IMG/VR virus record: IMGVR_UViG_3300042991_000131
Coordinates: 1 to 64,000 of that record
Source of the DNA: a virus
Length of the DNA stretch: 64,000 nt
Reading direction: 5' to 3' (one strand)
The notes under the pieces are model-generated. The model worked only from the letters and a program-made list of their open reading frames with translations. It was not told the DNA's origin and did not search any database. Positions 1 to 64,000 of the stretch are shown in pieces. Positions within the stretch are counted from its first letter, which is position 1. Every line of letters begins with the position of its first letter. The translations under genes were made by a program, and so were the position numbers.

Positions 1-867
1 ACCTGGGAAAGCGACAGGCGTGAGTACTATCTACGCTACCTGACAGAACGTGTACCCAAGGTGCAACAGACCGCGCCGATGGCCATTGGTTCGGCATTTG
101 ATGGTATGGTCAAGAACGCGATTGAAAAGATGCTGGGCCTCGATGTAAAGGACTACACGCGCCAGGTTGAGGGCGAGATTGACAGTGCTGTGCACTGTCA
201 GGCTATGAAGGAAGGCGCCCGCGTCCTTGATTTCTATCGTCAGGTTGGTGGGATCAATAGATTATTAGTGACGGGTGTACCACGGATGGAGTTCTCTGTC
301 CAATGTGCCGTTCCCGGTACCGAATCCTGTATAGGTGGACCGGTCATCCTCTTAGGGAAACCTGACTTATACTATAGGGTTGGGCATAGGATTGTGCATG
401 ATTGGAAGGTGAATGGTTACTACAGTAAAGCATCGCCACAGAAGGGCTATGTGTGGGATTCGAAGACCCGGTCGCATCATAAGGATATCTTTCCCAAGAA
501 GGTTGGTTCACTGTCACTAGGACGCAGTGATTATTTCAACCCTGAGTGGCTGGATCAGTTGACCGGGTATGGTTGGTGTCTAGGTGAACCGATTGGGGAA
601 GAGTTCGTGCTCCAGATCCATCAGATTACGAACGCCGGGGGCGATGCCCCCGGAGCCGCATTACGTCTGACCGAGCACCGGGTACTAGCTGATCCTACGC
701 ATCAGCTGTCCCTTCGGGACAGGCTCGTCGGCTGCTGGGAGGCTATCCACTCTGGTAGAGTATTTACCGATATGACATTGGAACAGGATCTTGCAGAGCA
801 GGAGCATTGCGACAGGATTGCTGCCGGTATGCAGGACTCGGTCTTTAATCTTGTGTGTGGAAGGTAA
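1..867 (+). CDS. PD-(D/E)XK (RecB/Cas4-like) nuclease, 5'-truncated by the window edge
   Basis: The reading frame is open from base 1, so the GTG at 61 is internal and the true start lies before the window. The visible part is 288 codons. It contains the core of the PD-(D/E)XK nuclease fold: Pro-Asp at codons 121-122 and, twelve residues later, Asp-Trp-Lys at codons 134-136, preceded by a helix with a GSAFDGMVKNAIE segment that matches the first RecB-family motif. Such phage nucleases act as DNA exonucleases in recombination or host DNA breakdown. It probably closes the plus-strand replication cluster that also occupies the right end of the window. The nuclease fold is well supported; the exact role is not. 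Confidence 0.75.
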   Translation, partial: TWESDRREYYLRYLTERVPKVQQTAPMAIGSAFDGMVKNAIEKMLGLDVKDYTRQVEGEIDSAVHCQAMKEGARVLDFYRQVGGINRLLVTGVPRMEFSVQCAVPGTESCIGGPVILLGKPDLYYRVGHRIVHDWKVNGYYSKASPQKGYVWDSKTRSHHKDIFPKKVGSLSLGRSDYFNPEWLDQLTGYGWCLGEPIGEEFVLQIHQITNAGGDAPGAALRLTEHRVLADPTHQLSLRDRLVGCWEAIHSGRVFTDMTLEQDLAEQEHCDRIAAGMQDSVFNLVCGR

Positions 868-875
868 CTCCCTTT

Positions 876-1154
876 ATGCCTACATGCCCTAAGTGTAAGC
901 ACGAGTGGGTGGATGTTACCTGGAGAGATTATCTCAAGAAACAGCCAGGTCACAAGGTTCATTTCTTCAGTAACGAGAGTAAAGATACTGAGCCTGAGGT
1001 TCGGCGCACCAGGCTACATTTCAAGTTAGACACTGATAAAGCCGTAATCCGAGCGGCATTGGAGCTTATACAGATAGAACACCGCACGGATCCATTCTTC
1101 CGCTGGTGTGATACCGCTGAGGGTACGATAGACTCCATAATCATGCGTCTGTAA
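876..1154 (+). CDS. small CxxC zinc-ribbon-like protein
   Basis: 92 residues from ATG 876, chosen over the in-frame GTG at 855 because GGAAGG lies 11 nt upstream of it and the 855 start would overlap the preceding gene. The N-terminus has Cys4-x2-Cys7 followed by His-Glu-Trp, the usual beginning of a zinc ribbon, but no second CxxC pair is visible, so metal binding may be incomplete or need a partner. The rest is charged and helical. It is the last gene before a strong terminator. Function unknown. Confidence 0.65.
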   Translation: MPTCPKCKHEWVDVTWRDYLKKQPGHKVHFFSNESKDTEPEVRRTRLHFKLDTDKAVIRAALELIQIEHRTDPFFRWCDTAEGTIDSIIMRL

Positions 1155-1157
1155 TCC

Positions 1158-1194
1158 AAGACACCCGACACAAGATTCTTGTGTCGGGTGTCTT
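1158..1194 (+). terminator. intrinsic terminator closing the early plus-strand cluster
   Basis: Perfect 17-bp inverted repeat (1158-1174 with 1178-1194) around a 3-nt loop, four bases after the stop codon of the preceding gene and followed by a short T/A-rich tail. Confidence 0.85.
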
Positions 1195-1297
1195 TATTAA
1201 TTGGCTTCGGGGAGCACTTTCTAGCGTAATCCGTTCCCTCAACGGGGAGCAGTTTTAATCCATAATTGTTAACCAGTCCTTTGTAAAGATGCTACTG

Positions 1298-2470
1298 TGT
1301 CATTTTGACATGGCCTCAGTACTGACTAGTATTGATACTAGGGTCCGTCTGGATATAGGTTCAGACAGTATACGGGTGCCATTCTGACCCTATAAATAGC
1401 GCCATTCCTAGCCATTATTCTGCCGACCCTAGCCAGGATATGAGTTTGCCTAGATAGTGCGCCATTTGCACAGGAAAGGGCATTGGCGAGCCTTCTAGGG
1501 CATTGGTGAAGGGCCATTTGACTTTCCAAGGGGCATTGGATAAAAACTAGATCACTGACAAGGGGCCTATTCCTTATCTTTCATATAGACTAATTTTATT
1601 TTATAAATAGTCTATTAAAGGATAAGAGAGGTTAGTATGAGTCAATTAGTAAGTGTCTATAGGACAAGGACTTAGGAACCCGTAAAAAGTGACTGCTTTT
1701 GTACAATTTGCCGTAATGTTGTAAGTGCTTATATGCCAACATGCTTGGACAAAATGCATCCACCGGTTTTCATGTCGTTTTGATACACCATGTCACTTTG
1801 ACATAGTAGCGGGAGCAGACATACAGGTGTTGACTTTATCGACAAGTGTGTTGCATATCGCAACGTGTGACAATAATTGTCATAAGAGATATTAGTAACT
1901 GGTTAACAACTTTGGACAAATAGTGCTCCCCGTACTATGACCTAAATACTCCTATAATCTACCATGTCATAATGACATGGTACACCGTGTCATAATGACA
2001 CGATAAAATGTAATCTAACCACTGACAAAATTTGTCACAAGAGCCTTAATCAAGCACCATGCTCAAAAGCGTCTTGTCTACGTCTGTCACAGACCGGCTA
2101 TACAGGCAAAATAAAATGGATAGGTTTACCGAAACAGGCGTTTTATATAATACGCTCAAAACACCCACCAAAATAAAAGAGTCCAGCAGTCAGATTAATC
2201 ACCTTCTCATGGGTAAAATAATGATTAATCAGGCATATAGGTTCCTGGTGATAAAAAGTGAATACCAGGCCATAAAAGTCCTTTTCGGTATCTTAGAAAC
2301 CGATAATGACTTTTAATGACTGTCAGTGATAAAAAGTGATTATGAGTATCCAAGATACTCGATGTACCTTTTCGGTATCCAAGATACTCGATAGGCCATC
2401 CCGGTACTTGGCACAAAACAATACCGGTCCCACGAAAACCAGGCCGGGCGCTGGCCATGTCGTAATGACA
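1298..2470. promoter_or_regulatory. array of TGTCA/TGACA operator-like palindromes
   Basis: Two related palindrome classes recur. Class I is TGTCA-N3-TGACA (or TGTCG for the first half): 1298-1310, 1791-1803, 1965-1977, 1988-2000, 2458-2470. Class II has the half-sites everted, TGACA-N5-TGTCA: 1868-1882 and 2023-2037, with a further copy at 43553-43567. The copies at 1965 and 1988 are extended to 21 and 17 bp and lie 23 bp apart, about two helical turns. This looks like a binding-site array for a dimeric DNA-binding protein, for example one of the three ParB-like proteins or an unrecognised regulator. Confidence 0.7.
1570..1726 (+). repeat. duplicated intergenic module, copy A
   Basis: Imperfect direct repeat of 43377-43533. 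The 30 bases 1697-1726 are identical to 43504-43533, and the left part (1570-1625) is a close match of 43377-43432. The left part can fold: CTTATCTTT pairs with AAAGGATAAG and ATAGACTA with TAGTCTAT. Confidence 0.85.
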
Positions 2471-2642
2471 CGGCGCTGCGCAATTACCGTGCAGCCTCGA
2501 TCGCGCAAGCGACAAGTTGGAAAGTCTCTAGGATCAATAATTCCAGGCCGCTCGACCCATGGCATAGGGTCTAGGAATAGTGGCTAGAATAGCCTGCAAA
2601 CAGCCCTAGCGGGGGAAAACAATTGGTCCCGCCCTAACTTAC

Positions 2643-2682
2643 AACGACAAACCCCAGCCGGATCCGGCTGGGGTTTGTCGTT
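2643..2682. terminator. 40-bp perfect palindrome, probable terminator of the minus-strand cassette
   Basis: Perfect self-complementary sequence with GGATCC at its centre, just downstream of the minus-strand genes at 2785-4155. There is no run of T on either side, so it may be a structural or protein-binding element instead of a classical intrinsic terminator. Confidence 0.55.
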
Positions 2683-2784
2683 CTCGTGCATCTGGTCGTT
2701 GTCACCATGAAGCCGGTACGCATGCGCGGAGTATTGCTAGCGTGACTGCACCGGCGATGCAACAGACCGCAAACGGTAAGAGTC

Positions 2785-2895
2785 TCACTTGCGCCTCACG
2801 ATACGCACCATGGGCAGGCTATGGCCACAAGCCCGGCAATTGCCAAGCCCAGGAAGGGCCGGGGCCGAGCAGCACAAAGCGCAAACCCGCTTCAC
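2785..2895 (-). CDS. 36-residue zinc-finger-like microprotein
   Basis: A short minus-strand frame starting with GTG at 2895, whose GTGA overlaps the stop codon of the gene ending at 2892, the coupling style used throughout this phage. It encodes two cysteine pairs, CALC near the start and CRAC sixteen residues later, and ends in a basic tail. This spacing suits a small zinc ribbon. It shares the GC-rich composition of the cassette. Support is the overlap, cysteine pattern and composition only; function unknown. Confidence 0.5.
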   Translation of the reverse strand: MKRVCALCCSAPALPGLGNCRACGHSLPMVRIVRRK

Positions 2896-3125
2896 AGATG
2901 CCGCCGGAGAATATCAAGCATGGCGCGGTCTCCGGCCTTGCGTGCCTTTTCCATCTGCCGGTAGGTGTCGGCACGGATCCCGGCCAGCGCATGCGGCAGG
3001 AAACAGCCGAGGGACGATCCCTCCGCGTCACGTTCCAGCGCATGTCCTCGCTGGTGTATGTCGTTGCACTTCGCATGCATCTGGTCGCGTGCTTCGCGGA
3101 GTAGTTGTAGGATATCGGGGTCCAT
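2892..3125 (-). CDS. 77-residue helical protein of the GC-rich cassette
   Basis: Minus-strand ATG at 3125 with AAGGA seven bases upstream. The product is charged and predicted mostly helical with no recognised motif. It lies between the ParB-like gene and the zinc-finger microprotein, separated from the former by a large hairpin. High GC and GC-rich third positions match the ParB-like gene and differ from the virion genes, so the three genes probably arrived together. Function unknown. Confidence 0.65.
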   Translation of the reverse strand: MDPDILQLLREARDQMHAKCNDIHQRGHALERDAEGSSLGCFLPHALAGIRADTYRQMEKARKAGDRAMLDILRRHL

Positions 3126-3148
3126 GGGGTTTCCTTCTGCCGGGGTTA

Positions 3149-3220
3149 GGGTCCAGCGTCAGGGGCCGGAAGGGATCTTCCGGCCCCTGACGCTGGACCC
3201 TTGGCGTTGTGCGCCAAGGG
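3149..3220 (-). other. double hairpin with a 24-bp perfect stem
   Basis: 3149-3172 pairs perfectly with 3177-3200 around a 4-nt loop, and 3198-3206 pairs with 3212-3220, so the two stems share the GGACCC edge. It occupies most of the gap between two minus-strand genes. No T run follows, so simple intrinsic termination is doubtful; attenuation, RNA processing or protein binding are alternatives. Confidence 0.7.
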
Positions 3221-3231
3221 TCCAGCCGGTA

Positions 3232-4155
3232 TCAGTTCGCGTGCTTCGCGATCCAGTCCGACACGGCCTTGCCGTCACCCGTGGCGAGGATCGTGCCGAA
3301 TTCGCGTAGGTTGCCCGTCGCCTTTTCGTTCACGGTCTGGAGGGCCTTGGCTACGCTCTGGATGCTGACGGCCTTCTCGCGGGTGCTGGTCTGCATCGCC
3401 GCCAGCATCGCCGCCGCCTCGCTGGCGGTCGGGGTCGGACGCTTGCCCTTCGTGTCGGGCAGCAGGCTGGCCCACTCTTCCTTACCGGGGCAACGTGCCG
3501 TGTAGTCGGGGGTCAGGTCATGCATCACGATCGCGGAGGCGGCGCGGTGCATGAGCTGGCCGTCGCCACGCTTCACCTTAGCGAGTGCCATCAATTCGGA
3601 CTCCGACAAGAGCCGGTTGGCGCGAAGTGCATCCGTCGCCGCCTGCACCTTGGCCCACGCATCCAGCCGCGAAGCCATGTCATGCAGGCCGTTGGGAATG
3701 ATCCCGGCCGCTTCCGCCGCCTGCTCCGTGGTCGCCTCGATCCCCTGACAGTCGATATCCTCCCGGCCGCACCCGACCGCGATGATAGCGGCGATGCAGC
3801 GGCGGCGACCGTCCAGCGCGATCCCAGCCGCCTTGCGGTCGGCGATATCGGCCAGCCGACGCTTGAAGAGTTCGATGGTTGTCCCGTTGATGATCGGTTT
3901 GACGGTCCCGCTTTCGGCGCGGCGGGTGTCCAGACCGGCAGTCACTTCCGCCGCCAGTTCGGCCATGGTGATCTTGTCATCGTTGCGGGTGTAGAGGATA
4001 GCGGCGGTCGGCAGGATGGAGAAACCATCGCGGAGCATGAGTCCCGCCAGTCCGGACATACCGGCGTTGGCAAGGCTGACGGCCTCCTGTCGCACCGTCC
4101 ATGTGCTGGAGCGGCCGGGGTTCGGGAGGTTCGGGTTAAAAGTGAAGAGGCGCAT
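3232..4155 (-). CDS. ParB-like putative DNA-binding protein
   Basis: 307 residues from the minus-strand ATG at 4155, chosen because AGGA lies seven bases upstream; an open extension to 4296 has no ribosome-binding site. The N-terminal half has an LDGRRRCIAA segment resembling the ParB/Spo0J nuclease-like core (IDG.HR...A), followed by a helical region (about residues 150-220) where ParB proteins carry a helix-turn-helix. The C-terminus is helical and Ala/Lys-rich. GC content is far above neighbouring virion genes. No ParA is seen. It may bind sites in the flanking control regions or act as a transcription regulator. The family call is tentative. Confidence 0.45.
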   Translation of the reverse strand: MRLFTFNPNLPNPGRSSTWTVRQEAVSLANAGMSGLAGLMLRDGFSILPTAAILYTRNDDKITMAELAAEVTAGLDTRRAESGTVKPIINGTTIELFKRRLADIADRKAAGIALDGRRRCIAAIIAVGCGREDIDCQGIEATTEQAAEAAGIIPNGLHDMASRLDAWAKVQAATDALRANRLLSESELMALAKVKRGDGQLMHRAASAIVMHDLTPDYTARCPGKEEWASLLPDTKGKRPTPTASEAAAMLAAMQTSTREKAVSIQSVAKALQTVNEKATGNLREFGTILATGDGKAVSDWIAKHAN

Positions 4156-4481
4156 GGGGTAGTCCTTTGGACTGGGGTTTGTGGAATTGGCCGGGAAGGT
4201 TGCGGGGTCGACACTTGGCCGAGTTGTCGCTTCCTTCCCTTCTGAGGGCAGGTTGTAGGGCCGGGGAGCATGGTGCAATGGCTTTCTTCGGACCATGCGG
4301 AATCAATAAATTGTCGCTTGCCTTTTCCTCCCGAGCATATCAGGGTCGCGGCCTGGTTTTTGTCTGTGATAACAGATGCAAGCATCGAGTCATCTGTATC
4401 AGTCACTAGTGTATCACTGTCCAAACTTGTCGCTTGACATCGAGTGTGTCACACCGGCCTGGTGGGAGGGTTAGTTTGCGC

Positions 4482-4508
4482 TTGACAACTGGACCCGGCG
4501 TGTATAAT
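4482..4508 (+). promoter_or_regulatory. sigma70-like promoter
   Basis: TTGACA at 4482-4487 and TATAAT at 4503-4508, both consensus, with a short 15-nt spacer. It points toward the terminase genes. Confidence 0.5.
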
Positions 4509-4627
4509 CCCCATACCTAGTATCCACACGCTATACGCGGTGTTTTTCCTAGGCGTCTCGCGTCAAAATAAATATAAAATCAGCTTAACGCGGTGTTTTA
4601 GGAGGAGGTCTGATTACAGGAGAGCCA

Positions 4628-4669
4628 AGATGCAAGATGCAAGATGCAAGATGCAAGATGCAAGATGCA
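4628..4669 (+). repeat. six perfect tandem copies of AGATGCA
   Basis: A 7-bp unit repeated six times without a mismatch in noncoding DNA. Iteron-like; possible origin or packaging-protein binding site, or a slippage product. Confidence 0.9.
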
Positions 4670-4773
4670 GGATCCGATTACACAAGACAGGGTACCTGGG
4701 AGGGTTAAATGCCTTGCAAGGATTATACCACCTGGGAGGGTTATCTTATATGCTAATCCTAAAATAATTTTAC

Positions 4774-4890
4774 GGGGAGCACTTTCTGACAAGAAACGTT
4801 TTCTGGTTATAATTTTACGGGCCTTGCCGTCTAGTAGAGTGTAGCAAGGCTGCGAGCTTGATTAACAATCCTTGACAGAAAGTGCTCCCC
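4774..4890. repeat. inverted GGGGAGCACTTTCTG arms flanking the small-terminase leader
   Basis: 4774-4790 and 4874-4890 are inverted 17-mers with one mismatch, 83 bp apart, the second ending directly at the small-terminase ATG. Further copies of the core lie at 1209-1222, 1244-1256 and, inverted, 1922-1931. Confidence 0.8.
4786..4813 (+). promoter_or_regulatory. probable promoter of the virion operon
   Basis: CTGACA (4786-4791) and TATAAT (4808-4813) with a 16-nt spacer, about 80 bp before the small terminase gene; the -35 hexamer overlaps the left inverted-repeat arm. Confidence 0.6.
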
Positions 4891-5499
4891 ATGGCTCTTG
4901 ACACTTCGATTAAGCGTTGCGAAGCAGACAGTCCTAATCGCTGCCAAGCCCTTGGCGCGCAGGGCAGCCAGTGTCTCAATGAGGCAATGAGATTATCGGA
5001 TGGTACTTTTGCTAAGAACTGCTCATTCCACGGTGGCGTGGATGAAGAGAACAAAAAGTCAACCCATAGGCAGAATATGTACCGTCTAGCTAAGTTCGGT
5101 GAGCGGGTCAAGGATTTCGCCAGCCATAATCAGGTGAAAGGTCTCCGAGACGAGATTGGCATCCTGCGTATGGTCCTAGAGGAACGCCTGAATAGGTGTC
5201 AGGATAATGACGAGCTGATCCTGTCCTCGAACGTGATCGGCGACTTGGTACTCAAGATCGAGCGCCTCGTTACTTCTTGCCATAAGCTGGAAGCGTCGAT
5301 GGGTCAGCTACTCGATCGTCAGCAGATTATCCAGTTCGCCGAGGCTGTAGTTAAGGTAGTGGCAGATCATATTCAGGATCCTGCTGCTTTGGCGCTTATT
5401 GCTGGTGCTATCGAACGCATCACTGAGGAGCAGTTAAGCGGCGCGGAGAAGAAGCATGAAGAGGCTAAGTCAACGCCTATGCGTACGGCTCTTGAGTAG
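4891..5499 (+). CDS. terS: terminase small subunit
   Basis: 202 residues from ATG 4891; GTG 4882 is in frame but falls inside the inverted repeat. The N-terminus has a Cys pattern ending in CSFHGG (RCQA ... QC ... CSFHGG). Similar Cys...CxxHGG segments are familiar from proteins encoded just before phage large terminases. The remainder is helical with heptad-like stretches, as expected for an oligomerising small terminase. It lies six bases before the large subunit, with which it would recognise packaging DNA. The call rests mainly on position and the cysteine motif. Confidence 0.7.
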   Translation: MALDTSIKRCEADSPNRCQALGAQGSQCLNEAMRLSDGTFAKNCSFHGGVDEENKKSTHRQNMYRLAKFGERVKDFASHNQVKGLRDEIGILRMVLEERLNRCQDNDELILSSNVIGDLVLKIERLVTSCHKLEASMGQLLDRQQIIQFAEAVVKVVADHIQDPAALALIAGAIERITEEQLSGAEKKHEEAKSTPMRTALE

Positions 5500-5504
5500 C
5501 CACC

Positions 5505-7148
5505 ATGTCGATCCTAGGCAACCTGCTACGTGATCGCGTAGCGGCTGGCCTAAGCAGAAAAAGTATCCAGTCCTGCTCTGCTTGGGCATTAAAATATCGG
5601 GTGATGGGTAAGCCTTATCCGGGTCCATGGTCTTTTGAGAATCATCCCTGGTTAAAGGACATGCACGACTGCCGCGATGAGCTAATTGTCGGGCAGAAGT
5701 CAGCACAGATGGGCTACACAGAGGTAGCACTTAATCGTAGCTTCTACACGATTGACGTACTCGGCGAGTCAGTCCTGTATATCTTACCAGCGTCAACCCC
5801 TGACGCAACAGACTTTTCCACGAGCCGCTTCGACCCGGCGCTAGAACTATCAGAACATCTAGCTAATCTCTTTAGTGACGTTAAGAACATAGGCCATAAG
5901 CGCGCTGGGTCAGCTAATTTATTTATCCGCGGTTCACGGTCCAGGAGCCAATTAAAGAGCTTACCAGTCAGCACAATCATCGAGGACGAAGTCGATGAAA
6001 TGGTGCAGGAAAATATCGCACTTGCTGCTGAACGTACATCTGGTCAGTTAACTAAATCAATATATAAAATCTCCACCCCGACAATAGATAACTACGGTAT
6101 CAATGCAGATTTCCGCAATTCGTCCCAGGATCACTACTGGTTCCAGTGTCCGCACTGTAACCGGCTAGTCGAGCTAACGTTTCCAGCCTGTTTGGTAATC
6201 ACAGCTGAGGATTGGACAGACGATAGTATTTATAAGAGTCACGTCATATGCCCAGCGTGTAAGCATGAGCTAGAGCACGCGGCGAAAAGAAGCATCCTTA
6301 AGTCTGGCAGGTGGGTGCCAACCTACTTGAACAAGACTGCAAGAGGCTTTCACATTAATCAATTATACTCTCCGACAGTTCGACCGTTTGACATTGCCAT
6401 AGCCTGGCTAAAAGCTCAAACGAATCCCTCTGACGAGCAAGAGTTCTATAACTCAAAGCTGGGTTTGACCCATGCTGTTGAGGGCGCGAAGATTACTGAT
6501 GCTCAGATAGCTAAGCTAATCGCTGGTTACAAGAAGCAAGTCAAAGGTCGTCCAGGCACAATAGTTACGATGGGCGTAGACGTAGGTAAATGGCTGCATG
6601 TGGAGATTACCGAGTACATAATCACTGGCAACGGTCCAGACGTCAATACACTCTCCCATGCTAGAGTCATCCATCAGGTCAAGGTACTCAATTTTGAGGA
6701 CCTAGACAGTCTGATGGTCGAGTACGGTGTGAACTTCTGCTGCATAGACGCGAACCCAGAACGGCGCAAGGCCATGGAGTTCGCGCAAAGGCAATGGGGT
6801 AGAGTAAAATTAGTGTTCTACGGTGTCGGCATAAATAGTAAAGTAATCTCTGTACACTCCGATGAAGAGCATACGATTACTGTTGACAGAACAAGCTGGC
6901 TGGATCTATCGCTGGGACGGTTCAGGAATGAAAAGATAGCTCTACCGGCTGATACAGATATCGAATATAAGCAGCAACTCAAGGCTCTGGTGCGCATCTA
7001 CGCCAAGGACCAACAGGGTAATCCTGTTGGTAAATACGTTTGTGGTAACGAAGATGATCACTATGCGCATGCTCGCAACTACAATGAGATAGCTTTCGCG
7101 ATGGCAGCTGGAAATGTCGGTCACTCAGATATACGATCACCAGTATAG
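5505..7148 (+). CDS. terL: terminase large subunit, lambda GpA-like
   Basis: 547 residues. The ATPase half has a divergent Walker A at residues 63-72 (GQKSAQMGYT), the form used by the GpA family, and a Walker B with catalytic acid at 157-164 (STIIEDEV). A zinc knuckle follows (C215/C218 with C249/C252), also typical of GpA proteins. The nuclease half has acidic positions at D359 (MGVDVG) and D415 (CIDAN), consistent with an RNase H-like fold. It pumps DNA into the procapsid and cuts it. GpA relatives are often cos-type, but packaging mode cannot be read directly here. Confidence 0.9.
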   Translation: MSILGNLLRDRVAAGLSRKSIQSCSAWALKYRVMGKPYPGPWSFENHPWLKDMHDCRDELIVGQKSAQMGYTEVALNRSFYTIDVLGESVLYILPASTPDATDFSTSRFDPALELSEHLANLFSDVKNIGHKRAGSANLFIRGSRSRSQLKSLPVSTIIEDEVDEMVQENIALAAERTSGQLTKSIYKISTPTIDNYGINADFRNSSQDHYWFQCPHCNRLVELTFPACLVITAEDWTDDSIYKSHVICPACKHELEHAAKRSILKSGRWVPTYLNKTARGFHINQLYSPTVRPFDIAIAWLKAQTNPSDEQEFYNSKLGLTHAVEGAKITDAQIAKLIAGYKKQVKGRPGTIVTMGVDVGKWLHVEITEYIITGNGPDVNTLSHARVIHQVKVLNFEDLDSLMVEYGVNFCCIDANPERRKAMEFAQRQWGRVKLVFYGVGINSKVISVHSDEEHTITVDRTSWLDLSLGRFRNEKIALPADTDIEYKQQLKALVRIYAKDQQGNPVGKYVCGNEDDHYAHARNYNEIAFAMAAGNVGHSDIRSPV

Positions 7149-7156
7149 AGGCTTAA

Positions 7157-8872
7157 ATGACCATACCTTCACATCCCGATTATGTCACAGATAGCATCAA
7201 TTGGGAGAAGTACCGTCTTTCGTACGAGGGCGGTCGTGATTTCGTCGAAAAGTACCTCAAGCAGTACACAAGCAGAGAGGACAGTGCTGATTTCACTCTC
7301 CGCAAATCGATAACCTACTGCCCGGCGCATGCAAAAGCTGCGATTATGGAGATTAAAAACTCCATTTTTGAGCGAATGAGCGACGTTTTACGCATTGGTG
7401 GGCCGCAATCGTACCAAGAAGCAATTAACGGCGTCGAAGGTGGTGTCGATTTCACTGGTCGGAACATGACCAGCTTCGTTGGCGCTGAGGTATTGCCTGA
7501 ACTCCTCGTCATGCGCCGTGTTGGCGTATTCGTGGACAAGGCACCAGTGAAAGAAGTGCGTACCAAAGCCGAAGATAAGGGCATCCGGCCATATCTCTAT
7601 GTGTATAAGGCCGAAGATATCCTGTCTTGGGCTTATAACAGCAAGAATGAACTAGTCTCCGTGCTGCTCCGCAGTAACGAGACGGTGATCGACCCGATTA
7701 CTGGTCTCGCTACAGGTGTCGAAGAGAAACTGCGGCTGCTGAGGCTCGTTGACGGCGTGGTCACCGTGACGATGATGGACAAGGACGGTAAGTTGGGCGA
7801 GGCAACGGTCTTAAAGCTCAAGCAGATACCGTTTGTGATGTTTGAAATGACCGAGAGCCTGATGTGCGATATCGCTGATTACCAGATTGCACTGCTGAAC
7901 CTGGAATCATCCGACCTAGCTTACTTGCTGAAGTCGAACTTCCCATTCTATACAGAACAGACGAACCAGCTCTCTGACATGGCTAATCTTGCCCGTCAGG
8001 GCCAGGTGACGCTTGATGCCGATGGTAAGCCGATTGTAGCAGTGGCTGACGGCGCACAATCCGTCAGCATCGGTGCTACAACTGGTCGTCGTTACCCGAA
8101 GGGTACTGAGCGGCCCGGCTTCATTCATCCGTCTCCTGAGCCGATGGAAGTGTCCATGGCTAAGCAGACAGATATGAAGTCCGCTATCAGGCAGCTAGTG
8201 CAATTAGCACTCAGCAACTTGGCGCCCCAGCGCGCCAGTGGTGAGTCTAAGCAGATGGACCAGCAGGGTCTAGAGGCTGGTCTAGCTTATATCGGCCTCG
8301 TCCTTGAGACGGGTGAGAACAAGATCGCCAAGATTTGGGCTGAGTATGAAGGTGAGGATCCTGCACTAGTCGCTTATCCCGACCAGTACAGCTTACTCTC
8401 GGATGCAGACAGGCTGACGCTGGCTAAGGAACTAGCTACGCATCTGCCGAAGGTGCCTAGCTTGACGGCTCAGAAGGCTATCGCTAAGAAGATAGCCTTC
8501 TTAATCATTGGCCGTGGTATCACGCTGAAGCAGGAACAAGACATAATCAAAGAGATTGATGATGCCGAAATCATCGCTATCGACCCGGAAGTGCTGCGGC
8601 TTGATATTGAGGCTGGCTTAGTTGGCCTCGAACTAGCTTCTAGTGCTCGCCTGTACCCGAAGGGTCAGGTTGCTATAGCTAAGAAGGAGCATATCGCTCG
8701 TCTTGCTGCGATTGCTATAGCGCAGGCTCCTGGCGGCGGTGCTGGTAGTGATGCTGCACGTGGCATCCCGACGGGTGCACAAGATAAGAGTGGCAAAGAG
8801 GAAAAGGACGATAGTCAAGATTCAGATAAGCAAGAGCTTGGTAAGGGTAAGGCAGTCAGAGGCAAAGAGTAG
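7157..8872 (+). CDS. portal protein
   Basis: 571 residues, nine bases after the large terminase. The N-terminal region (about residues 28-70) carries EKYLKQYTSRED and a run through SITYCPAH, resembling the DUF4055-type portal family where a YL..F/Y.SRE segment precedes a membrane-like stem. The C-terminal 60 residues are Lys/Glu/Asp/Gly-rich and likely disordered. It would form the dodecameric ring at the packaging vertex. Position and sequence agree. Confidence 0.8.
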   Translation: MTIPSHPDYVTDSINWEKYRLSYEGGRDFVEKYLKQYTSREDSADFTLRKSITYCPAHAKAAIMEIKNSIFERMSDVLRIGGPQSYQEAINGVEGGVDFTGRNMTSFVGAEVLPELLVMRRVGVFVDKAPVKEVRTKAEDKGIRPYLYVYKAEDILSWAYNSKNELVSVLLRSNETVIDPITGLATGVEEKLRLLRLVDGVVTVTMMDKDGKLGEATVLKLKQIPFVMFEMTESLMCDIADYQIALLNLESSDLAYLLKSNFPFYTEQTNQLSDMANLARQGQVTLDADGKPIVAVADGAQSVSIGATTGRRYPKGTERPGFIHPSPEPMEVSMAKQTDMKSAIRQLVQLALSNLAPQRASGESKQMDQQGLEAGLAYIGLVLETGENKIAKIWAEYEGEDPALVAYPDQYSLLSDADRLTLAKELATHLPKVPSLTAQKAIAKKIAFLIIGRGITLKQEQDIIKEIDDAEIIAIDPEVLRLDIEAGLVGLELASSARLYPKGQVAIAKKEHIARLAAIAIAQAPGGGAGSDAARGIPTGAQDKSGKEEKDDSQDSDKQELGKGKAVRGKE

Positions 8873-8900
8873 ATTGACGCACAAACCTAAGGATTAATCC

Positions 8901-11900
8901 ATGGCCACCATCACAGTCGATACATTCCTTGATGGTGGCGTGGCCCGTACGGCTGGTGAGGCCATGGCTATTGGTGCAGGTGCGAAGTTCACAATCAGAA
9001 CAGACACACGTGTGCATGCGAACGCGCCTGCGAGCTTCCTCGGTTCATTAGGCAGCCCAACCTTCACTGACATTGGTGGAGAGTTACTAATCGACGCAAC
9101 GGCTGTCCGCTGGCTAGCCTACGACACTGGATCTGGTAACGTTCCTGCTATAGGCACGACGATTACTCAGGGCGGTGTGACCGGCTACCTGCTTGGCGTC
9201 TGGTCTGCACTTAACGCTGCTCCGACTGCTGTTGGTGCAGCTATGCCAGCCAGTGGCTTTCTTAAGTTCCGTGAAGTAAGCGGCACCTATACTGCTGGAG
9301 CATTGATAGGCATAGGTGCCTCTGCTCTTGGTGCAGATGTGACCGGCTGGATTGAGTGTGCCTGGGACGCAGGCGCCAACTTTGTCGTTGGTCGTGTCGG
9401 TAAATTCACTTCCCGTGGTGGCTGGTTCTATCTAGCTGATACAAACGGCTCTATAGGTCAACAGATTCAGGTACCTAGCACAAGTGTGGCAACTAACAAC
9501 AATTGCCCTGGTGCATGGGTTGAGATATCGCCCGGATCATCCGAGTATGAGTTCTGGCCCGGATTAAAGAATGCTGCTAACGGCTGGACACGTACTGCTC
9601 TTGGCTTCGCCGAGGGCTTTACTGATCGCCGTGGTCGCTTCGTTTGGTCTGCTGCCAATGGACTCTTCCAATTCGGTGAGACAGCAACTCTAGCCGCGAC
9701 ATATGCTAGCGTGGCTGCACAAGCCAGCACATATGCTGGTATCGCCATCATAGGCACTTACACTTGGGATGCCGATGTAGTCACAGTGAATACAGCGGCC
9801 ACGGCACATCTTCTGGAAGATGGCCAGGTAATCGGCCTTGACTTCACATCAGGTTCTGGTGTGGATGCAGCTACATTCGTCGTTACAGTCATTGATGCTT
9901 ATAACTTCAGCTGCGCATATGCCGGCTCTGGCACTGGCGGCAACGTTACTGTACGCCCTGGTGTGACAGTAACGTTCACTAGTCACGGTCTTAATCAGGG
10001 TGAGTCAACCTATTGTGACTTCACTACTGGTACTGGTGTCGACGGCACTTACGAGGTCTATGCTATAACAGGTGCCAATACATATTTGATTAGTATGCCG
10101 CATACTGCGCCCATTACTTCCGGCGCTGTTTCTTGCTTGCATACATTGCAGATTACCTATACAGCACATGGCCACGCAATCGGCAATGAAGTCTACTGTG
10201 ACTTCACAACTGGTGGTGCGACTAATGGCCGGTATGTGATGAAGGCTGTTGCTGCCAATACGATTAACATCAACTATGCTCATAGCGTGGCTATTGGCGT
10301 TAGTAACGTTACGCTGCGTTGGACTATTGGACACGTGCCGCCCAGCGGCTGCAAGGTGCGCATACCGAACGTAATGTTCGCTGAGTGTGCAACTGGTGCT
10401 CGCGCATTGAATACTGTTCCAAATAGCACAACGACATCACGGCCTGAGTTCACGACCACAACTGCTGGCGCTATTGACCTGGAATATCTATACTGTTGGT
10501 CAGTGCGCGCTGCATTTGATCAGGCTTACTCAGTTCGTCTAATAAATTGTGCATTCGTTGATATCTTGCAAGTAACAGAATGTGCTACTGCACTTGACAT
10601 AGATGGTATTGGTGTAAGCCAATATAGTAACCAGGATGCACGTGCAGTCCAGTTGACAAGCTGTTTCGCTGGCGGTACTGTACGTAATGTAGTGTCGCAG
10701 CGTGCTACACTTGGCACGACAGACCATGCAATGGAGATTGCCAATTGTGCCGGACAAACGTTTGAAGATATTGATGCCGGTATAATCCTGTATGCACGTA
10801 GCTCTGGTATACCGCTAAATATTGTTACATGCCAGAACCTAGTCATTAGACGTCCGCGCGTATTCAATGGTAACGTACCAATACAGTCCAGTGTGAATAT
10901 TGTAATTGAAGACTTGGATTACAATGATCGTTTCATCGGACATACAACTGCTTCGACACCTTATACGGCATTCACTATTGGTGCTGGATGCGATAAGATA
11001 ACGCTCGATGGCCTGACGCTGGGTATGGGTGGCACAATTGATGACTGCCATCCATATAATGGATTAGTCTACACACTTGGTGCAACGAATATCAAGTTCC
11101 GTAATCTGGGTACGGCTGCTGCATACCTAAAGACTGGAGTGTGGGCTCCTAATTATGCTGCATGTGCCCGGGCCTTCTCAACTGGTGGCAACAATAATAC
11201 AATTAAGGTACAGCGCGTATTCTGTGGAAAGATGCGCTCTGGCTTAATAAGCACGATTAACAGCGATAAGAACATAACTTTCGAGCAGATTCTTGCTAAC
11301 AGTCCGTGGCTGCATTCTGCTAAGGCTGGCTTCGGATCAACATTAGCCAGCTTGAATACGCAACAACGTGGATGCTATGCTGGCGTTTGGTCTGCTACAG
11401 GTCAGACATCAGTCTATGGCACGCATTGGCATGATTTGTTCCTTGGTAAAGCATATGGTGGTCTATTGCTGACTATGAATGAGCCAACTGCTGAAACAGT
11501 CAGCTTATTCACCGTTAATGCGGGTATCTGTAAGTTCAACTCGGCCGGCGGCATCGAAATGCGTGCCATCGGTGCAAAAGCCACTTGGGAAATGCCGTAT
11601 TTCTCGAAGGGTCACACTGGTTTCGCCAATATCACACCTGTGATGATAGGTGGCGGTGCGATCGGTAACTTCCGCTTTAAGTATCAGATTAACACAGGTT
11701 CTGGTTGGTCAGCACTTAGTGGACAGTTAACTGCTGCACAGCTGCAAACTGCACTAGTGTCTGAGACAATCAGTCCTTCTGTTGGCTTCAAATTGCGTAT
11801 TGAAATAGAAACAGTAACTACTAATACTGCTGCCATAACTTTCTTGCGCATTCACACGACTACAACTATCGCTGCACAAAATGCCATTGATTATGTTCTG

Positions 11901-12161
11901 GATACGAATACGCTAGCCATCACTGGCCTGCAAGTCGGTTCAGATGTTGTAATCTATGAAGCTGGCACGACAACTATACTTGATAATGTTGATTCCAATG
12001 GTAGTTCCTCCTGGAATTATATCTTCAGTGGCGCTGATACAATTGATATCGGTATTTTCAAAGCCGGTTATATACCAGCATATATTCGTAATTATGCTTT
12101 GAGTGTGGCTGATGCTTCTGTCCCTGTGAGTCAAGTCCTAGATAGAAACTATCAGCCCTAA
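8901..12161 (+). CDS. large virion appendage-type protein with beta repeats and beta-helix-like domain
   Basis: 1,086 residues, preceded by AAGGA. About residues 290-480 hold three tandem copies of a roughly 60-residue beta domain (each with an AH/GH...G..DFT(S/T)G core), followed at about 490-720 by short-strand repeats rich in N, C, D and I that look like a right-handed beta-helix of the pectate-lyase type. This architecture is common in tailspikes and head appendages that bind or cut polysaccharide. Its place between portal and scaffold is unusual for a tail fibre and suggests a capsid- or neck-attached appendage. No catalytic residues identified. Confidence 0.55.
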   Translation: MATITVDTFLDGGVARTAGEAMAIGAGAKFTIRTDTRVHANAPASFLGSLGSPTFTDIGGELLIDATAVRWLAYDTGSGNVPAIGTTITQGGVTGYLLGVWSALNAAPTAVGAAMPASGFLKFREVSGTYTAGALIGIGASALGADVTGWIECAWDAGANFVVGRVGKFTSRGGWFYLADTNGSIGQQIQVPSTSVATNNNCPGAWVEISPGSSEYEFWPGLKNAANGWTRTALGFAEGFTDRRGRFVWSAANGLFQFGETATLAATYASVAAQASTYAGIAIIGTYTWDADVVTVNTAATAHLLEDGQVIGLDFTSGSGVDAATFVVTVIDAYNFSCAYAGSGTGGNVTVRPGVTVTFTSHGLNQGESTYCDFTTGTGVDGTYEVYAITGANTYLISMPHTAPITSGAVSCLHTLQITYTAHGHAIGNEVYCDFTTGGATNGRYVMKAVAANTININYAHSVAIGVSNVTLRWTIGHVPPSGCKVRIPNVMFAECATGARALNTVPNSTTTSRPEFTTTTAGAIDLEYLYCWSVRAAFDQAYSVRLINCAFVDILQVTECATALDIDGIGVSQYSNQDARAVQLTSCFAGGTVRNVVSQRATLGTTDHAMEIANCAGQTFEDIDAGIILYARSSGIPLNIVTCQNLVIRRPRVFNGNVPIQSSVNIVIEDLDYNDRFIGHTTASTPYTAFTIGAGCDKITLDGLTLGMGGTIDDCHPYNGLVYTLGATNIKFRNLGTAAAYLKTGVWAPNYAACARAFSTGGNNNTIKVQRVFCGKMRSGLISTINSDKNITFEQILANSPWLHSAKAGFGSTLASLNTQQRGCYAGVWSATGQTSVYGTHWHDLFLGKAYGGLLLTMNEPTAETVSLFTVNAGICKFNSAGGIEMRAIGAKATWEMPYFSKGHTGFANITPVMIGGGAIGNFRFKYQINTGSGWSALSGQLTAAQLQTALVSETISPSVGFKLRIEIETVTTNTAAITFLRIHTTTTIAAQNAIDYVLDTNTLAITGLQVGSDVVIYEAGTTTILDNVDSNGSSSWNYIFSGADTIDIGIFKAGYIPAYIRNYALSVADASVPVSQVLDRNYQP

Positions 12162-12169
12162 GGAATGCA

Positions 12170-13519
12170 ATGGCCAAAATAACCAATAAAAGCCAACTCA
12201 ACGTCGGTACAGAACTGACGATTGACGAAGTGGCTCGCACATTCACACTAAATGTGGCCGGTAATCTAGTCGCCAAAGATGGCGTCAGTATACAGGCACT
12301 ATATTCCAAGTTTGTCGATCTCTGGACTAACATGAGTTATCAAGACAGCCCGTTCCCGATGTATGCCATCGACGTGCTGTCTGGCCAGTTCCAATTCGGT
12401 ACAGACGGAAGCACATTCAGCGGCTGGAAACCAGCTAATGACACTGTTCGCAATATGCTTCGTGATGGTGGCTGGTCAGAATATTCAGCTGCTGGTGTGC
12501 TTAATCGACAATATGCTGGTTTTAATGGTCTAGGCGGCATCAACACTGGTGCGCAGCCTTATTATCATCTTGATGCAGCTGATGCTCCTACGAATTTTCC
12601 ATTTGATGACCAGTTCAATGTCGGTGTGCAAGTCTTTGGTGATGCTGCCAATGGTAACTTCGACAAGCGCACCTTTGCCAAAACATTCGTGCGTGAGTAT
12701 GGCAAGAAGTATAAGGACTCGGTCCTAGCCGATACTGGTAAGACTGCTACTGGTGCCTTCAAGGTCGATTTCTTGATTAGTAATGAAGATGACCTTAAGA
12801 TCCAGGCTAATGACGCTGCCATGACTGGCGCGCCCTATAGCGGGATTACTGTTGAGTTCTTCGCTGTTGACCAGATGAAGACAATTGGTGGCGGTAGCTA
12901 CCCTTTCCGGATTATCATCGAGGGTAACAACGCTACACTTGAGCAGATTTACACAAAGGTCCAGTACCTGCTTCGTCAGGCCACTGATATTGACGCTGGC
13001 GCTGGTACAGTCACTGGTAAGACTGCTGCCGCTATGTTGGAGTTCGTTGGCGATACGCTTAACACTAAGACTGGCGTCTTCATCAACAATATTCAAGCAA
13101 ACGACATTAATCGCATAGTTCTGAAAGATCAGAACGGTGTCGATCGCACATATCCGTATGTGGCTGCTGGTACTCTGAGCTTTAATGCTTCGCTAATCGG
13201 TGCAGGTTCTAGCTATCGCCTGATGTTCACAGCGCCTCCTGGTGCTGGCAATGATTACGGCGAAGCTGGTGCTATCACTGTGAATGATGGTAGCGGTACG
13301 CCGATCACTGGTACGATTAGTGCAGCCTCGATAGGCTTCACCTTCGACTACGACGGTAACGTTCAAGGTGGCTTCACTGCTGGCACTGATCGTCCTGTCA
13401 CCTTGATCGGTATCCGCCCCGGTTACGGTAAGTTCGCTGTCGCAACCGGCACACTGTCCCGCTCAAAGGGCATAAGCCTCTCGCTTGTTGCTGAGCAGGA
13501 CCGCGCGTATGCGGCCTAA
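12170..13519 (+). CDS. virion structural protein, 449 residues
   Basis: Follows the appendage gene by eight bases. It starts with a beta-rich segment and has many aromatic-Gly-Asp turns (for example YQDSPFPMYAIDVLSGQFQFG) and a beta-sandwich-like C-terminus. No enzyme motif is visible. The block 8901-14145 appears to be one module: composition, spacing and alternating Ser/Thr/Gly-rich beta proteins are shared. Probably exposed on the virion; exact location unknown. Confidence 0.55.
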   Translation: MAKITNKSQLNVGTELTIDEVARTFTLNVAGNLVAKDGVSIQALYSKFVDLWTNMSYQDSPFPMYAIDVLSGQFQFGTDGSTFSGWKPANDTVRNMLRDGGWSEYSAAGVLNRQYAGFNGLGGINTGAQPYYHLDAADAPTNFPFDDQFNVGVQVFGDAANGNFDKRTFAKTFVREYGKKYKDSVLADTGKTATGAFKVDFLISNEDDLKIQANDAAMTGAPYSGITVEFFAVDQMKTIGGGSYPFRIIIEGNNATLEQIYTKVQYLLRQATDIDAGAGTVTGKTAAAMLEFVGDTLNTKTGVFINNIQANDINRIVLKDQNGVDRTYPYVAAGTLSFNASLIGAGSSYRLMFTAPPGAGNDYGEAGAITVNDGSGTPITGTISAASIGFTFDYDGNVQGGFTAGTDRPVTLIGIRPGYGKFAVATGTLSRSKGISLSLVAEQDRAYAA

Positions 13520-13521
13520 TC

Positions 13522-14145
13522 ATGATAACATTCGACGGGCCGAACAAGATCATCGAGCTTGACGGTACGTTGCGAGTGTCAATTAGAGGCATCTACAGCC
13601 GCTGGGTTGATTGGATGGCTCAAAGTGACAATCTCAAATACCTTCCAGCTTTCTCAGTAATCGCTGACCCGCCTAAGATCCCCGTATATGCCACGCTAGA
13701 AAATGGCTGGCGTATACGTCCCTTAGGCCAAGCAACACCATACGTCTTAACACTGTTTGATGGCTTCTTAGCCACAGCAGAAGAGACGGATCCGCTACTT
13801 TTCGTGTCTAGTGGAGCTAATCCGCGTGTGGTACTTGAGTCACCAGTCATAGCCGTTGGCTTTGAAATGGGCGGCACATCACTAACGCCAGAAGATATCT
13901 GGACGCATGAACCCAGGACGCTGACTGGTGGAGGCGGCGCTGGACCTAGCGGTGTGATCCACGTAATTGGAGACACTATTATCGTCAGCGACGAAACTGC
14001 TGCAACGATTAGTGAACTCAGTGATAGCGAAATGACAGTACAGAGTCCTGATTACAGTGTTGCCTCTGATCCAGATGCTAACATTCAGTTACCTGATGAT
14101 TCCTCAACTGCCACAGTGGAGCCGGACTCCACGATAGGAACGTAA
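13522..14145 (+). CDS. structural protein of the appendage module, 207 residues
   Basis: Starts two bases after the previous stop. N-terminal about 130 residues form a beta-rich domain containing TLENGWRIRPLG and a DGFL turn, recalling small phage structural proteins found beside large appendage genes. The C-terminus after about residue 135 is a low-complexity Ser/Asp/Glu/Thr/Val tail, likely disordered. Its stop shares a base with the next start. Confidence 0.5.
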   Translation: MITFDGPNKIIELDGTLRVSIRGIYSRWVDWMAQSDNLKYLPAFSVIADPPKIPVYATLENGWRIRPLGQATPYVLTLFDGFLATAEETDPLLFVSSGANPRVVLESPVIAVGFEMGGTSLTPEDIWTHEPRTLTGGGGAGPSGVIHVIGDTIIVSDETAATISELSDSEMTVQSPDYSVASDPDANIQLPDDSSTATVEPDSTIGT

Positions 14146-14498
14146 TGCCTACCATCTACTCCGGTGACACTTGGCCGTTCACCGCAACACTCAAAGTTGG
14201 CGTCGTAATCTTTCCTGTAGCCGGTGCCACACCTGGCCCGGCAGATACAGTTACTGCTAAGTTCATTGATAGCAAGACGTCTGTGCCGATTACGAATGAT
14301 ATCACATGCTTGGAAGCCACTCCTGGCGCAGATTGGCTCAACGGCAAGGTTGCTATCGCGCCTTCTGACGTCGAAAGCATTAAGCTAGAGCCTTTCGTCG
14401 GTAAGCCTGTTCTGCTAGTTATCCAAGTGCAGCGTACTGGTTATGGCAAGAAAGAGTGGCAGACTTCCTACACAATTAAGAAGGGCTGGATAGCCTAA
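14145..14498 (+). CDS. small beta-rich structural protein
   Basis: 117 residues, opening with MPTIYSGDTWPF. The strand pattern (a Gly/Pro-rich Ig-like or BppU-like fold, PADTVTAKFID) suggests a small adaptor domain. Its TAATG overlap with both neighbours implies coordinated translation with the proteins on either side. No catalytic motif. Likely an adaptor of the preceding appendage proteins. Confidence 0.5.
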   Translation: MPTIYSGDTWPFTATLKVGVVIFPVAGATPGPADTVTAKFIDSKTSVPITNDITCLEATPGADWLNGKVAIAPSDVESIKLEPFVGKPVLLVIQVQRTGYGKKEWQTSYTIKKGWIA

Positions 14499-14941
14499 TG
14501 GCATATATCGACGCGTCAGGTGGCGATGCCTATATGGCTACACGCGTCGGTAGCGATGCGTGGGATGAGGCCGAGACAGCCGACAAGGATAAGGCACTTG
14601 GCCATGCTACTCGGATTATTGATAACCTGAACTATCTTGGTATGAAGGCTGTGGCCGATCAGGAGAATGCTTTCCCTCGCCATGGTCAGACTGATGTGCC
14701 TAGCGATGTGTTAAATGCTTGCTGTGAGATTGCTCTAGCGTTACTTGATGGTGTTAATCCGGAACTAGAACTTGAAAACCTGAGTCAAGTTGCCTCAGGG
14801 TATGCCAACGTCAAAACTACCTTCAATCGTGACTCGCTACCGGAACACATCCTGGCAGGTGTTCCATCTTCGACAGCTTGGCGCTATCTTAAGCCCTGGT
14901 TGCAAGATAATCGTAGCGTGAACATGATAAGGGTGTCCTAA
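14498..14941 (+). CDS. DnaT-like head-tail connector
   Basis: 147 residues. The beginning (AYIDASGGDAYMATR, then DAWDEA...DK..AL..ATRIID) matches the family annotated as DnaT-like in phage heads, whose members are adaptor proteins at the head-tail joint rather than replication proteins. In most phages this gene follows the coat protein; here it comes before the scaffold. RBS is weak but the start overlaps the previous stop (TAATG). Confidence 0.65.
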   Translation: MAYIDASGGDAYMATRVGSDAWDEAETADKDKALGHATRIIDNLNYLGMKAVADQENAFPRHGQTDVPSDVLNACCEIALALLDGVNPELELENLSQVASGYANVKTTFNRDSLPEHILAGVPSSTAWRYLKPWLQDNRSVNMIRVS

Positions 14942-14951
14942 GGACAAACAG

Positions 14952-15743
14952 ATGCGTCTCAATATCATTTCTACTCTACTGCTACTCGCCTATGAAGGTG
15001 AGGAAACGCCCGAAGCGAAGGCTGCTGCCGAAGCTGCCCGAAAGGCCGCCGAAGATGAAAAGAATGGTAAGAAGTTCTCTCAGGAAGATGTGAACAAGAT
15101 CGTTGCTGAAGAGAAGCGCAAGACACAGGCTGCACAGGCCAAGCTCGTCACTGAGCTTGAAGCCATGCGGAATAAGGCTAATCTCACCGCCAGCGAGCGC
15201 GAAGAGATTGAGCAGCGTCTTGAGAGCGTCAAGTCTGAGTTCATGACGAAGGAGGAACTTCTCAAGCAAGAGAAGGCCAAGAGCGAGAAGAAGCTCAAGG
15301 AAGAACTGGATACTAAGTCGAAGGAAGCCGAGAACTGGCGCGGCCGGTTCACTCAGTCCACTATCACGCGTTCGATTACTGATGCGGCCGTCGCTTCGGA
15401 TGCTTTCAGCCCGAAGCAGATTGTTGCTCAGTTAGCACCAAATACTCGCCTTGTCGATGTGCTTGGCGAGGACAACAAACCTACTGGTGAGTTCGTGGCA
15501 AAGGTGAAAATCACCGTGAAGGACAAGGACAGTAAAGACGTTACTCTCGACCTTCCGGTCGACGAGGCAGTGAAGAAGATGAGTGAGCAGGACGAGTTCG
15601 CTAATCTGTTCAAGGGTAAGGGCACCGGCGGTACTGGCGGTCAGAACCGTGGCGGTGGCAAGACCCCTGATTTAGTTACAGCGGCTCAGGGCGACCCTGC
15701 AACATATCGTCGTCTTCGCAAAGAAGGTAAGATCAGTCTCTAA
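14952..15743 (+). CDS. capsid scaffolding protein
   Basis: 263 residues directly before the coat gene. About residues 20-150 form one long charged coiled coil (Ala/Glu/Lys/Gln), then a small compact domain, then a Gly-rich segment and basic C-terminus, the layout of phage scaffolds that assemble inside the procapsid and are then lost. The first 14 residues (MRLNIISTLLLLAY) are hydrophobic and closely resemble the start of the coat protein, an unusual shared leader. Confidence 0.75.
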   Translation: MRLNIISTLLLLAYEGEETPEAKAAAEAARKAAEDEKNGKKFSQEDVNKIVAEEKRKTQAAQAKLVTELEAMRNKANLTASEREEIEQRLESVKSEFMTKEELLKQEKAKSEKKLKEELDTKSKEAENWRGRFTQSTITRSITDAAVASDAFSPKQIVAQLAPNTRLVDVLGEDNKPTGEFVAKVKITVKDKDSKDVTLDLPVDEAVKKMSEQDEFANLFKGKGTGGTGGQNRGGGKTPDLVTAAQGDPATYRRLRKEGKISL

Positions 15744-15795
15744 TCACCTGTGCCACGAAGCATAGCTTCTGTCACACTCCCAAGGAAATCTACAA

Positions 15796-17151
15796 GTGCG
15801 TACTCTCAATCTGATCCCCACAATCATCCTGCTGGCCTACGCGAACGACAATGATGCGTTCGTTCCCGAGGTCTGGGCGCAGGAATCCCTGATGATCCTA
15901 GAGAATAACATGGTTGCGACCAATCTGGTCCACCGTGACTTCTCGAATCAGATCGCTTCGTTTGGTGATGTGGTCAACACCCGCAAGCCCGGCACCTTCA
16001 CTGCTACACGCAAGGGTAACAATGATGATGTGACCGATCAGGATGCAAGCGCGACCAACGTGCCGGTGCCTCTCGATCAGCACCTGCACACCAGTTTCGT
16101 CATCAAGGATGGCGAGGAATCGAAGAGCATGAAGTCGCTGGTTGAGGAGTACCTCAAGCCGGCTGCTATCTCGCTCGCCGAGGCTGCCGACCAGATCGTT
16201 CTCGGTCAGGTCTACAAGTTCCTGGGCAACGCGGTCGGTAAGCTCGGCACAACGATCACCAAGGATGTGGTCATCGCTGCGCGTGAGAAGATGAACGCGA
16301 ACAAGGTTCCGCTCCAGGGCCGCAACTTCCTGATCAGCCCGAACATGGAAGGTGCCCTGCTTGGCATCGCTGATTTCGTCAACGCTGAGAAGGTTGGCGA
16401 TGATGGCACTGCTCTCCGCGAAGGTTCGGTCGGCCGCAAGTTCGGCTTCGATACCTACATGGCTCAGCAGGTTCCGTCGATCGTTGGTGCTGCTCAGTCT
16501 GCTAGCGTCACTACGACCTCGGGCTACGCCGCCGGTGTTAGCACTGTTGCTTGCACCACGACCACAACTGCTCTGACAGTTGGTACGTGGGTCACAATCG
16601 ACGGTCAGCCGTACCAGATCGCTGCCGGCACAACCGCGACCTCGTTGGTCCTGGCTAGCCCGCTGCGTCAGGCTATCCTGACTGCCTCTGTGGTTGTTCC
16701 GTACGCTGCCTCCCTGATCAATCAGGTCGGTGGCTACGTTGCTGGTTGGTACAAGGCGATGAACTACGACACAGTGACACCGATCAAGGTCGGTCAGCTG
16801 ATTTCGTCCGGTGCCGGTATCTACTCGGCCATCGGCGGCACGGATGCGACCAAGCTCGTGCTTGATCGCCCCCTGGCTGCGACTGCCGCCGATGATGCCG
16901 TCCTGGGTCGCGGCCCGAACGGTGAGTATGGCTTCGCGTTCCACCGGAATGCGCTGGCCTTCGTCACCCGCCCGCTTGCCCAGCCCCGCGCTGGCATGGG
17001 CGCTCTGTCGTCCGTCGCGTCGTACAATGGTCTCGGCCTGCGCGTGACCATGACCTACGACGGCAAGGCTCAGGGCACACGTGTGACCCTCGACATGCTG
17101 GCTGGTGTCAAGGAACTGGATCTGGCTCTCGGCTGCCCGGTCCTTGGCTAA
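15796..17151 (+). CDS. major capsid protein, P22 coat-like (HK97 fold)
   Basis: 451 residues from a GTG with AAGGA ten bases upstream. After a hydrophobic leader it has EVWAQESLMILENNM and VNTRKPGTF, hallmark segments of the P22 gp5-like coat family. A Ser/Thr/Gly-rich beta insert lies at about residues 230-300, where P22-type coats carry an accessory domain. Codon use is markedly more GC-rich than its neighbours, usual for a highly expressed gene. A hairpin follows the stop. Confidence 0.85.
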   Translation: MRTLNLIPTIILLAYANDNDAFVPEVWAQESLMILENNMVATNLVHRDFSNQIASFGDVVNTRKPGTFTATRKGNNDDVTDQDASATNVPVPLDQHLHTSFVIKDGEESKSMKSLVEEYLKPAAISLAEAADQIVLGQVYKFLGNAVGKLGTTITKDVVIAAREKMNANKVPLQGRNFLISPNMEGALLGIADFVNAEKVGDDGTALREGSVGRKFGFDTYMAQQVPSIVGAAQSASVTTTSGYAAGVSTVACTTTTTALTVGTWVTIDGQPYQIAAGTTATSLVLASPLRQAILTASVVVPYAASLINQVGGYVAGWYKAMNYDTVTPIKVGQLISSGAGIYSAIGGTDATKLVLDRPLAATAADDAVLGRGPNGEYGFAFHRNALAFVTRPLAQPRAGMGALSSVASYNGLGLRVTMTYDGKAQGTRVTLDMLAGVKELDLALGCPVLG

Positions 17152-17165
17152 TTAGGTAAAACTAG

Positions 17166-17195
17166 TGCCTGTGCAGGAGTAATCCTGCACAGGCA
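17166..17195 (+). terminator. hairpin after the coat gene
   Basis: 13-bp perfect stem (17166-17178 with 17183-17195), loop GTAA, weak T tail. Likely a partial terminator or mRNA-stabilising end that sets high coat expression. Confidence 0.6.
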
Positions 17196-17208
17196 TTGGT
17201 CCTAAGCC

Positions 17209-17601
17209 ATGAATATCATCACCGACATAACATCGGGATTAGTTGTTATAGCAGGTGCAGTAGTAGCAGAGGCCGCAACTGATCCAGTCACGCATTATGC
17301 CGGGCTGTTTGAGAAATTCGGCGTCATGGCCTGCTTACTGCTGTACTTTCTTGTTCGCGATTACTATCGTAACAAAGCTGATATGGCCGAGAAGATGGCC
17401 AACGCAGCCAAGCACGATGCCTTGGAAGATTTTATACGTATAGAGTTAATGAAGCAACTCACTGATAGCACTGGTGCTATACGCTCAAGTGAGAAAACTC
17501 ATAAGCGTCTCTTAGAAGCATTAGAACATAAGACGCCGTGTCTTGCTGATGCTGCTAAGAAAGCTTCTCAGGCTGCCAAGAAAGAGACTGATTCGCAATG
17601 A
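17209..17601 (+). CDS. small membrane protein with coiled coil (holin-like?)
   Basis: 130 residues. One clear transmembrane helix at about 35-50 (FGVMACLLLYFLV), followed by RDYYRNK and a long charged helix. The topology resembles BhlA/UviB-type phage holins, but lysis genes are not expected between coat and connector genes, so it could instead be a membrane-associated factor. Its stop overlaps the next ATG by four bases. Confidence 0.5.
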   Translation: MNIITDITSGLVVIAGAVVAEAATDPVTHYAGLFEKFGVMACLLLYFLVRDYYRNKADMAEKMANAAKHDALEDFIRIELMKQLTDSTGAIRSSEKTHKRLLEALEHKTPCLADAAKKASQAAKKETDSQ

Positions 17602-18044
17602 AAAATAATCTTCGCCAGATTGAATTAATCCTGTACCGGCTCAAGCGTGAGTACGGCCTGCCAATCGTTGTACGTAAGCAAACGCAAAACGACAACGATA
17701 TTCAAACTGGCAAGATTACCTCTGCTTATGATGTGTACAAGATTAAGCGAGCGATCTGCTTACCTGCCGATTTAATGCGAACATTCATCTACGATTTAAC
17801 TTATGTTGCTGCTAATAAAAACTTCGCCTATGGTGGACATTTCGATAAATTAACTAAGGTATTTATTATTGATAAGAAAGATATTAAGGTCGATGGTGTC
17901 AAGGTAGTGATCGGGTTGGATTGTCACATCGTCTATAAGGAACGTCGGTACGATATAGTCGCCGCCGACGAGACTGAGGACGAGACAAGCTACTTGATTA
18001 AGGCCAAGAACGTCGATCAGACACCTATTATATTAGACCCGTGA
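17598..18044 (+). CDS. probable head-closure or neck protein
   Basis: 148 residues, translationally coupled to the upstream membrane protein through ATGA. The C-terminal half is beta-rich with a GLDCHIVYKERRYDIVAAD segment typical of small stopper/adaptor proteins that sit between connector and tail terminator. No enzyme motif. Assignment is mainly by position between coat and tail tube. Confidence 0.5.
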   Translation: MKNNLRQIELILYRLKREYGLPIVVRKQTQNDNDIQTGKITSAYDVYKIKRAICLPADLMRTFIYDLTYVAANKNFAYGGHFDKLTKVFIIDKKDIKVDGVKVVIGLDCHIVYKERRYDIVAADETEDETSYLIKAKNVDQTPIILDP

Positions 18045-18050
18045 GGACAA

Positions 18051-18527
18051 ATGCCAGCTAACCACAATTGGCCACGTTGGATATTTGCCTCAGTTAGCAA
18101 GCACTTCAGCGACCGCCGCGGAACGCTTGCTTTCTATATAGAGGGTCAAGAGCGTAATGTGCCTGCTCCTAAGGATCTTTTAGAGTTAAGGCTTGACGGC
18201 CCGTACTTGACGGAGGTCAATAAAGATTACTGGAGGCTTTACATCGAGGTTAGCGTTCTAGTACAGGCTATAAAAGACGACAGTGATTATCATAGGATAC
18301 ACAGTCACACAGGTCTTGTAGCCCAGGCATTTACGACGATACCAGTCTACAAGTTCGGCGATGGCGAGGATGATGACCAGACCCAACTTGGTTGCCTCGA
18401 ACTGGTGCAAAATCTTGGTAAGCGAGAACGCATCCAAATTAATAACTTTGGTCAAATTGAACAATCGACTCCGTTGCTCCAATCAAGCGTAGAGGGACAT
18501 TTTGAAATGTACCTCTCAACCCAATAA
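18051..18527 (+). CDS. probable tail-terminator protein
   Basis: 158 residues, alpha/beta, placed just before the tail-tube gene where tail terminators usually lie. No diagnostic motif was recognised; the call is positional. Confidence 0.45.
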   Translation: MPANHNWPRWIFASVSKHFSDRRGTLAFYIEGQERNVPAPKDLLELRLDGPYLTEVNKDYWRLYIEVSVLVQAIKDDSDYHRIHSHTGLVAQAFTTIPVYKFGDGEDDDQTQLGCLELVQNLGKRERIQINNFGQIEQSTPLLQSSVEGHFEMYLSTQ

Positions 18528-18535
18528 GGATAATC

Positions 18536-19237
18536 ATGGCTCAGATCGACATGAAGAATGCGCTGCTGAAGATTCGCGACGGTGGCAACAATACAGTTGT
18601 TTCCACTGGTACGATCACAGCTATCGCAGCTATTGGTGCTACTGTCCTGGCTGGTACATACTCCGCAACACCCGTCGTCGGTGGCTATGCTACGATTAGC
18701 GGCCGACGCTATAAGCTGACTGCCGGTTCAACAACTTCGATCACGCTGGAAGCTCCTGGCCTGCTTGAGGCCACTACTGCTGGTGAGGCTGTCTCCTGCA
18801 CAGGTCTTGAGAACTCGATCACCGTCAAGGTTGGCGATGGTACACTCACTTATTCCGAGAAGCGGAATATGGAGTACACCCTGGATCGCGGTATTCTTGA
18901 CGAGGTTCGTGAAGGCGATGAAGTCCCGATGGACGTCAAGTTCGACTTCGTTTGGGAATACATCAAGGGTTCGGCTGTGGCTCTCTCGCCGCCTAGCGTC
19001 GAGGATGCTCTCAAGAAGATCGGTCTGGCTAGCACATGGGTTAGCTCTGATACCGATGCTTGCAAGCCGTACGCTGTTGACCTGCTGGTACTCTACGTGC
19101 CGCAGTGCACTGGTGACCAGGAAGAAATTGTGCTCGAAGACTTCCGTTGGGAGTCTCTGGATCACGATCTGAAGGCTGGTACGATTAGCTGCACAGGTAA
19201 GTGCAACAAGAAGACCGCGACCGTGCTGCGCGGATAA
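18536..19237 (+). CDS. major tail tube protein
   Basis: 233 residues, beta-rich, encoded directly before a strong terminator and the tail-assembly chaperone, the standard place of the tube gene in siphoviruses. Contains a Gly/Thr-rich insertion (about residues 20-80) that looks like a surface domain, followed by the tube-like core (SITVKVGDGTLTYSEKRN). GC-rich third positions suggest high expression, as for the coat. Confidence 0.7.
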   Translation: MAQIDMKNALLKIRDGGNNTVVSTGTITAIAAIGATVLAGTYSATPVVGGYATISGRRYKLTAGSTTSITLEAPGLLEATTAGEAVSCTGLENSITVKVGDGTLTYSEKRNMEYTLDRGILDEVREGDEVPMDVKFDFVWEYIKGSAVALSPPSVEDALKKIGLASTWVSSDTDACKPYAVDLLVLYVPQCTGDQEEIVLEDFRWESLDHDLKAGTISCTGKCNKKTATVLRG

Positions 19238-19250
19238 TCCGAGTAATATG

Positions 19251-19279
19251 GCCCGGCAGGACGTTCCTGCCGGGCTTTT
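19251..19279 (+). terminator. intrinsic terminator after the tail tube gene
   Basis: Perfect 11-bp GC-rich stem (19251-19261 with 19265-19275), 3-nt loop, then TTTTA. It separates high-level tube expression from the chaperone gene. Confidence 0.85.
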
Positions 19280-19310
19280 ACCCTCTACTAGCAACTATAG
19301 GAGCTAGGTC

Positions 19311-19775
19311 ATGAAGATCAAAGGTCGTAAGTTAGACAAGCCTCAGGTTGAGGTTTGTGTCATTCCTCGTCACGATGGCGATATCGTGTTCAAGGCACAG
19401 CCAGTGGTTGATTTCACTGATTTCGTTGCACTATGCCCGATGCCTCAAGCTCCAGTTATTCTGAAGCGTGGCGGCACCGAGTCAAGGGATGTTGAGGATA
19501 AGGATTACAAGGCTGCCCTGGACAAGTGGGCCGAGCAGCGTACCGACTGGATGATTATCAAGTCACTGCAAGCCACTGAGGAACTGGAGTGGGAGACGGT
19601 CAATGTCTCTGATCCTTCCACTTGGTCTAATTTCCGTCTTGAGTTCGAGAAGAGTGGTCTGACTGGTATCGAAGTCAATGCTGTCATTAGCATCGTCATT
19701 GACGCTTGCGGTCTTAATCAGAAGAAGATTGAGGAGGCAACCAAGCGTTTTTTAGCTGGTCAGGTGCCGGCGTAA
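19311..19775 (+). CDS. tail assembly chaperone, short form (gpG-like)
   Basis: 154 residues, with AGGAG before the ATG. It lies between tail tube and tape measure and carries a frameshift site near its 3' end, both diagnostic for the lambda gpG-type chaperone that coats the tape measure during tail assembly. Family sequences are poorly conserved, so the call rests on context and the frameshift. Confidence 0.8.
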   Translation: MKIKGRKLDKPQVEVCVIPRHDGDIVFKAQPVVDFTDFVALCPMPQAPVILKRGGTESRDVEDKDYKAALDKWAEQRTDWMIIKSLQATEELEWETVNVSDPSTWSNFRLEFEKSGLTGIEVNAVISIVIDACGLNQKKIEEATKRFLAGQVPA

Positions 19776-19942
19776 AGAAGGCAATTATACCGAAATATAG
19801 AACTGAACACTATGCTATTTGGCGCGCTTGTGAACGTTTCAGCATATTGCCACCAGACGTAAAGACTGAGTGGGATGAGTGTGACGTTATAACGCAAGCT
19901 GAGCTTCTGGCATACGATCAGTTACGGTCAACAGAAGAGTGA
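19311..19942 (+). CDS. tail assembly chaperone, -1 frameshift form (gpGT-like)
   Basis: At 19748-19754 the zero-frame codons read T TTT TTA, a canonical X XXY YYZ slippery heptamer. Slipping back one base leads into an open frame (AGC TGG TCA ...) that runs 62 codons to TGA 19940-19942, giving a 210-residue fusion. This extension fills the otherwise empty gap before the next gene and has ordinary protein composition, including YRTEHYAIWRACERF. In lambda the T domain recruits the tail tube protein. Confidence 0.8.
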
Positions 19943-19974
19943 TAGAGATATTCAATCAACCCTGGACTTAAGAC

Positions 19975-20517
19975 ATGCAAGCTTCACTCATCCGAGTAAA
20001 GGGTCTTAAGCCCAGGGTTGATGTATTTAGTAAAAAGCTCCACGAAAATATGACTCGACTGTGGAAGGACGCCACCAAGGAGTTCATTGTCGAGGCAATA
20101 AAACTTGTGCATATTGATACAGGAATGTCGCGTAGTTCACTGCTACCACTAGGGCGACTCGTTCGCATGGTTACTGCGATTAAAGCATACGGATCACGTA
20201 CACCCGGTAAGGGCGGACCTGTCCGCAAGAGTCGTACAGGCTATACTGACCTAGCAGGTAATTACGATCCTACTATTAATCGTACTGCTGCATTAGGTGA
20301 GAAACTTGGTGAGCGAGCCTTTCGACTTAACTTTGGCTCTCCTGCTAGACCGGTATTCCATTTTGAATTCAACATTAAAGTATACCAATATGCACTGCAT
20401 GAAGAGGATTGGGAGTCTATTGAGCGTGGTCAAGAAGCCTTCCTGGCCTATCTAAAAAACAACGCTATCAACTATGTGCCAAAACTGGCCGAGTGGATAC
20501 TCCCGGAGACGACCTAA
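19975..20517 (+). CDS. minor tail protein, HK97 gp10-like
   Basis: 180 residues ending one base before the tape measure ATG. It has a central HIDTGMSRSSL segment like the DTG..R.S motif of the HK97 gp10 family of tail-completion proteins, although these normally lie upstream of the tube gene. A basic Gly-rich loop (about residues 74-92) follows. Moderate support. Confidence 0.5.
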   Translation: MQASLIRVKGLKPRVDVFSKKLHENMTRLWKDATKEFIVEAIKLVHIDTGMSRSSLLPLGRLVRMVTAIKAYGSRTPGKGGPVRKSRTGYTDLAGNYDPTINRTAALGEKLGERAFRLNFGSPARPVFHFEFNIKVYQYALHEEDWESIERGQEAFLAYLKNNAINYVPKLAEWILPETT

Positions 20518-23500
20518 ATGCCCGATAACATCTATACGTTAATATTAGACGCAGCACCGTATCTTAAAGGCGCACACGTCGCAGCCGGTGGCAATAAGCT
20601 ACTTGATGATGCATTCAAGACAAGTACACAAGGTGCGCTCGTCTTTAATAGCAAAATGGAAGTTATACAAAAGACTCTTAAAAGTGTGACGTCCTCTGGC
20701 GAGATAATGACTAAGACTGTCAAGCGAATTGGCGATGATTGGTATATTGCATCTACTAAAATGACACAGGGATTAGGTGCCGCTAAGAAAGCTGCTGAGG
20801 CACTGGCCGCTGCCGAGGCTGCTGCTCAAGGCAGATCAGCTACACGCGGCATAGCTTCTGGCCAGGCTGCTGTTGGTATCGTTGGCAAAACACCGCTACC
20901 TACTGGTGGTTCGAGCAACGAGCTACTAGCGTATAATCGTGCATTGGCTGGCCTACAGAAGTTCACGCAGGAAAATGTTACTTCTGCTGCACGTGTACAG
21001 AAGGTCTGGACGGATGTTAACAACAATGTCTTTTCGGCTAATCCAAAGTATCAAGCTCTGCAGAATCAACTTGTCAAGGTTAAGAATGCCATTGCAGATA
21101 TTGGTGCTGAGTCACGTAGAGCTAAAGAATCGTCTGATAATTACTTCTTGTCATGGCGCAATATCATGCGCTTCTTTGAGGCTCGTCTACTCTATAACGG
21201 TGTTAGTGATCTTGTTGGTGCTGTAAAGGCTGGTACGTCAAGGGCAATCGAATTCGAGCAGGTGCTCGGGCGCATCACTACACTAGCACCTACGCTAGCC
21301 GGTGGCTACAAAGAGTGGGGCGAATCCGTTAAGCGTGTAGCTACGACATTTGGCGTCGATGCTACAGATGCTGCTAAATCCTATTACTCTGCACTGTCTA
21401 ATCAGATCGGTAACAGTATTCAAGAGATTGAATCGTTCACCAGGACAACTGCTGAGTTTGCCCGTGTCACTGGCTCTACCGCGGAGCAAGCCAACAATTT
21501 ATTCTCGTCAGCGATTAACGCCTTTGGTAAGTCTGCCGGTGAAGCTAACGATATTGCTGCCAAGTTCTTCAAGACAATCGACTTGGGCCGCGTCACTGCT
21601 GCCGGATTAAGTGGCTCATTCGGTCGTACAGCCGTTGCTGCAAGCACGTTAGGCGTTAAGTACGAAGAACTACTTGCCTCGCTGTCAACACTCAGTCGTC
21701 AAGGTGTGACCGACGCAGACGCGCAGACTCAGACTCTTAACTTATTCAATAAGTTAATCAAGCCTACTGAGAAGTTAAAGGAAATGTTGCAGGAGTGGGG
21801 CTATGAAAGTGGTCAGGCTCTAGTAGCAAATGAAGGCTTAGTCGGCGTGTTGCGCCGCTTAGATAAGGAATTACAAGCTAACGGTGTAGCTCGACTCGGC
21901 GAGTTAATCAACGATATTCGTGGTCTACGTGGTACATTTGGTCTAACTGGTAAGGGCTTGCAAGAGTTCAACCACGACTTGGAGTTAATTCGTAATTCTA
22001 CAGATGATTATCGTAAGGCTGTCGAGTTAACTGCAGATACAACTGGTCAGAAGTGGGCTAAGCAACTTAATGAAGTTAAGATTGCATTCACAAGCCTAGG
22101 ACAGAACGCGTTAGGCGTACTTGTACCTATATCTGATTTCATTGGCGGGCTGGTTAACGGGATAAAAATATTAATTTCCTCTGTTATAATCTTAGCAACA
22201 CACATGTATGGTCTGCGTATTGCCATACCTGTTATTAATTTCATACGTGATGCTTGGGCTGGTGTGACTTTAGCAGCTAAGCATGCAACATATGCAATAG
22301 AACTAGCCAAAGCTGCTGCTACATTTGGTATTTCATTAGCCATTGGTGCTATTATCTCGTATTTTGCTTTAGCAGAAAATGCCGCTAAGCGTGGCAAACG
22401 GGTGTACGCCGAGGCACAAGAGGCTACTCGCGAAGCTACAAAGAATGCTCTTGAGTATATAACAAAGGGCTATGATAGATTAGCAAGAAGCATTGAGGAC
22501 TCATTTAAGCCTGGTCTTGATTCCATTGCTTTAACACGCCGCGCATATGTACGAACACTAGCAGAGATTGATGATGGTTTCAAGGATCTTAAGAAGACAC
22601 TTAAGAGCTTTGAAGATGAAACATTCCGTCAACTAGATGACCGCATCAGTGATATAACGAGTAGCCTATCATCGCTACGTAGCGAAACAAAGACACTTGA
22701 AGCAGAGCTAAGCAAAGCATTCAATGCTGACGAGCTTGCCAACTTCCGCGACACACTTGACGATCTTACAGCCGGCAAGAAAGCCCGTGCTGTCGAAGCT
22801 AAGATTAAAGCTGCTTTACAGGAAGCGACTGGTCTAGCCAGATTATCTCTTACTAAAACAGATGGTGCTGAACGCGCAAAGCTAATCAAGCAGTCGCGTG
22901 AGAAGAAAGATATTGCTGAGTCCTTAGCAACTGATTTGAAGGCACTTGCACGTGAGTCAATTAAGGATAAAGAAGCCGCTGACCGTGATGCAGAGAAGTA
23001 TACGAAGAAGAACGTTGCAAGAGAACGTACACAGCTTAAGTTACAGCAAGAGATTAAGACATTAGAAAATGAGAAGCGCGCCAACGCTGGCAAGTTGAAA
23101 GATGAATCACGTGAAGATGCTAATAGGCGCCAGCTTTTATATGCTAGTCAAATTGCCGAGAAGCAAGAAGAACTTAATCGTTACGAGGAAGAAGGTCGTA
23201 AGGCGCGTGAACTAGTTAAGGTTACTACAAGGGATATTTATGAGTATAATAAAGGCATAGTCGATCTTGAAAAGGAACGTGTTGCATTGATTAATGCTCA
23301 ATTGGATGTGACTAGGTTGATGACTAAGGAGAAACAAGCGGAACAGGAATCGTTAAAAAAGACTAAAGAAGGTTTGACAAATATATTTGAAGAGATTAGC
23401 GATCTAATGACGAGTAAAGATACTGGTCTAACGTCTGAGCAAACTATTAAAAAGGTAGAAACGCTGCGTAACGAGTACAAGAAACTTGTCAACGTTGCTA

Positions 23501-24507
23501 GTGATCCAGCTGCTTTCCAACAGCTACTGCAATATTCTGATAAAATAGTCGAACGCGCTAGGGCTGCACAAGGACTAGCTGATAACGGTAAATTACAAGC
23601 TAAGTATCAAAATGAATTGAAAGAGTCAGTTGAACGTGTAAATACGTTAAAGGGCAAGGATCTAAAACTGACTGAACAGATTCGTGACACTATTAACAAG
23701 ACTCAGGGTGAGTTGGCAGCAATACCTAGTTTCTCCTTTAATCTCTCTGGTGTCACTGATGAGGAGGGCGAGGCTTATATTAAAATGAGAGATGAGCTAG
23801 ATGCAATTATAGCTCGTGTACGTGAGACACCTGATGCGTTAGACTCTAATTTACCTAGATTGAAGGAGTTAAAAGATCAGCTCAACACATTTAGACTAGA
23901 TAATGCAGAGGCTATGAGTGAAGCAAGTATTAAGAATATTGAGAATATATCTTTGTTGATTACTTCACTATCAAGGTCGTCTAAAGAGTTGTCTGGAGTT
24001 CGCACAGAGCAAGATAAATTGATAGCTATGCAGCCTGTATTGCAAAAGGCTCTTAATGATCCGCTTACAACAGCTGCCGAAAGCGCAAAGACGCTAACTG
24101 AACGCATGCAAGAGTCCGCACAAGAGATCAATGCATCTGCTGATGCAATGGCCAGGATGCGTGGTATCATCAGTGCAGAAGATAAGGCTACGCCGATTAA
24201 TGTTGGCAAAGCTGGTGGCGGTATGATGCGCTTCGCAGGTGGTGGTCAGCCATATGGTAGTGATAAGATTCCTGCTATGTTATCTCCTGGTGAGTTCGTT
24301 GTCAACGCTGGCGCAAGTAGGAAGTTCTACTCACAGCTTGTAGCAATGAATAGTGGCAGCCGCAACTATGCAGGTGGCGGTAACGTTAATACGTCAGTCG
24401 GTGATGTTAATATCTCTATGTCCTCAAGCGGTAACGCTGCTACAGATGTTGTTCGTATTGGTAAGTTACTAAGGCGTGAGATACGACGCGGCACAGTCAA
24501 ACTCTAA
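20518..24507 (+). CDS. tape measure protein
   Basis: 1,329 residues, the longest gene in the window. Two or three hydrophobic segments lie at about 540-625, followed by long charged coiled coils from about 640 to 1,200. The C-terminus has the common tape-measure ending, a Gly-rich stretch with DKIPAMLSPGEFVVNAGASR. It sets tail length and helps DNA entry. No lysozyme or peptidase motif seen. Confidence 0.9.
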   Translation: MPDNIYTLILDAAPYLKGAHVAAGGNKLLDDAFKTSTQGALVFNSKMEVIQKTLKSVTSSGEIMTKTVKRIGDDWYIASTKMTQGLGAAKKAAEALAAAEAAAQGRSATRGIASGQAAVGIVGKTPLPTGGSSNELLAYNRALAGLQKFTQENVTSAARVQKVWTDVNNNVFSANPKYQALQNQLVKVKNAIADIGAESRRAKESSDNYFLSWRNIMRFFEARLLYNGVSDLVGAVKAGTSRAIEFEQVLGRITTLAPTLAGGYKEWGESVKRVATTFGVDATDAAKSYYSALSNQIGNSIQEIESFTRTTAEFARVTGSTAEQANNLFSSAINAFGKSAGEANDIAAKFFKTIDLGRVTAAGLSGSFGRTAVAASTLGVKYEELLASLSTLSRQGVTDADAQTQTLNLFNKLIKPTEKLKEMLQEWGYESGQALVANEGLVGVLRRLDKELQANGVARLGELINDIRGLRGTFGLTGKGLQEFNHDLELIRNSTDDYRKAVELTADTTGQKWAKQLNEVKIAFTSLGQNALGVLVPISDFIGGLVNGIKILISSVIILATHMYGLRIAIPVINFIRDAWAGVTLAAKHATYAIELAKAAATFGISLAIGAIISYFALAENAAKRGKRVYAEAQEATREATKNALEYITKGYDRLARSIEDSFKPGLDSIALTRRAYVRTLAEIDDGFKDLKKTLKSFEDETFRQLDDRISDITSSLSSLRSETKTLEAELSKAFNADELANFRDTLDDLTAGKKARAVEAKIKAALQEATGLARLSLTKTDGAERAKLIKQSREKKDIAESLATDLKALARESIKDKEAADRDAEKYTKKNVARERTQLKLQQEIKTLENEKRANAGKLKDESREDANRRQLLYASQIAEKQEELNRYEEEGRKARELVKVTTRDIYEYNKGIVDLEKERVALINAQLDVTRLMTKEKQAEQESLKKTKEGLTNIFEEISDLMTSKDTGLTSEQTIKKVETLRNEYKKLVNVASDPAAFQQLLQYSDKIVERARAAQGLADNGKLQAKYQNELKESVERVNTLKGKDLKLTEQIRDTINKTQGELAAIPSFSFNLSGVTDEEGEAYIKMRDELDAIIARVRETPDALDSNLPRLKELKDQLNTFRLDNAEAMSEASIKNIENISLLITSLSRSSKELSGVRTEQDKLIAMQPVLQKALNDPLTTAAESAKTLTERMQESAQEINASADAMARMRGIISAEDKATPINVGKAGGGMMRFAGGGQPYGSDKIPAMLSPGEFVVNAGASRKFYSQLVAMNSGSRNYAGGGNVNTSVGDVNISMSSSGNAATDVVRIGKLLRREIRRGTVKL

Positions 24508-24516
24508 GGAAACAAA

Positions 24517-24885
24517 ATGCTCACCTTAATCGGCGACACAACACTAGTTGTTAAGAACCCTAAGGTGGGCAACCTTGAGACCGTTGACACCGGCGTGACG
24601 TTAAATGCGTCACGTCGGGGCGTCATCGGTGGTGCGATAGTCAGTCCAACAATTAAGAAACGTAGGTTCGACTTCCAGTGTCTGACACTACAGGAGAAAG
24701 AGGACTTGATTACTTGGTTATTGCAACATATTGGTCGTGCTGTCACAGTACAATGGACCAGTGGTGGCAGCTGTAACGTTCAGACGATTAATGAGCAATA
24801 TATCATTGATGACCAGCCTCTTGAGACAATAACCGTACGTGACGCAGACGACTATGACTGCATGACATACTGGATCAAAGTATGA
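24517..24885 (+). CDS. small distal tail protein, paralogue 1
   Basis: 122 residues. First of three consecutive genes whose products share a layout: an N-terminal beta segment, a helix with L..EK..L/...D.L..F/WL, then ...V.W/L... and an aromatic strand near the end. Likely components of the tail tip, downstream of the tape measure. Ends with an overlap into the next gene. Confidence 0.55.
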   Translation: MLTLIGDTTLVVKNPKVGNLETVDTGVTLNASRRGVIGGAIVSPTIKKRRFDFQCLTLQEKEDLITWLLQHIGRAVTVQWTSGGSCNVQTINEQYIIDDQPLETITVRDADDYDCMTYWIKV

Positions 24886-25352
24886 TTACAATGACAGGTG
24901 TCGGTACGGTTAGTTTTAGGAATCCCGATATTGCAAATAAATATAGCCTCGATGCTAATATACTAGTTAGATATACTCGCGGACAAAAGGTCATCGTCTA
25001 TAAGGATACAAACTGGCAGAATATCGAAACAGAGATATTTGCCTTCCAGCATATACGCGAGAGTAAGAGAGACGAGATAGTTGATTTCTTCAATGATAAT
25101 CTTGGCAAAGAAATATCTATCACGCGCCCACGTCGTGATGACTGTACAGTAGTTGACCACACGTTCACAGGTTTCATCTACTCTGATGTTGTTGAGTATA
25201 AGACTAAAGGTGAGAACTGTGAACAAGTCTATGACTTCGGCCTTGTCGTTCTCTATAAGATAACTGTGCTCGACTTAAAGTACCTACTCGCTGAAACTGG
25301 TATACAGTTAATCACAGAAGCCGGTTCCAAGCTCAAGATAGAGGCAGACTAA
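24882..25352 (+). CDS. small distal tail protein, paralogue 2
   Basis: 156 residues, ATGA-coupled to the preceding gene. Same layout as its neighbours: FRNPDIANK near the start, a helix RESKRDEIVDFFNDNLG in the middle and strands around a CTVVDHTF turn. Probably a tail-tip component. Confidence 0.5.
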   Translation: MITMTGVGTVSFRNPDIANKYSLDANILVRYTRGQKVIVYKDTNWQNIETEIFAFQHIRESKRDEIVDFFNDNLGKEISITRPRRDDCTVVDHTFTGFIYSDVVEYKTKGENCEQVYDFGLVVLYKITVLDLKYLLAETGIQLITEAGSKLKIEAD

Positions 25353-25714
25353 TGCTAACTCTAGCTGCTCCCTATGGAGCCATAATTACTACGATCAATT
25401 TGCCTAATCCTACATTGGGTGATAGCGTTAGTCATAGTCTCAAGACTAAGTTTGGCTTCGCTATGTCTGGTCGTATAGTAACAACAATCAGTGTACAGCC
25501 CGAGAAGAAGATCCAGTACAATTTCGATAAGCTGAAACGATCCCAAGTCGATGCACTGCTTGCTTTCCTAGCATTACATGCTGATGACGATATACAGTTG
25601 ACTGACTGGACTAGCACTATTTATCGTGTTAAGTGTCTAAGTAACCCTATTGAATTCACAGAAAATCTGAACTTCTATTCCTGCTCACTCGACTTCCAGG
25701 GGACAAAGATATGA
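25352..25714 (+). CDS. small distal tail protein, paralogue 3
   Basis: 120 residues, sharing one base with the previous stop. Contains LPNPTLGDS, a helix LKRSQVDALLAFLALH and an ending YSCSLDFQG, parallel to the two upstream proteins. Probably a tail-tip component derived by tandem duplication. Confidence 0.5.
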   Translation: MLTLAAPYGAIITTINLPNPTLGDSVSHSLKTKFGFAMSGRIVTTISVQPEKKIQYNFDKLKRSQVDALLAFLALHADDDIQLTDWTSTIYRVKCLSNPIEFTENLNFYSCSLDFQGTKI

Positions 25715-26043
25715 CCGAGATTAAAGTCTCAGAGCTACCGGAAGTCACGTCGCTAGATGATGTAGACCTGCTCATGGGTGTGCATCTAGCTGATGGGCTT
25801 GATGGTAGCAAAAAGATTACTGTTGCAAATATGCGTAGCCTAATGGGCAGTAGTGGCTATACTCATGTACAAGCTGTACCAGCAACAGTTTGGTCAGTTA
25901 TACACAACTTAGGGCGTCACCCATCTGTCACTGTTGTTGACTCCGGTGGCACAGTTGGCTGGTGTGAAGTACTCTATAACGATGCCAACTCGCTCACAAT
26001 AACAGTAGCTGCTGCCTTTGCTGGCACGGCATACCTCAACTAA
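25711..26043 (+). CDS. small tail fibre-type protein
   Basis: 110 residues, ATGA-coupled. N-terminal short helix with KVSELPEVTSLDDVD, a common attachment peptide of phage fibres, then a beta domain (WSVIHNLGRHPSVTVVDSGG ... GTAYLN) that recurs at the ends of phage fibre proteins. A similar domain closes the next gene. Probably binds the tail tip and serves as a fibre platform. Confidence 0.6.
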   Translation: MTEIKVSELPEVTSLDDVDLLMGVHLADGLDGSKKITVANMRSLMGSSGYTHVQAVPATVWSVIHNLGRHPSVTVVDSGGTVGWCEVLYNDANSLTITVAAAFAGTAYLN

Positions 26044-26052
26044 GGACAATCA

Positions 26053-27066
26053 ATGGCTATCCCATTCCGCGCAAATGTTGACTTCAACAAGAATGAACTC
26101 CAGAATGCCCGTGTTCAGAACCTGGCCAGCGATCCAGGTACGCCGGTCGCAGGCCAGTTATACTTCAACAGCACCGGCGGCGTGCTGGTAATCAAGTTCT
26201 ACACGGGATCAACGTGGATCACACTTGGGCGCCTTGACCAGATCAGTGCCCCGACTAGCGACGTTAGCTTCAACAGCCAGAAGGCGACCAACCTAGCCAC
26301 GCCGACCGCCGGCACTGATGGCGCCAATAAGGACTACGTTGACAGCGTGGCCCAGGGCCTGGACATCAAGGCGAGTGTGCGAGCGGCGACTACTGTCGCT
26401 GGTACATTAGCATCGTCATTCATTGCCGGTGCATCCATAGATGGCGTGACGCTGGTGCTTGGCGACCGTATCTTGCTTAAGAATCAAGCAGCCCAGGCAG
26501 AAAATGGTATCCGCGTCGTCACAGCCGGTACACCGACACGTGCCACTGACTTCGATGCCTGGACTGAGGTTCCTGGTGCATTCGTGTTCGTCGAAGAGGG
26601 CACAGCTAATGCTGATACTGGCTGGGTATGCAGTGCAAATGCCGGCGGTACACTTGACACGACTGCGATTACCTTTGTTCAGTTCAGCGCAGCTGGTATA
26701 GTCACTGCCTCTGGCGGTTTGACAAAAACTGGCAACGATATTGCCATGACCAATATGGTGCAAGCCACAGTTAAGGGTCGTGCTGCCGGCGCCGGTACAG
26801 GGGCACCAACTGATTTGACCGTAGCGCAGTTACTTACAATGCTTGGGATGGTTGCGCCTTTTGCACAGACACTGTCAACTAGTGCTACGTCATATGTAAT
26901 CACGCACAGCAAGGGGACGAAGGATCTGATCGTCCAGGTATACGATGTCGCGAATAGCCCATATCAACAAGTGTTCTGTGATGTTGAGTATACTGATACA
27001 AATAACGTGACATTACGTTTTGCCGTTGCACCAACTGCTAACCAATACCGAGTTATAATCAAGTGA
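26053..27066 (+). CDS. tail fibre / minor tail protein
   Basis: 337 residues, AAGGA before the ATG. N-terminus resembles fibre shaft attachment regions (NVDFNKNELQNARVQNLASDP), a mid-section with DGANKDYVDSV is characteristic of phage fibre repeats, and the C-terminal ~70 residues repeat the domain of the preceding small protein (VITHSKGTKDLIVQVYD). Its GTGA overlap couples it to the GC-rich fibre gene downstream. Confidence 0.65.
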   Translation: MAIPFRANVDFNKNELQNARVQNLASDPGTPVAGQLYFNSTGGVLVIKFYTGSTWITLGRLDQISAPTSDVSFNSQKATNLATPTAGTDGANKDYVDSVAQGLDIKASVRAATTVAGTLASSFIAGASIDGVTLVLGDRILLKNQAAQAENGIRVVTAGTPTRATDFDAWTEVPGAFVFVEEGTANADTGWVCSANAGGTLDTTAITFVQFSAAGIVTASGGLTKTGNDIAMTNMVQATVKGRAAGAGTGAPTDLTVAQLLTMLGMVAPFAQTLSTSATSYVITHSKGTKDLIVQVYDVANSPYQQVFCDVEYTDTNNVTLRFAVAPTANQYRVIIK

Positions 27067-29153
27067 GCCTAAAGCTAAAAAATGGCTTCAATGCCATCGC
27101 CAAGGCTACGGCCGGGGCTCCGACCACGGGCACGTGGGCGGTTGGCGATGTCGTGTGTGATAGTGTAGGTGAATATTTCCGTTGCACCGTAGCGGGCACG
27201 CCGGGCACCTGGAGCAGTCTAGGTAGTGTTGCTCTAGCAGCTGACCGCGAGGTCAGCACGACTAAGCCGCCGGCATCCAGCGACTCGCGCCTGCGGAATC
27301 CGTTCACGATCAACTACATCAAGAACCCGGACTCGGAAGCCGACACGAACCCGGCGCACGTTGGCTGGGTCGAGTACGCCGACGCGGCGGGCACGCAGCC
27401 GGTGAACGGGACCGGCGGCTCGCCTGTCTCCGCTCTGACGGGCGCGTATTCCGACACCGCGTTGCGCGGCAGCAAGACATTCCATTTCATCAAGGTCACA
27501 GGGGCCAGCCGCCAGGGCGAGGGCTTCAGCTACGACTTCACCATCGACGGAGCCGACAAGAACCGCTCCCTCACCGTCGCGTTCGAGTGCCTGCTTCTCG
27601 GCGCTGGCTACACCGCAGGCGACATGTCGGTGTGGGTGTACGATGTCACGAACAGCCGCCTCTGCCCAATCAGCGCCAACAGCATCGCCGGTCCGGGGCG
27701 ATTCTCGGCGCAGTTCAGCACCAGCGACAGCACCAGCTATCGCCTGTGCATGCATGTGAGCAGCACGTTCACCGGCGAATGGCAGATGCGGTTCGATGAC
27801 TTCTACGTAGGACCGACCTACCTCCCCAGCGCACCGGCAATGAGCGACTGGCAGGACGGCGGCGCGGTCACGATTGAAGCGACCACGACGAACCCGACGA
27901 AGGGGACCGTGCTGCGCGATAAGGTCTGGTGGCGTCGTGTGGGGGATTCCGCGGAGATTCGTTTTGAGTACGAGCAGAGCACTGGCGGTTCGGCTGGCAG
28001 CGGGGACTATCTATGGGGGCTGCCCGCCGGCCTGAGCATTGATCTGGCGAAGGTCCAGAACCAAAATGGAACCGCCACCGCGAATCAACGGGGGCAGCCG
28101 GCTGTTGGCGTTGCCAGTTACGCAGATGGCGCTGTCGGCATGCTCGTCGGGTCCGTCGCGCCGTATGACGCGACGCGCGTTCGGCTTGCCGTGCTGTACA
28201 GCGGTGCGAATAACTTCATCAATTCGGCTATATGCGATCTCAACAACGCCAACTCAAAATGGTCTGCGACGTTCACGGTCCCCATCTCCGGATGGTCCGG
28301 CACCACCGCCGTCCAGCCCGGCAGCCGCTACCTGTGGGCGCAGCGGTTCGCAGCGAATGCGGTGCGCGTCACGTCAGCGCCGAGCAAGCCGGGGGAATAT
28401 CGGGCGCAGCGTAGCGGCGTGGACACCGCTCCGACAACCGCTCCGACCGCTGCGGACGGAGCGCGCATCGACAGCAATACCCCCGCCGGGCGCATCAATA
28501 GATACTATTTCTACGTTGGCCCTGGGAAAGTCGTTCAGCCGGTTTGGTACCAGACTACCGGGCGCAGCGGGAACATTATCGCGGAGGTATTCTACGTCTC
28601 TGCGTGGCGAGGCATCGGATGGACATACGACCCGGCAACCGGCGTTGTCACCGTCCTCTGCGGAAGTGGCGCGTCCGACCTTGTCGGGATCGGTGACGAT
28701 CTATCCACGACCTATTCCACCGGCTATTTCGACATCCTTATTGCCGACGATCCGGTCCCCGTGGCCCTGGCCCCGGCGGTGTATGTCGAGGCGAGTAGTG
28801 ATGCGGGGCAGGTCCTGACGGCGAACGTGAGCGACATCCAGTTCGAGGACAAAGTCATCGACACGCACGGCGCGTGGAGTGGAACGGTGTTCACGGCTCC
28901 TGTTGCTGGCATATATGATTTCTATGGAGCCTTCTACTCGAACGGGGCAGGCGTCTACATCGTGCTGTGGTACAACGGGAACAACGCAGAGCTGATCGGG
29001 TACATCCGCGACAACTTGACGCTGGGCCTGTTCCACGGACGGCGGAAGATGGCCGCAGGTGATACCATCAAGTTTCGGTCCAACACCAACTGCACTAGGG
29101 ATAACTCAGGGACCACCAACTGGCTCCGCATCACCCGCATCGGAGACGCCTAA
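27063..29153 (+). CDS. receptor-binding tail fibre with C-terminal C1q/TNF-like domain
   Basis: 696 residues. After a short N-terminal carbohydrate-binding-like beta repeat it has a long beta-rich middle and a C-terminal ~130 residues with the pattern of a C1q/TNF-like jelly roll (GVYIVLWYNGNNAELIGYI). Such tips bind host receptors. GC content is far higher than in flanking genes and no GATTA/TAATC was found in it, unlike most of the phage, which points to recent import of the host-range cassette. Confidence 0.65.
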   Translation: MSLKLKNGFNAIAKATAGAPTTGTWAVGDVVCDSVGEYFRCTVAGTPGTWSSLGSVALAADREVSTTKPPASSDSRLRNPFTINYIKNPDSEADTNPAHVGWVEYADAAGTQPVNGTGGSPVSALTGAYSDTALRGSKTFHFIKVTGASRQGEGFSYDFTIDGADKNRSLTVAFECLLLGAGYTAGDMSVWVYDVTNSRLCPISANSIAGPGRFSAQFSTSDSTSYRLCMHVSSTFTGEWQMRFDDFYVGPTYLPSAPAMSDWQDGGAVTIEATTTNPTKGTVLRDKVWWRRVGDSAEIRFEYEQSTGGSAGSGDYLWGLPAGLSIDLAKVQNQNGTATANQRGQPAVGVASYADGAVGMLVGSVAPYDATRVRLAVLYSGANNFINSAICDLNNANSKWSATFTVPISGWSGTTAVQPGSRYLWAQRFAANAVRVTSAPSKPGEYRAQRSGVDTAPTTAPTAADGARIDSNTPAGRINRYYFYVGPGKVVQPVWYQTTGRSGNIIAEVFYVSAWRGIGWTYDPATGVVTVLCGSGASDLVGIGDDLSTTYSTGYFDILIADDPVPVALAPAVYVEASSDAGQVLTANVSDIQFEDKVIDTHGAWSGTVFTAPVAGIYDFYGAFYSNGAGVYIVLWYNGNNAELIGYIRDNLTLGLFHGRRKMAAGDTIKFRSNTNCTRDNSGTTNWLRITRIGDA

Positions 29154-29680
29154 TGCTGCTCTGCAAAGTGCACAATCTGGTCACCGACCAGCGGTACGAG
29201 TTCCAGGCTGCCGACCAAGCCGAGATCGACGCTCGCCTGCTCCGCAAGGCGGCGACCTACGGGCGCGATGCGTGGACCGAGACGATCCCGGCTTGGACGC
29301 AGACCGGCGTTTGGTCAACCGACGAGCCGCCCGTGTTCGATCCCGAGGCGACCCTGGTGTGGCCTGAGCAGGTGATCGACCACCCGAGCGAGCGCACCGT
29401 CGAGGTAGTCGACCTTGCGCCGCAGGAGCAGGCTGCTGCCAAGCAAGCTGTAATCATGTTGATACAGGTGCGCTTAGACACGCTCGCACAGTCCTGGGGC
29501 TATGATGATATTAAGAGTGGTTGCACGTATGCAGGTGATCCGTATGCACGGTTCAATGCAGAAGGTACGGCTATGCGTAACTGGCGTTCAGCCACGTGGG
29601 CAGCAGTCGACCAGCATCAAGATGCTACAAGTGTTGAAGAGTTGTTCACTTTCTTACCGCCTATACCGGAGAGACCATGA
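29153..29680 (+). CDS. fibre-associated protein or fibre assembly chaperone (mosaic gene)
   Basis: 175 residues, start sharing one base with the fibre stop. The N-terminal ~95 codons are GC-rich like the fibre gene, whereas the C-terminal part is AT-richer and has phage-typical codon use, so a recombination joint seems to lie near 29,440 inside the gene. The C-terminal part (YDDIKSGCTYAGDPYARFNAE ... NWRSATWA in two segments) resembles domains shared by fibre assembly proteins. Confidence 0.55.
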   Translation: MLLCKVHNLVTDQRYEFQAADQAEIDARLLRKAATYGRDAWTETIPAWTQTGVWSTDEPPVFDPEATLVWPEQVIDHPSERTVEVVDLAPQEQAAAKQAVIMLIQVRLDTLAQSWGYDDIKSGCTYAGDPYARFNAEGTAMRNWRSATWAAVDQHQDATSVEELFTFLPPIPERP

Positions 29681-30408
29681 GTAATCATTTGATACGCACG
29701 CTTATACTTGGTAGTAGTCCACTTATATGGATAGTGATTATATTTTTACTGGCCGGCTGTGGCATGCCTGAAACTGCCCGCTCTGCCAAACAGGCAGAGC
29801 AGGGTGTCGAGGCTATCGGTGAAATAATCACTGTTGCTGCACCATTCATTGACGAGATAGACGATGAAGCCCAGCGCGAGAAACTGCGCGAGGCTTTCAA
29901 GAAAGTAATTACATTAGTGCAGTCTGCTAGACTAAGCTTACAGCCGGTGTTAGCGTACCTAGGTGATGGCAAAGAGATTAAGGTTGAGACTACCGTGAAA
30001 GAGGCTGTTGCATCGCCAGAAGTATTCGCTACCAAGGCTGCACTGCAAGCTGGTAGGGCTGCTATTGAGGTTGAAGATAGATTAACCTGGACAGATATGT
30101 TCTTACAGTTCCTTGATCCGAGTGCTATAGAAGGCATAATCATGAACTTGAGTCTTCTGCTAACAGGTTCCGGTGCTGCTGGCTACGTTGCTATTCGCAT
30201 ATTCAAGACCATAAAGACTTATAAAGAAGCACTGATTGATCAGGTTATGTACACTAAGAAGACAAAAGAACTTGATGCTTCTGACCCTGATGATGCTAAA
30301 GAAATAGACAGAATTAAGGAACAGGAAGCTATGCGTCAGAAAGCACGTGGCACAAAGCCAATAATCGACGAAGCTTTACAGAAAGTCAAAGATGGCTCGC
30401 ACGCTTAG
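29677..30408 (+). CDS. phage lipoprotein with helical body and internal hydrophobic segment
   Basis: 243 residues. Signal peptide with lipobox LLAGC (Cys28), so probably lipid-anchored to a membrane. The mature part is helical, with a second hydrophobic stretch at about 150-170, then a charged helix. Candidates are a spanin-like or holin-like lysis factor, or a lipoprotein involved in superinfection exclusion. Coupled by ATGA to the preceding gene. Confidence 0.55.
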   Translation: MSNHLIRTLILGSSPLIWIVIIFLLAGCGMPETARSAKQAEQGVEAIGEIITVAAPFIDEIDDEAQREKLREAFKKVITLVQSARLSLQPVLAYLGDGKEIKVETTVKEAVASPEVFATKAALQAGRAAIEVEDRLTWTDMFLQFLDPSAIEGIIMNLSLLLTGSGAAGYVAIRIFKTIKTYKEALIDQVMYTKKTKELDASDPDDAKEIDRIKEQEAMRQKARGTKPIIDEALQKVKDGSHA

Positions 30409-33400
30409 TGGTCCACTTACAACGAAGATAGGCCAGCAGTATGGCGCAGAGCCGCTAACGGTCGTCAAGATCGAGTGGCCTGCTGGTACACGTTACTACA
30501 GCGATAAGGCTTACACGTTCGGAGTGAACGTCTGTGAAGCCAAGATCCTGGATCTAGGTAATATCGTCTCTCAAGCTAGGACTGATGCTAGCTCTGAGGT
30601 TGGTTCGGCGTCGATCAGCTTGGACGATACTGATGCCACAATCAAGAACTCTGTTAATCGCGATCTGATGGCTGGTACCAAAGTTACGATCTATCAGACA
30701 TATAGCGGCCTAAGTGTAGCTGATAGCTTAATCGTGCTAGCTGGACGTATCAGTAATGATATAGCTTGGTCAGAGGGTCAGCGTACGATAGGCTTCACTG
30801 TCGATACGAGTTTCTATATCGGTGAACTAGGTCACGCTCCAAAGAAGGGCGATCTTGCTAATCTTAGTGTTGATGCCGAAGGTAAGCTCTGGCCAATAGT
30901 CTTTGGCTCTTGTCTCAATGTTCCTGCTGTCCAGATTTATAAGTCTGTCTATGGTGACTATCCGAATAGTGAGGCAATGAGCTTCACGCCTGGATCGACA
31001 TTCTACGTCTCTGGTGGCGAGAACTTCCCAAGCGGCTCCATTAAGATTAGGATGAAGCAGGGTGTATGCTTAGAGGGTAGTTTCACGGGTAATCTGTTCA
31101 CTGTTGCAACTAATAATGTTGCCTACCACACGAACCTTTCTATTGCGGCTCGTGTAGCCGATGCCGATGAACTTAATCCTAACGTTCTTTGGTTGACTGG
31201 CCAGCGGTATCTAGTTGGTCAATATTGCTATATTGATGATGGTGCCAATACAATGTCTAATCTCTGCACGTATCAAGAGGGTAAAAAATGCTGGTTCGCA
31301 AAGCCTTGGAAGGTGCTTGGTCAAAATACGCCTGTTGCACTGGCCACTGGTATAATCGACGAGACATCACACTTCTACCGCACAGCTTGGACAGTGCCAT
31401 TCACTGTTGAGATACTGGTCGGGTCAACCTGGACACCTGTTAACTACTATACAACTTGGAAAACTAGCTACGCGCATGATGTAGCACTGGTGACGACACA
31501 GATCCCAACTTATATAGTCAATTATGCGCCTAGCACGATTAAGAGTGTATATGCATATCGTACATATATGGGTAAGCGTACACTTGAGCAGGTGCCAACC
31601 TCTTACTATACTAAATATAATAGTACGACAATAGATGGCAAGACTGTTGCAGCCTTAGAGTTCCATAATGAGCTAACTGATTATGTTGATGAAGGCTGGG
31701 AACAAGATGTCTTCGTTTCATTAACATCTAGTCTCAGCGCGAATACAAGTGCTGTTATTGAATACCTGCTTGAGACATATACAGCTTTCACTGTTGATGG
31801 TACGTTCGCAACAGTTGCAACAAAGATTGCTAATTATCCGTCTAATTTCGCCGTGTTAAATCAGCAAGATGTACTTAGTCTGGTAGCCGATATTGCTTTC
31901 CAAGCACGTCTAGCCGTGCGCTTCGACGGCTCAGTTGCCAAACTGTATTACCTATCTGAGATACCTTCGACGATACGCAACTTTACAGATGATTATATTG
32001 CGCAAAAGTCTCTTGACTTCGGCTTCACATCTGTTGACGATATCGTTACGAAGTATACTGCTAAATGGCGTCCTAGCTACACTGCTAAAGATGCAGAGTA
32101 TGTCTACAAGAATAACATTGCCACGTTTGGTAACAAAGAAGATGAACGCGATTACTTCATCTACAATATTGAGTCGCTAGTAGTTCTCAGCGTCAACTTT
32201 TGGGGCAACAGATTATCTAACTCCTGGCGCACCTGTCGTCTAGGTTCTTTCTTATCGGCACTGGCCGTAGAGACATTTGACTGTGTTAGTGTTGCTACAA
32301 GCACACTCTCCGGTGCTGGTATCCGTGGCGAGGTTCTAGCTACTACACATGATACGATGAATGACTTGCTTAACTTCGATATCAAGCTAGCCTCTAAGAG
32401 CGGTGTCCATAGTTCTGGTGCGATCATTGAGGATACGACGTTCTTCACAGGTGGCGTGACTGGTGCTGAGCCAGCGCCTGCTGATCCAACGAACGGATTA
32501 GCTGAGCGCGATTATGTTGTCTATCATGAGCCAAAAGAAAATACTACTCCTGGTAACAAGGTCACGAAGTATATTAAGTTCACGGTCACGCCGGAACTTA
32601 TCGTCCGTGGCCAAGCTTTCAGCATAAGTGCTAAGATCATTAATCAAGATGAGTCAGTCTTCAACGTCAATGAGACATTTAACTTCACGGTATCTACTTC
32701 TGTCGGCAGTGAAACACCTAACATTGGTACGATAACATTTACAAATGGATTAGCAACTGTTAACCGTTCAGTGACTGGCGGCTCAACCGATACTGAAGCT
32801 GTGCTTAATATCGTTGGCAAGACTGTTGGCGATGTTACTTATCAAACTGCTCTCAGTGATGGCATACCTATAACGTCTGAGCCTACCTTAGCGTGGGGCA
32901 TTGATCACACGGCTGTGGCTCGTGGCTCTGATTTTACAGTAACTATAACTGGTGGACTGCCTTCGACTACATATACAATTACGCTTGATAGTCAAGATGC
33001 CAGCGAAGAGTTGTATAACGCGGCAACACCTGTAACATCTTTCACAACTGATGCGTCTGGTAATTATACAGCTACTTGGCATTTCGCTGATGGTGTTGAG
33101 GCTATCAATAGTGTCAACATTATTGCAACACATGCCGGACACGCGCAGTCTAGTCCTGAGTTCATAGTTATAGCAGGTGGCGGTGGAAAGAATGTAGCTT
33201 TCGTCGGTAAGATTATAAGCAAGAGCAGTGGTCTAATCTATAACGTTACTATCTATCCTGATTATCCTGCTTTGACACCAGCTTGGACTGCGACTGTTAC
33301 ACAGTTACAGGGTGACTCTGCACAAACTATACCTGCTAATACATGGGCCATAATTGCATCTAGGTTAAAAGATGGCTTCTCTGGTACTGCCACAACAGAC

Positions 33401-33436
33401 TTCGATCACTTCATGCAAGTACCGATCTGGCTATGA
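30392..33436 (+). CDS. large tail-tip (hub-like) protein
   Basis: 1,014 residues. N-terminal ~200 residues (segments such as VVKIEWPAGTRYYSD, SISLDDTD and LAGRISNDIAWSEG) have the layout of phage tail hub/baseplate proteins. The C-terminal ~300 residues are two or three Ig-like beta domains (FTVTPELIVRGQAFSI; TVTITGGLPSTTYTITLD) likely exposed on the surface. Together with the following genes it probably builds the tail tip. Confidence 0.55.
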   Translation: MARTLSGPLTTKIGQQYGAEPLTVVKIEWPAGTRYYSDKAYTFGVNVCEAKILDLGNIVSQARTDASSEVGSASISLDDTDATIKNSVNRDLMAGTKVTIYQTYSGLSVADSLIVLAGRISNDIAWSEGQRTIGFTVDTSFYIGELGHAPKKGDLANLSVDAEGKLWPIVFGSCLNVPAVQIYKSVYGDYPNSEAMSFTPGSTFYVSGGENFPSGSIKIRMKQGVCLEGSFTGNLFTVATNNVAYHTNLSIAARVADADELNPNVLWLTGQRYLVGQYCYIDDGANTMSNLCTYQEGKKCWFAKPWKVLGQNTPVALATGIIDETSHFYRTAWTVPFTVEILVGSTWTPVNYYTTWKTSYAHDVALVTTQIPTYIVNYAPSTIKSVYAYRTYMGKRTLEQVPTSYYTKYNSTTIDGKTVAALEFHNELTDYVDEGWEQDVFVSLTSSLSANTSAVIEYLLETYTAFTVDGTFATVATKIANYPSNFAVLNQQDVLSLVADIAFQARLAVRFDGSVAKLYYLSEIPSTIRNFTDDYIAQKSLDFGFTSVDDIVTKYTAKWRPSYTAKDAEYVYKNNIATFGNKEDERDYFIYNIESLVVLSVNFWGNRLSNSWRTCRLGSFLSALAVETFDCVSVATSTLSGAGIRGEVLATTHDTMNDLLNFDIKLASKSGVHSSGAIIEDTTFFTGGVTGAEPAPADPTNGLAERDYVVYHEPKENTTPGNKVTKYIKFTVTPELIVRGQAFSISAKIINQDESVFNVNETFNFTVSTSVGSETPNIGTITFTNGLATVNRSVTGGSTDTEAVLNIVGKTVGDVTYQTALSDGIPITSEPTLAWGIDHTAVARGSDFTVTITGGLPSTTYTITLDSQDASEELYNAATPVTSFTTDASGNYTATWHFADGVEAINSVNIIATHAGHAQSSPEFIVIAGGGGKNVAFVGKIISKSSGLIYNVTIYPDYPALTPAWTATVTQLQGDSAQTIPANTWAIIASRLKDGFSGTATTDFDHFMQVPIWL

Positions 33437-34755
33437 CAATACTTAATTACGTCGGGCATGAAATGGGTACAACGTACCCTCGTCGTGAAGGTCTAAAACA
33501 AGGTCAGTTCATAAATAATACCGATAATAAGAAGCACGCTTTGTTTGTGCTTGGTATAACGTCGTTAGGTTATCAGAATGTGCCTTATGATGAAACAATG
33601 GATGGTTGGTTCTTAGACGAAGATGCTCCTAATTATAGTACAGGTGTTCTGCTATTATCCTGTGACGGGCCTCCAGAGGCACCTATAGATGTATCATGTG
33701 TGCAATACGCTACGGCTAATCCTATAACAAACGTTTCACAGTGCTGGAAAGACTTCATCTGGTTTGACTATGTTAGATCGTTCATAGCTAGCGGTGCTAG
33801 TGGCAGTACAACGAAAGCTACAAATGCTTTTGTTACAGATGACTATGAGAACGTCAATGAAGTAGACCCTGATTTATCAACACGTGGCATATTTGCCTAC
33901 ACTGCTGCCAGCACAGGATTACTATCGCTGGCAGCAATGACAAATTGGCTTATAGCAGTCCGTGGCACAGCTAGTAAAGCAACTTACGGTAATAATAAAT
34001 ATAACCGTGTTGACGGTACGTTAATATCTGTACCATTCAAGCTACCGGCTTATGTAAATAAATGGGGTTATAAAGGTGGACTTAATCAACTACTAGCTGG
34101 TGGTGCTACTGGTTGGAATAAAACAATACGCGTTGGTTATGTGTTAAAGATACAACCAGCAACAGCTTCATTTACCGGTGACGGTGCCAATAATAAATCA
34201 ATTGTAAGCGGAACATTAGAATATGGCATGGAAGCCAGTGTTATGGCTAAGTATACTACTGCTGTTGTAGGCAGTTCTATATCTTTTGAGCGCCTTGACA
34301 ATAATCCTCCATATACTGCATGCATACCTTATACTACATATACAATGTTACCAGTATCCTCACAGTGTGATTACATTATTAATGCAACGCTTACTATTAT
34401 AGACGATGCTTATAAAATGGTGCTTATGGTCACTAAGTTAAAGACTGTTATACCTGCTCCTGTTGCGCCATTATTCGCCGCAGTCGGTATGCATGGTACT
34501 ACATATTCTTGTGCATATTCTGCTGTTACACCGACCAAGATGACTGATATAGTTATTGAACAAGTTTTAATGAACACAAATAATATAATCTCATATAGCC
34601 TAGACGGCACTACTGGCGGCACTATTGACTTTAAGGTTAATGTTGATGTCGATGGAAAGATAACGCTGCTAGAAGTCAAAGCTACGCCAGGAACGACAGC
34701 AGTAGATGTTGGTACAGGTATCCACGATTACTTCGTACATTACCTAGGAAGCTAA
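33433..34755 (+). CDS. tail-associated structural protein, 440 residues
   Basis: ATGA-coupled to the large tail-tip gene. Beta-rich and Thr/Tyr/Asn-rich with no recognised motif; likely a tail-tip or side-fibre component by position and composition. Confidence 0.45.
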   Translation: MTILNYVGHEMGTTYPRREGLKQGQFINNTDNKKHALFVLGITSLGYQNVPYDETMDGWFLDEDAPNYSTGVLLLSCDGPPEAPIDVSCVQYATANPITNVSQCWKDFIWFDYVRSFIASGASGSTTKATNAFVTDDYENVNEVDPDLSTRGIFAYTAASTGLLSLAAMTNWLIAVRGTASKATYGNNKYNRVDGTLISVPFKLPAYVNKWGYKGGLNQLLAGGATGWNKTIRVGYVLKIQPATASFTGDGANNKSIVSGTLEYGMEASVMAKYTTAVVGSSISFERLDNNPPYTACIPYTTYTMLPVSSQCDYIINATLTIIDDAYKMVLMVTKLKTVIPAPVAPLFAAVGMHGTTYSCAYSAVTPTKMTDIVIEQVLMNTNNIISYSLDGTTGGTIDFKVNVDVDGKITLLEVKATPGTTAVDVGTGIHDYFVHYLGS

Positions 34756-34756
34756 C

Positions 34757-35881
34757 GTGGCTATTCTACACGACATAATAGTTGTTAAAGTTAGCATTAA
34801 GTTCAGTTCCACATTAGGCGATATATCTGTAGCCAGGAATGCTGATACGGCAGAGGATCTATGGCTTGATCTTGCTAACTCAACTGTGTTACCGTACGAG
34901 TTTGGCGGCACGTTATACTATTATGCAAGAGTCAGTAATCTTGCATTAACGCGTAACTCAGTAACACGACCTGCTGTTGTATTAGTAGCTTTCCATAGCC
35001 ATACTAGTCCAGTTGTTCCGACGCAGATTGAAGTAGCACAGACTTCAGCTACAAATGCTATTTGCTATCTATTGGACAGCGCCGATGCCAGAATTAAAAC
35101 TTATGGTACATTGTATGACGGCGAAGATCAAATATTTAGATATCAGGGCATGTACAATGCAGCAGTTGGTTGGAAGCTTAGACTGCCAACGCCACTGGTT
35201 TGGGATAAATCTAATTTAGCCATCTTGAAACGAGTGCCATCTGGCTATTCAGATCCGTCCAGCGGTAATCTTGAATATTTAGGCGGCCCATCGACACTGT
35301 GCGATATTACTGAATTAAATAGCTGGCTAGCTACTAACTTACCTGAATATGGTACTACACTTTCTATCTACGGTTATGCAATGTTTCAGCCATATGATTA
35401 CGTATCAGGTTGGCATATTTACGTGAACCATACTGGCCTACAGTTCAAGTTGCGTATCTCAAGTTCTGGTGGCAATAATATGACGTATAGTATTTCTGCC
35501 GTCGACTCTAGTGGTCGCTATGCTCGTAGAGTAGAAACAGGCGGGCCGTCATGTGGCGGTGGAAATGTGAATGCTGGCGATAACATTTGTGACGTAACAA
35601 CTAGCACTACTAGTCTAGGTGGCATAGGCTTAAGTGGCAAGCCATTAACTGGCGTCTATTCAGACGGCACAACTGGTAACTTGCCGCCTGCTGCTTCATT
35701 AACAGGCACAGCACGTTTCGGTTCAGCCTCAAATAATATCTACTCAACACTTACATTTACTCTAGGTGTTACAAATGGCAGGTACTCCAGCCTATCCTTA
35801 ACCGGCACTTGTGCTTGGTCTGCACTTGACGTAATAGATGGGTACGCAATAGTTCAAGGAGCAGGAGGGTCTAAAGTATGA
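34757..35881 (+). CDS. Ser/Gly/Thr-rich tail-associated protein, 374 residues
   Basis: GTG start one base after the previous stop. Beta-rich; residues about 240-330 are a Gly/Ser/Thr-rich region with two close cysteines, as in exposed virion proteins. No recognised family. Its stop overlaps the next ATG. Confidence 0.45.
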   Translation: MAILHDIIVVKVSIKFSSTLGDISVARNADTAEDLWLDLANSTVLPYEFGGTLYYYARVSNLALTRNSVTRPAVVLVAFHSHTSPVVPTQIEVAQTSATNAICYLLDSADARIKTYGTLYDGEDQIFRYQGMYNAAVGWKLRLPTPLVWDKSNLAILKRVPSGYSDPSSGNLEYLGGPSTLCDITELNSWLATNLPEYGTTLSIYGYAMFQPYDYVSGWHIYVNHTGLQFKLRISSSGGNNMTYSISAVDSSGRYARRVETGGPSCGGGNVNAGDNICDVTTSTTSLGGIGLSGKPLTGVYSDGTTGNLPPAASLTGTARFGSASNNIYSTLTFTLGVTNGRYSSLSLTGTCAWSALDVIDGYAIVQGAGGSKV

Positions 35882-36921
35882 GAGTATTTCTTAATCCTCA
35901 TCCTAAGTTCGGAGTGTTCATAAGAGATTACTTATCGTTTGTGCATGCTTGGTACAAAGAGGGTGACGTTATCTGCTGTAAGAAAGAATGGGAATACTAT
36001 TTGCCAGGTCCATGTGAAGAGATAACAGATGCTGAGGCATGGACTAAATATGGTAAGAGTATAGCATATATTGGTAATGTCGATATCAAGCCTAGCATTG
36101 TAGTTTCTGATCCTATAGAATGTGACATAGTAATCTCACCTAGAGCTAAGTGTGGCGACCGTAAAGATAATTATGATTGGGCAGGTCTTGTCACAAAACT
36201 TAAAGCTGCTGGTAGACATGTTACAGTTATCGGGCACGAGAAACAGTCGCAAGAAGTTAAAGCAGATCAGTATAGCTGGAATATTGAGCGTGGTGATATA
36301 AGATTAATGGCTGGTGCTAAGATGGCAATTACACTTGACTCAGGCGTCGGGCATCTGGCCTCATTACTTAATACACCGCAACTAGTTATATATGAGAAAT
36401 CTGGCTATGAAAATGCTAATCTTGAACTTGAACCTGGCCTATATAGTCAGATGCGTTTTAATGATATGGCCGCTTGGAATGAGCGATTCGCAAAACCAGT
36501 CTATTCGCAGGATGAAATTATGGCCATAGTCAATAGTGAAATAATTTACGTAACTGATAAAGAACTTGAGTATCTTAAGGGCTTCAACGTCAGTAGCACA
36601 AAGTATAAAGCTGGCTCTGTTTTCCATTCTCCTAATGCTACGCTAATCATGCGTAGCGATGGTAACACTTATACTAAAACACCTGGCTTAATAAAGAAGG
36701 CATTTAATCTTACTGTTACGATAGCAGAAGCTACGGCAGGTGTAATAGCTGGTGACGATCTACTAGTGCCTGAGCTAGTGGCTAATCACAGAATGCAGCT
36801 CTGCAAGAGTTGCAGTTATCATGATGCTGAGGCTTTCTGTAGATCATGTGGTTGTATAACAGAAGCTAAGGTCAAGTTGACAAAAGCCAGATGCCCAATT
36901 GGGCTTTGGTCTAGTCTCTAG
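35878..36921 (+). CDS. GT-B glycosyltransferase-like protein with C-terminal zinc ribbon
   Basis: 347 residues. The middle (about residues 140-180) has the sequence GDIRLMAGAKMAITLDSGVG followed by HLASLLNTP, close to the sugar-nucleotide site of family 9 (heptosyltransferase-like) GT-B enzymes. The last ~40 residues hold five cysteines (CKSC, CRSCGC, ARCPIG), a small zinc domain seen at the ends of several phage proteins (DUF6171-like). It could glycosylate a virion protein or cell surface, or be a structural relative. It is the last plus-strand virion gene. Confidence 0.55.
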   Translation: MRVFLNPHPKFGVFIRDYLSFVHAWYKEGDVICCKKEWEYYLPGPCEEITDAEAWTKYGKSIAYIGNVDIKPSIVVSDPIECDIVISPRAKCGDRKDNYDWAGLVTKLKAAGRHVTVIGHEKQSQEVKADQYSWNIERGDIRLMAGAKMAITLDSGVGHLASLLNTPQLVIYEKSGYENANLELEPGLYSQMRFNDMAAWNERFAKPVYSQDEIMAIVNSEIIYVTDKELEYLKGFNVSSTKYKAGSVFHSPNATLIMRSDGNTYTKTPGLIKKAFNLTVTIAEATAGVIAGDDLLVPELVANHRMQLCKSCSYHDAEAFCRSCGCITEAKVKLTKARCPIGLWSSL

Positions 36922-36927
36922 AAACGA

Positions 36928-36962
36928 AGAGGCCCAGGCAGGATTATCCTGCCTGGGCCTCT
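36928..36962. terminator. bidirectional terminator between convergent operons
   Basis: 16-bp perfect stem (36928-36943 with 36947-36962), 3-nt loop. It lies between the plus-strand virion operon ending at 36921 and the minus-strand operon ending at 36969. Confidence 0.85.
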
Positions 36963-36968
36963 CTGTTT

Positions 36969-37655
36969 TCAGAATAGTCCGCCAGCCTTCAGTAGTCGCT
37001 TGTAGACTTCAGCAGTCTTCAAGCAATCGGCTAGCGCATCGTGAGCCTTGTCTCCGCCAATCCCGAGCGTGGTAGCTAGGTACTGCAAGTTAACCTTCGG
37101 GAAGGGTACCTTCTCAGCACGCATACCAGCGCGGTCATTCATGAACAGTGCGCTATTCATCGTATCACGATAGTGATAATGGAAATATTGATTGTACTGC
37201 TCAACACCGAGCCAGGCTTGAATAAAAGCCTTGTCGAAGCTGTAGTTCTGACCAAGCGGCATAATCTTGTTGCCATTGCCATACTTGTTGTTCTTGATGC
37301 CAAGCTTCTTGAACCAAGCCTCAAACATATCGGCAGCCTTATCGCGGTCGAAGCCGGTGTTCATGATGTTGGCCATGTCGAGCTTGTTAATCTCGATGGC
37401 CTTAGCATCTACGCGCTCGGGATAGTTGGGCTTCAAGTTCACATAGAAGGGCATCATGCCCTTTAGCGGATTGAAGTTGCTATCAAGGGCTATGACACAA
37501 ATCTGCACAATCTCGTGGAAGTTCGGATCCAGACCAGTTGTCTCAGTATCCATGACACAACACATGTTGTTGTTGAAATGTACCATAGCGTAATTGCCTG
37601 GATCGAAAGGCTCATTAGCTACTTCCTTGTCCAGATTAGTAATAGTATCTGCCAT
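36969..37655 (-). CDS. DEDD 3'-5' exonuclease (DnaQ/RNase T-like)
   Basis: 228 residues with AAGGAA eight bases before the ATG. Motif I is MDTETTGL (D36, E38); motif II lies around YSFDKAFIQAWL, and motif III is AHDALADC with H and D five residues apart, the DEDDh type. Such enzymes proofread or trim nucleic acid ends. Last gene of the minus-strand operon. Confidence 0.8.
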   Translation of the reverse strand: MADTITNLDKEVANEPFDPGNYAMVHFNNNMCCVMDTETTGLDPNFHEIVQICVIALDSNFNPLKGMMPFYVNLKPNYPERVDAKAIEINKLDMANIMNTGFDRDKAADMFEAWFKKLGIKNNKYGNGNKIMPLGQNYSFDKAFIQAWLGVEQYNQYFHYHYRDTMNSALFMNDRAGMRAEKVPFPKVNLQYLATTLGIGGDKAHDALADCLKTAEVYKRLLKAGGLF

Positions 37656-37657
37656 GA

Positions 37658-38179
37658 CTATGTTCCTTCGTGAGCGTAGAGTGTGCGATTAACTATCTTT
37701 GACAGCTTCGGCCTTGATAGACCATACTTACTACATATCTCTTTGTTATTTATACCAGATCCATGCATCTTGCGAATGTTAACTATGTCCTCATCAGAAA
37801 ATCGTTGACGAGGATTGCCATCTTGAGACCATTTAATGCGTTGCGCCTTTGGAATATCGGTGAAGTTCGCGCTGTCATTACCTATCAGGATATTATCTGG
37901 AAGATTATTAAGCTTATTATTGTCCTTATGTCTGACGACAATCGCTTCAAGAAATATCTTATCTCCAAATTTCTGATAGGCTTGAAGCCTGTGCACAAAT
38001 ATATTAACCGATTTTGTCTCATACTGTATACAGAAAGTAAGATACTCGTTTCGTACACAACCATCCAGTATCTTGCCTACAGGATTAACTATCTTGCCAG
38101 TTGCACTAATCTTGTAGCCTTTCTTGGCTGCATAGATTAGTGCTCTATTAGCAAGTGTAGGAGTATCCAGAAACAACAC
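37658..38179 (-). CDS. HNH homing endonuclease
   Basis: 173 residues from a GTG that overlaps the previous TAG. Contains the HNH_3-type core (VHRLQAYQKFG ... VRHKDNNKLNN ... NI) and a C-terminal helix-turn-helix (about residues 125-165: DEDIVNIRKMHGSG ... CSKYGLSRPKLSKI) for DNA targeting. Free-standing, inserted inside the replication operon. A related but divergent set occurs at 53.4, 58.4 and 60.2 kb. Confidence 0.75.
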   Translation of the reverse strand: MLFLDTPTLANRALIYAAKKGYKISATGKIVNPVGKILDGCVRNEYLTFCIQYETKSVNIFVHRLQAYQKFGDKIFLEAIVVRHKDNNKLNNLPDNILIGNDSANFTDIPKAQRIKWSQDGNPRQRFSDEDIVNIRKMHGSGINNKEICSKYGLSRPKLSKIVNRTLYAHEGT

Positions 38180-38439
38180 TATTTCTTCCTTATCGGGATG
38201 AGTAGTGCGCGGACAACCTTGGTACCTTTATGCTTCCAGTACCTAGCTTGGCTTCTGGAACCGTAGACAACTATATGAGCTTCATCTGGTTGTTCTTCCA
38301 TCCAGCCTAACTTAGCACCGGACTTGACCAACTGGTCAATAGCAGTAATCTGATCAGCTAGTAGCTCAAGCTCCTTGCGCTTGTTGCGTGGTAGCTTGGC
38401 TGTCTGCCTAGTTATGAAGTTACCTTTTGACGTACTCAT
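38179..38439 (-). CDS. 86-residue basic protein
   Basis: Start at 38439 preferred over 38481 because an AAAGGG lies upstream and the start overlaps the preceding gene as elsewhere in this operon. Basic N-terminus (STSKGNFITRQTAKL), a helix, then a short beta segment. No motif recognised; unknown. Confidence 0.5.
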   Translation of the reverse strand: MSTSKGNFITRQTAKLPRNKRKELELLADQITAIDQLVKSGAKLGWMEEQPDEAHIVVYGSRSQARYWKHKGTKVVRALLIPIRKK

Positions 38440-38599
38440 TGAGCGCCCTTTCAAGAGCTTGTTGGAGTTCAGCGGGATCATACTCTATAGGCATAACGCC
38501 GGCATTGACACTTATATGTATATCGTATATCTGGTCACGAAAGATGTAGCCCTTGGCTTCCTTCGTACTGTGCTGGACGAACATTCTTTCAATGAGCAT
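38420..38599 (-). CDS. 59-residue hypothetical protein
   Basis: ATG at 38599 with AAGGA upstream, overlapping the methylase stop region; ends inside the next gene. Small alpha/beta protein with no motif. Kept as a gene because of the RBS and coupled spacing. Confidence 0.5.
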   Translation of the reverse strand: MLIERMFVQHSTKEAKGYIFRDQIYDIHISVNAGVMPIEYDPAELQQALERALNEYVKR

Positions 38600-39464
38600 T
38601 GCTTTCCTTAATCCAGAGTTTCTCGGTGGCATCACCACGATTAGTGTCACCGTGGCTCTTGTTGTTCTCGTCAGTGAAGGCTAACGCCTTGGCTGTCGAT
38701 CTAACATCCCAATGGAATACCTTATCCCAGGGCTGCTTGTCGTACAGTGGATTAGGATATCCGCTGATAGCGACGAAGCCCTTGAGCGTAAATATCGTCT
38801 CGATGAGCTTCGTATGTTGCTCAATGCTCATTTCATATTCATACGTGCCGCGGAATGCATCTACATACGGCGGATCAAGGTAGAACACAGTATCGACGCT
38901 ATCATAGTCGCGCAGTATATTGCTCCAGTCAGCGTTCTCTATTTGGACTTGCTTGAACCGATCATGAATCTCAGGAAGCGACCTAAGACCATTCCTAATC
39001 TTTCCAGCAAGACTACCGTCACCGCCAGTAGAACGACCCCAATTACGACCAAGACTACCAAAGGAATAATTAACCATAGCGAACCAACGTCCAGCCCTTT
39101 CAACAGGATCCTTCTGATCTTGCCACGTATCCCGGTTTGCCAGGAACTCTTCCCGGCTATGTAGAGTATTGTCCAACCAAGCACAGAGACGATCAAAGAG
39201 AACGCGATCACGCATGCAACGATAGAAATCAGTAACGCCTGAATGTCGATCATTGAATACCTCTAGCTTGCTTTTGGGCCGATTAAGCGTGATAACTGCA
39301 CTGCCACCGAATACCTCTACCCAAACCTTGCGTACAGGCAGGTGCTCCATGATGTATTTCACGGAGCGGCTTTTACCACCTGGATAACTGAATGGTGCTT
39401 TGACGATTGTTTCGCGCTTCTCGGACTGTTCACTCTGTGCATCGAGGCTATCGAAAAGCGTCAT
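38589..39464 (-). CDS. D12-class DNA adenine methyltransferase (Dam-like)
   Basis: 291 residues. AdoMet-binding motif FSYPGGK at 25-31 (the FxGGK form of the D12 class) and catalytic DPPY at 197-200, in the order typical for Dam-like enzymes. Methylates the N6 of adenine, probably to protect phage DNA from restriction. The recognition site cannot be read from sequence. Overlaps dNMP kinase by four bases. Confidence 0.85.
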   Translation of the reverse strand: MTLFDSLDAQSEQSEKRETIVKAPFSYPGGKSRSVKYIMEHLPVRKVWVEVFGGSAVITLNRPKSKLEVFNDRHSGVTDFYRCMRDRVLFDRLCAWLDNTLHSREEFLANRDTWQDQKDPVERAGRWFAMVNYSFGSLGRNWGRSTGGDGSLAGKIRNGLRSLPEIHDRFKQVQIENADWSNILRDYDSVDTVFYLDPPYVDAFRGTYEYEMSIEQHTKLIETIFTLKGFVAISGYPNPLYDKQPWDKVFHWDVRSTAKALAFTDENNKSHGDTNRGDATEKLWIKESNAH

Positions 39465-40027
39465 TTCCGTGTCCTGTAGAAGATTTGCTCGATCAGTCCG
39501 TCAAGCTGATAATGACTACCACTGTTGTCAAACACGATATCGAACATATAATCGGGAATGGGCATTTCACTCGCATGCAGGAGGCCAAGCATGCGCCTGA
39601 TATGCCAGATAGCGCGCATGAATATGTTACTCACCTGTATACCACGACCTTTCAGCTTAACCGTAACGACACTCCCGACGATACCAAATGACTTAGCGGC
39701 TTCATACTCATTGCGGAACCTAAGGTCATCGCAGATGATTACCTCGTTGTCAAGTTCCAGGTCAACGAGTGCTTTCTTCCACTTGCTGACCCACAGATCC
39801 TCGCTGATGCACTTGCGGCCACACTCAGTACCAAGGAGTTGAAGCAGGCGACGACCCTTAGCATCCTTCTTCCCGTCCCAGCCAAGTAGCTTGGCATAGT
39901 CCTTGAGTGGCTTAGCGAAGGGCAGCACAGTAGCTGTATGCCCCTCCATCTTAGCCCTCTCAGCAATAAGATTGGCTATGGTCGATTTGCCGCTGCCCAT
40001 AGGGCCATGTAGAACAACGATAATCAC
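39461..40027 (-). CDS. deoxynucleoside monophosphate kinase
   Basis: 188 residues with a Walker A at 8-16 (GPMGSGKST) and a P-loop kinase layout (ICDDLRFRNEYEAA as the Walker B region). Resembles phage dNMP kinases that phosphorylate dTMP, dGMP and related nucleotides. It acts with dCMP deaminase and ThyX, encoded elsewhere in the window, to supply dTTP. Confidence 0.75.
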   Translation of the reverse strand: MIIVVLHGPMGSGKSTIANLIAERAKMEGHTATVLPFAKPLKDYAKLLGWDGKKDAKGRRLLQLLGTECGRKCISEDLWVSKWKKALVDLELDNEVIICDDLRFRNEYEAAKSFGIVGSVVTVKLKGRGIQVSNIFMRAIWHIRRMLGLLHASEMPIPDYMFDIVFDNSGSHYQLDGLIEQIFYRTRK

Positions 40028-40212
40028 GGTGTGACCTCCGGTGCGCTCATGCGCTCGATGCTATCAGCTAGCACCTTCAATTGGAGGCCGAAAACACGAG
40101 CTTCATTTGGCGTAAGCTCCACATGAAGAGTAACGCCATTCGAGTTTTCAAGACCCAAGAGTATTGCAGGCTTTTTGTTCTCGGTAGGCAGGATGCCAGC
40201 TAGGACTTTCAT
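40024..40212 (-). CDS. 62-residue hypothetical protein
   Basis: ATGA-coupled on both sides inside the minus-strand operon. Small alpha/beta protein with no motif recognised. Real by overlap and frame context only. Confidence 0.5.
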   Translation of the reverse strand: MKVLAGILPTENKKPAILLGLENSNGVTLHVELTPNEARVFGLQLKVLADSIERMSAPEVTP

Positions 40213-40400
40213 GGTTTCTCTCCGTAAGCGTAAAGCCCTTCACGGGCGGTTGTGGTGACTTCAGCAGGGATATTGACACCAACCCAATAATGCTTACCTT
40301 TGTACTCTACATCGAACTTGGCCGTGTACTCATTCTCGAAGGCATCGCGCATCTGGAGATACTCATCTGGCATCAGGGATTCGAGTAGTTCACTAATCAT
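40209..40400 (-). CDS. 63-residue hypothetical protein
   Basis: Between the primase-helicase and the 62-residue gene, overlapping both by four bases. Acidic helix followed by beta segments (YKGKHYWVGVN). No recognised family. Confidence 0.5.
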   Translation of the reverse strand: MISELLESLMPDEYLQMRDAFENEYTAKFDVEYKGKHYWVGVNIPAEVTTTAREGLYAYGEKP

Positions 40401-43084
40401 GACACTAGATCCAGGAAGGTATCAATCAACGTCCAGATTTTACCCTCTTCAACAACCTGTGGCTGAGCCTTGAACTCGATGTTACCAATGTAGAATTGAT
40501 TATCCTTACGGCTACGACCCTTCGGGAAGTGATGCGGTAACTCTTTGCCTACACGTATCTTCGACCAGCGGCTAACCTGATTCGGGTCACACTTCTCAAG
40601 GAACCTATCGTAGAGGTCGCTGAACTTGAGCGTGGCTCCTGGCTTCTTAATCGTATACTCATCGAGGAACACTTCAAGCTCATTTCTGTTCAAGCTCTGG
40701 GCAAGCAGCTTATCTTCAGTTTCGATGGCCGGAATATTGAGGCGATCATTAGAAGCAGGTAGCTCTAGATTCAATACCTCAGCTAGAAAGTCAGGTGCCT
40801 CCTTCTCCAGCAGCACAGTTATTTGCTTCCTAGGGATTAGATCCGCAACAGGGATCCGCTCCACATGGATCATAACGATACGAGTATCTTCCCCAAATAT
40901 GGGACAGGACTGATAATCGTTAGAGCATTGTACCCAGTGGGTCGTATTCGGGACTTGGTAGGGCGTGCCGCCCTTAGGATGAATAAGAAGCTCACGCCCA
41001 GTGACCCAATCTTTAATCCTATTATATGCCACCTTATTATTCTTGAGGTCGATTTCTTCGACCGAACAAAGGATAGCTCCATGAAGCTCATCATTGAATC
41101 CTTGCTGTGATGTTAGAGCAGCTTCTGCCTTCTGGCATCCTTTAGTCAGGAGAAGCTGTATACTCTCCCAGAAACTACTCTTACCAGTGTTCTGTTCCTT
41201 GCTGTGGAAGAATAGATATGGCAGCGGTTGGCCAGGCTCTCGCAGCATGCTGGCGATCCAGCATTTCAGGTAGTCTGCGCCGGTGAGTATACCGTTACTC
41301 TTGCACCAGGGATTTTTCTTAACTGCCTCGTTAAGTCCCTTGCCACAGTGATTGAGAATCTTTTGCCATGTTGGGTACTGGAGATTATCTGTATCTTGTG
41401 TTGGTGTGAACCGAAACTGAGCAGCGTTCCTGTTCCATTCGCGGTCGCCGGGATACTCAGACTGGAAAGGCTTATTCACAATCCGCCATGGACGTAGAAC
41501 AGCACCACCAACTACACCAGTGACCTCTTCACCTTTGAGGCCAGTCGATGCCAGTGCCTTGAGTACGTGACTCAGAGGCTCAGCACACCATTCGATATCA
41601 GACTTGATTACCCAACCAGCATCCTCGCCGCCACTAACAAGGTGCCGTGTCATATCGTCATAGTTACCAACTTCAACCTCAGTCTTAGCAGTTGTCTGCG
41701 TGTTGTAGAGTCGGATCCACTTATCCTTCTCAGGTAACCAGCCAGGCATTTCCTCTGCCTTATCGCTATCCTTACGCTCGACCGTGACCTGTAATCTTCC
41801 GTCTTTGTGATGCTTGAGCTTTGTCTCGCGTGTCGAGTAATGGCTTGTTAGATTAAGATGCACACCAAGTAGAGCAGCAGCCTTCATGGCCGTCTCAGAC
41901 TCTCTGAAATTGAACGCTCCCTTTGTATCTTCTAATCCACCAAACGATTTGGCGGCCGTTGGTAGGTCTGCCTCGCGATTCAGATAGCACCGAGTCCAGC
42001 CACTAGAATCTTGCGTCCACGACTCATGTTCCTGCACACCCATACCGAAACGGCGTACAGACCATGAGCCACGACGTTGTGGATATGCAAAAACGTTCTG
42101 GCCATTAAGATCCTTACCTTGAGATGATGTATCGAACACGCCTTTAAGCCCAAGGTCTGTGTGAGCTTTTTTGAGCCATACAGTATGTGTAACAAGCATA
42201 TGATTATCTTGATCCCACCACCACATTGCATCGTTGGTCTTAAGATACTCGATCAGCTTCTTATGCTCATCATCCAGAGGAATCTTAGGTTGCTTACCAG
42301 TAAGCTCCTCGAAAACATCAGTCTGACCAGCAGACTCAATATCTTGTGGCAGATTCTTGCGACGGGTGCCGCTAATCACCTTAACGTGATCTTTCCAGTT
42401 AGCTGGAACATCCGTCAGTACACAACCCTGCTTAATCATTGTCAGGCCATCTGTACCAACCATCTTACGTGCCCATACCCACATATTACCGCCACAAGTG
42501 TCTACTTTAGACACATAATCGTAGCCTGTCAACGCAGATAGCTTACCTAGGATAGCACGTGCAAGAGCAGCATGCTCCGTGTGCGTATTCGTAGGTACTT
42601 CATCTAGCAGTACATATAGGTGTAGACCCTTACCAGCGGTAGACTTGCGTACTGTGACCCAATCAACATTCATTGCAGCTTGCTTAACCTTCTCAAGTTC
42701 CTCGTTGCTTAGCTTCTTCGTATGTTTGTCACTGTGACCAGTAATCGCATCAAAGTCAAAAGCTACCCAGCGAGAAACCTTGTTGAACCAATCCCAGCCA
42801 GTCATACCGATAGCTTCGGCATGAGCGGCCAGATCGTACTTCATGTCTGAGTCTTTGTACTCAGGCTCAGTATTAGCCTTGTACGGAATACGGAAAGGCT
42901 TCCAAGTGGTAGCTCCGTCCGACCATCCCTGCCAACGCTTGCCCTTGAACTCACCCTCTATACGCTCACCGCCATCTTGTGCGACGTTAATCTGCACTTC
43001 CATGTTGTGATTATAGAGCTTTGCCAGGTCTTCACGCGTCACAGCGTGAAGGAACCTGCTAATCGCTTCAGTCTTTGTCGGCAC
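40397..43084 (-). CDS. primase-helicase (AEP-like primase plus SF3-type helicase)
   Basis: 895 residues. The N-terminal half has primase motifs DFD (110-112) and a STAGKGLHLYV segment (about 148-158), as in archaeo-eukaryotic primases of phages. The C-terminal half is a superfamily 3-like helicase with Walker A at 628-637 (SKEQNTGKSS) and Walker B at 671-680 (ILCSVEEIDL), as in D5-type proteins. It would open and prime the replication fork. First gene of the operon; its leader has a 14-bp inverted repeat of the GATTTGATTA family. Confidence 0.8.
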   Translation of the reverse strand: MPTKTEAISRFLHAVTREDLAKLYNHNMEVQINVAQDGGERIEGEFKGKRWQGWSDGATTWKPFRIPYKANTEPEYKDSDMKYDLAAHAEAIGMTGWDWFNKVSRWVAFDFDAITGHSDKHTKKLSNEELEKVKQAAMNVDWVTVRKSTAGKGLHLYVLLDEVPTNTHTEHAALARAILGKLSALTGYDYVSKVDTCGGNMWVWARKMVGTDGLTMIKQGCVLTDVPANWKDHVKVISGTRRKNLPQDIESAGQTDVFEELTGKQPKIPLDDEHKKLIEYLKTNDAMWWWDQDNHMLVTHTVWLKKAHTDLGLKGVFDTSSQGKDLNGQNVFAYPQRRGSWSVRRFGMGVQEHESWTQDSSGWTRCYLNREADLPTAAKSFGGLEDTKGAFNFRESETAMKAAALLGVHLNLTSHYSTRETKLKHHKDGRLQVTVERKDSDKAEEMPGWLPEKDKWIRLYNTQTTAKTEVEVGNYDDMTRHLVSGGEDAGWVIKSDIEWCAEPLSHVLKALASTGLKGEEVTGVVGGAVLRPWRIVNKPFQSEYPGDREWNRNAAQFRFTPTQDTDNLQYPTWQKILNHCGKGLNEAVKKNPWCKSNGILTGADYLKCWIASMLREPGQPLPYLFFHSKEQNTGKSSFWESIQLLLTKGCQKAEAALTSQQGFNDELHGAILCSVEEIDLKNNKVAYNRIKDWVTGRELLIHPKGGTPYQVPNTTHWVQCSNDYQSCPIFGEDTRIVMIHVERIPVADLIPRKQITVLLEKEAPDFLAEVLNLELPASNDRLNIPAIETEDKLLAQSLNRNELEVFLDEYTIKKPGATLKFSDLYDRFLEKCDPNQVSRWSKIRVGKELPHHFPKGRSRKDNQFYIGNIEFKAQPQVVEEGKIWTLIDTFLDLVS

Positions 43085-43126
43085 ATCAGTCCTTTCCAGG
43101 TTGATGGTTAATCGTAAATGGCCTTC

Positions 43127-43157
43127 TTGATTTGATTACAACGTGTAATCAAATCAA
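43127..43157. promoter_or_regulatory. GATTTGATTA inverted repeat
   Basis: Perfect 14-bp inverted repeat (43127-43140 with 43144-43157, 3-nt loop) just upstream of the primase-helicase ATG. Other copies of GATTTGATTA lie at 49115, 49189, 62504 and 62701. Confidence 0.75.
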
Positions 43158-43376
43158 CTTGATATTTACTGGTATCTTAAAAGTACCGACATATCACTGA
43201 TATATGTAGCTGACTGCTTACTGACTAGACGGCAAAAGGACTGCAAAATATAATGGTTATATTTTATTTTACGGTATCAAACTATGCAATAACTCATTTC
43301 TTTTCTGGTTACTGAAAAGTCACTTTTGTAAAGTGTTCCAGGGTAATGGCTTACGGAATGTCTGACTAGGCCCCGT

Positions 43377-43533
43377 TTCCTTATCTTTCCTATAACCCTA
43401 ATTTTATTTATTATTATTCTATTAAAGGATAAAGGAAGATAGTAATAGTAAAGCGGTAAGTCGCTAGCATATAAGCACTTATAGACCGCTAAAAATTGAC
43501 TAATTTTGTACAATTTGCCGTAATGTTGTAAGT
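43377..43533 (+). repeat. duplicated intergenic module, copy B
   Basis: Counterpart of 1570-1726. 43504-43533 is identical to 1697-1726; 43377-43432 is a close match of 1570-1625. The middle parts differ. Confidence 0.85.
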
Positions 43534-43656
43534 CATTGCTACAACTCACGCTTGACAAAAATTGTCAGACTGTTTTATAGGTTCAAGTGGACCCATGCAC
43601 CAGGGCCGAGCCGTCAAACTGGACCCTAGAACACTGCCAGGATCGACGCTAGCCCT

Positions 43657-43741
43657 GTTTCCTGTTGATCCTAGCGACTATTCCGGCGGAATGGTGCTAG
43701 GTTGTCGTCCGCTATATTAGTCGCTAGGATCGACGGGAAAC
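43657..43741. repeat. 23-bp imperfect inverted repeat
   Basis: 43657-43679 pairs with 43719-43741 with two mismatches, enclosing a 39-nt segment with a small palindrome (ATTCCGGCGGAAT). Possible origin or protein-binding structure. Confidence 0.75.
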
Positions 43742-43807
43742 CCGGTTATATTTTACGACCCTTTGCCGTGTAGGCTATTGACAGACACTCGAAAAGACGC
43801 TAATTTC

Positions 43808-43943
43808 GAGTTACGAGTAACTCATAAATCAACCGATTATTGAGGTACTCATAATTCGTTAATCATTCCGATTGACGAATTGAACTGCTAATCATCCTTA
43901 CCATGTGGATGATTAGTTAACCTATTCTAGTGCTGCGCAGCAC
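43808..43943 (+). promoter_or_regulatory. four-hairpin leader of the ParB-like gene
   Basis: Consecutive inverted repeats at 43808-43823 (GAGTTAC/GTAACTC), 43853-43881 (12 bp, one G-T), 43888-43916 (10 bp) and 43930-43943 (GTGCTGCGCAGCAC), followed by AAGGAG and the GTG start. May be RNA structure, or DNA sites for the ParB-like product. Confidence 0.65.
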
Positions 43944-43956
43944 AAGGAGAACACAC

Positions 43957-44916
43957 GTGGGTGATATCAAGAAGATTAGCTTAGCCCTCATTCGTGAGAA
44001 CGAGGTTGCTCTGCGTACCGTCAACCGTGAGTCCGAGGATTACCTGGGCCTGGTTGAGTCGATCCGCCAGAAGGGCTTCATGGGCGCGATTACCGTCCGT
44101 GCGAAGGTCGATGCCGAGACGAAGGAGCATTTCTACGAGCTAATCGACGGCCTCCATCGCTTCAACGCGTCGAAGGACGCGGGGCTGTCGGAGATTAACG
44201 TCGATGTGGTGGATCTGAATGAGGACCAGGTTCTCGAAGCTCAGATCATGACGAACATCCACAAGGTGGAGACCCGTCCGGTCGAGTATTCGCAGCAGCT
44301 CAAGCGCATCCTGACCCGCAATCCGCTGATGACCGAGAGCGAGCTGGCTGTCAAGCTCGGCAAGTCGCCGGTCTGGATTAAGGAGCGTCTGGGCCTGACC
44401 AAGATCACCAACAGCGAGATTACTGCCCTCATCAACGATGGCAAGATCAAGCTGGCCAACGCCTACGCTCTGGCCAAGCTGCCCGAGACCGAGCAGCAGG
44501 ACTTCGTTGAGCGTGCGATGACCCTCAGCCCGGACGAGTTCGTTCCGGCTGTCCAGGCTCGCGTCAAGGAGATTAACGAAGCCAAGCGTCAGGGCAAGGA
44601 AGCCGGCGCCGCCGAGTTCGTCCCGACCCCGCACCTCCAGAAGCTCAGCGACCTCAAGGCGCTGCTGGAAAACCGTACCGCTGCTGCCAAGCTCGTCGCG
44701 GGCGTGTCGGATCCGGTCGAGGCTGCCATCATCGCGATTAAGTGGGCGCTCCACCTTGACGCCGACAGCGTTGCCGCTGCCAAGGCCAAGGATGATGCCC
44801 GCCGCGCCGAGCAGGCCGAGGCGAAGAAGAAGCGCGATCAGGCGAAGCTGGAGAAGGCTGCCGCCGCCGCGAAGGATGCCGCTGAGAAGGCCGCCGCTGC
44901 CGCGAAGCAGGGCTAA
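43957..44916 (+). CDS. ParB/Spo0J-like DNA-binding protein
   Basis: 320 residues from GTG 43957, with a full AAGGAG seven bases upstream (an open extension to 43930 has none). ParB core signatures: ELIDGLHRFNASKDAGL, then a helix-turn-helix region with ESELAVKLGKSPVWIKERLG. The C-terminal ~80 residues are a Lys/Ala/Glu coiled coil. GC-rich codon use. No ParA nearby. It may bind its own palindromic leader or the control regions. Confidence 0.8.
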   Translation: MGDIKKISLALIRENEVALRTVNRESEDYLGLVESIRQKGFMGAITVRAKVDAETKEHFYELIDGLHRFNASKDAGLSEINVDVVDLNEDQVLEAQIMTNIHKVETRPVEYSQQLKRILTRNPLMTESELAVKLGKSPVWIKERLGLTKITNSEITALINDGKIKLANAYALAKLPETEQQDFVERAMTLSPDEFVPAVQARVKEINEAKRQGKEAGAAEFVPTPHLQKLSDLKALLENRTAAAKLVAGVSDPVEAAIIAIKWALHLDADSVAAAKAKDDARRAEQAEAKKKRDQAKLEKAAAAAKDAAEKAAAAAKQG

Positions 44917-44930
44917 TCATTTGAGGAGCG

Positions 44931-44950
44931 CGCTCCTCAAAGTCCTACGG
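44931..44950 (+). terminator. palindrome just after the ParB-like gene
   Basis: 20-bp perfect palindrome (TTGAGGAGCG/CGCTCCTCAA) 15 bp after the stop. No T run; may terminate, or mark the 5' end of the structured RNA that follows. Confidence 0.55.
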
Positions 44951-45300
44951 GATTAAGTCCTGTAGTTGAATAAGTTTCCTGGCCCGGCTTATTAAAGCAG
45001 AGCTTCGCCGACCGCGTGGATTAGATACCCACAAATACCGGCTTCTTAGCGGGCAACAGAAGCGCAACTATTAATCAAGTGAGATCGTCGCACTAAGCTG
45101 CGTAGACCCACTTACAATCACAACAAATAGCGCTATTGGTGCGTACTGCACTTGACGGCGGGTAAATAGCCGCGCTCTTTTGGTGGTAGATGATTAACAG
45201 ATAGAGAGATATGCCGTATCAGTGAGCTAGGTGTGGGCATACCCGTTAGAGGAATCTCACTGCAACTATCTGTTAATCATCTGCCACCAAAAGACCTTGG
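44944..45300 (+). ncRNA. candidate large structured noncoding RNA
   Basis: No coding frame, yet dense in helices readable by eye: 44945-44965 (8-bp hairpin), 44969-44974 with 44988-44993, closing helix 45002-45006 with 45059-45063 around hairpin 45016-45032, palindrome 45126-45137, and a 28-bp helix with one mismatch, 45177-45204 with 45266-45293. Inside the last, TATGCC (45210-45215) can pair with GGCATA (45236-45241) while CAGTGAG (45220-45226) pairs with CTCACTG (45256-45262), a pseudoknot. Size and a tRNA gene downstream recall ornate phage RNAs such as GOLLD and ROOL, but identity with them is not claimed. Exact ends unknown. Confidence 0.65.
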
Positions 45301-45302
45301 TT

Positions 45303-45345
45303 AATGTCCTGATTAGCTAATCATTCAACACGAACCGAGGACATT
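45303..45345 (+). promoter_or_regulatory. hairpin that can hide the next gene's ribosome-binding site
   Basis: AATGTCCT (45303-45310) pairs with AGGACATT (45338-45345), enclosing the palindrome TGATTAGCTAATCA (45310-45323). The GAGGA ribosome-binding site (45337-45341) for the ATG at 45350 lies in the stem. Confidence 0.6.
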
Positions 45346-45349
45346 CAAC

Positions 45350-45997
45350 ATGGGCGAACTCATTAATCTTGCCGGAGCCGGCGCAGTTCAAAAGTACGAC
45401 GATAAGGCTTTCGAGGCTTCGGCTTCGAGCGGCAATTATCTTCCTCGTCTGCAACTGATGACCAGCAACAGTGAGAAGTGCAAGAGTGGCGAATTTCCGA
45501 TTAACAACTATGCTCTAGTCGTTGGAGAAATTTACAACGATCTTGGCAAGGAGACTGATGTTCTTCTGATTGCTTGGCGCCCGAAGGCCATCGAGATGGG
45601 TGACGCTGTGATTAGCGTCTACAATCACGAGGACGATGAGTTCAAGCGGATCGCGGCGAAGAGCGAGCAGCCTAATTCGGGTTGCATGTTCGGACCTGAG
45701 TTCCTGGTGTGGGTGCCTTCCAAGAAGAAGTTTGCAACCTTCTTCCTGGGTAGCAAGTCTGGTCGCAAGGAAGCCCCTGCGCTCAAGGCTCTGCTCCAGC
45801 AGGCTGCCACGCTGAAGTCGAAGAAGATTAGCACCCCTCAGTTCACCTGGTTTGCTGCTCAGGCCGTTCCGTGCAACACGCCGTTCGATATCCCTGCAAT
45901 GGACGATATCAAGGTGGAATTGGAGAAGTTCAACAATCCGCCAGCTAAGACAGCCGAGAAGGCGCCTGACGCTGGCACCGAAGGTCGCGCCCGATAA
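45350..45997 (+). CDS. conserved phage protein, possible replication accessory
   Basis: 215 residues. Alpha/beta protein with segments such as LPRLQLMTSNSEKCK and FPINNYALVVG that I associate with uncharacterised phage proteins encoded near replication genes; a single-stranded-DNA-binding role is a guess. The C-terminal tail is Pro/Ala/Lys-rich and likely disordered. GC-rich codon use suggests high expression. Its ribosome-binding site is inside a hairpin. Confidence 0.55.
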   Translation: MGELINLAGAGAVQKYDDKAFEASASSGNYLPRLQLMTSNSEKCKSGEFPINNYALVVGEIYNDLGKETDVLLIAWRPKAIEMGDAVISVYNHEDDEFKRIAAKSEQPNSGCMFGPEFLVWVPSKKKFATFFLGSKSGRKEAPALKALLQQAATLKSKKISTPQFTWFAAQAVPCNTPFDIPAMDDIKVELEKFNNPPAKTAEKAPDAGTEGRAR

Positions 45998-46005
45998 CGG
46001 AATGG

Positions 46006-46039
46006 AGGCCAGGATATCGAAAGGTATCCTGGCCTTTTT
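46006..46039 (+). terminator. intrinsic terminator
   Basis: 11-bp perfect stem (46006-46016 with 46025-46035), 8-nt loop, then TTTTT; directly precedes the tRNA gene. Confidence 0.85.
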
Positions 46040-46044
46040 CGTTT

Positions 46045-46120
46045 GCTGTTGTAGCTCAGTCGGTAGAGCACCGCTTTTGTAAAGCGGGGGTCGCGTGTTC
46101 AAGTCACGCCGACAGCACCA
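46045..46120 (+). tRNA. tRNA-Thr (anticodon TGT)
   Basis: 76 nt including encoded CCA. Acceptor stem GCTGTTG/CGACAGC (one G-T pair), D arm, anticodon stem CCGCT/AGCGG with loop TTTGTAA giving TGT, 5-nt variable loop and T arm GCGTG/CACGC. Reads ACA codons, which are common in the AT-richer virion genes. Confidence 0.95.
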
Positions 46121-46139
46121 ATCATTCCACGGAGCCAAG

Positions 46140-46619
46140 ATGCTTACGCCAGTAGCTTGTACAATTGTTGATTGGCAAACATATATTGCCATTCACGAGA
46201 AGCTTGGTATACCTGCGCCTACACGGGCGTTAGATGGTATTGGATTAGATCCTAAGTCACCCGCTAGTTTCCTTGCCACTGTTGGTGGCCTGGATCCTAC
46301 GAGTAACTTGCGTAGGGCTTATGTTAATAAGCATACCGATCTAATCCACATGATATATGTTATCGAATCGGAAGATGATCTACTGGCTAATCTGCAACAG
46401 ACTAGACTCGTGTGTGTTAATCATGGTGAAGTCACATTTCTAAGTGGTACTTTAACACAGTTCATGGATGCGATTATCTCTTGTTCAGTACGCAACAATC
46501 CGTTACTAAGACTGATGAACGCGCTGTTCGTATATCTCGATAGAGGCGGCTTCAAAGAGTGCTTCTACGATTACACACGCGAGTCAGACAACTCAACATT
46601 CACACTCAAACATAGATAA
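46140..46619 (+). CDS. 159-residue hypothetical protein
   Basis: ATG 46140 with GGAG eight bases upstream; an open extension to 46095 would start inside the tRNA. Alpha/beta protein with no recognised motif. Lies between tRNA and the SNF2-type helicase. Confidence 0.6.
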   Translation: MLTPVACTIVDWQTYIAIHEKLGIPAPTRALDGIGLDPKSPASFLATVGGLDPTSNLRRAYVNKHTDLIHMIYVIESEDDLLANLQQTRLVCVNHGEVTFLSGTLTQFMDAIISCSVRNNPLLRLMNALFVYLDRGGFKECFYDYTRESDNSTFTLKHR

Positions 46620-46630
46620 GGCGGTTTCTA

Positions 46631-48652
46631 ATGCTAGCAAAAGGCCAAGTTAAGTTAGTTAAGATGCGTGTAGGTGACTACATGTATCCGGTCACGCTCA
46701 CATGTACCGGTACACGCATTGAGACACAGTTCGGCTACAATCCGAAGTTGCAAGCTGAGATTAAGATGATGCAGGGAGCCAAGTATCATGGCTTCGATGA
46801 AACTAATCCTCGCAAGATGTGGTCGGTAGCAAACTCATTCCGCAATTGGTTCCAGATTAAGTACCTAATGGGTGAGAACCCTTATGCATGGTATGACCGT
46901 AAGCCATTGGAGTTGACGTTTGATCGTGACCTGATGAGCCATCAGAGGATGATGGTTAATCATGGCATGACATATCACTACATGATATGGGCGTGCGAAA
47001 TGGGCACTGGTAAGTCGCTCGCGGCCATCGAGATTGCCGAGCGTTGTGGTTATAAGGATATCTGGTACATCGGTCCTCGCAGCGGTGTCAAGGCTGTTGG
47101 CCTTGAGTTAATCAAGTGGAATGCTAAGGTCAAGATTCGCATGATGACGTATGAGCAACTTGTCACGATTGTCCAGAACTGGAAGCCGGGTGACCCTGCT
47201 CCGCAGATGCTAATCTATGATGAAGCTTCCAAGATTAAGACGCCAACGGCTAAGCGTAGCCAGGCTGCATATCATGTTGCAGAAGCAATGAGGGCTGAAC
47301 ATGGCATCGAAAACTCAATCTGTCTCCTGCTCTCTGGTACGCCTGCACCGAAGTCACCTGTTGACTGGTGGCATCTTGGTGAAGTCGCTTGTCCCGGATT
47401 CATCAAAGAAGGCGATATCCATAAGTTCAAGAATCGGCTGTGTCTCGTTGAGCAGCGTGAGTCCCTCTCAGGCGGAATGTATCCGCATCTGATTAGCTGG
47501 CTCGATGATGACAAGAAGTGCAAGACCTGTGGACAATATGCCGATCATGGCGTCCATATGCTGCACAGCAAGAAGGACGCTGTTGACGCTACCTTGAATA
47601 AGCTCCAGGGATTCAAGTTCGGTGGCAAGACTGAGGAAGCTGCTAAGCCTACTGAGGCTAAGCCTACCAGTGTTGAGCCTCATGCTTGGGCGCCGTCCAA
47701 GAATGAGGTTGCCTATCTCTATGAGCGCATGAAGGGATTAGTTATAGTTCTGTTCAAGAAGGACTGCATGGACCTTCCTGAGAAGCGGTACGTTGAACTT
47801 CGTGCCAAGCCTACTGTTGACATGATCCGTGCTGCTCGTATGATTACTGCGCAGAGTCGCCGCGCTGTCCAAGCGCTAACATTACTAAGAGAGTTATCAG
47901 ATGGCTTCCAGTACGAAGAAGTTGAGACTGGTGAAGTGCATTGCTCTGCTTGCGCTGGTGTCGGCGAGCGCGAGATACCAGTACCGATTGATGACATTGA
48001 TTTAACGGCTCCGACTACTGGTGAAGGCAAGTTCACCCTCAAGATGACGCCTTGTGACAAGTGTGATGGCTCGGGCTACATGCCCAAGATGAGCCGTGAA
48101 GCACATTTCGTCGGTAGCCCGAAAGACGAGCTACTAATCGACCTGCTTGAGGATCATGAAGAGGTCGGTCGGTGCATCGTGTGGGGTGGTTTCCAGGCCA
48201 CGATTGATCGTATCGTTGACCTCTGCCACAAGCAGTCCTGGTCAACGCTTCGAATCGACGGCAGAGGATATCACGCTACTGATCCGCTTGGTAACGCACT
48301 TGACGCTAATGAGTGCTTAATCGCTATGGACGCCTCGCATAAGGACTCAAAGGCACTTAGGGAGAAACATGATCGACTATGTGTCGTCTCCAATGCTAAG
48401 GCCGGAGGAATGGCTCTTACTTTCACGGCCAGTCCGAGTGAAATCTTCTACTCCAATGGTTTCGATGGTGAAGCAAGATTCCAAGCAGAGGATCGTTTTC
48501 ACCGTCGAGGCGCAGATAAGAATCGTGGATGCACCATCTACGATATCATCTGCCTTCCTTCAGACCTGTTAGTCCTGAATAATCTCAAGAAGAAGCGTAA
48601 GTTGCAGGACATGTCGCTCGGTGAACTATCGCTGGCTATGGAGGCCAAATGA
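46631..48652 (+). CDS. SNF2-like superfamily 2 helicase with zinc fingers
   Basis: 673 residues. Helicase motifs: Walker A at 121-130 (CEMGTGKSL), DEAS at 197-200, LLSGTP around 233-238, and a C-terminal motif VI-like QAEDRFHRRG. Cysteine pairs occur at about 296-300 (CKTC) and two DnaJ-like CxxCxG elements further on (CSACAG, CDKCDGSG). Family members remodel or unwind branched DNA in phage replication. The stop overlaps the next start. Confidence 0.8.
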   Translation: MLAKGQVKLVKMRVGDYMYPVTLTCTGTRIETQFGYNPKLQAEIKMMQGAKYHGFDETNPRKMWSVANSFRNWFQIKYLMGENPYAWYDRKPLELTFDRDLMSHQRMMVNHGMTYHYMIWACEMGTGKSLAAIEIAERCGYKDIWYIGPRSGVKAVGLELIKWNAKVKIRMMTYEQLVTIVQNWKPGDPAPQMLIYDEASKIKTPTAKRSQAAYHVAEAMRAEHGIENSICLLLSGTPAPKSPVDWWHLGEVACPGFIKEGDIHKFKNRLCLVEQRESLSGGMYPHLISWLDDDKKCKTCGQYADHGVHMLHSKKDAVDATLNKLQGFKFGGKTEEAAKPTEAKPTSVEPHAWAPSKNEVAYLYERMKGLVIVLFKKDCMDLPEKRYVELRAKPTVDMIRAARMITAQSRRAVQALTLLRELSDGFQYEEVETGEVHCSACAGVGEREIPVPIDDIDLTAPTTGEGKFTLKMTPCDKCDGSGYMPKMSREAHFVGSPKDELLIDLLEDHEEVGRCIVWGGFQATIDRIVDLCHKQSWSTLRIDGRGYHATDPLGNALDANECLIAMDASHKDSKALREKHDRLCVVSNAKAGGMALTFTASPSEIFYSNGFDGEARFQAEDRFHRRGADKNRGCTIYDIICLPSDLLVLNNLKKKRKLQDMSLGELSLAMEAK

Positions 48653-49116
48653 GCAGCGAACAAGCACGATTACTCAGATCAGCAGTTGATCTACATAAGT
48701 CGATCATGCTGATGACTGAGACTTGGGCGAAGTGTCGGTCAAAGGATCCTAAGACTAAGGTTGGTTGTTGTATCTACGATCCTAAGACTGGCACAATGTT
48801 GTTCGGATACAACGGTTTCCCTGTCGGCATCGCCGACTTTGATTACCGCTGGGAACGTCCGACCAAGTACGAGTATGTTATCCATGCAGAAGAGAACGCT
48901 CTTCTCAAGGCCGTGCATTGTGCGTTTCCTGTAGATAGGGCAACACTCTACTGTACACATAAGCCGTGTCACAAATGCATGGGTAAGATTATCCAGATTG
49001 GTATCAAAACGATTATCTATCAGCATAAGCATGATGATTCAAAGATTACTGACGAGTTAGCTCGCGAGGCACGGATTAGGCTTGAGTGTTTGGCCGACTA
49101 TGAGATTCCATTCTGA
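48649..49116 (+). CDS. dCMP deaminase
   Basis: 155 residues, ATGA-coupled to the helicase. Zinc-dependent cytidine/deoxycytidylate deaminase signature HAEENALLKA (H79, E81) and PCHKC (C107, C110). Converts dCMP to dUMP, the substrate of the ThyX encoded 1 kb downstream. Confidence 0.9.
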   Translation: MSSEQARLLRSAVDLHKSIMLMTETWAKCRSKDPKTKVGCCIYDPKTGTMLFGYNGFPVGIADFDYRWERPTKYEYVIHAEENALLKAVHCAFPVDRATLYCTHKPCHKCMGKIIQIGIKTIIYQHKHDDSKITDELAREARIRLECLADYEIPF

Positions 49117-49216
49117 TTTGATTAGCAGTTATATTTTGTAAAGTTTTGCCGTATAGTATGTTAGAGGATAGGCACCTATGCCTGTTCTGATTTGATTACC
49201 TCCAACAAGGATTATC
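49115..49216 (+). promoter_or_regulatory. control segment before the second ParB-like gene
   Basis: Two GATTTGATTA copies (49115-49124, 49189-49198) flank a GTTATATTTTGTA segment followed by TTGCCGTATAG, a motif also found near 4.8, 43.5 and 43.75 kb. Likely promoter plus operators for the 49217 gene. Confidence 0.55.
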
Positions 49217-50074
49217 ATGGCTCTTGCATCGACTGTATTAGAAATCCCGATTAGCGAAATATTGATTGACGAGGACTTCAACTGTCGTGGGCAGATTGCG
49301 CCTATTGACGTTGTTGATCTTGCCAAAGATATCGAACGTCAGGGATTAATTCAACCTGTCACAGTGATGGCGGTTGAAGGATTACCAGACGGTAAGAAGT
49401 ACAAGCTTCTTGCTGGTTTCCGGCGCTGCAAGGCTCATATTGTTCTGAAGAAGCCGACAATCTCAGCCGTCATACGTCTGGACAAGCTGACCGACGCTGA
49501 CGCTCGGGTGATTAACCTAGCTGAGAACCTGCATCGCAAAGACTTAAATGTTCTCCAGGAGGCCAAAGCGATTAGGCATTTGTTCATCTTCTTTGGAGAA
49601 GCTGAAGTTGCCAATCGTCTCGGTCAGTCTCGCGGCTGGGTCCAGATACGTGCCATGCTTCTCAAGCTGCCCGAAGTCGTGCAGAAGGAAGTTGAAGCTG
49701 GCATGATTAGCCACACGAACATTCGTGAGCTATATGCGATCCATCGCGCTGGCAACATGGACAATCTCTACGCTGCTGTCCGCAAGATTAAGGACGGTAA
49801 GCTCAAAGGCTTGAAGAAGGTGACAGTTAATCCTGCCATCATCGGCCAAGAGGCTACTGGTAAGTTATTAAGGAATAAGAAAGAAATGGAGGCCATGACA
49901 ATGTTCCTAGTCGATAGAAAGTGTAAGGGCCTGCATACTCGATTACTGGCATGGGCAGCTGGAAACGTATCGACAGAAAATATCGTTACTGATATTTCAG
50001 CTTGGGCCGATGATCAGGGCATCGAGTTCGTTCAACCTACAAAAGAAGAATTAGAGGCAATATGCGCGCGGTGA
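49217..50074 (+). CDS. ParB-like DNA-binding protein (second)
   Basis: 285 residues with AAGGA before the ATG. ParB core: LLAGFRRCKAH, NLAENLHRKDLNVLQEAKAI and a following helix-turn-helix (EAEVANRLGQSRGWVQIR). Distinct from the other two ParB-like genes, so not a recent copy. Many GATTA words fall inside it. Overlaps thyX by 13 bases. Confidence 0.8.
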   Translation: MALASTVLEIPISEILIDEDFNCRGQIAPIDVVDLAKDIERQGLIQPVTVMAVEGLPDGKKYKLLAGFRRCKAHIVLKKPTISAVIRLDKLTDADARVINLAENLHRKDLNVLQEAKAIRHLFIFFGEAEVANRLGQSRGWVQIRAMLLKLPEVVQKEVEAGMISHTNIRELYAIHRAGNMDNLYAAVRKIKDGKLKGLKKVTVNPAIIGQEATGKLLRNKKEMEAMTMFLVDRKCKGLHTRLLAWAAGNVSTENIVTDISAWADDQGIEFVQPTKEELEAICAR

Positions 50075-51834
50075 CTCCTGAAGTGTTCTTAATTTCCAAG
50101 ACAAGTGATCTGGAGATTAACGAATACATGAAGTCGATTGGTAGTCCGGCCTGGCAACCTGATGATTCAGTTAGCGATAGCGAGAATCTGGTCGAAGCTG
50201 CTGGTCGCATGTGCTATCGGTCTTGGGAGCCTTATAACAGCGAAAAGAAGGACGCTACTAATCCTAACGTCACTCGTGTTCGCAAAGGCAACGCGGCCTA
50301 CATCGCTAATCTTCTTGAGACTGGTCATGGTTGCTACGACAAAGAAACAGAGGTTCTGACAAAAGATGGTTGGAAGTTCTGGGCTGATGTAACGATGACA
50401 GATGAGTTTGCCACTATTAATACTAAATCATATAAGATTAGCTATCAAAAACCTAGCCGTCTAGTGCGCTTCACGCACAAAGGACGCATGTATCAAGTGG
50501 ATAGCCCAGAAGTGGATCTACTTGTTACACCTAATCACAAGATGTTTGCGTGTGAGACAAGGACAAAGACTGGCCGCAAGAAAGAAAACTACGGGCTAAT
50601 CATGGCATGGCAGCTTGACTGCGATAGCCATGCATATATGAAGAACGCAGCTCCGGTGGCAAGTGATGATTTGCTTGAGAGTGATATTGCTTTTGGCAAG
50701 CTGTTAGGGTTCGCTATCGGAGACGGTCATTACAGTCAAGAGCGCCTAGAGTTTCATCTAAGGAAAGAGCGCAAGATTAGCTACCTTCGTAGCATTTGCG
50801 ACAGCGCCGGACTAAAATTAGAAGAAGATGGCGACAAGTTCTATGTGCGTTTCAGCACGGTATATGAGAAACAGTGCTTTGAGAATATGTACCAAGCTAA
50901 TGGTGAGAAGCAGATACCGATTAATATAACTGCTATGTGCTTTGAAGAACTCGAAGCTCTATATGACGGGCTAATCAATAGTGACGGCTGCACGACCGAC
51001 ACTGGCATCTGTTATGACACAGTTAGCGCTAAGTTAGCCGGTCAGTTTCAGCAACTATGTCTGCATCTTGGCAAATCAGCAAACATCTCGCAAGCCGATT
51101 GCTATAAGGATAGAACTACTTCCTTTGGGACCAAGCCGATTTATCGGTGTTATGTGATTGAGCGCAATAATCGGCCTATTGTCAATAAGGTGAAAGGTGC
51201 TAAGGGCAGAACAAACTGGATAGAAAACTGGGAAGGCGAAGTGTTCTGTGCTGAAGTCCCTAATCACACGTTGTATGTCAGACGTAACGGTAAGCCAGTT
51301 TGGTCTGGTAATTCAGTCCTAGAACATGCAAACATGACATTCGTCCTCAAGGACGTTAGCCGGGTCGTGACACATGAGCTTGTTCGTCATCGTGCCGGAT
51401 GCGCCTATTCTCAGGAGTCCTTACGTTACGTTCGTCTCACCGACATCAAAGCTTCGATTCCTGATTGTTTCGCAAAGAATCCCGAGGCGCTTGCACTGTT
51501 CACCAGTACGATTGAACATCTTGAGTTCGTACAAAGCCAGTTGGCTGAAATCTATAAGACTGACCTCGGTGGAACGGACTTCGCCCGCAAGAAGGAACTC
51601 ACATCCGCCTTTCGTCGTCTGGCACCAATTGGATTGGCCACAAGCATCACCTTCACAGCTAACATTCGTGCGCTACGTCATATAATCGAAATGCGTACCG
51701 CAATGGCTGCTGAGGCCGAGATTAGGCTCGTGTTCAAGCAGGTGGCTACCATCTGCAAGACCGAGCATCCGAATTTCTTCTCCGACATGACAATCGGCTC
51801 GGACGGCGTGTGCTCGTTCGAGCATTCGACCTGA
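50062..51834 (+). CDS. thyX: thymidylate synthase ThyX interrupted by an intein
   Basis: 590 residues. Removing residues 91-417 leaves a 263-residue ThyX, the normal length, with GHG|SVLEHA at the splice junction and the flavin-dependent ThyX signature RHRAGCAYSQES (slightly longer between RHR and S than the textbook RHRx7S). ThyX converts dUMP to dTMP using FADH2. It completes a dCMP-to-dTMP route with the upstream deaminase. Confidence 0.9.
   Translation: MRAVTPEVFLISKTSDLEINEYMKSIGSPAWQPDDSVSDSENLVEAAGRMCYRSWEPYNSEKKDATNPNVTRVRKGNAAYIANLLETGHGCYDKETEVLTKDGWKFWADVTMTDEFATINTKSYKISYQKPSRLVRFTHKGRMYQVDSPEVDLLVTPNHKMFACETRTKTGRKKENYGLIMAWQLDCDSHAYMKNAAPVASDDLLESDIAFGKLLGFAIGDGHYSQERLEFHLRKERKISYLRSICDSAGLKLEEDGDKFYVRFSTVYEKQCFENMYQANGEKQIPINITAMCFEELEALYDGLINSDGCTTDTGICYDTVSAKLAGQFQQLCLHLGKSANISQADCYKDRTTSFGTKPIYRCYVIERNNRPIVNKVKGAKGRTNWIENWEGEVFCAEVPNHTLYVRRNGKPVWSGNSVLEHANMTFVLKDVSRVVTHELVRHRAGCAYSQESLRYVRLTDIKASIPDCFAKNPEALALFTSTIEHLEFVQSQLAEIYKTDLGGTDFARKKELTSAFRRLAPIGLATSITFTANIRALRHIIEMRTAMAAEAEIRLVFKQVATICKTEHPNFFSDMTIGSDGVCSFEHST
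50332..51312 (+). other. intein with LAGLIDADG endonuclease in ThyX
   Basis: 327 residues. Begins with Cys (CYDKETEVLTKDGW, block A), has block B DLLVTPNHKM, LAGLIDADG-like motifs LLGFAIGDG and LYDGLINSDG, and ends NHTLYVRRNG...SGN before Ser. The penultimate residue is Gly, where many inteins have His. Likely splicing-active and mobile. Confidence 0.85.
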
Positions 51835-51875
51835 GCTAACAAGCTCTTAACTTGGTTCAAGAAAGGACCATCATC

Positions 51876-52223
51876 GTGCCAAAGCATTTTACCGCTGAAA
51901 TGACTCGTGAGACTGCCGAAGCAATCGGCGCTAACACGAATCACTGTGTTACCGGCTACTACTTCTTCCGCTTCCTGGAAGGGATTAAGGTCGGCGAGAC
52001 CTTGGTCCCGCTCAAGGTTGCGCTGACTGGTGAGTTCGCTCAGAAGATGGGCGTCGAAGGCAAGATCATCACGGTCAAGCCCACTGGTTTCTTCGACGAG
52101 GAAGGCGTGCGCATCGACGACATCTGGACGATTAATCTAGTTCTCGGCGAGACGAACTTCAAGTTCGGTGTGCGCTTCAAGTGGGAAGTGACGCCCGACA
52201 AGCAGAAGATGTTCGTGAACTAA
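51876..52223 (+). CDS. 115-residue hypothetical protein
   Basis: GTG start at 51876 with AAAGGA eight bases upstream; an upstream TTG at 51852 is less likely. Beta-rich small protein, GC-rich codon use like the adjacent ParB-like and small right-end genes. Followed by a structured leader. Function unknown. Confidence 0.55.
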   Translation: MPKHFTAEMTRETAEAIGANTNHCVTGYYFFRFLEGIKVGETLVPLKVALTGEFAQKMGVEGKIITVKPTGFFDEEGVRIDDIWTINLVLGETNFKFGVRFKWEVTPDKQKMFVN

Positions 52224-52377
52224 TCGTTCACATGGTCGTGACCGAATTAGCCGGTCGCGTAACTTGGAGGCTATTTGCAAGCCTCCTGACCATGAATGGC
52301 TGTGAAAGGATTAACACTCGTTGTGTTAGTCTGAGTCTTAGCGGGCAACACAGCCATTCATAGTCAGGAGAAACAAC
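52224..52377 (+). ncRNA. structured leader upstream of the methyltransferase
   Basis: 154 nt without a gene, foldable into two compact domains. Domain 1: CATGGTC (52231-52237) with GACCATG (52288-52294) enclosing GGAGGCT/AGCCTCC (52266-52286). Domain 2: 13-bp helix (52292-52304 with 52349-52361) enclosing TTAACAC/GTGTTAG. It contains a 15-nt motif (52336-52350) identical to 45044-45058. May be a cis-acting leader controlling the methyltransferase or an independent RNA. Confidence 0.65.
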
Positions 52378-53184
52378 GTGGGAGGATTAAGTGAGCTGGC
52401 ACTATTTGCAGGGGCAGGTTTCGGCATCCTGGGAGGCAAGCTCCTTGGATGGCGCACCCGATGCGCTGTTGAAATTGATCCCATACGTCGAAGGATGCTC
52501 TTTGAGCGCCAGCGCGATGGGATGCTCGAAAGATTCCCGATATGGGATGATGTACGATCTTTTGATGGCAAACAATGGCAAGGTGCCATTGATGTTGTCA
52601 CCGGAGGATTTCCTTGCCAAGACATTAGTGGCATGGGCAGCCGCGAAGGATTATTGGGAGATAAATCGGGTCTGTGGAGCCACATGGCAAGGATTGTCGG
52701 CGAAGTTAGACCCACTTACGTGTTCGTGGAAAATGTCAGGAATCTCACTCGACAAGGACTCGGCGTCGTGCTTGGCGATTTGGCCACTCTCGGGTATGAT
52801 GCAAGGTGGTGTTGCCTGGGAGCAGACGAGGTCGGTGCTAATCACAAAAGGGACCGTATCTGGATTCTGGCCTACTCCTACTGTGCAAGGGGATGCCAGA
52901 CGCGAGACAATCAGAAAGCCAGGTCAGCTATCGCATACTGGCACGACGCTCCTCGATGCGGTGATGCTGTATCCTACGCCAACGAGCAGCGATTACAGAC
53001 GTTGCGACCCAAACGAGCGCCGGGGACAATTGACTTCAATGTTCAATGGTGGGCTTCTGAACCCAGATTGGGTAGAGTGGTTGCAGGGTGTACCAATCGG
53101 TTGGACCGGATTAAAGCCATTGGGAATGGACAAGTACCAGCAGTGGTACAGGCTGCATGGACTATCCTTGGAGGAATCACTTAA
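52378..53184 (+). CDS. C5-cytosine DNA methyltransferase
   Basis: 268 residues from GTG with AGGAG seven bases upstream. Motifs in order: I ALFAGAGFG, IV TGGFPCQDIS with the catalytic Cys, VI FVENV, VIII RDRIWIL, and X IKAIGNGQVP at the C-terminus. Full length for the compact phage class. Overlaps an almost equally long frame (52391-53203) that looks like another phage protein family. Confidence 0.9.
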   Translation: MGGLSELALFAGAGFGILGGKLLGWRTRCAVEIDPIRRRMLFERQRDGMLERFPIWDDVRSFDGKQWQGAIDVVTGGFPCQDISGMGSREGLLGDKSGLWSHMARIVGEVRPTYVFVENVRNLTRQGLGVVLGDLATLGYDARWCCLGADEVGANHKRDRIWILAYSYCARGCQTRDNQKARSAIAYWHDAPRCGDAVSYANEQRLQTLRPKRAPGTIDFNVQWWASEPRLGRVVAGCTNRLDRIKAIGNGQVPAVVQAAWTILGGIT

Positions 53185-53203
53185 GATAAAGGCAATCAAA
53201 TGA
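52391..53203 (+). CDS. MSW...WPTPT family protein encoded in an alternative frame of the methyltransferase
   Basis: 270 residues in the +1 frame relative to the methyltransferase, over nearly its whole length. GTG start with GGAGG five bases upstream; its stop forms ATGA with the next gene (53200), the coupling used all over this phage. Signatures of a common phage/prophage family of unknown function are present in order: MSWHYLQ, SLDGAPDALL, TWQGLSAKLDP, IWPLSGMM, GFWPTPT, YPTPTSSD and LNPDWVEWL...GWTGLKP. It could also be a conserved by-product of methyltransferase coding, but length, RBS and coupling favour translation. Confidence 0.65.
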   Translation: MSWHYLQGQVSASWEASSLDGAPDALLKLIPYVEGCSLSASAMGCSKDSRYGMMYDLLMANNGKVPLMLSPEDFLAKTLVAWAAAKDYWEINRVCGATWQGLSAKLDPLTCSWKMSGISLDKDSASCLAIWPLSGMMQGGVAWEQTRSVLITKGTVSGFWPTPTVQGDARRETIRKPGQLSHTGTTLLDAVMLYPTPTSSDYRRCDPNERRGQLTSMFNGGLLNPDWVEWLQGVPIGWTGLKPLGMDKYQQWYRLHGLSLEESLKIKAIK

Positions 53204-53400
53204 TCATCAGCAACTCTACGTTGATTCATTTCAAGTGTGCCGGCGGACCTGGCTGCTGTGGCTACGAGGAAGATGTAGGTGTTGGCATCCAGATGGGCAT
53301 TGTGGTAATCGGTTCAATATCGATTATCTGCCCTAAGTGCGGTAATATCACAGTAGCTAATCCTGTGACAATTGCTGTACGTGCGACACCTGTTAAGTGA
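53200..53400 (+). CDS. 66-residue zinc-ribbon protein
   Basis: ATGA overlap with the alternative-frame ORF. Two cysteine groups: an N-terminal Cys14 and CC pair (FKCAGGPGCCGYEED) and CPKC near residue 45, consistent with a small zinc ribbon. Function unknown. Confidence 0.6.
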   Translation: MIISNSTLIHFKCAGGPGCCGYEEDVGVGIQMGIVVIGSISIICPKCGNITVANPVTIAVRATPVK

Positions 53401-53428
53401 CTAACCAATATACACCCTAAGGGTGACC

Positions 53429-54028
53429 ATGACAACGGAAACTATGCCTGCAAATCAAAATCGCGACCCTGGTGAGAAAACTCATCAGGGTAGTTTTGTG
53501 TATATTGAAAAGATTATTGAAGGTTTTCCACATTATGCTATTGCAAACAACGGTAATCTAATAAGTCTAACTAGGTACGTTAAAAATGGCAACGGATTAA
53601 AACTAGTTACAAGAAAAGTATTGGCAGGTAGCGTCGGTAAAGATGGTTACAAAATAGCTACAATAAGTAATGACACTGAATCGGTCACTGTTAGTCATCA
53701 CAAACTAGTTGCGGAATATTTCTTACCCACTAAGCCGACTGATTTGCATGTTCCGAATCATAAAGACGGCATCAAAGTAAATAACCACATTAATAATCTT
53801 GAATGGATGACACGGAAGGAGAATACAGAACATGCTATAGTGGTTTTAGGATGGAAACCAGTTGGTGTTAAAGGGTATGCTAATCCTTTGTGCAAACGTT
53901 CTCCGGAACTAATACTTGAAGTTAAAAGACTAAAGGCATTCGGTATAAAGCAAATAGAAATTGCTAAGACAACTAAATTAAGTCAAACTATTATCTCTAG
54001 GATATTAACCGGAGTATACGATGCCTAA
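53429..54028 (+). CDS. HNH homing endonuclease with NUMOD4-like domain
   Basis: 199 residues from ATG 53429 (AAGGG five bases before). N-terminal NUMOD4-like segment (EKIIEGFPHYAIANNGNLIS), then the HNH core HHKLVAEYF...VPNHKDGIKVNN...NNLEW, then a C-terminal helix-turn-helix (IKQIEIAKTTKLSQTIISRI). Overlaps the DNA polymerase start by eight bases. Confidence 0.8.
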   Translation: MTTETMPANQNRDPGEKTHQGSFVYIEKIIEGFPHYAIANNGNLISLTRYVKNGNGLKLVTRKVLAGSVGKDGYKIATISNDTESVTVSHHKLVAEYFLPTKPTDLHVPNHKDGIKVNNHINNLEWMTRKENTEHAIVVLGWKPVGVKGYANPLCKRSPELILEVKRLKAFGIKQIEIAKTTKLSQTIISRILTGVYDA

Positions 54029-56546
54029 GTTCACTTACATAGATACTGAGACCTGCGGCCTATACGGCCCAATTGTGCTAATCCAATATGCTCACGACGA
54101 TGGCGAGGTACAACTCTATTGCCCGTGGGAAAATCCTGTTATTGATACTTTGAAGCTATTTGAAAGCTTCTTGGAATCTGATTGTCTAGTATTTTTTAAC
54201 GCGACTTTTGACTGGTTTCATATAGTCCAGATGTATACAACGATGTGCTTATTAGACGGTGATAAGGAACCGGACATAGAGGAATATGCGATTGCAGAAG
54301 CTAAGGCACACTCTGGACCGTGTATAAAGCCTAAAAGTGCACTGGATCTGCTACTGCATGCACGAAAAGGGCCATACCAGTCAATGATGGAGCGCGAGGA
54401 CGTAAGAATCAAGAAGATCCCGCGTGTGTTAGCTAGTCCGTTAATTGAAGAACTTAATCATCGTATCAAGTTGAAAGATACATATTTTGCGCGTAGGAAG
54501 GATCGCAAACAGCGGTGGAAAGCACATGATATCACGGATGATCTTGGTGATGTTGTGCCTGATTTCGTTGATCTTGTTCTGGCTTTTGCACCAAGTAGTG
54601 CCTTAAAAGCCCTGGCCCAAGATGCTCTCGGCTATGATCCAGATGAGATTACCGTCTTCAAGGATGTTGAGCTTGATCTAACGCTGCGACCTGTTGAGCA
54701 TGGATTTGCTCCATTTGCTATGAGTGTCGGTAAGCCGGGATTAGGTAACTGGAATAAGGCATGGCCGGCTGTAATCAAAGAGCATCTTACACACTGGCGT
54801 TTTAATAAAATGGCTCGTGAGTATGCTAAGGATGACGTTAAGTATACGCGCCAATTACATTATTTCTTCTCAGCACAGATACTTGGTTATTCGGATGACG
54901 AAGCTAGGACTATCGCTAAGAGCGAGAATCCCACTGAATTAATCATGGGTGGTGATGACGACTCGATCCTAGCCTGCATGGTTGCTGGTGTTAGGTGGCG
55001 CGGCTACGAGATTAATATTGAGAAACTGACAGAGCTACGTAAGAGTGCTGTTAAGACACAGGCCGAGTCAAAGTATAACTTCAATAGCGTGGACGTTACA
55101 CGCAAGTATCTCGGTCAGGTTCTCACGCCGACCGAGTCTTTGGTTATGTCGCGTGATAACAAGATCAGTACAGAGGGTATAATCCTTGAAGAAATTGCTA
55201 AATGGAAGGTTGAGTCCATCTGCGAGGCATGTGGAGGCATTGGATGCAGTACATGCAGCAATGAAGGGACCATTAAAACAGATGAACGTCATCCCGCAGC
55301 CTTGCGGGCGCAAGAGATCCTTGATTATCGTCACGCCGGTAAGGAAATCGAGCTGTATGATAAGTTGCTTCTTGCGGGTCGATTTTTCGCTAGCTTTAAT
55401 GTTATTGGCGCACTCTCGGGTCGAATGTCGGGTGCTGATGCACTTAATCCTCAAGGAATTAAGCGCACTAAAGAAGTACGCTCATGCTTCCCTCTTGCAC
55501 CAGAAGGTTATCAACTCACTGGTGGAGATTTCGCTGGATTCGAAGTCTGCCTCGCGGACGCGGTCTACAACGACCCCGAGCTACGAGCCGACCTACTTAC
55601 CCGTAGACCCTGTAAGAAATGCGCCAAGACTACGAAGAAAGCACCCGGCACTGGTGAAGCGTTCGAGTGGGAAAATAACGGCGAGAAGATAGCCCTAGTC
55701 AAACATGCTAACTGTGGAGACTGTGCCGGCACTGGATTAGAAGATACCAAGATCCACGCGCTATTCGGACAGTTCCTGTTTCCGCCAAATACTTACGATC
55801 AGATTTATGATAGTAAGGGATTACCCGGCGATAAGGATCTATACTCACGCAGTAAGCAGGGTGTGTTCGCGCTGCTGTATGGTGGTGAAGCTTACACACT
55901 TGTTACTAGGACAGGCGTCCAAGAGGCTGTCGCTAATGAAGCCTATCAACGTTGGATCCAACGGTATCTAGTGTGGGGCGAAGCTCGTAAGAAGATTATC
56001 ACCATGTTCTGCTCCATGAAGCAGACTGGCGGGCTAGGTAGCAAGGTCGAGTGGGAAGATCCTGCCGATTACATCGAGTCCATGCTTGGCTTCAAGCGTT
56101 ACTTTACTCTTGAGAACATGATCTGCAAGGCACTGTTCCAATTAGCTGAAGATCCGCCTAAGGAATGGTTCAAGTTCAAGATTAAGGTCGTACGTCGGGA
56201 TCGCGAGCAGACGGTAGCCGGTGCCGTTCGTAGTGCGCTCTTCGGAGCAGCTTTCGCGATCCAAGCTGGTAACATGCGTGCTGCTGCTAATCACGTTATC
56301 CAGTCGTCTGGCGCGCAGATTACCAAGCAGTTGCAGTGCAAGTTGTGGGAGATTCAACCTGCTGGCGTGCATGAATGGCTAGTCATTCCGATGAATATTC
56401 ATGACGAAATCATGAACCCATGCAAGCCGCATGTCGTGCCACTTATCCAGCCGATTATCGACGCGTTCATAACCAATCTGCGTACATACGTGCCTCTAGC
56501 TGGCATTGACTGGTCTAATAACCTAAAGACATGGGCTGATAAATGA
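54021..56546 (+). CDS. family A DNA polymerase with 3'-5' exonuclease and zinc-finger inserts
   Basis: 841 residues. Exonuclease motifs: DTET (8-11), FNATFDWF (59-66), DDVKYT (271-276). Polymerase motifs: GRMSG (467-471), A at 502-509 (GDFAGFEV), B with K612 to Y620 (KQGVFALLYGG) and C with HDE at 794-796. Two cysteine clusters are inserted: C401/C404/C409/C412 before the polymerase core, and C531/C534 with C565/C568 inside it, both DnaJ-like (CxxC.G.G). Probably the replicative polymerase. Confidence 0.9.
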   Translation: MPKFTYIDTETCGLYGPIVLIQYAHDDGEVQLYCPWENPVIDTLKLFESFLESDCLVFFNATFDWFHIVQMYTTMCLLDGDKEPDIEEYAIAEAKAHSGPCIKPKSALDLLLHARKGPYQSMMEREDVRIKKIPRVLASPLIEELNHRIKLKDTYFARRKDRKQRWKAHDITDDLGDVVPDFVDLVLAFAPSSALKALAQDALGYDPDEITVFKDVELDLTLRPVEHGFAPFAMSVGKPGLGNWNKAWPAVIKEHLTHWRFNKMAREYAKDDVKYTRQLHYFFSAQILGYSDDEARTIAKSENPTELIMGGDDDSILACMVAGVRWRGYEINIEKLTELRKSAVKTQAESKYNFNSVDVTRKYLGQVLTPTESLVMSRDNKISTEGIILEEIAKWKVESICEACGGIGCSTCSNEGTIKTDERHPAALRAQEILDYRHAGKEIELYDKLLLAGRFFASFNVIGALSGRMSGADALNPQGIKRTKEVRSCFPLAPEGYQLTGGDFAGFEVCLADAVYNDPELRADLLTRRPCKKCAKTTKKAPGTGEAFEWENNGEKIALVKHANCGDCAGTGLEDTKIHALFGQFLFPPNTYDQIYDSKGLPGDKDLYSRSKQGVFALLYGGEAYTLVTRTGVQEAVANEAYQRWIQRYLVWGEARKKIITMFCSMKQTGGLGSKVEWEDPADYIESMLGFKRYFTLENMICKALFQLAEDPPKEWFKFKIKVVRRDREQTVAGAVRSALFGAAFAIQAGNMRAAANHVIQSSGAQITKQLQCKLWEIQPAGVHEWLVIPMNIHDEIMNPCKPHVVPLIQPIIDAFITNLRTYVPLAGIDWSNNLKTWADK

Positions 56547-56818
56547 TTATCACTAGACAGAAACTAGACCCAAAGAGCCTGATCCTTACAGGGCCAGACT
56601 TGCATACTGTTTCGATGGAGTGCTATCACTGTCACGGTGTCACTAAGGTGCATGACGTACAGATTATCGATGCAGTAGCAGACATGTATAGGCAGATGTA
56701 CGAGGATCTAAAAGGTAGAATGAATGAGGCAATCAGAAACAGTCACATGATACACGGCGATGATCCTATGCGGCAGGATTTCGTAGCCGCCCTAATCAAG
56801 ATACGGGAGTCCTTGTGA
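56543..56818 (+). CDS. 91-residue protein with CxxC motif
   Basis: ATGA-coupled to the polymerase. Contains CYHCHG near residue 27 and a helical C-terminus. Unknown; possibly a replication accessory. Confidence 0.55.
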   Translation: MIITRQKLDPKSLILTGPDLHTVSMECYHCHGVTKVHDVQIIDAVADMYRQMYEDLKGRMNEAIRNSHMIHGDDPMRQDFVAALIKIRESL

Positions 56819-57021
56819 AACTAATCGACCTACCGCCTAATCAGCACAAGTCCAAGTCTCTTGATAAGGGCATTGATGTTTTCGCTCCTAAGTATCGGCA
56901 AGGCAGCAAACGCTACCAGTTGCAAGGATTAAAACGTTGGGAGAAGGCTCATCCAGATGCAGTAAGCGAAGGTGAGTTTGAGCCAGAAGATTCAGGACTC
57001 TCATTTCAGGATACTTTCTGA
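56815..57021 (+). CDS. 68-residue hypothetical protein
   Basis: GTGA overlap with the preceding gene and a one-base overlap with the next. Basic N-terminus, acidic C-terminus, no motif recognised. Confidence 0.5.
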   Translation: MKLIDLPPNQHKSKSLDKGIDVFAPKYRQGSKRYQLQGLKRWEKAHPDAVSEGEFEPEDSGLSFQDTF

Positions 57022-57233
57022 TGAGCTTTGAACCTACAGAAGATTTCCTAGTTCTGACAAATCTACAGATGATACGCCAGCACAGAGCTTGGTTAGATTG
57101 CGAGTTCACATTGTATCAGAAGTTATGTCATAATCGTGAAGTTGTTCTTGAACTACAGTTAAAGCTGATTAAAGCCTCATACAAAAAGGAACAACGTGAC
57201 GCCGCTCGCCGCACTAACTCAAAAACTATCTGA
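57021..57233 (+). CDS. 70-residue hypothetical protein
   Basis: Tight spacing with both neighbours, overlapping the next gene by 38 bases. Predicted helical, no recognised motif. Confidence 0.45.
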   Translation: MSFEPTEDFLVLTNLQMIRQHRAWLDCEFTLYQKLCHNREVVLELQLKLIKASYKKEQRDAARRTNSKTI

Positions 57234-57492
57234 CGTAAGACACATGATACATGTGGTTAGTGGGTGTAATTTCTGTAAGGTGTACGAGCGGTGCAAAGAT
57301 AAAGACTATATTGATACGGTGATTAAGGCTGGCGACAGAGTGGCATTGGACAGCTGGATGAAAGCAAATCAGAACCTCGATGATCTGTCTATACGCGAGT
57401 TGCGTGTGATGGCATCGAACAAACAGATTCCATGCTACTCCCGCATGGATAAATCTACCTTAGTAAAGGCCCTCAATGTCAAGCACCCTTAA
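57196..57492 (+). CDS. protein with C-terminal Rho-N/SAP-like helix pair
   Basis: 98 residues from a GTG with AAGGA five bases upstream. N-terminal cysteines (CNFCKVYERC), and a C-terminal LSIRELRVMASNKQI ... MDKSTLVKAL pattern typical of Rho-N/SAP nucleic-acid-binding helices. Probably a small DNA- or RNA-binding factor. Confidence 0.55.
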   Translation: MTPLAALTQKLSDVRHMIHVVSGCNFCKVYERCKDKDYIDTVIKAGDRVALDSWMKANQNLDDLSIRELRVMASNKQIPCYSRMDKSTLVKALNVKHP

Positions 57493-57892
57493 GCAAATAG
57501 TTTCAATGTTGGAAGATATGCGTCCAACACTGGAACGCGTCAAATTAGGAGATAAGTTTGTAATCTTTGCCAACTGTGATAAATTGCCAGGTTATTGTCT
57601 AGAAGATGCGATGAAGTGGTTGCATGAAGTCTACACGACGACGTTCAAAGAGTGTCAACGTATCAGGCGCATGCAATCCGAGGAAATGTGGAAGCGTTAC
57701 GAGGCCTGGGGCGATGAGTTCGCCGACCACCGTGAAGTGAAGCTGTATGCGGAACGGCTGGTTATGTTCAAGCAATCTTGCCGTAACCGTCCATTAATCT
57801 TCAAGCATAATAGCTGTGAAATGGCTATTACCGAGAATCAGAAGGCCAAACCAAAGAATAAGGCTAAGAAGCCTAAGAAGGACGACGCATGA
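57476..57892 (+). CDS. 138-residue hypothetical protein with basic tail
   Basis: ATG 57476 overlaps the preceding gene, with AAAGG upstream. Helical; the last ~20 residues are Lys/Ala/Pro-rich, suggesting nucleic acid binding. No family recognised. Confidence 0.55.
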   Translation: MSSTLKQIVSMLEDMRPTLERVKLGDKFVIFANCDKLPGYCLEDAMKWLHEVYTTTFKECQRIRRMQSEEMWKRYEAWGDEFADHREVKLYAERLVMFKQSCRNRPLIFKHNSCEMAITENQKAKPKNKAKKPKKDDA

Positions 57893-58116
57893 AAATCAAG
57901 CTCCCCCGTAAGATTCTCGCCTCTAAGCTCTTGAAGCTTAAGATGGCTTGCATGACAGATCACGCCAATCTCATGTATCCTCATATGGATGCAGCCTACA
58001 TGCGCCAACGTGCTAAGGAAGAGATTATCAGCAATGGTGATTTAGCCATGGCTCAGCGTCTCTTAATCATGGCTGATGTGAAGGATGAACATGAATCCAA
58101 AAATAGCAAGAAGTAA
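57889..58116 (+). CDS. 75-residue basic protein
   Basis: ATGA-coupled. Positively charged N-terminus (KIKLPRKILASKLLKLK), then helical. The end overlaps the next gene. Function unknown. Confidence 0.5.
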   Translation: MKIKLPRKILASKLLKLKMACMTDHANLMYPHMDAAYMRQRAKEEIISNGDLAMAQRLLIMADVKDEHESKNSKK

Positions 58117-58441
58117 GCGTGGTCCGGAACATATCATACAGGACGACATTATCTGTATGCTTAAAAATTATAACTGGTTCGTAAAAACATTAAGTAGCTC
58201 ACAGTTCCAGTCCGGCATGCCAGATTTATTTGCCTGCCATACACGTTATGGCATACGATTAATCGAAGTTAAATTACCGGGAATGGTAGGCAGCAAGTTC
58301 ACGTCTGCGCAGCTTGAGGACTTCCCGAAGCTAACTGCAAATGGCGCAGGTGTGTGGATACTCACAGCAGCCACAGAAGAAGAGTATAAGAAGTTATTTG
58401 AGAGATTTAACTGGTGGAAATATTTGGATATAATGAAATGA
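58091..58441 (+). CDS. VRR-NUC-type PD-(D/E)XK nuclease
   Basis: 116 residues from ATG 58091 (AAGG upstream; ATG 58085 also possible). Core GMPDLFACHTRYGIRLIEVK contains the PD...EVK catalytic pattern, with a preceding helix and Gln, as in the VRR-NUC family of Holliday-junction or flap nucleases. Probably processes branched replication intermediates. Confidence 0.8.
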   Translation: MNPKIARSKRGPEHIIQDDIICMLKNYNWFVKTLSSSQFQSGMPDLFACHTRYGIRLIEVKLPGMVGSKFTSAQLEDFPKLTANGAGVWILTAATEEEYKKLFERFNWWKYLDIMK

Positions 58442-58965
58442 TCTGGAAGCAAATTCCCAGCCAGCCGACTATTGAAGCCAGTGAAGATGGTCAGATTAGA
58501 GACTTAGATACAAAAGTAACATTTATTACTTTTCTAGCTGGTGGGCACGACGGAAAAGGTTATAGAGCTTTCTGCTTATCAGGAAGTAGAGTAATGCTAT
58601 TTGTGCATAGATTAGTTTGTGAAGCCTTTCACGGCCCTAGTAGTCTTGACGCAGATCATGTCGATGAAAATAAAATGAATAATGCAGAATCAAATCTACA
58701 GTGGCTTACGCACGGCGCAAATAGCAGCAAAGCAAATAGACTACGTATACGCACAAGCCATGAAAAGATTAATCGAGGAAAAGCTCAGCGAGGCGAGAAT
58801 AATCCTATAGCGAGATTAACTGACGCAGATGTTATTGTTATTAAAAGGCAATTATTATTCGGTATAACGCACGCTGAAATAGCAAAAAGATTCAAAGTCG
58901 CCAAGTCTACAATAGGCAATATCAAACAAGGAAACAGCTGGAAATCTATAGGAGTAATGAAATGA
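58438..58965 (+). CDS. HNH endonuclease with C-terminal helix-turn-helix
   Basis: 175 residues, ATGA-coupled (in-frame ATG 58414 upstream less likely). Opens MIWKQIPS, has the HNH core VHRLVCEAFHG ... DADHVDENKMNN and a C-terminal helix-turn-helix (HAEIAKRFKVAKSTIGNI). A clear relative of the gene at 60170, which opens MLIWKQVPS. Confidence 0.8.
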   Translation: MIWKQIPSQPTIEASEDGQIRDLDTKVTFITFLAGGHDGKGYRAFCLSGSRVMLFVHRLVCEAFHGPSSLDADHVDENKMNNAESNLQWLTHGANSSKANRLRIRTSHEKINRGKAQRGENNPIARLTDADVIVIKRQLLFGITHAEIAKRFKVAKSTIGNIKQGNSWKSIGVMK

Positions 58966-59144
58966 GCTACAGAGAACACAGTGTAGTACCTGCCTTTATA
59001 GCTATGCTAGTTATAGGATTCTTAATAGGTATACCTGTAGCTACCGCTGTTAACGATAACTACTGGAACAAGAAGCTAGTGAAAGAAGGCAAGTATTATT
59101 GGGTCGTAGACGAGAACGGCTACACGAATCTGGTTCCAAAATGA
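58962..59144 (+). CDS. 60-residue single-pass membrane protein
   Basis: One transmembrane helix at about residues 8-30 (VPAFIAMLVIGFLIGIPVAT), then a short soluble tail. ATGA-coupled on both sides. Possible small holin or membrane-signalling peptide; unknown. Confidence 0.55.
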   Translation: MSYREHSVVPAFIAMLVIGFLIGIPVATAVNDNYWNKKLVKEGKYYWVVDENGYTNLVPK

Positions 59145-59311
59145 AGATTAAGTACGGAAACTATACGTACAAGATTAGCACGTATAAAGATATTGGTAGT
59201 GGTCTTGCAGAAGTTACTTTTGTCCGCAAACTAGCCAAGCGCACGATCATGGAGAAAACGATTGTGCGCGAGGCAGAAATAATGTTAGAAAGAAAGGCTA
59301 CGCCGCCATGA
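59141..59311 (+). CDS. 56-residue beta-rich protein
   Basis: ATG 59141 overlaps the previous stop. Basic beta-hairpin-like small protein with no motif recognised. Confidence 0.45.
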   Translation: MKIKYGNYTYKISTYKDIGSGLAEVTFVRKLAKRTIMEKTIVREAEIMLERKATPP

Positions 59312-59775
59312 AACGATTAGGCATATTTGTTGACGTCAGTAATTTGTATTACTGCACTGAGAAGCAGTATCGGAAGAAGATTGATTATGCTAAGTATTTG
59401 GCCTTCTTGAACGATTTCGGAACAGCAAAATTCTCTATTGCCTATGCTGCTGTTATGGGTACACAAGCTGATGGCTTCCTGCATGCTCTAGCCGAGCTAG
59501 GTTTCCAGGTCAAGACCAGGACACCTAAGGAATATTCCATCCCTGGTGGCGGTGTTAAGCATAAGTGTGATTTCGATGTACAAATAGCATTGGATATGGT
59601 GCATATGCAATCACAAATGGATATGTGCATACTTGGTTCTGCTGACGGTGACTTGACACCAGCAGTCAAGTACCTGACGATACCAACGGTAATCTTTGCT
59701 TGCGGTATCAGTAACGAATTAGCCAAGTCGGCTAAGGCGGCCATCGAGATTCCACCTTCAATCCTTATAGGATAA
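59308..59775 (+). CDS. NYN/LabA-like ribonuclease domain protein
   Basis: 155 residues. Starts with a PIN-like core IFVDVSNLYY (D9, N12), later CDFDVQIALDM and LGSADGDLTPAVKYL, matching the acidic residues of the NYN (LabA/DUF88) nuclease family. Such proteins cut RNA or are linked to anti-phage or RNA-processing functions. The phage may use it to cleave host or phage RNA. Confidence 0.75.
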   Translation: MKRLGIFVDVSNLYYCTEKQYRKKIDYAKYLAFLNDFGTAKFSIAYAAVMGTQADGFLHALAELGFQVKTRTPKEYSIPGGGVKHKCDFDVQIALDMVHMQSQMDMCILGSADGDLTPAVKYLTIPTVIFACGISNELAKSAKAAIEIPPSILIG

Positions 59776-59777
59776 TC

Positions 59778-60176
59778 ATGATCATTATAGTCGCTTGCGG
59801 CGCATTAGCTTTAGGCTATATGTTTGGTACGATACATAATTATCCTAACGGAAAGAAGAGCGAAAAGCTTAATGCTGAAATTGTCGACAATATAATGCTC
59901 AAGGAACGCAACAAGGCTATGGCTAAGCGCGATGAGGCATTAGCTGAGAATGCGCGCCTGATAGTAGAGTCCGTGGTTATGGGCAACGAGCTTAAGGCAA
60001 TAGATGGGCCGTCTGGTTTCGGTAACTGTATGGCACTACAAGGATTAACACTAGTAGGTAAAGCTGGTAAATGTGTGCGTACGATACGCGAACTGCATTC
60101 TATCCTGCGTGATTATCCGAAGGGTCAGGATGATGGCACGTGGATTAAGCGTGTTGATGAGGCACTAAAATGCTGA
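59778..60176 (+). CDS. N-terminally anchored coiled-coil protein
   Basis: 132 residues. Hydrophobic N-terminus (about residues 1-19), then a charged coiled coil (about 25-65) and a small domain with two Cys. The layout is like Rz-type spanins, but no second spanin subunit is obvious; the lipoprotein at 29.7 kb is not adjacent. Confidence 0.5.
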   Translation: MIIIVACGALALGYMFGTIHNYPNGKKSEKLNAEIVDNIMLKERNKAMAKRDEALAENARLIVESVVMGNELKAIDGPSGFGNCMALQGLTLVGKAGKCVRTIRELHSILRDYPKGQDDGTWIKRVDEALKC

Positions 60177-60631
60177 TCTGGAAGCAGGTACCAAGCTATC
60201 CGTGGATTCTAGCAAGTAACACTGGCCTAGTTAGAAGTACAAAATCTGGTGTGCAATATAGCCAATGTGCTGACAAAAGAGGCTATCTAAGGATTTGTAC
60301 TTCTATAGATGGTTGCAATAAGTTGATCTTTGTTCACAGATTGGTATGTGAAGCCTTTCATGGCCCAAGTGATTTAACAGTAGAGCATAAAGATAAATGT
60401 ACCTCAAATAACAATGAGACAAATCTATGCTGGTTAAGTCTATTTAAGAACCAAAGTATATCTCACGCTGGTGAAAATAATCCGATGACTAATCTGACTA
60501 ATGCACAGGTCATGGAAATACGTCGTAAGCGATTCTTTGGTATTTCTTACAAGAATCTAATGAAAGAATATGACATAAGCAAAGATGTACTAGGCAACCT
60601 ATTAGCAAAGAGAACATGGAGCACCATCTAA
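60170..60631 (+). CDS. HNH endonuclease, paralogue of the 58.4-kb gene
   Basis: 153 residues. MLIWKQVPS opening, HNH core VHRLVCEAFHGPSDLTVEHKD...NN, then a helix-turn-helix-like end. Same family as the 58.4-kb gene. Lies between the anchored coiled-coil protein and the lysis-like cluster. Confidence 0.8.
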   Translation: MLIWKQVPSYPWILASNTGLVRSTKSGVQYSQCADKRGYLRICTSIDGCNKLIFVHRLVCEAFHGPSDLTVEHKDKCTSNNNETNLCWLSLFKNQSISHAGENNPMTNLTNAQVMEIRRKRFFGISYKNLMKEYDISKDVLGNLLAKRTWSTI

Positions 60632-60840
60632 TGGCTTTAATCTTATATCCGATGATGATGCTAGATGATTCGATCTTGTGGCAGGTACTGAACAGCCAAG
60701 GCCGTGAGCTTTGGAGTCAGATGCTCCAGAAGGGCACTGATCCGATGCCATATGCTAAGACTTGCCTAAGTGGCGAGATAGTAGAATGCAAGGCTGATGA
60801 TCCCCGCGTGCTAGCAGCACAGGAAGCGAGCTTTACGTGA
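60631..60840 (+). CDS. 69-residue hypothetical protein
   Basis: ATG 60631 shares a base with the HNH stop; GTGA overlap with the transglycosylase. Small alpha/beta protein, no motif. Confidence 0.5.
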   Translation: MALILYPMMMLDDSILWQVLNSQGRELWSQMLQKGTDPMPYAKTCLSGEIVECKADDPRVLAAQEASFT

Positions 60841-61523
60841 TTCTGGAGAAGAAAGAAGTCCCAACGATAGTACGCGTCGATAGAGCCTTCCTCGACTTAC
60901 ACGCGCCTAATCGCTATAAGCAGACGTACATTGCACCTGTGAAGAAGAAAAATATGCCTGACAAGTTGCGCGCATTCATGACGCAACCGCGCAGCACTAG
61001 GGAGATTACTGAGCATTTAGGTTGCTCGTATAGCTACGCTAAGTCGATACTGCAAGCTGCTGGTGCCAAGAATACTGTGCGTGGCACACCGCGTGCGCCC
61101 GGTATTTGGGCGTTACTGCTGCTACTGGCAACGGCATTGCATTCGTTAGAAAACGAGGTACCGTGTTGGGTGTTAGCCGGTATCATGGCGCAGGAGACTA
61201 GATCCAGCTACGCTATAGATGGTGACACGATTATTTATGTGGATCGACGTGTTGGTGCGGCAGGTGAACGTGGACCGTATCAGATGCGTCGTATAGCTTG
61301 GCAGCAGATTAAGCAGCCTGGCGAGAGGTTCGAGAATATTGCTACGGATATGCGCTATGCAGAACTGTGTGCAATGCGGTATCTGTTGTGGTTATATAAC
61401 AACTCGGCCAAAGGTTCCTGGCCACATGCGATCCAGTATTACAATGCAGGACCAGGTCGGCTGAACTACAAGTATTATGCTAACGTTGTTAACAAAGCTA
61501 GGAGGGCTGGGTATGTTGATTAA
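60837..61523 (+). CDS. SLT-type lytic transglycosylase with N-terminal helix-turn-helix-like region
   Basis: 228 residues from GTG. Residues about 40-76 look like a winged-helix/helix-turn-helix (STREITEHLGCSYSYAKSI); a hydrophobic stretch follows (about 88-104); then the transglycosylase core with catalytic Glu in AGIMAQETRS (E120), GERGPYQM (143-150) and YYNAGPGR (201-208), as in soluble lytic transglycosylases. Probably the main peptidoglycan-degrading enzyme, membrane-tethered. The fusion is unusual. Confidence 0.75.
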   Translation: MILEKKEVPTIVRVDRAFLDLHAPNRYKQTYIAPVKKKNMPDKLRAFMTQPRSTREITEHLGCSYSYAKSILQAAGAKNTVRGTPRAPGIWALLLLLATALHSLENEVPCWVLAGIMAQETRSSYAIDGDTIIYVDRRVGAAGERGPYQMRRIAWQQIKQPGERFENIATDMRYAELCAMRYLLWLYNNSAKGSWPHAIQYYNAGPGRLNYKYYANVVNKARRAGYVD

Positions 61524-61839
61524 GACAATCCAAATACCTGTATATGGCGGCAAGATTATTCTTGTTAAGGACAGGAAGCAATTCCACAGGTTGGCGCACA
61601 AATACAATAGAGAATGTGAACGCGATGACTACTGTTATGGTCGTTGTCTTGAGTTATCGCGTAAGGGCGTGACACATTATCTAGTTGGTGTATTTAATAA
61701 TGAGGATAGGACACTGGTACATGAGCTAGCCCATGCAACAATGTGGACACTGATCCGTGTCGGTATTAATCCGTCAGACTCAAACGGCGAGACATACTGC
61801 TATCTACTAGCACAACTATACGCGGAGGCTACAAAATGA
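61513..61839 (+). CDS. HExxH zinc metallopeptidase-like protein
   Basis: 108 residues from ATG 61513 with GGAGG seven bases upstream. Contains VHELAHATMW, the HExxH zinc motif, and a downstream Glu-Thr-Tyr that could be the third ligand. Short for a full protease. Overlaps the transglycosylase and is ATGA-coupled to a cysteine peptidase-like gene. Confidence 0.6.
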   Translation: MLIKTIQIPVYGGKIILVKDRKQFHRLAHKYNRECERDDYCYGRCLELSRKGVTHYLVGVFNNEDRTLVHELAHATMWTLIRVGINPSDSNGETYCYLLAQLYAEATK

Positions 61840-62273
61840 ATTGTACATTATGGTGCGCAAGCTATTTGCTTGGTATTGCTCCGTCTAAGTTAATCACAGA
61901 GATAGGACACTCCGGCGAAGAGATTCTTTGGCCGGAGTATACAGACTCGCGCAAGTATCGCGGCTACTCGATAGCAGAAGTGCAAGATTGTTTTTGGATG
62001 CGTCACCAACTCCTGGCGCCTATCTTTCTGTTCCCACGTATAGCGCCAGGCTTCGATGCTAAATCTATCCAGCTATGGTCTCATGAACGGGCAGGAAAAC
62101 GGCTCAACTATATGACAGCCGGCCGCAGGGCTATCGTACTTGGTCAGGTCGGAGACATAGGTCATGCAGTTGTATGGGACCAGGATCACTACGTCGATGT
62201 ACGCGGATTAGCCCCGAAAACAGAGATAGCGGACTTTAGTCCGCAAGAGGTATATATCGTATGCACATGCTAA
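61836..62273 (+). CDS. papain-like cysteine peptidase-like protein
   Basis: 145 residues. An early cysteine in NCTLWCASYLL, a later GHAVVWDQDHYVDVRG with His and Asp, the arrangement of papain/NlpC-type or C39-like peptidases. With the neighbouring transglycosylase and metallopeptidase it suggests a cell-wall or processing module. Activity is inferred. Confidence 0.55.
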   Translation: MNCTLWCASYLLGIAPSKLITEIGHSGEEILWPEYTDSRKYRGYSIAEVQDCFWMRHQLLAPIFLFPRIAPGFDAKSIQLWSHERAGKRLNYMTAGRRAIVLGQVGDIGHAVVWDQDHYVDVRGLAPKTEIADFSPQEVYIVCTC

Positions 62274-62500
62274 GTATGCGTAGTCTTAGTGAACGTATCA
62301 ACAAACTGACACCAGCACAACGTTGGATATATAATCTTCAGCGGCATAATCTGCGCGTCAAGTCATACCCGAAGGGTCCATATGTTGCCAGGCCGTGCAG
62401 CATATGTACGTTCAGGCACCTAGAACGCAACTGTATAATCTGCGGTCGTGATTATCTTGAGATACAATTAAAAAGATTACCATACGCGATGCAAGCGTAA
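62261..62500 (+). CDS. 79-residue zinc-binding protein
   Basis: Overlaps the peptidase-like gene by 13 bases. Basic protein with CSIC and CIIC pairs eight residues apart, a compact zinc site, likely nucleic-acid binding. Function unknown. Confidence 0.5.
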   Translation: MHMLSMRSLSERINKLTPAQRWIYNLQRHNLRVKSYPKGPYVARPCSICTFRHLERNCIICGRDYLEIQLKRLPYAMQA

Positions 62501-62777
62501 CTTGATTTGATTAGTGCGTGTGATACAGTCTATTGGCATGGCATGTGCTAGGGGCTTGACACGATAATTGGCACGCGGGGTGCTAGGGTCCGGCCAGCGG
62601 GACCATACAGAAGGCAGACCATGGCAAGCGACCCGTTGACACTATTCCCCGGCCCGTTAATGTCGGGGATCGCCAGCCGAAAGGGCAAACGCTAGCGAAT
62701 GATTTGATTAGTCCATAATCAAATCAAACCGGATGATCCAGCCTCGCGTAATCACCCCAACGCCGAAAGGCCAACGC
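62501..62777 (+). promoter_or_regulatory. control segment of the right-end small-gene cluster
   Basis: Two GATTTGATTA copies (62504-62513 and the perfect 10-bp inverted repeat 62701-62725), a TTGACA at about 62556, a possible 24-codon frame (62621-62695) with AAGG before it, and a GCCGAAAGG mini-hairpin just before the gene at 62778. Likely promoter and operator for the small GC-rich genes. Confidence 0.55.
62621..62695 (+). CDS. possible 24-residue microprotein
   Basis: ATG at 62621 with AAGG six bases upstream and a TAG at 62693-62695. Too short to judge by composition; may be a leader peptide or chance. Confidence 0.25.
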   Translation: MASDPLTLFPGPLMSGIASRKGKR

Positions 62778-62993
62778 ATGACCGCATATGCATCAATCAA
62801 CTTCAAGACGAAGAAGGCTCTCAAGGAGGCCGTCCAACGCGGTGAACGGATTACGGTCCGTTCAATCACACCCATGGGAACGAATCAGGTCACCAGCGGC
62901 AAGGAGGCCATCGCCGGTCCTTGGTATCCTGAACCGCACAAGTGGTACGCTCAGGTGGTAATTACGGACGGTAAGATCACGAGCGTCAAGTAA
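62778..62993 (+). CDS. 71-residue hypothetical protein
   Basis: ATG 62778 with AAAGG inside a GAAA-capped mini-hairpin. Basic alpha/beta small protein, GC-rich codon use. First of four small genes at the right end. Unknown. Confidence 0.6.
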   Translation: MTAYASINFKTKKALKEAVQRGERITVRSITPMGTNQVTSGKEAIAGPWYPEPHKWYAQVVITDGKITSVK

Positions 62994-63000
62994 TCACGAG

Positions 63001-63036
63001 AACCCAGCTACTATAGTGGTAGCTGGGTTCAAGTGT
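63001..63036 (+). repeat. intergenic hairpin element, copy 1
   Basis: 11-bp stem (63001-63011 with 63019-63029), followed by TTCAAGTGTCAACCC; preceded by TAATCACGAG. Related elements at 63479 and 63901. Confidence 0.8.
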
Positions 63037-63053
63037 CAACCCAAGGAACCCTT

Positions 63054-63254
63054 ATGAACGCAGCCTCCTGTTTCTCAGTCCATGCAGGTAGCATGGGCGA
63101 CGGTGTCCCGCGCTGGATGGTACGCTCATCAATCCGCCAGGCCAAGACGCATGGCTGTAATCAGTTTCCGAGCGACGGACCACGTGGCAATCGGGCTGGT
63201 GTCGCCTACTGCTTCAAGTACCGGGCCGCGCCGGCTGAGTACAGGAAGGACTGA
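63054..63254 (+). CDS. 66-residue hypothetical protein
   Basis: ATG 63054 with AAGGA seven to eight bases upstream. Two cysteines far apart and a basic Gly-rich middle; no motif. Flanked by hairpin elements, GC-rich. Confidence 0.55.
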   Translation: MNAASCFSVHAGSMGDGVPRWMVRSSIRQAKTHGCNQFPSDGPRGNRAGVAYCFKYRAAPAEYRKD

Positions 63255-63257
63255 GCC

Positions 63258-63473
63258 ATGCATGCCAACGACTTCATCACGAAGCGTGAAAAGCTGTGCA
63301 AGGCTCGGCATCGCGAGATAATCACGCAGGCTATATTCACCATGCAGATGCATCTGCTCTTTTGTGAGGCTCAGCTGAGCAAGGGCTGGGATGACGACGC
63401 CGAGAAAAGCGACGAGGTCTACGAGACCTGGGTCGACCAGCTTGAGGCAGAGATAGAGGCGCTGAGCAAATAA
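63258..63473 (+). CDS. 71-residue hypothetical helical protein
   Basis: AAGGA upstream of ATG 63258, four bases after the previous stop. Helical, acidic C-terminus. No motif recognised. Confidence 0.55.
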   Translation: MHANDFITKREKLCKARHREIITQAIFTMQMHLLFCEAQLSKGWDDDAEKSDEVYETWVDQLEAEIEALSK

Positions 63474-63478
63474 CTTGT

Positions 63479-63516
63479 AGGCCAGGTCGGATTATCCGGC
63501 CTGGCCTTAAGTGTCG
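63479..63516 (+). repeat. intergenic hairpin element, copy 2
   Basis: 12-bp stem with one G-T pair (63479-63490 with 63496-63507), followed by TAAGTGTCGAACCCC. Diverged copy of the family. Confidence 0.75.
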
Positions 63517-63542
63517 AACCCCAAAGCCGAAAGGGCTTACCC

Positions 63543-63893
63543 ATGTTCATCCTCACCCGTTCCACCAATCGCCCTGGCCTGACCGATCCGGTCGGAGTCG
63601 GTGGCCCCGTCCAGCTGAGTTCCTTCCTCAATAAGCTGCGCCCGCGTGATCGCAGCGCGATAATCGCCCTGGAGCCTGGCCAGCGCGCTCCCGCGATCCT
63701 CTGCCCGTTCGATGGCGACATCGGCTTCCCGGTCGAGGTCTTCCGCTGCCCCGGTGGCAACGAGCATGACGCACACTTCAACGGTGCGCTCAAGGCTGCG
63801 CGTGAGGGTGTGCCTTCGCCACTCAATAATCTCACGATGCGTCAGGCCAGGATCGTGAACAGCGCCTTGAGTGTTGCAAGTATGAAGCACTAA
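63543..63893 (+). CDS. 116-residue hypothetical protein
   Basis: AAAGGG in a GAAA-capped mini-hairpin precedes ATG 63543. Beta-rich with HDAHFN and a CP/GG turn; no family recognised. ATA-ATC codon pairs that create TAATC occur in an otherwise GC-rich gene. Function unknown. Confidence 0.55.
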   Translation: MFILTRSTNRPGLTDPVGVGGPVQLSSFLNKLRPRDRSAIIALEPGQRAPAILCPFDGDIGFPVEVFRCPGGNEHDAHFNGALKAAREGVPSPLNNLTMRQARIVNSALSVASMKH

Positions 63894-63900
63894 TCACGAG

Positions 63901-63945
63901 AAGCCAGGCATCGTAGTGGTGCCTGGCTTCAAGTGTCAACCCTAA
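63901..63945 (+). repeat. intergenic hairpin element, copy 3
   Basis: 10-bp stem (63901-63910 with 63920-63929) with a loop similar to copy 1, followed by TTCAAGTGTCAACCC and preceded by TAATCACGAG as in copy 1. Confidence 0.8.
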
Positions 63946-63956
63946 TAAGGCACCAT

Positions 63957-64000
63957 ATGCTCACCCCACTCAATGCCAAGTACGCCAAAGCCAAGCAGCC
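63957..64000 (+). CDS. start of a further small gene, cut by the window end
   Basis: ATG 63957 after hairpin copy 3, with TAAGG upstream; 14 codons visible, basic composition (MLTPLNAKYAKAKQ). Same layout as the other right-end genes. Confidence 0.5.
   Translation, partial: MLTPLNAKYAKAKQ

Follow-up and report, generated by a model that had tools for sequence, protein, structure and literature searches.

A duplicated intergenic module at two loci of a siphovirus-like phage genome as a candidate replication-initiation and divergent-promoter region

Besides its origin, the alpha protein of phage P4 also uses crr iteron sites. The P4 origin itself has iterons (PMC4234260). Replication proteins that combine an AEP primase with an SF3 helicase use an adjacent stem-loop of about 100 nt, which is required in pRN1, and such a stem-loop origin has been proposed for phage BIP-1/BPP-1, but specific binding of the pRN1 replication protein to the stem-loop could not be shown (PMC4234260). 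In cluster O mycobacteriophage, two AT-rich repeat regions have been suggested as possible origins (PMC4351075). The phage genome described here seems to share features with several of these systems: a putative AEP PrimPol-SF3 helicase protein is encoded next to the region of interest, as in the pRN1/BPP-1 type, and the same repeats are found at two separate cis loci, as in P4.

The window, that is the whole stretch of 64,000 nt that was analysed, belongs to a record of 76,820 bp. The ends of the record overlap by 147 bp at 99%, which implies a circular or circularly permuted genome that is near-complete. The phage is siphovirus-like, with terminase (5505), portal (7157), major head protein (15796) and tape measure (20518) genes. 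A leftward block, 36969-43084, has the primase gene at its end, and the rightward genes encode a ParB-like protein, a helicase, a second ParB-like protein, thymidylate synthase and DNA polymerase. A tRNA-Thr gene (46045-46120) overlaps the start of an ORF at 46095-46619. The primase matches the C-terminal region of the NrS-1 polymerase both by profile (E 4e-9) and by Foldseek (E 3e-6), and in a model of moderate quality (pLDDT 81, pTM 0.54) the fold of its N-terminal part is similar to that of AEP PrimPol domains; thus, the protein appears to be of the PrimPol-SF3 type, the helicase being clear and the AEP part being suggested by the predicted fold. Searches of phage records by megablast gave zero matches, as did a direct query of IMG/VR with the 30-mer core described below and one internal protein, and in Rfam only a tRNA was matched and neither copy of the module.

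Self-BLAST aligned 1555-1726 with 43362-43533 at 77.5% identity over 173 columns (E 5e-22). This is the top internal repeat of the window and, the terminal overlap aside, the strongest one of the 76.8-kb record. The imperfect duplication 41.8 kb apart that the sequence-only reading had noticed is thereby confirmed, but its left edge lies about 15 bp further out than the 1570 and 43377 given there. The 30 identical bases claimed for the right end, TTTTGTACAATTTGCCGTAATGTTGTAAGT, match exactly between 1697-1726 and 43504-43533, and no further occurrence was found in the genome with up to 3 mismatches allowed. Both copies are outside credible genes, as had been thought: copy 1 in gene-free DNA past 1154, ahead of the structural cluster, and copy 2 within the 846-bp divergent space between the primase gene and the ParB gene. 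The class II palindromes said to accompany the copies do so, since TGACAANNNTTGTCA is found at 1868, 2023 and 43553 of the window, three occurrences as compared to 0.13 expected, each of them in one of the two regions.

The composition of the copies can be described by three elements (Table 1): an AT-rich central element (C-box), a 27-bp palindrome (O-box) and a promoter-like element (P-box). The end blocks of the central element, CCTTATCTTTC and CTATTAAAGGATAA, are identical between the copies, and the centre of copy 1 resembles the centre motif of the phage family, for example CCTCTATATTAAAGGATATTTAG at the second locus of relative G035. Of the "conserved foldable left part" in the sequence-only reading, the sequence is conserved but the fold is not; when the 67-nt left segment was compared to its own shuffles, z was -2.95 for copy 1 and 0.02 for copy 2, and a conserved hairpin or RNA was rejected on the latter value. 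The middle had been described as diverged, and the inner spacer does differ, but GTAAGT-N15-ACTTA is kept in both copies (1649-1674 and 43456-43481); what has diverged is the spacer within an O-box that is itself conserved. Only three O-boxes of at least 17 bits exist in the 76.8-kb genome, one in copy 1 and one in each arm of the copy 2 region. The left-arm O-box at copy 2 had been overlooked in the first reading. Copy 2 is the right half of a full divergent region, where two O-boxes are placed 128 bp apart with the C-box centred between them, and copy 1 is a half-module of C-box and O-box at a second gene-free locus, between g61 and terS (hereafter locus B). A distance of 121-131 bp between the innermost O-box pair is found also in relatives G041, G032 and G035. 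Helical phasing of the O-boxes was considered and rejected (R 0.14, p 0.66).

Table 1. Positions of the module elements, palindromes and neighbouring genes in the window.
Feature	Position	Strand	Remarks
g61, last conserved gene ahead of locus B	61..867	+	in 16/24 relatives
Copy 1 central element, C-box-like AT-rich hairpin, CCTTATCTTTC...CTATTAAAGGATAA	1572..1625	+	end blocks; fold z -2.95
Copy 1 O-box, 27-bp palindrome type GTAAGTC-TT-N8-AA-GACTTAC	1647..1677	+	22.3 bits
Copy 1 30-mer, contains TTTGCCGTAAT	1697..1726	+	identical to copy 2; -35 half decayed
TGACAATAATTGTCA palindrome near copy 1	1868..1882	+	
TGACAAAATTTGTCA palindrome near copy 1	2023..2037	+	
P-box 80 bp before terS	4802..4836	+	17.2 bits, rank 2 genome-wide
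terS, small terminase candidate, heads structural cluster after locus B	4882..5499	+	position before terL; 20/24 relatives
PrimPol-SF3 helicase (DUF5906), diverges leftward from copy 2	40397..43084	-	Pfam PF19263, E 4e-15
Left-arm O-box of copy 2 region	43326..43356	-	24.2 bits, best in genome
Copy 2 central element, C-box-like	43379..43432	+	end blocks of copy 1; midpoint between flanking O-boxes
Copy 2 right-arm O-box	43454..43484	+	20.6 bits
P-box in copy 2, towards parB1	43493..43527	+	12.5 bits, rank 6 among all positions of both strands; overlaps 30-mer 43504-43533
TGACAAAAATTGTCA palindrome, just downstream of copy 2	43553..43567	+	
parB1, ParB-like gene, diverges rightward from copy 2	43930..44916 (likely start 43957)	+	ParB_N, HTH_ParB
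P-box 93 bp before parB2	49124..49158	+	17.4 bits, rank 1 genome-wide
parB2, second ParB-like gene	49217..50074	+	ParB_N, HTH_ParB, KorB

Relatives were fetched from IMG/VR with terminase, ParB and primase queries, which gave more than 90 loci, and more than 80 uncultivated relatives were used to interpret the duplication. One gene order, g61 ... terS-terL-portal-MCP ... primase (leftward), gap, parB-helicase-parB2-polymerase (rightward), is found in 25 long contigs, this genome included, and across the relatives the position of the module is retained together with the synteny, which is the comparison that the sequence-only reading had proposed. The gap between primase and parB is spanned by an inverted repeat (E<1e-5) in 34 of 52 distinct gaps, and the repeat is 160-250 bp in the relatives. 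Its arms are about 0.75 identical within one genome, while between genomes the identity decays towards the shuffled level of 0.49, which implies that the symmetry is kept while the sequence turns over. The window is among the few without the full giant inverted repeat and has the O-C-O symmetry only. When each gap was compared to its own genome by BLAST, which is independent of the O-box matrix, a copy was found upstream of terS in many genomes. In the distant relative G010 the two loci share an element of 258 bp at 95% identity, placed in opposite orientation. Extra arm copies are seen just upstream of parB2 in G038 (40328-45256) and G039 (57890-62818), so the module has been multiplied in some relatives. 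Many others, for instance G009, G013, G016 and G017, have other repeats only and no recognisable O-box.

Motif discovery without a seed pattern in 104 outward arms gave three signals, namely TGATTTGATT near ribosome binding sites, the O-box and the P-box, with likelihood gains for the latter two of 266-295 as compared to 35-47 for shuffled sequence. A scan of 25 genomes (1.5 Mb) found 39 O-boxes of at least 17 bits, as compared to 2 with a reversed-matrix control. All except one weak site within an ORF (38 of the 39) are outside large ORFs, and wherever both markers are known they fall either in the PrimPol/parB gap (15) or between g61 and terS (23), counts which are not independent trials given the relatedness of the genomes. 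The O- and P-box matrices were trained on the gaps, that of the window included, so the gap matches are not independent, but those at locus B, terS and parB2 are, and copy 1 was outside the training set. The pairing of O-box loci across the relatives is strongly supported. At locus B, arrays of 3-6 O-boxes without P-boxes occur in G019, G041 and G031, and G035 has the arrangement O-O-C-O-O at both loci. The C-box, of the type CTATATAnAAGG, has a density in gaps that is ten times the genome-wide one, and most of its occurrences are near the gap midpoint.

The O-box is not exclusive to this phage family, as two IMG/VR contigs that lack this PrimPol also have strict O-boxes, and three further strong sites are present in one of them; the protein that binds them may therefore be distributed more broadly than the family. 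In one of the contigs, L186, O-box-like palindromes are found at 300-330, 2118-2148, 5166-5196 and 6847-6877, and in the other, L185, an exact O-box at 12976-13003 lies beside an apparent tRNA gene end. A general bacterial element it does not seem to be: seven bacterial MAGs (23.6 Mb) gave no O-box at up to 1 mismatch. The primase is found also on seven bacterial MAG contigs, which are from different phyla.

The P-box has the consensus TTaAAA-N17-CGTATA (TATAat end) and points outward in 70 of the 104 arms (EM gain 266, 35-47 for shuffled sequence). Both boxes are present in 25 arms, and the spacing from O-box to P-box is 31-33 in 12 of these and 42 in another two. Within 400 bp before a gene, one of the five best P-boxes of the genome was found for primase in 14 of 24 genomes, for parB in 15 of 23, for terS in 6 of 21 and for parB2 in 3 of 21; before terL, portal, MCP and polymerase it was found in 0 genomes. 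The suggestion of promoters of the same class is supported: there is a P-box in copy 2, before terS and before parB2, although in copy 1 it has decayed to a score of -0.3 (rank 709) by three substitutions in the -35 half. As a promoter of terS, copy 1 was therefore rejected, terS having its own P-box, which a CTGACA-N16-TATAAT promoter at 4786-4813 overlaps. The predicted promoter and binding-site anatomy is, as judged from the sequences, well supported. A sigma-like gene, outside the window at 70635-71330 of the record, has a region 4 match and a model that matches sigma factors, and it is found again in the majority of the relatives that have an early region; some weak matches from the iterated search in relatives were ParB genes and were discounted. 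Thus, there is both a shared -35/-10-like element before several operons and a conserved phage-encoded sigma factor, and the sigma-like protein is a candidate reader of the P-box. The P-boxes at terS and parB2 have no O-box, and together with the locus-B O-boxes that have no P-box they make the O/C and P parts separable; hence an operator role at a promoter does not by itself account for the O-C-O unit.

The palindrome TGTCANNNTGACA is exact at 1298, 1791, 1965 and 1988 (0.08 expected), all near copy 1, and such sites are probably operators of another regulator. On either side of locus B and of the terS promoter there are repeats of the type GGGGAGCACTTTCT, which occur in both orientations (1205-1225, 1921-1935, 4774-4792 and 4871-4892). 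Perfect or near-perfect palindromes are found in the gene-poor 1.1-4.8 kb at 2643-2682 (40 bp), 3148-3201 (54 bp) and 1158-1194 (37 bp), the last of which looks like a terminator. A GC-rich ORF of 354 aa on the minus strand (3232-4296) is inserted between locus B and terS and has no match in Pfam, PHROG or the phage family. Palindromes of TGATTTGATT...AATCAAATCA (43127-43157 in the window, and in many relatives) are placed near ribosome binding sites, those of primase and parB as well as of further genes, possibly for translational or transcriptional control.

An explanation of these observations can be that the copy 2 region is where replication is initiated and divergent promoters are placed, and that copy 1 is a second O/C site, similar to a paired origin; we judge this to fall just short of probable. 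The full module would consist of an AT-rich C-box with at least one O-box on each side, the innermost two being about 121-131 bp apart, and of P-boxes that point outward. We propose that a phage protein, most likely the PrimPol-SF3 helicase or a partner such as a ParB-like protein, binds the O-boxes as dimers and bends or loops the AT-rich C-box, which would be opened for primer synthesis. Forks from the divergent region would then run in both directions, the locus-B array would serve as a second or auxiliary origin site, and the phage sigma, reading the P-boxes, would let the divergent replication operons, terS and parB2 be co-expressed. Initiation at the O/C site is plausible from its adjacency to the PrimPol-SF3 gene, the AT-rich centre and the symmetry, and from the example of pRN1 and BIP-1/BPP-1. 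Plain GC skew was rejected as origin evidence, as it follows gene direction; hence the codon-3 skew of rightward genes was used, which goes from -0.053 to +0.030 across the PrimPol/parB region. Such a change of sign is what bidirectional forks would give, but the two sides also differ in having early or structural genes, which confounds it, and the skew gives no sign of an origin at locus B. Of the paired origins in the sequence-only reading, the O-boxes at the same two loci across relatives are thus found, and an origin function is itself plausible. The stronger version, with paired origins about half a genome apart and one of them fused to divergent phage-sigma promoters, is tentative and in our opinion rather unlikely.

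A real possibility, if not the outcome that we expect, is that the module acts in transcription only, with the O-box serving as the operator to which a phage regulator, such as a ParB-like protein, binds for control of the divergent P-box promoters and of other promoters at locus B, and with replication starting elsewhere. The outward P-boxes at the arm ends and their near-constant spacing from the O-box, which would centre an operator or activator site near -60, fit well with this, and the same promoter class is found before terS and parB2. Sigma-70-like matches lie beside some locus-B arrays, such as TGGACA-17-TATACT at 1145 in G019, and in L186, from an unrelated phage, an O-box is followed by a TTGACA-N16-TATACT promoter and a gene. 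However, several genomes lack such sigma-70 matches at locus B, the P-boxes of terS and parB2 do without an O-box just as the locus-B arrays do without a P-box, and an AT-rich centre and a symmetric repeat would be superfluous for simple operators. The opposite orientation of the G010 copies is also more in line with a non-directional site than with a promoter.

The palindrome clusters at an intergenic site, and the two ParB-like genes, one of them beside copy 2, could also suggest a parS-like centromere for partition or tethering. This is improbable, as a ParA-type ATPase (PF13614) was found in 0 of 18 family genomes while all 14 controls were positive, and a tyrosine integrase in 0 of 18, hence no sign of a maintained prophage; a partition site was rejected on the lack of ParA in these genomes. 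The same lack of integrase leaves the recombination sites of the sequence-only reading without support and led us to reject a tyrosine-recombinase site. That the copies are sites of site-specific recombination or inversion, or of packaging (pac/cos), would agree with two direct copies 41.8 kb apart and with locus B being upstream of the terminase genes, but the gene order is constant in the family and a terminase site is not expected at the PrimPol/ParB region, so we regard it as still more improbable. Least of all do we expect a structured RNA or a neutral recent duplication: the left part of copy 1 can fold, but copy 2 folds no better than shuffles and Rfam gave no match, and the relatives share the elements at the same two loci.

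The preferred reading, initiation at the symmetric O/C site, would provide a candidate replication start for a widespread phage group of which no cultivated close relative was found here, and if the paired-origin reading is true, replication and the expression of its genes would be controlled at one symmetric region. The occurrence of O-box, C-box and P-box at two syntenic loci is a signature by which the module can be found in other genomes, and two intergenic fragments of one genome could be decoded through the comparison of about 80 uncultivated relatives.

Promoters of ECF sigma factors, for example the Bacillus sigma-W type, have CGTA at -10. The putative phage promoters are similar in that conservation within the P-box is highest at CGT and a sigma-like phage gene is present, but their -35 side is AT-rich and conserved weakly. 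With cluster O mycobacteriophage, a siphovirus, the phage shares repeated palindromes and a ParB-like gene, but there the sites are 34 scattered ones of 17 bp, as compared to a few 27-bp sites at two loci (PMC4351075). The NrS-1 primase-polymerase has a C-terminal helicase homologous by sequence and fold and an AEP-like N-terminus (PMC8718748; PDB 6K9C); its priming sites are short (TTTGGTTA, GTG), and the passages drawn on here describe no giant inverted repeat with O- or P-boxes (PMC8718748). P4 alpha resembles the putative phage initiator as a primase-SF3 helicase with repeats at two separate cis loci, but it has a Toprim primase and short iterons, where the phage seems to have an AEP type primase and 27-bp palindromes around an AT-rich centre; membership of the P4 type was rejected, since the primase resembles AEP/NrS-1 folds and not Toprim. 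The resemblance to pRN1/BPP-1 lies in the AEP PrimPol-SF3 helicase protein; a large inverted repeat beside its gene, with a sequence that drifts while the symmetry is kept, is shared by most relatives, and the window itself has the O-C-O symmetry only. Their repeat is downstream of the gene, about 100 nt, and without iterons or divergent promoters, while the phage module is upstream, between divergent operons, and has O-boxes, putative promoters and a second locus. It adds to the few PrimPol-SF3 helicase replicons for which an origin has been proposed.

What the first reader, a model, noticed from the sequence alone, without database searches (positions are those of the whole stretch)
44944..45293. 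Large ornate noncoding RNA candidate with a pseudoknot
Seen: about 350 nt without a gene in a genome where genes overlap, containing many local hairpins, a 28-bp long-range helix with one mismatch (45177-45204 with 45266-45293), and inside it crossing pairings TATGCC/GGCATA and CAGTGAG/CTCACTG that form a pseudoknot. A tRNA gene lies 0.75 kb downstream. Known: phages carry large structured RNAs (for example GOLLD, ROOL) often near tRNAs. Inference: this may be a new class or a diverged member of one.
Basis: partly seen in the sequence, partly recalled or inferred. Interest (0 to 1): 0.85.

Follow-up and report, generated by a model that had tools for sequence, protein, structure and literature searches.

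The report
Phage intercistronic RNA stalk with pseudoknot
Between two replication-type genes of an uncultured phage lies a gene-free stretch whose transcript would fold into a 29-base-pair stem capped by a pseudoknot; it is most likely a structured control or processing signal in the messenger RNA, not a member of the giant phage RNAs GOLLD or ROOL.

Summary
The sequence facts hold. The helix is even slightly longer than reported: 45176-45204 with 45266-45294, 29 pairs, the "mismatch" being a U·G wobble on the + strand. The crossing stems inside its 61-nt loop arise in 3 of 3000 shuffles. The 5' half (44917-45172) is not clearly better folded than shuffles (z -1.9), so "ornate" rests on one stalk.

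No Rfam family matches. The gap lies between a parB-like gene and gene X (predicted OB-fold, weakly resembling phiC31 RDF and T4 gp32). parB-X synteny holds in the 47 relatives found, and their gap is a slot that takes tRNAs, small ORFs and hairpins. The window has four more long intercistronic stalks near gene starts; the one upstream of parB corresponds in position to a stalk in relatives that does covary (22 double-change cells in four sequences).

Best reading: a structured intercistronic leader or processing element of the parB-X transcript (RNase III-type stalk, possibly a protein-bound pseudoknot). A free-standing RNA class is possible but unsupported. Function is inferred, not shown.

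The parts
43930..44916 (+). parB-like gene upstream (start may be GTG at 43957, which has a Shine-Dalgarno)
   Evidence: Pfam ParB_N and HTH_ParB; PHROG ParB-like partition protein; SD AAGGAG before GTG 43957 read
44917..45349 (+). 433-nt intercistronic gap containing the finding
   Evidence: no ORF of note; fold z -6.8
44920..44941 (.). perfect 22-bp palindrome right after the parB stop (hairpin or protein site; no T-run)
44945..44965 (+). local hairpin CTACGGGATTAAGTCCTGTAG
   Evidence: MFE; the 5' half as a whole is not above shuffles
45083..45176 (+). core conserved with L137: hairpins GTCGCA/TGCGTAGAC, GGTGC/GCACT and GCGG/CCGC with loop GTAAATAG
   Evidence: SW z 5.4, 0 of 200 shuffles; alignments A3 and A5; CM R1 finds only window and L137 in full
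45176..45204 (+). 5' arm of the 29-bp stalk
45210..45241 (+). pseudoknot stem S1, UAUGCC 45210-45215 / GGCAUA 45236-45241
   Evidence: chance 3/3000
45220..45262 (+). pseudoknot stem S2, CAGUGAG 45220-45226 / CUCACUG 45256-45262, crossing S1
   Evidence: chance 3/3000
45266..45294 (+). 3' arm of the 29-bp stalk
45295..45340 (+). possible Shine-Dalgarno-hiding helix CCUUGGUU/AACCGAGG; competes with pairing 45069-45079/45296-45306
   Evidence: MFE; not better than shuffles (94 of 300)
45350..45997 (+). gene X, 215 aa, predicted OB-fold protein
   Evidence: AF2 pLDDT 83.6; VIA-align Z 7.9 to phiC31 RDF, 5.4 to T4 gp32 core; no Pfam/PHROG family

Best explanation
A structured intercistronic RNA element in the + strand transcript that carries parB and gene X. 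Its 29-bp stalk is an expected substrate for host RNase III, which would separate parB and X messages or reshape the leader of X. The pseudoknotted cap and the core hairpins upstream of X would be the parts a protein could recognise (X itself, an OB-fold nucleic-acid binder, is one candidate) or would protect the end of the processed message. Shown: the gap, helix and crossing stems exist above chance; a core is shared with one relative just upstream of X; the phage has other such stalks near gene starts. Inferred: transcription through the gap, RNase III cleavage, protein recognition, effect on X.
For: Same-strand gene order parB-gap-X-tRNA with no promoter-like or terminator-like pattern in the gap. 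Helix and crossing stems above chance. The one non-Watson-Crick pair is U-G on the + strand. Core conserved with L137 directly upstream of X, with hairpin GGTGC/GCACT against GACGT/ACGTC differing at three pairs on both sides when the loop indel is allowed for. A 24-nt piece of that core precedes a start codon in an unrelated contig, L216. Four further long stalks of the window lie near starts: 43657-43741, 4774-4890, 19955-20022, 52283-52370. In relatives the stalk upstream of parB keeps pairing through change: 231 of 256 cells paired, 22 double-change cells, slid controls 58-126 paired and 1-5 double; its non-WC cells are G-U 20 against A-C 6 on the parB strand.
Against: No homologue carries the 29-bp stalk or pseudoknot; L137 lacks both. 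Many relatives have only 15-50 nt between parB and X, so the family does not need a structured leader. SD hiding is not above shuffles. The covarying stalk is in another place (upstream of parB) and its window counterpart was not aligned with it. No transcript data.
Confidence: 0.45

Rival explanations
1. A free-standing small RNA of a new class: the parB-X gap is an RNA-gene slot, and the window's phage placed a structured RNA there that is cut out and acts in trans or as a particle component.
For: In relatives the same gap holds tRNA genes (L156, L165, L203, L205; L159 with an intron) and, in L159 and L205, a 95-nt RNA not in Rfam with 4 both-sides-changed pairs. Related contigs carry tmRNAs nearby.
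Against: Only a core is shared with one relative; no promoter or terminator pattern; 5' half folds no better than shuffles.
Confidence: 0.2
2. Autogenous translational operator like that of T4 gene 32: X, a single-strand-binding-type protein, binds the leader pseudoknot and represses its own translation.
For: X model aligns over 143 residues with T4 gp32 core (Z 5.4), 136 with RB69 gp32 (Z 5.0), 146 with phiC31 RDF (Z 7.9); a pseudoknot lies in its leader as in T4 gene 32 (PMC535899).
Against: Z under 8 may be only a common fold. The pseudoknot ends 88 nt before the AUG inside a long stalk, and the stretch after it is folded, whereas T4's is unstructured with UUAAA repeats. Most relatives lack a leader pseudoknot.
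Confidence: 0.12
3. A DNA element: inverted repeat acting as origin, partition or protein-binding site near parB.
For: parB-like neighbour; perfect palindrome at 44920-44941; divergent primase/parB region with giant inverted repeats in relatives.
Against: Excess of G-U over A-C non-WC pairs in the upstream stalks favours RNA; pseudoknot stems have no obvious DNA role; no GC-skew turn at the gap.
Confidence: 0.13
4. Recent inverted duplication or remnant cargo without function.
For: Slot is variable between relatives; L137 has only the 3'-arm-like CCACCAAG sequence; a new inverted repeat would be near perfect.
Against: Pseudoknot in the loop above chance; the window carries several such stalks.
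Confidence: 0.1

Closest known systems
Intercistronic RNase III processing hairpins of phages (T7 R1-R5, lambda N leader; own knowledge)
   Same: long double-stranded stem between genes of one operon, near the next gene's start
   Different: 29 uninterrupted pairs and a pseudoknotted 61-nt cap; cleavage not tested
T4/RB69 gene 32 translational operator (PMC535899)
   Same: pseudoknot in the leader of a gene whose product is modelled as OB-fold and weakly resembles gp32
   Different: pseudoknot sits on a long stalk 88 nt from the AUG; no unstructured UUAAA stretch; not conserved in relatives
GOLLD and ROOL RNAs (PMC12286853)
   Same: phage-borne, structured, tRNA in the neighbourhood
   Different: no Rfam match; the whole gap (433 nt) is about half the length of a typical GOLLD; no multibranched conserved core

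Membership tests
GOLLD / ROOL | match to the curated covariance model | tested here: not met
   cmscan of the window at gathering score and of 44500-46500 at E up to 5: no match
GOLLD / ROOL | length (GOLLD often over 800 nt) | tested here: not met
   whole gap 433 nt; length from PMC12286853
GOLLD / ROOL | near tRNA genes in phage | tested here: met
   one tRNA-Thr 0.75 kb downstream; weak criterion
T4 gene 32-type operator | leader pseudoknot upstream of the gene | tested here: met
   sequence can form it, above chance; formation itself not probed
T4 gene 32-type operator | unstructured >40-nt stretch with UUAAA/UAAA repeats between pseudoknot and AUG | tested here: not met
   45295-45349 folds and lacks the repeats
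T4 gene 32-type operator | downstream gene encodes a gp32-like SSB | tested here: inconclusive
   VIA-align Z 5.4, 143 aligned, but Z below 8
RNase III processing site | over 20 bp of near-perfect dsRNA in an operon transcript | tested here: met
   29 pairs, same-strand genes on both sides; co-transcription itself not shown
RNase III processing site | cleavage by RNase III | not testable with these tools
   needs an experiment
Intrinsic terminator | hairpin followed by a T-run | tested here: not met
   only terminator-like site found is 46004-46037
tRNA / tmRNA | cloverleaf or tmRNA fold | tested here: not met
   ARAGORN with introns allowed finds none in the gap

The most novel reading that the evidence does not exclude
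This phage lineage uses a class of 'stalk plus folded cap' RNAs (20-70 bp stalk, 30-110 nt cap, sometimes pseudoknotted) around parB and at other gene starts, as a family of control or structural RNAs not yet described; the finding is one member.
Probability: 0.2. Interest if true: 0.65.

Novelty: new member of a known kind. Interest (0 to 1): 0.38.

Why it matters
It adds a clear, testable structured RNA to a phage group known only from metagenomes, and points to the parB region as a place where undescribed phage RNAs sit. If the stalk class is real it would be a new handle on how such phages time replication genes.

Tried and rejected
GOLLD, ROOL and every other Rfam family; the weak MIR8742 match (30.5 bits, cut-off 130) is just any long hairpin. 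tRNA, tmRNA or intron remnant. Terminator. Riboswitch-like exclusion between 45069-45079/45296-45306 and SD hiding: the long pairing has zero probability in the ensemble and SD hiding is not above shuffles. Mobile hairpin: arm 16-mer has three unrelated viral hits; no match in cultured phages or, for 45060-45310, plasmids. Pattern scans for the GCGG/CCGC hairpin were mostly coding hits; one scan was mis-specified by one base, missed L137 itself and taught nothing. G-rich motif GGYGGG in leaders: not clearly enriched. A universal leader pseudoknot across the relatives' stalks: not significant for most. A likeness of GGATTAGATACCC (45018-45030) to the 16S rRNA 790 loop was noted from memory only and judged likely chance.

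Full report
What is there. The window is part of a 76.8-kb virus record whose terminase, portal, polymerase, thymidylate synthase and primase genes mark a tailed phage. Gene X has no relative among 50,697 phage records, and the gap matches none of them. The finding lies in a 433-nt gap between a parB-like gene and gene X, both on the + strand.

Check of the observation. The crossing stems are real, with chance 3 in 3000 shuffled loops and 10 in 3000 random window pieces. The gap as a whole folds at z -6.8 (-6.6 on the other strand), but without the stalk the 5' 256 nt give only z -1.9. So the claim of an ornate fold rests on the stalk and its cap. Elsewhere the window has stronger folds, for example 43550-43929 (z -9.7).

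Relatives. Forty-seven viral contigs encode X and all keep parB directly before it. The gap varies from 15 to about 550 nt (one locus gives 1182, probably a truncated parB reading) and holds tRNAs, a tRNA with an intron, small ORFs or hairpins. Only L137 (X 65% identical) has detectable sequence likeness to the window gap: 0 of 200 shuffles reach the score, z 5.4. The likeness covers about 45083-45176. A covariance model of that core finds in full only the window and L137, plus a 24-nt hairpin piece in L216, where it again precedes a start codon. The stalk and pseudoknot are absent from L137.

A wider pattern. The window has five spaced stalks of 20-29 bp: 4774-4890, 19955-20022, 43657-43741, 45176-45294 and 52283-52370. 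Four overlap or lie within about 60 nt of a start codon; 43657-43741 lies about 190-215 nt before the parB start. In relatives the divergent region before parB carries stalks of 12-72 bp, often with loops of about 92-108 nt. For L149, L150, L153 and L141 the arms align; 231 of 256 cells pair, with 22 double-change cells at 18 of 64 positions, against 58-126 paired and 1-5 double when slid (the arms were aligned by hand from the apical end, which favours pairing). Non-Watson-Crick cells there are 20 G·U and 6 A·C on the parB strand with scoring blind to that difference (p 0.009, not corrected for relatedness). This supports RNA-level selection on stalks in this lineage, but at a different site from the finding.

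Protein X. No Pfam or PHROG family, no significant PDB sequence match. The AlphaFold model (pLDDT 83.6) aligns best with phiC31 RDF (Z 7.9), and over most of its length with T4 and RB69 gp32 (Z 5.4, 5.0). An OB-fold nucleic-acid binder is likely; its function is not shown. T4 gp32 represses its own message through a leader pseudoknot (PMC535899), which makes autoregulation an attractive but weak rival here.

Interpretation. The simplest account is a structured intercistronic leader or processing element of the parB-X transcript. A free RNA gene cannot be excluded, since relatives put RNA genes in the same slot, including in L159 and L205 a 95-nt structured RNA absent from Rfam with four compensatory pairs. 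GOLLD and ROOL membership fails the tests made.

Noticed in passing
L159:4857-4950 and L205:3830-3919: A 95-nt RNA after a tRNA in the parB-X gap, shared by two contigs, 4 of 20 predicted pairs changed on both sides, no Rfam match found for the L159 copy at E up to 3 (a chance miRNA match lies elsewhere in that stretch): candidate new structured RNA.
   Followed up: partly
L149:3540-3766, L150:3620-3849, L153:3530-3762, L141:3524-3757; also L140, L143, L156, L173; window 43657-43741: Giant covarying stalk with a ~100-nt loop in the divergent primase/parB region of relatives (loop 37 nt in the window).
   Followed up: partly
window 1-64000: GTTTA/TAAAC is almost absent (1 seen, 55.6 expected) while GATTA/TAATC is in excess (398 vs 255); looks like avoidance of a host restriction or defence site.
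   Followed up: no
window 52370-53203: DNA methyltransferase gene seems to start at GTG 52378 in another frame than the 52391-53203 ORF: a frameshift, real or sequencing error. Its likely Shine-Dalgarno lies in the 3' arm of the stalk 52283-52370.
   Followed up: no
L147:6213-6603 (same as L010:4213-4603) and L166:2689-3052 (-): tmRNA genes in related phage contigs.
   Followed up: no
L159:4680-4851: tRNA-Ser(GGA) with a 95-nt insertion in the anticodon loop, too short for a usual group I intron.
   Followed up: no
window 43127-43157 and relatives upstream of parB: Repeated GATTTGATT/AATCAAATC sites near both ends of the primase/parB region, possible ParB-like or repressor binding sites.
   Followed up: no
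L216:2784-2807 (-): 24-nt hairpin TCTGACGGCGGGACAAGTAGCCGC identical to L137, upstream of a small ORF in a RecT-containing contig.
   Followed up: partly

Follow-up and report, generated by a model that had tools for sequence, protein, structure and literature searches.

A probable C5-cytosine methyltransferase in two overlapping frames

A shared 0.8-kb segment of the phage DNA analysed here probably codes for a single C5-cytosine DNA methyltransferase that is divided between two polypeptides, alpha and beta, in overlapping frames of the same strand. Based on the sequence, we assign this reading a probability of about 85%. Alpha, with motifs I-VIII and X, would bind AdoMet and perform catalysis, and beta would contribute motif IX and the target-recognition region, by which the DNA site is probably chosen. 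The window is the whole stretch of 64,000 nucleotides that was analysed (positions 1 to 64,000 of the IMG/VR record IMGVR_UViG_3300042991_000131), and the coordinates of the features are given in Table 1.

As the preliminary description had stated, the segment harbours two overlapping open frames. Alpha (frame 1, 268 aa) and beta (270 aa) are both fully open, and the beta start lies 13 nt after the alpha start, in frame +1. Also borne out were the separate GTG starts, each with its own Shine-Dalgarno sequence 7 nt (alpha) and 5 nt (beta) before it, and the ATGA overlap of beta with the next gene. The alpha start is located 4 nt upstream of the beta start in 157 of 174 loci (NTGA-ATG), with the start codons ATG (96 loci), GTG (42), and TTG (19), and therefore a stop precedes beta in beta's own frame. 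The window locus belongs to a smaller group with a 13-nt start offset. Neighbouring starts on one mRNA would initiate both chains, and alpha and beta would most likely be co-translated and assemble into an active heterodimer.

Table 1. Positions of the features of the alpha/beta locus in the window.
Feature	Position	Strand	Evidence
Alpha Shine-Dalgarno, AGGAG	52366-52370	+	Sequence; 7 nt 5' of alpha GTG
Alpha, catalytic polypeptide of C5-cytosine methyltransferase, motifs I-VIII and X, no IX	52378-53184	+	PF00145, phrog_363, M.HhaI similarity
Beta Shine-Dalgarno, GGAGG	52381-52385	+	Sequence; in first codons of alpha, 5 nt 5' of beta GTG
Beta, +1-frame polypeptide (MSW...), proposed recognition subunit	52391-53203	+	Open in 80/84 loci, purifying selection, phrog_1008
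Alpha motif I (LALFAGAGFGILGG)	52396-52437	+	Sequence and alignment A2
Alpha motif IV, PCQ with predicted catalytic cysteine	52612-52620	+	Invariant P79 C80, alignment A2
Beta residues 100-158, conserved, predicted strands, opposite alpha motifs VI-VIII	52688-52864	+	Alignment A3; low-confidence AlphaFold; dSN/dSS 0.21-0.47
Alpha motif VI, ENV	52729-52737	+	Invariant E118 N119
Alpha motif VIII (GANHKRDRIWILAY)	52834-52875	+	M.HhaI similarity, alignment
Beta recognition cassette, WPTPT ... YPTPT ... up to motif IX	52868-53053	+	Swapped between loci; beta dSN/dSS 0.13 vs alpha dNS/dSS 0.82
Beta motif IX-like (LLNPDWVEWLQGVPIGWTG)	53054-53110	+	In-frame relatives, probability 96.9; beta dSN/dSS 0.04
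Alpha motif X, AIGNGQVP	53116-53139	+	Invariant N250 G251 Q252 V253 P254
ATGA, beta stop overlapping ATG of next small ORF (53200-53400)	53200-53203	+	Sequence, ORF list

Catalytic and proposed recognition polypeptides

Alpha matches Pfam PF00145 (E=1.4e-26) and phrog_363 (E=4.6e-58), and resembles M.HhaI over residues 72-166. Among the features of C5-cytosine methyltransferases (PF00145), we found motif I, PCQ, ENV, motif VIII, and motif X in alpha. The methyltransferase in frame 1 had been called complete, which is wrong, since the PF00145 match covers only profile positions 5-161 of 324, and neither the target-recognition region nor motif IX was present in alpha according to motif reading and PF00145 coverage. 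The catalytic region of M.HhaI and M.HaeIII is matched by alpha; however, these enzymes carry the recognition region and motif IX on the same single chain, and at the window locus motif IX is not in frame with the catalytic motifs.

Beta matches phrog_1008 (E=1.9e-20), labelled DNA methyltransferase in PHROGs. The 31 beta proteins of alignment A3 all match phrog_1008, and therefore the beta frame is already recorded as a protein family. In the beta sequence, WPTPT and YPTPT are followed by LNPDWVEWLQGVPIGWT, a motif-IX-like pattern. The C-terminal profile of beta matched in-frame relatives with a probability of 96.9, and 40 decoys reached at most 2.6. The beta profile detected nothing when compared with two canonical methyltransferases, the only two compared, and the motif IX assignment therefore rests on the in-frame relatives and the motif pattern. 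AlphaFold models of beta were of low confidence (mean pLDDT 52 and 64) and too weak to help; neither Foldseek with these models against the PDB nor a PDB profile search with beta gave a usable result.

No family for beta was found in Pfam, NCBIfam, and PADLOC, and its first 100 residues are novel. Both findings would suit a separate protein of other function, such as an anti-restriction factor, whose overlap with the methyltransferase is incidental. However, beta brings exactly the parts that alpha is missing, its C-terminal part matches the in-frame relatives, and it was never found without alpha among 186 loci, which makes such a protein scarcely credible.

Distribution of the alpha/beta pair

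The search with tblastn revealed beta in 35 phage records, and each fetched record has alpha over beta, with beta in +1. Homologues in unrelated phages cover 95% of the beta protein at ~30% identity, and lie over alpha wherever examined. Viral contigs and bacterial genomes were also scanned with profiles, which brought the set to 186 loci, mostly picked by their beta match. Beta was in +1 over alpha in 186/186 of these, and none had beta without an overlapping alpha. The proposal of two separate phage protein families is therefore not supported, and alpha and beta would be halves of one enzyme. Support was found for the second frame itself, which has homologues at hundreds of loci and is under purifying selection.

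The same layout is present in hundreds of phages and bacteria, and the GTDB matches span many phyla by name. In a set of 185 genomes from the class of G001, G001 included, five matched the beta C-terminal profile. Automated motif assignment placed motif IX in +1 and motif X in frame 0 at 225 of 231 loci. Of 5426 Escherichia coli genomes, 4 carry a relative of the Salmonella S9-5 pair, where the annotation reads DNA cytosine methyltransferase.

Probable coding in the +1 frame

At the window locus, the +1 frame contains no stops, against 5.8 expected when the alpha amino acids and codon usage are kept. Stops were also counted at 84 distinct loci picked by alpha alone with two alpha patterns, one of which, [ML]NELALFA, overlaps the beta start and not the rest of the frame. 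In the stretch from codon 5 to a point 15 codons short of the motif X end, ten +1 stops were observed, whereas shuffling of the synonymous codons of alpha predicted 367.6, and 80 of the 84 loci had none. Three hundred flanking genes used as control were not depleted in stops (2320 observed, 2344 expected). An earlier stop count was dropped because it had been taken within ORFs already selected as open, and was replaced by the alpha-selected count.

Held-out real betas outscored all 50 alpha-synonymous shuffles at 39 of 40 loci for the N part and at 40 of 40 for the C part. If only alpha were made, the +1 frame would be open and similar merely through the conservation of alpha. This is in agreement with the position of beta homologues, which always lie over alpha, and with the frame-shifted similarity that conserved overlapping DNA yields by itself, as the median shuffle still reaches 92 bits with the beta N profile. 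Nevertheless, stops are depleted (10 vs 368 expected) with alpha protein and codon usage fixed, the real frames exceed all shuffles at nearly every locus, the recognition region is constrained in beta and not in alpha, and neither effect appears in control genes. Production of alpha alone is therefore extremely improbable.

Selection on the two frames

Purifying selection acts on both frames. In 68 independent pairs, beta dSN/dSS was 0.38 [0.33-0.46] for codons 2-99, 0.26 [0.22-0.31] for codons 100-159, and 0.13 [0.10-0.22] beyond, against 0.85 [0.66-1.06] in 20 pairs of control genes. The alpha dNS/dSS values of the same three segments were 0.11, 0.13, and 0.54. The ratio dNN/dNS was also considered as a test for the second frame, and was rejected because control genes give 0.50.

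Finer bins were calculated from 174 pairs, with no locus entering more than three times. Beta and alpha gave 0.13 and 0.82 in the recognition region, 0.04 and 0.28 in motif IX, and 0.44 and 0.15 in motif X. The strength of selection thus reverses between regions of the two frames. Beta codons 75-99 are near-neutral, with a dSN/dSS of 0.77, near the control. Doubly synonymous changes are few (8-24 per bin in codons 75-99, the TRD, IX, and X), and therefore single-bin values are soft.

The switch in selection strength from one frame to the other near codon 160 is what a +1 ribosomal frameshift at this point of alpha would produce, giving one chain in which motifs I-VIII are followed by the recognition region and motif IX from beta. 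At four loci, L155, L165, L191, and L192, motif X lies in the +1 frame along with motif IX, and there a single shift would yield a full enzyme. However, an in-frame stop lies before the separate beta start (NTGA-ATG), and beta is constrained upstream of codon 160. Motif X is moreover in frame 0 at nested loci, and therefore a second shift would be needed. Altogether, the frameshift is very unlikely, and two separately initiated polypeptides are the preferred reading.

In-frame relatives and origin of the overlap

In the in-frame relatives, a motif scan of selected loci found the PTP repeats and motif IX together with the catalytic part, and a recognisable motif X in most. Twelve loci first used as single-chain controls turned out to be a mixed set, since L286, L276, and L018 have their PTP repeats in +1, and therefore only the eight loci with at least three in-frame PTP (L275, L277-L281, L285, and L287) were used. 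These eight loci had 89 stops in the +1 frame, against 97.6 expected. According to the preliminary description, loci keeping the methyltransferase with a broken second frame would speak against a coding second frame. Such loci were found mainly as these eight relatives with motif IX in frame, where they fit an enzyme that is split in the window; the plainest exception among the alpha-selected loci is L193, with seven +1 stops.

The mixed loci L018, L276, and L286 have motif IX in the alpha frame and PTP repeats in the +1 frame, and L193 is likewise mixed according to both translations. In L286 and L193, the PTP repeats are in the +1 frame despite motifs IX and X in the alpha frame. In the tree of the catalytic part, the group with motif IX in alpha is apart from the nested group, with few state changes; the root is arbitrary. 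In L175 and in L021 (Mycobacterium phage Llama), alpha switches frame partway, as if a small indel had moved both frames. The annotation of phage Llama lists two DNA methyltransferase genes.

The suggestion that the second family arose by overprinting probably holds for part of beta, and overprinting probably runs both ways. The first ~160 codons of beta were probably overprinted on the catalytic motifs of alpha, and the alpha region from VIII to X on the recognition region and motif IX of beta. Tentatively, and at somewhat less than even odds, the locus may be an old and widespread dual-coding gene, in which beta residues 100-158 would be an overprinted module that assembly now requires and NTGA-ATG would set the subunit ratio.

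Exchange of the recognition cassette

Among 175 pairs with nucleotide identity of at least 88% over the first 480 nt, the recognition regions were less than 40% identical in 80, and the motif IX regions of these pairs were ~80% identical. Loci that are near-identical in the catalytic region exchange the recognition segment as a cassette. By cassette swapping in an overlapping frame, specificity could change while the second protein is kept.

Comparison with known two-polypeptide methyltransferases

M.EaeI is a two-polypeptide C5-methyltransferase like M.EcoHK31I. The small gene of M.EcoHK31I was reportedly found by Lee et al. in 1995 to be nested in the large one, in a different frame. The large subunit of M.EcoHK31I carries motifs I-VIII, X, and the predicted recognition domain, and the small subunit carries motif IX (PMC3404938). 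Compared by description only, the window pair is similar in having two polypeptides with I-VIII and X on the large one and IX on the second, and a two-polypeptide C5-methyltransferase with this motif split is thus already known. The window pair differs from M.EcoHK31I in that the region from VIII to IX is constrained in beta and not in alpha in its family, and in that the beta frame covers alpha almost completely, from motif I on.

M.AquI, also a C5-methyltransferase of two polypeptides, has I-VIII and part of the variable region on one, and the remaining variable region and IX-X on the other (PMC3404938). Whereas its small subunit has the distal recognition region, IX, and X, the window locus keeps motif X in alpha and not on the second polypeptide; the motif split of L155, L165, L191, and L192 is M.AquI-like. 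The literature searched held no published account of the alpha/beta overlap, only mentions of M.EcoHK31I and M.AquI, and neither the overlap of phrog_1008 with alpha nor its subunit role was found described there. Aspects that appear to be new are the almost complete overlap, the conservation of the NTGA-ATG double start, the broad distribution, and a division of labour expressed in numbers.

Most records examined have only one frame annotated. If both subunits are made, such methyltransferases are routinely annotated by one frame only and the recognition part is therefore missed; a change seemingly silent in one gene could also break the other. With so many related pairs, a long same-strand overlap could be put to the test directly in bacteria. 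The only opened record that annotates both fully overlapping frames is L019, Paenibacillus phage Bloom (CDS 906-1961 and 1108-1812).

Neighbouring genes

The scanned neighbours include genes for a dCMP deaminase, ThyX, an HNH/NUMOD4 protein, and DNA polymerase A. Since no restriction gene was detected among the adjacent genes scanned, the enzyme would probably protect the phage itself, modifying its DNA to evade host restriction. The ThyX (Thy1) ORF, at 50062-51834 of the window, has an insert with a LAGLIDADG-like domain that looks like an intein. Shortly downstream of the alpha/beta pair, at 53423-54028, the window also encodes an HNH_3/NUMOD4 protein similar to homing endonucleases.
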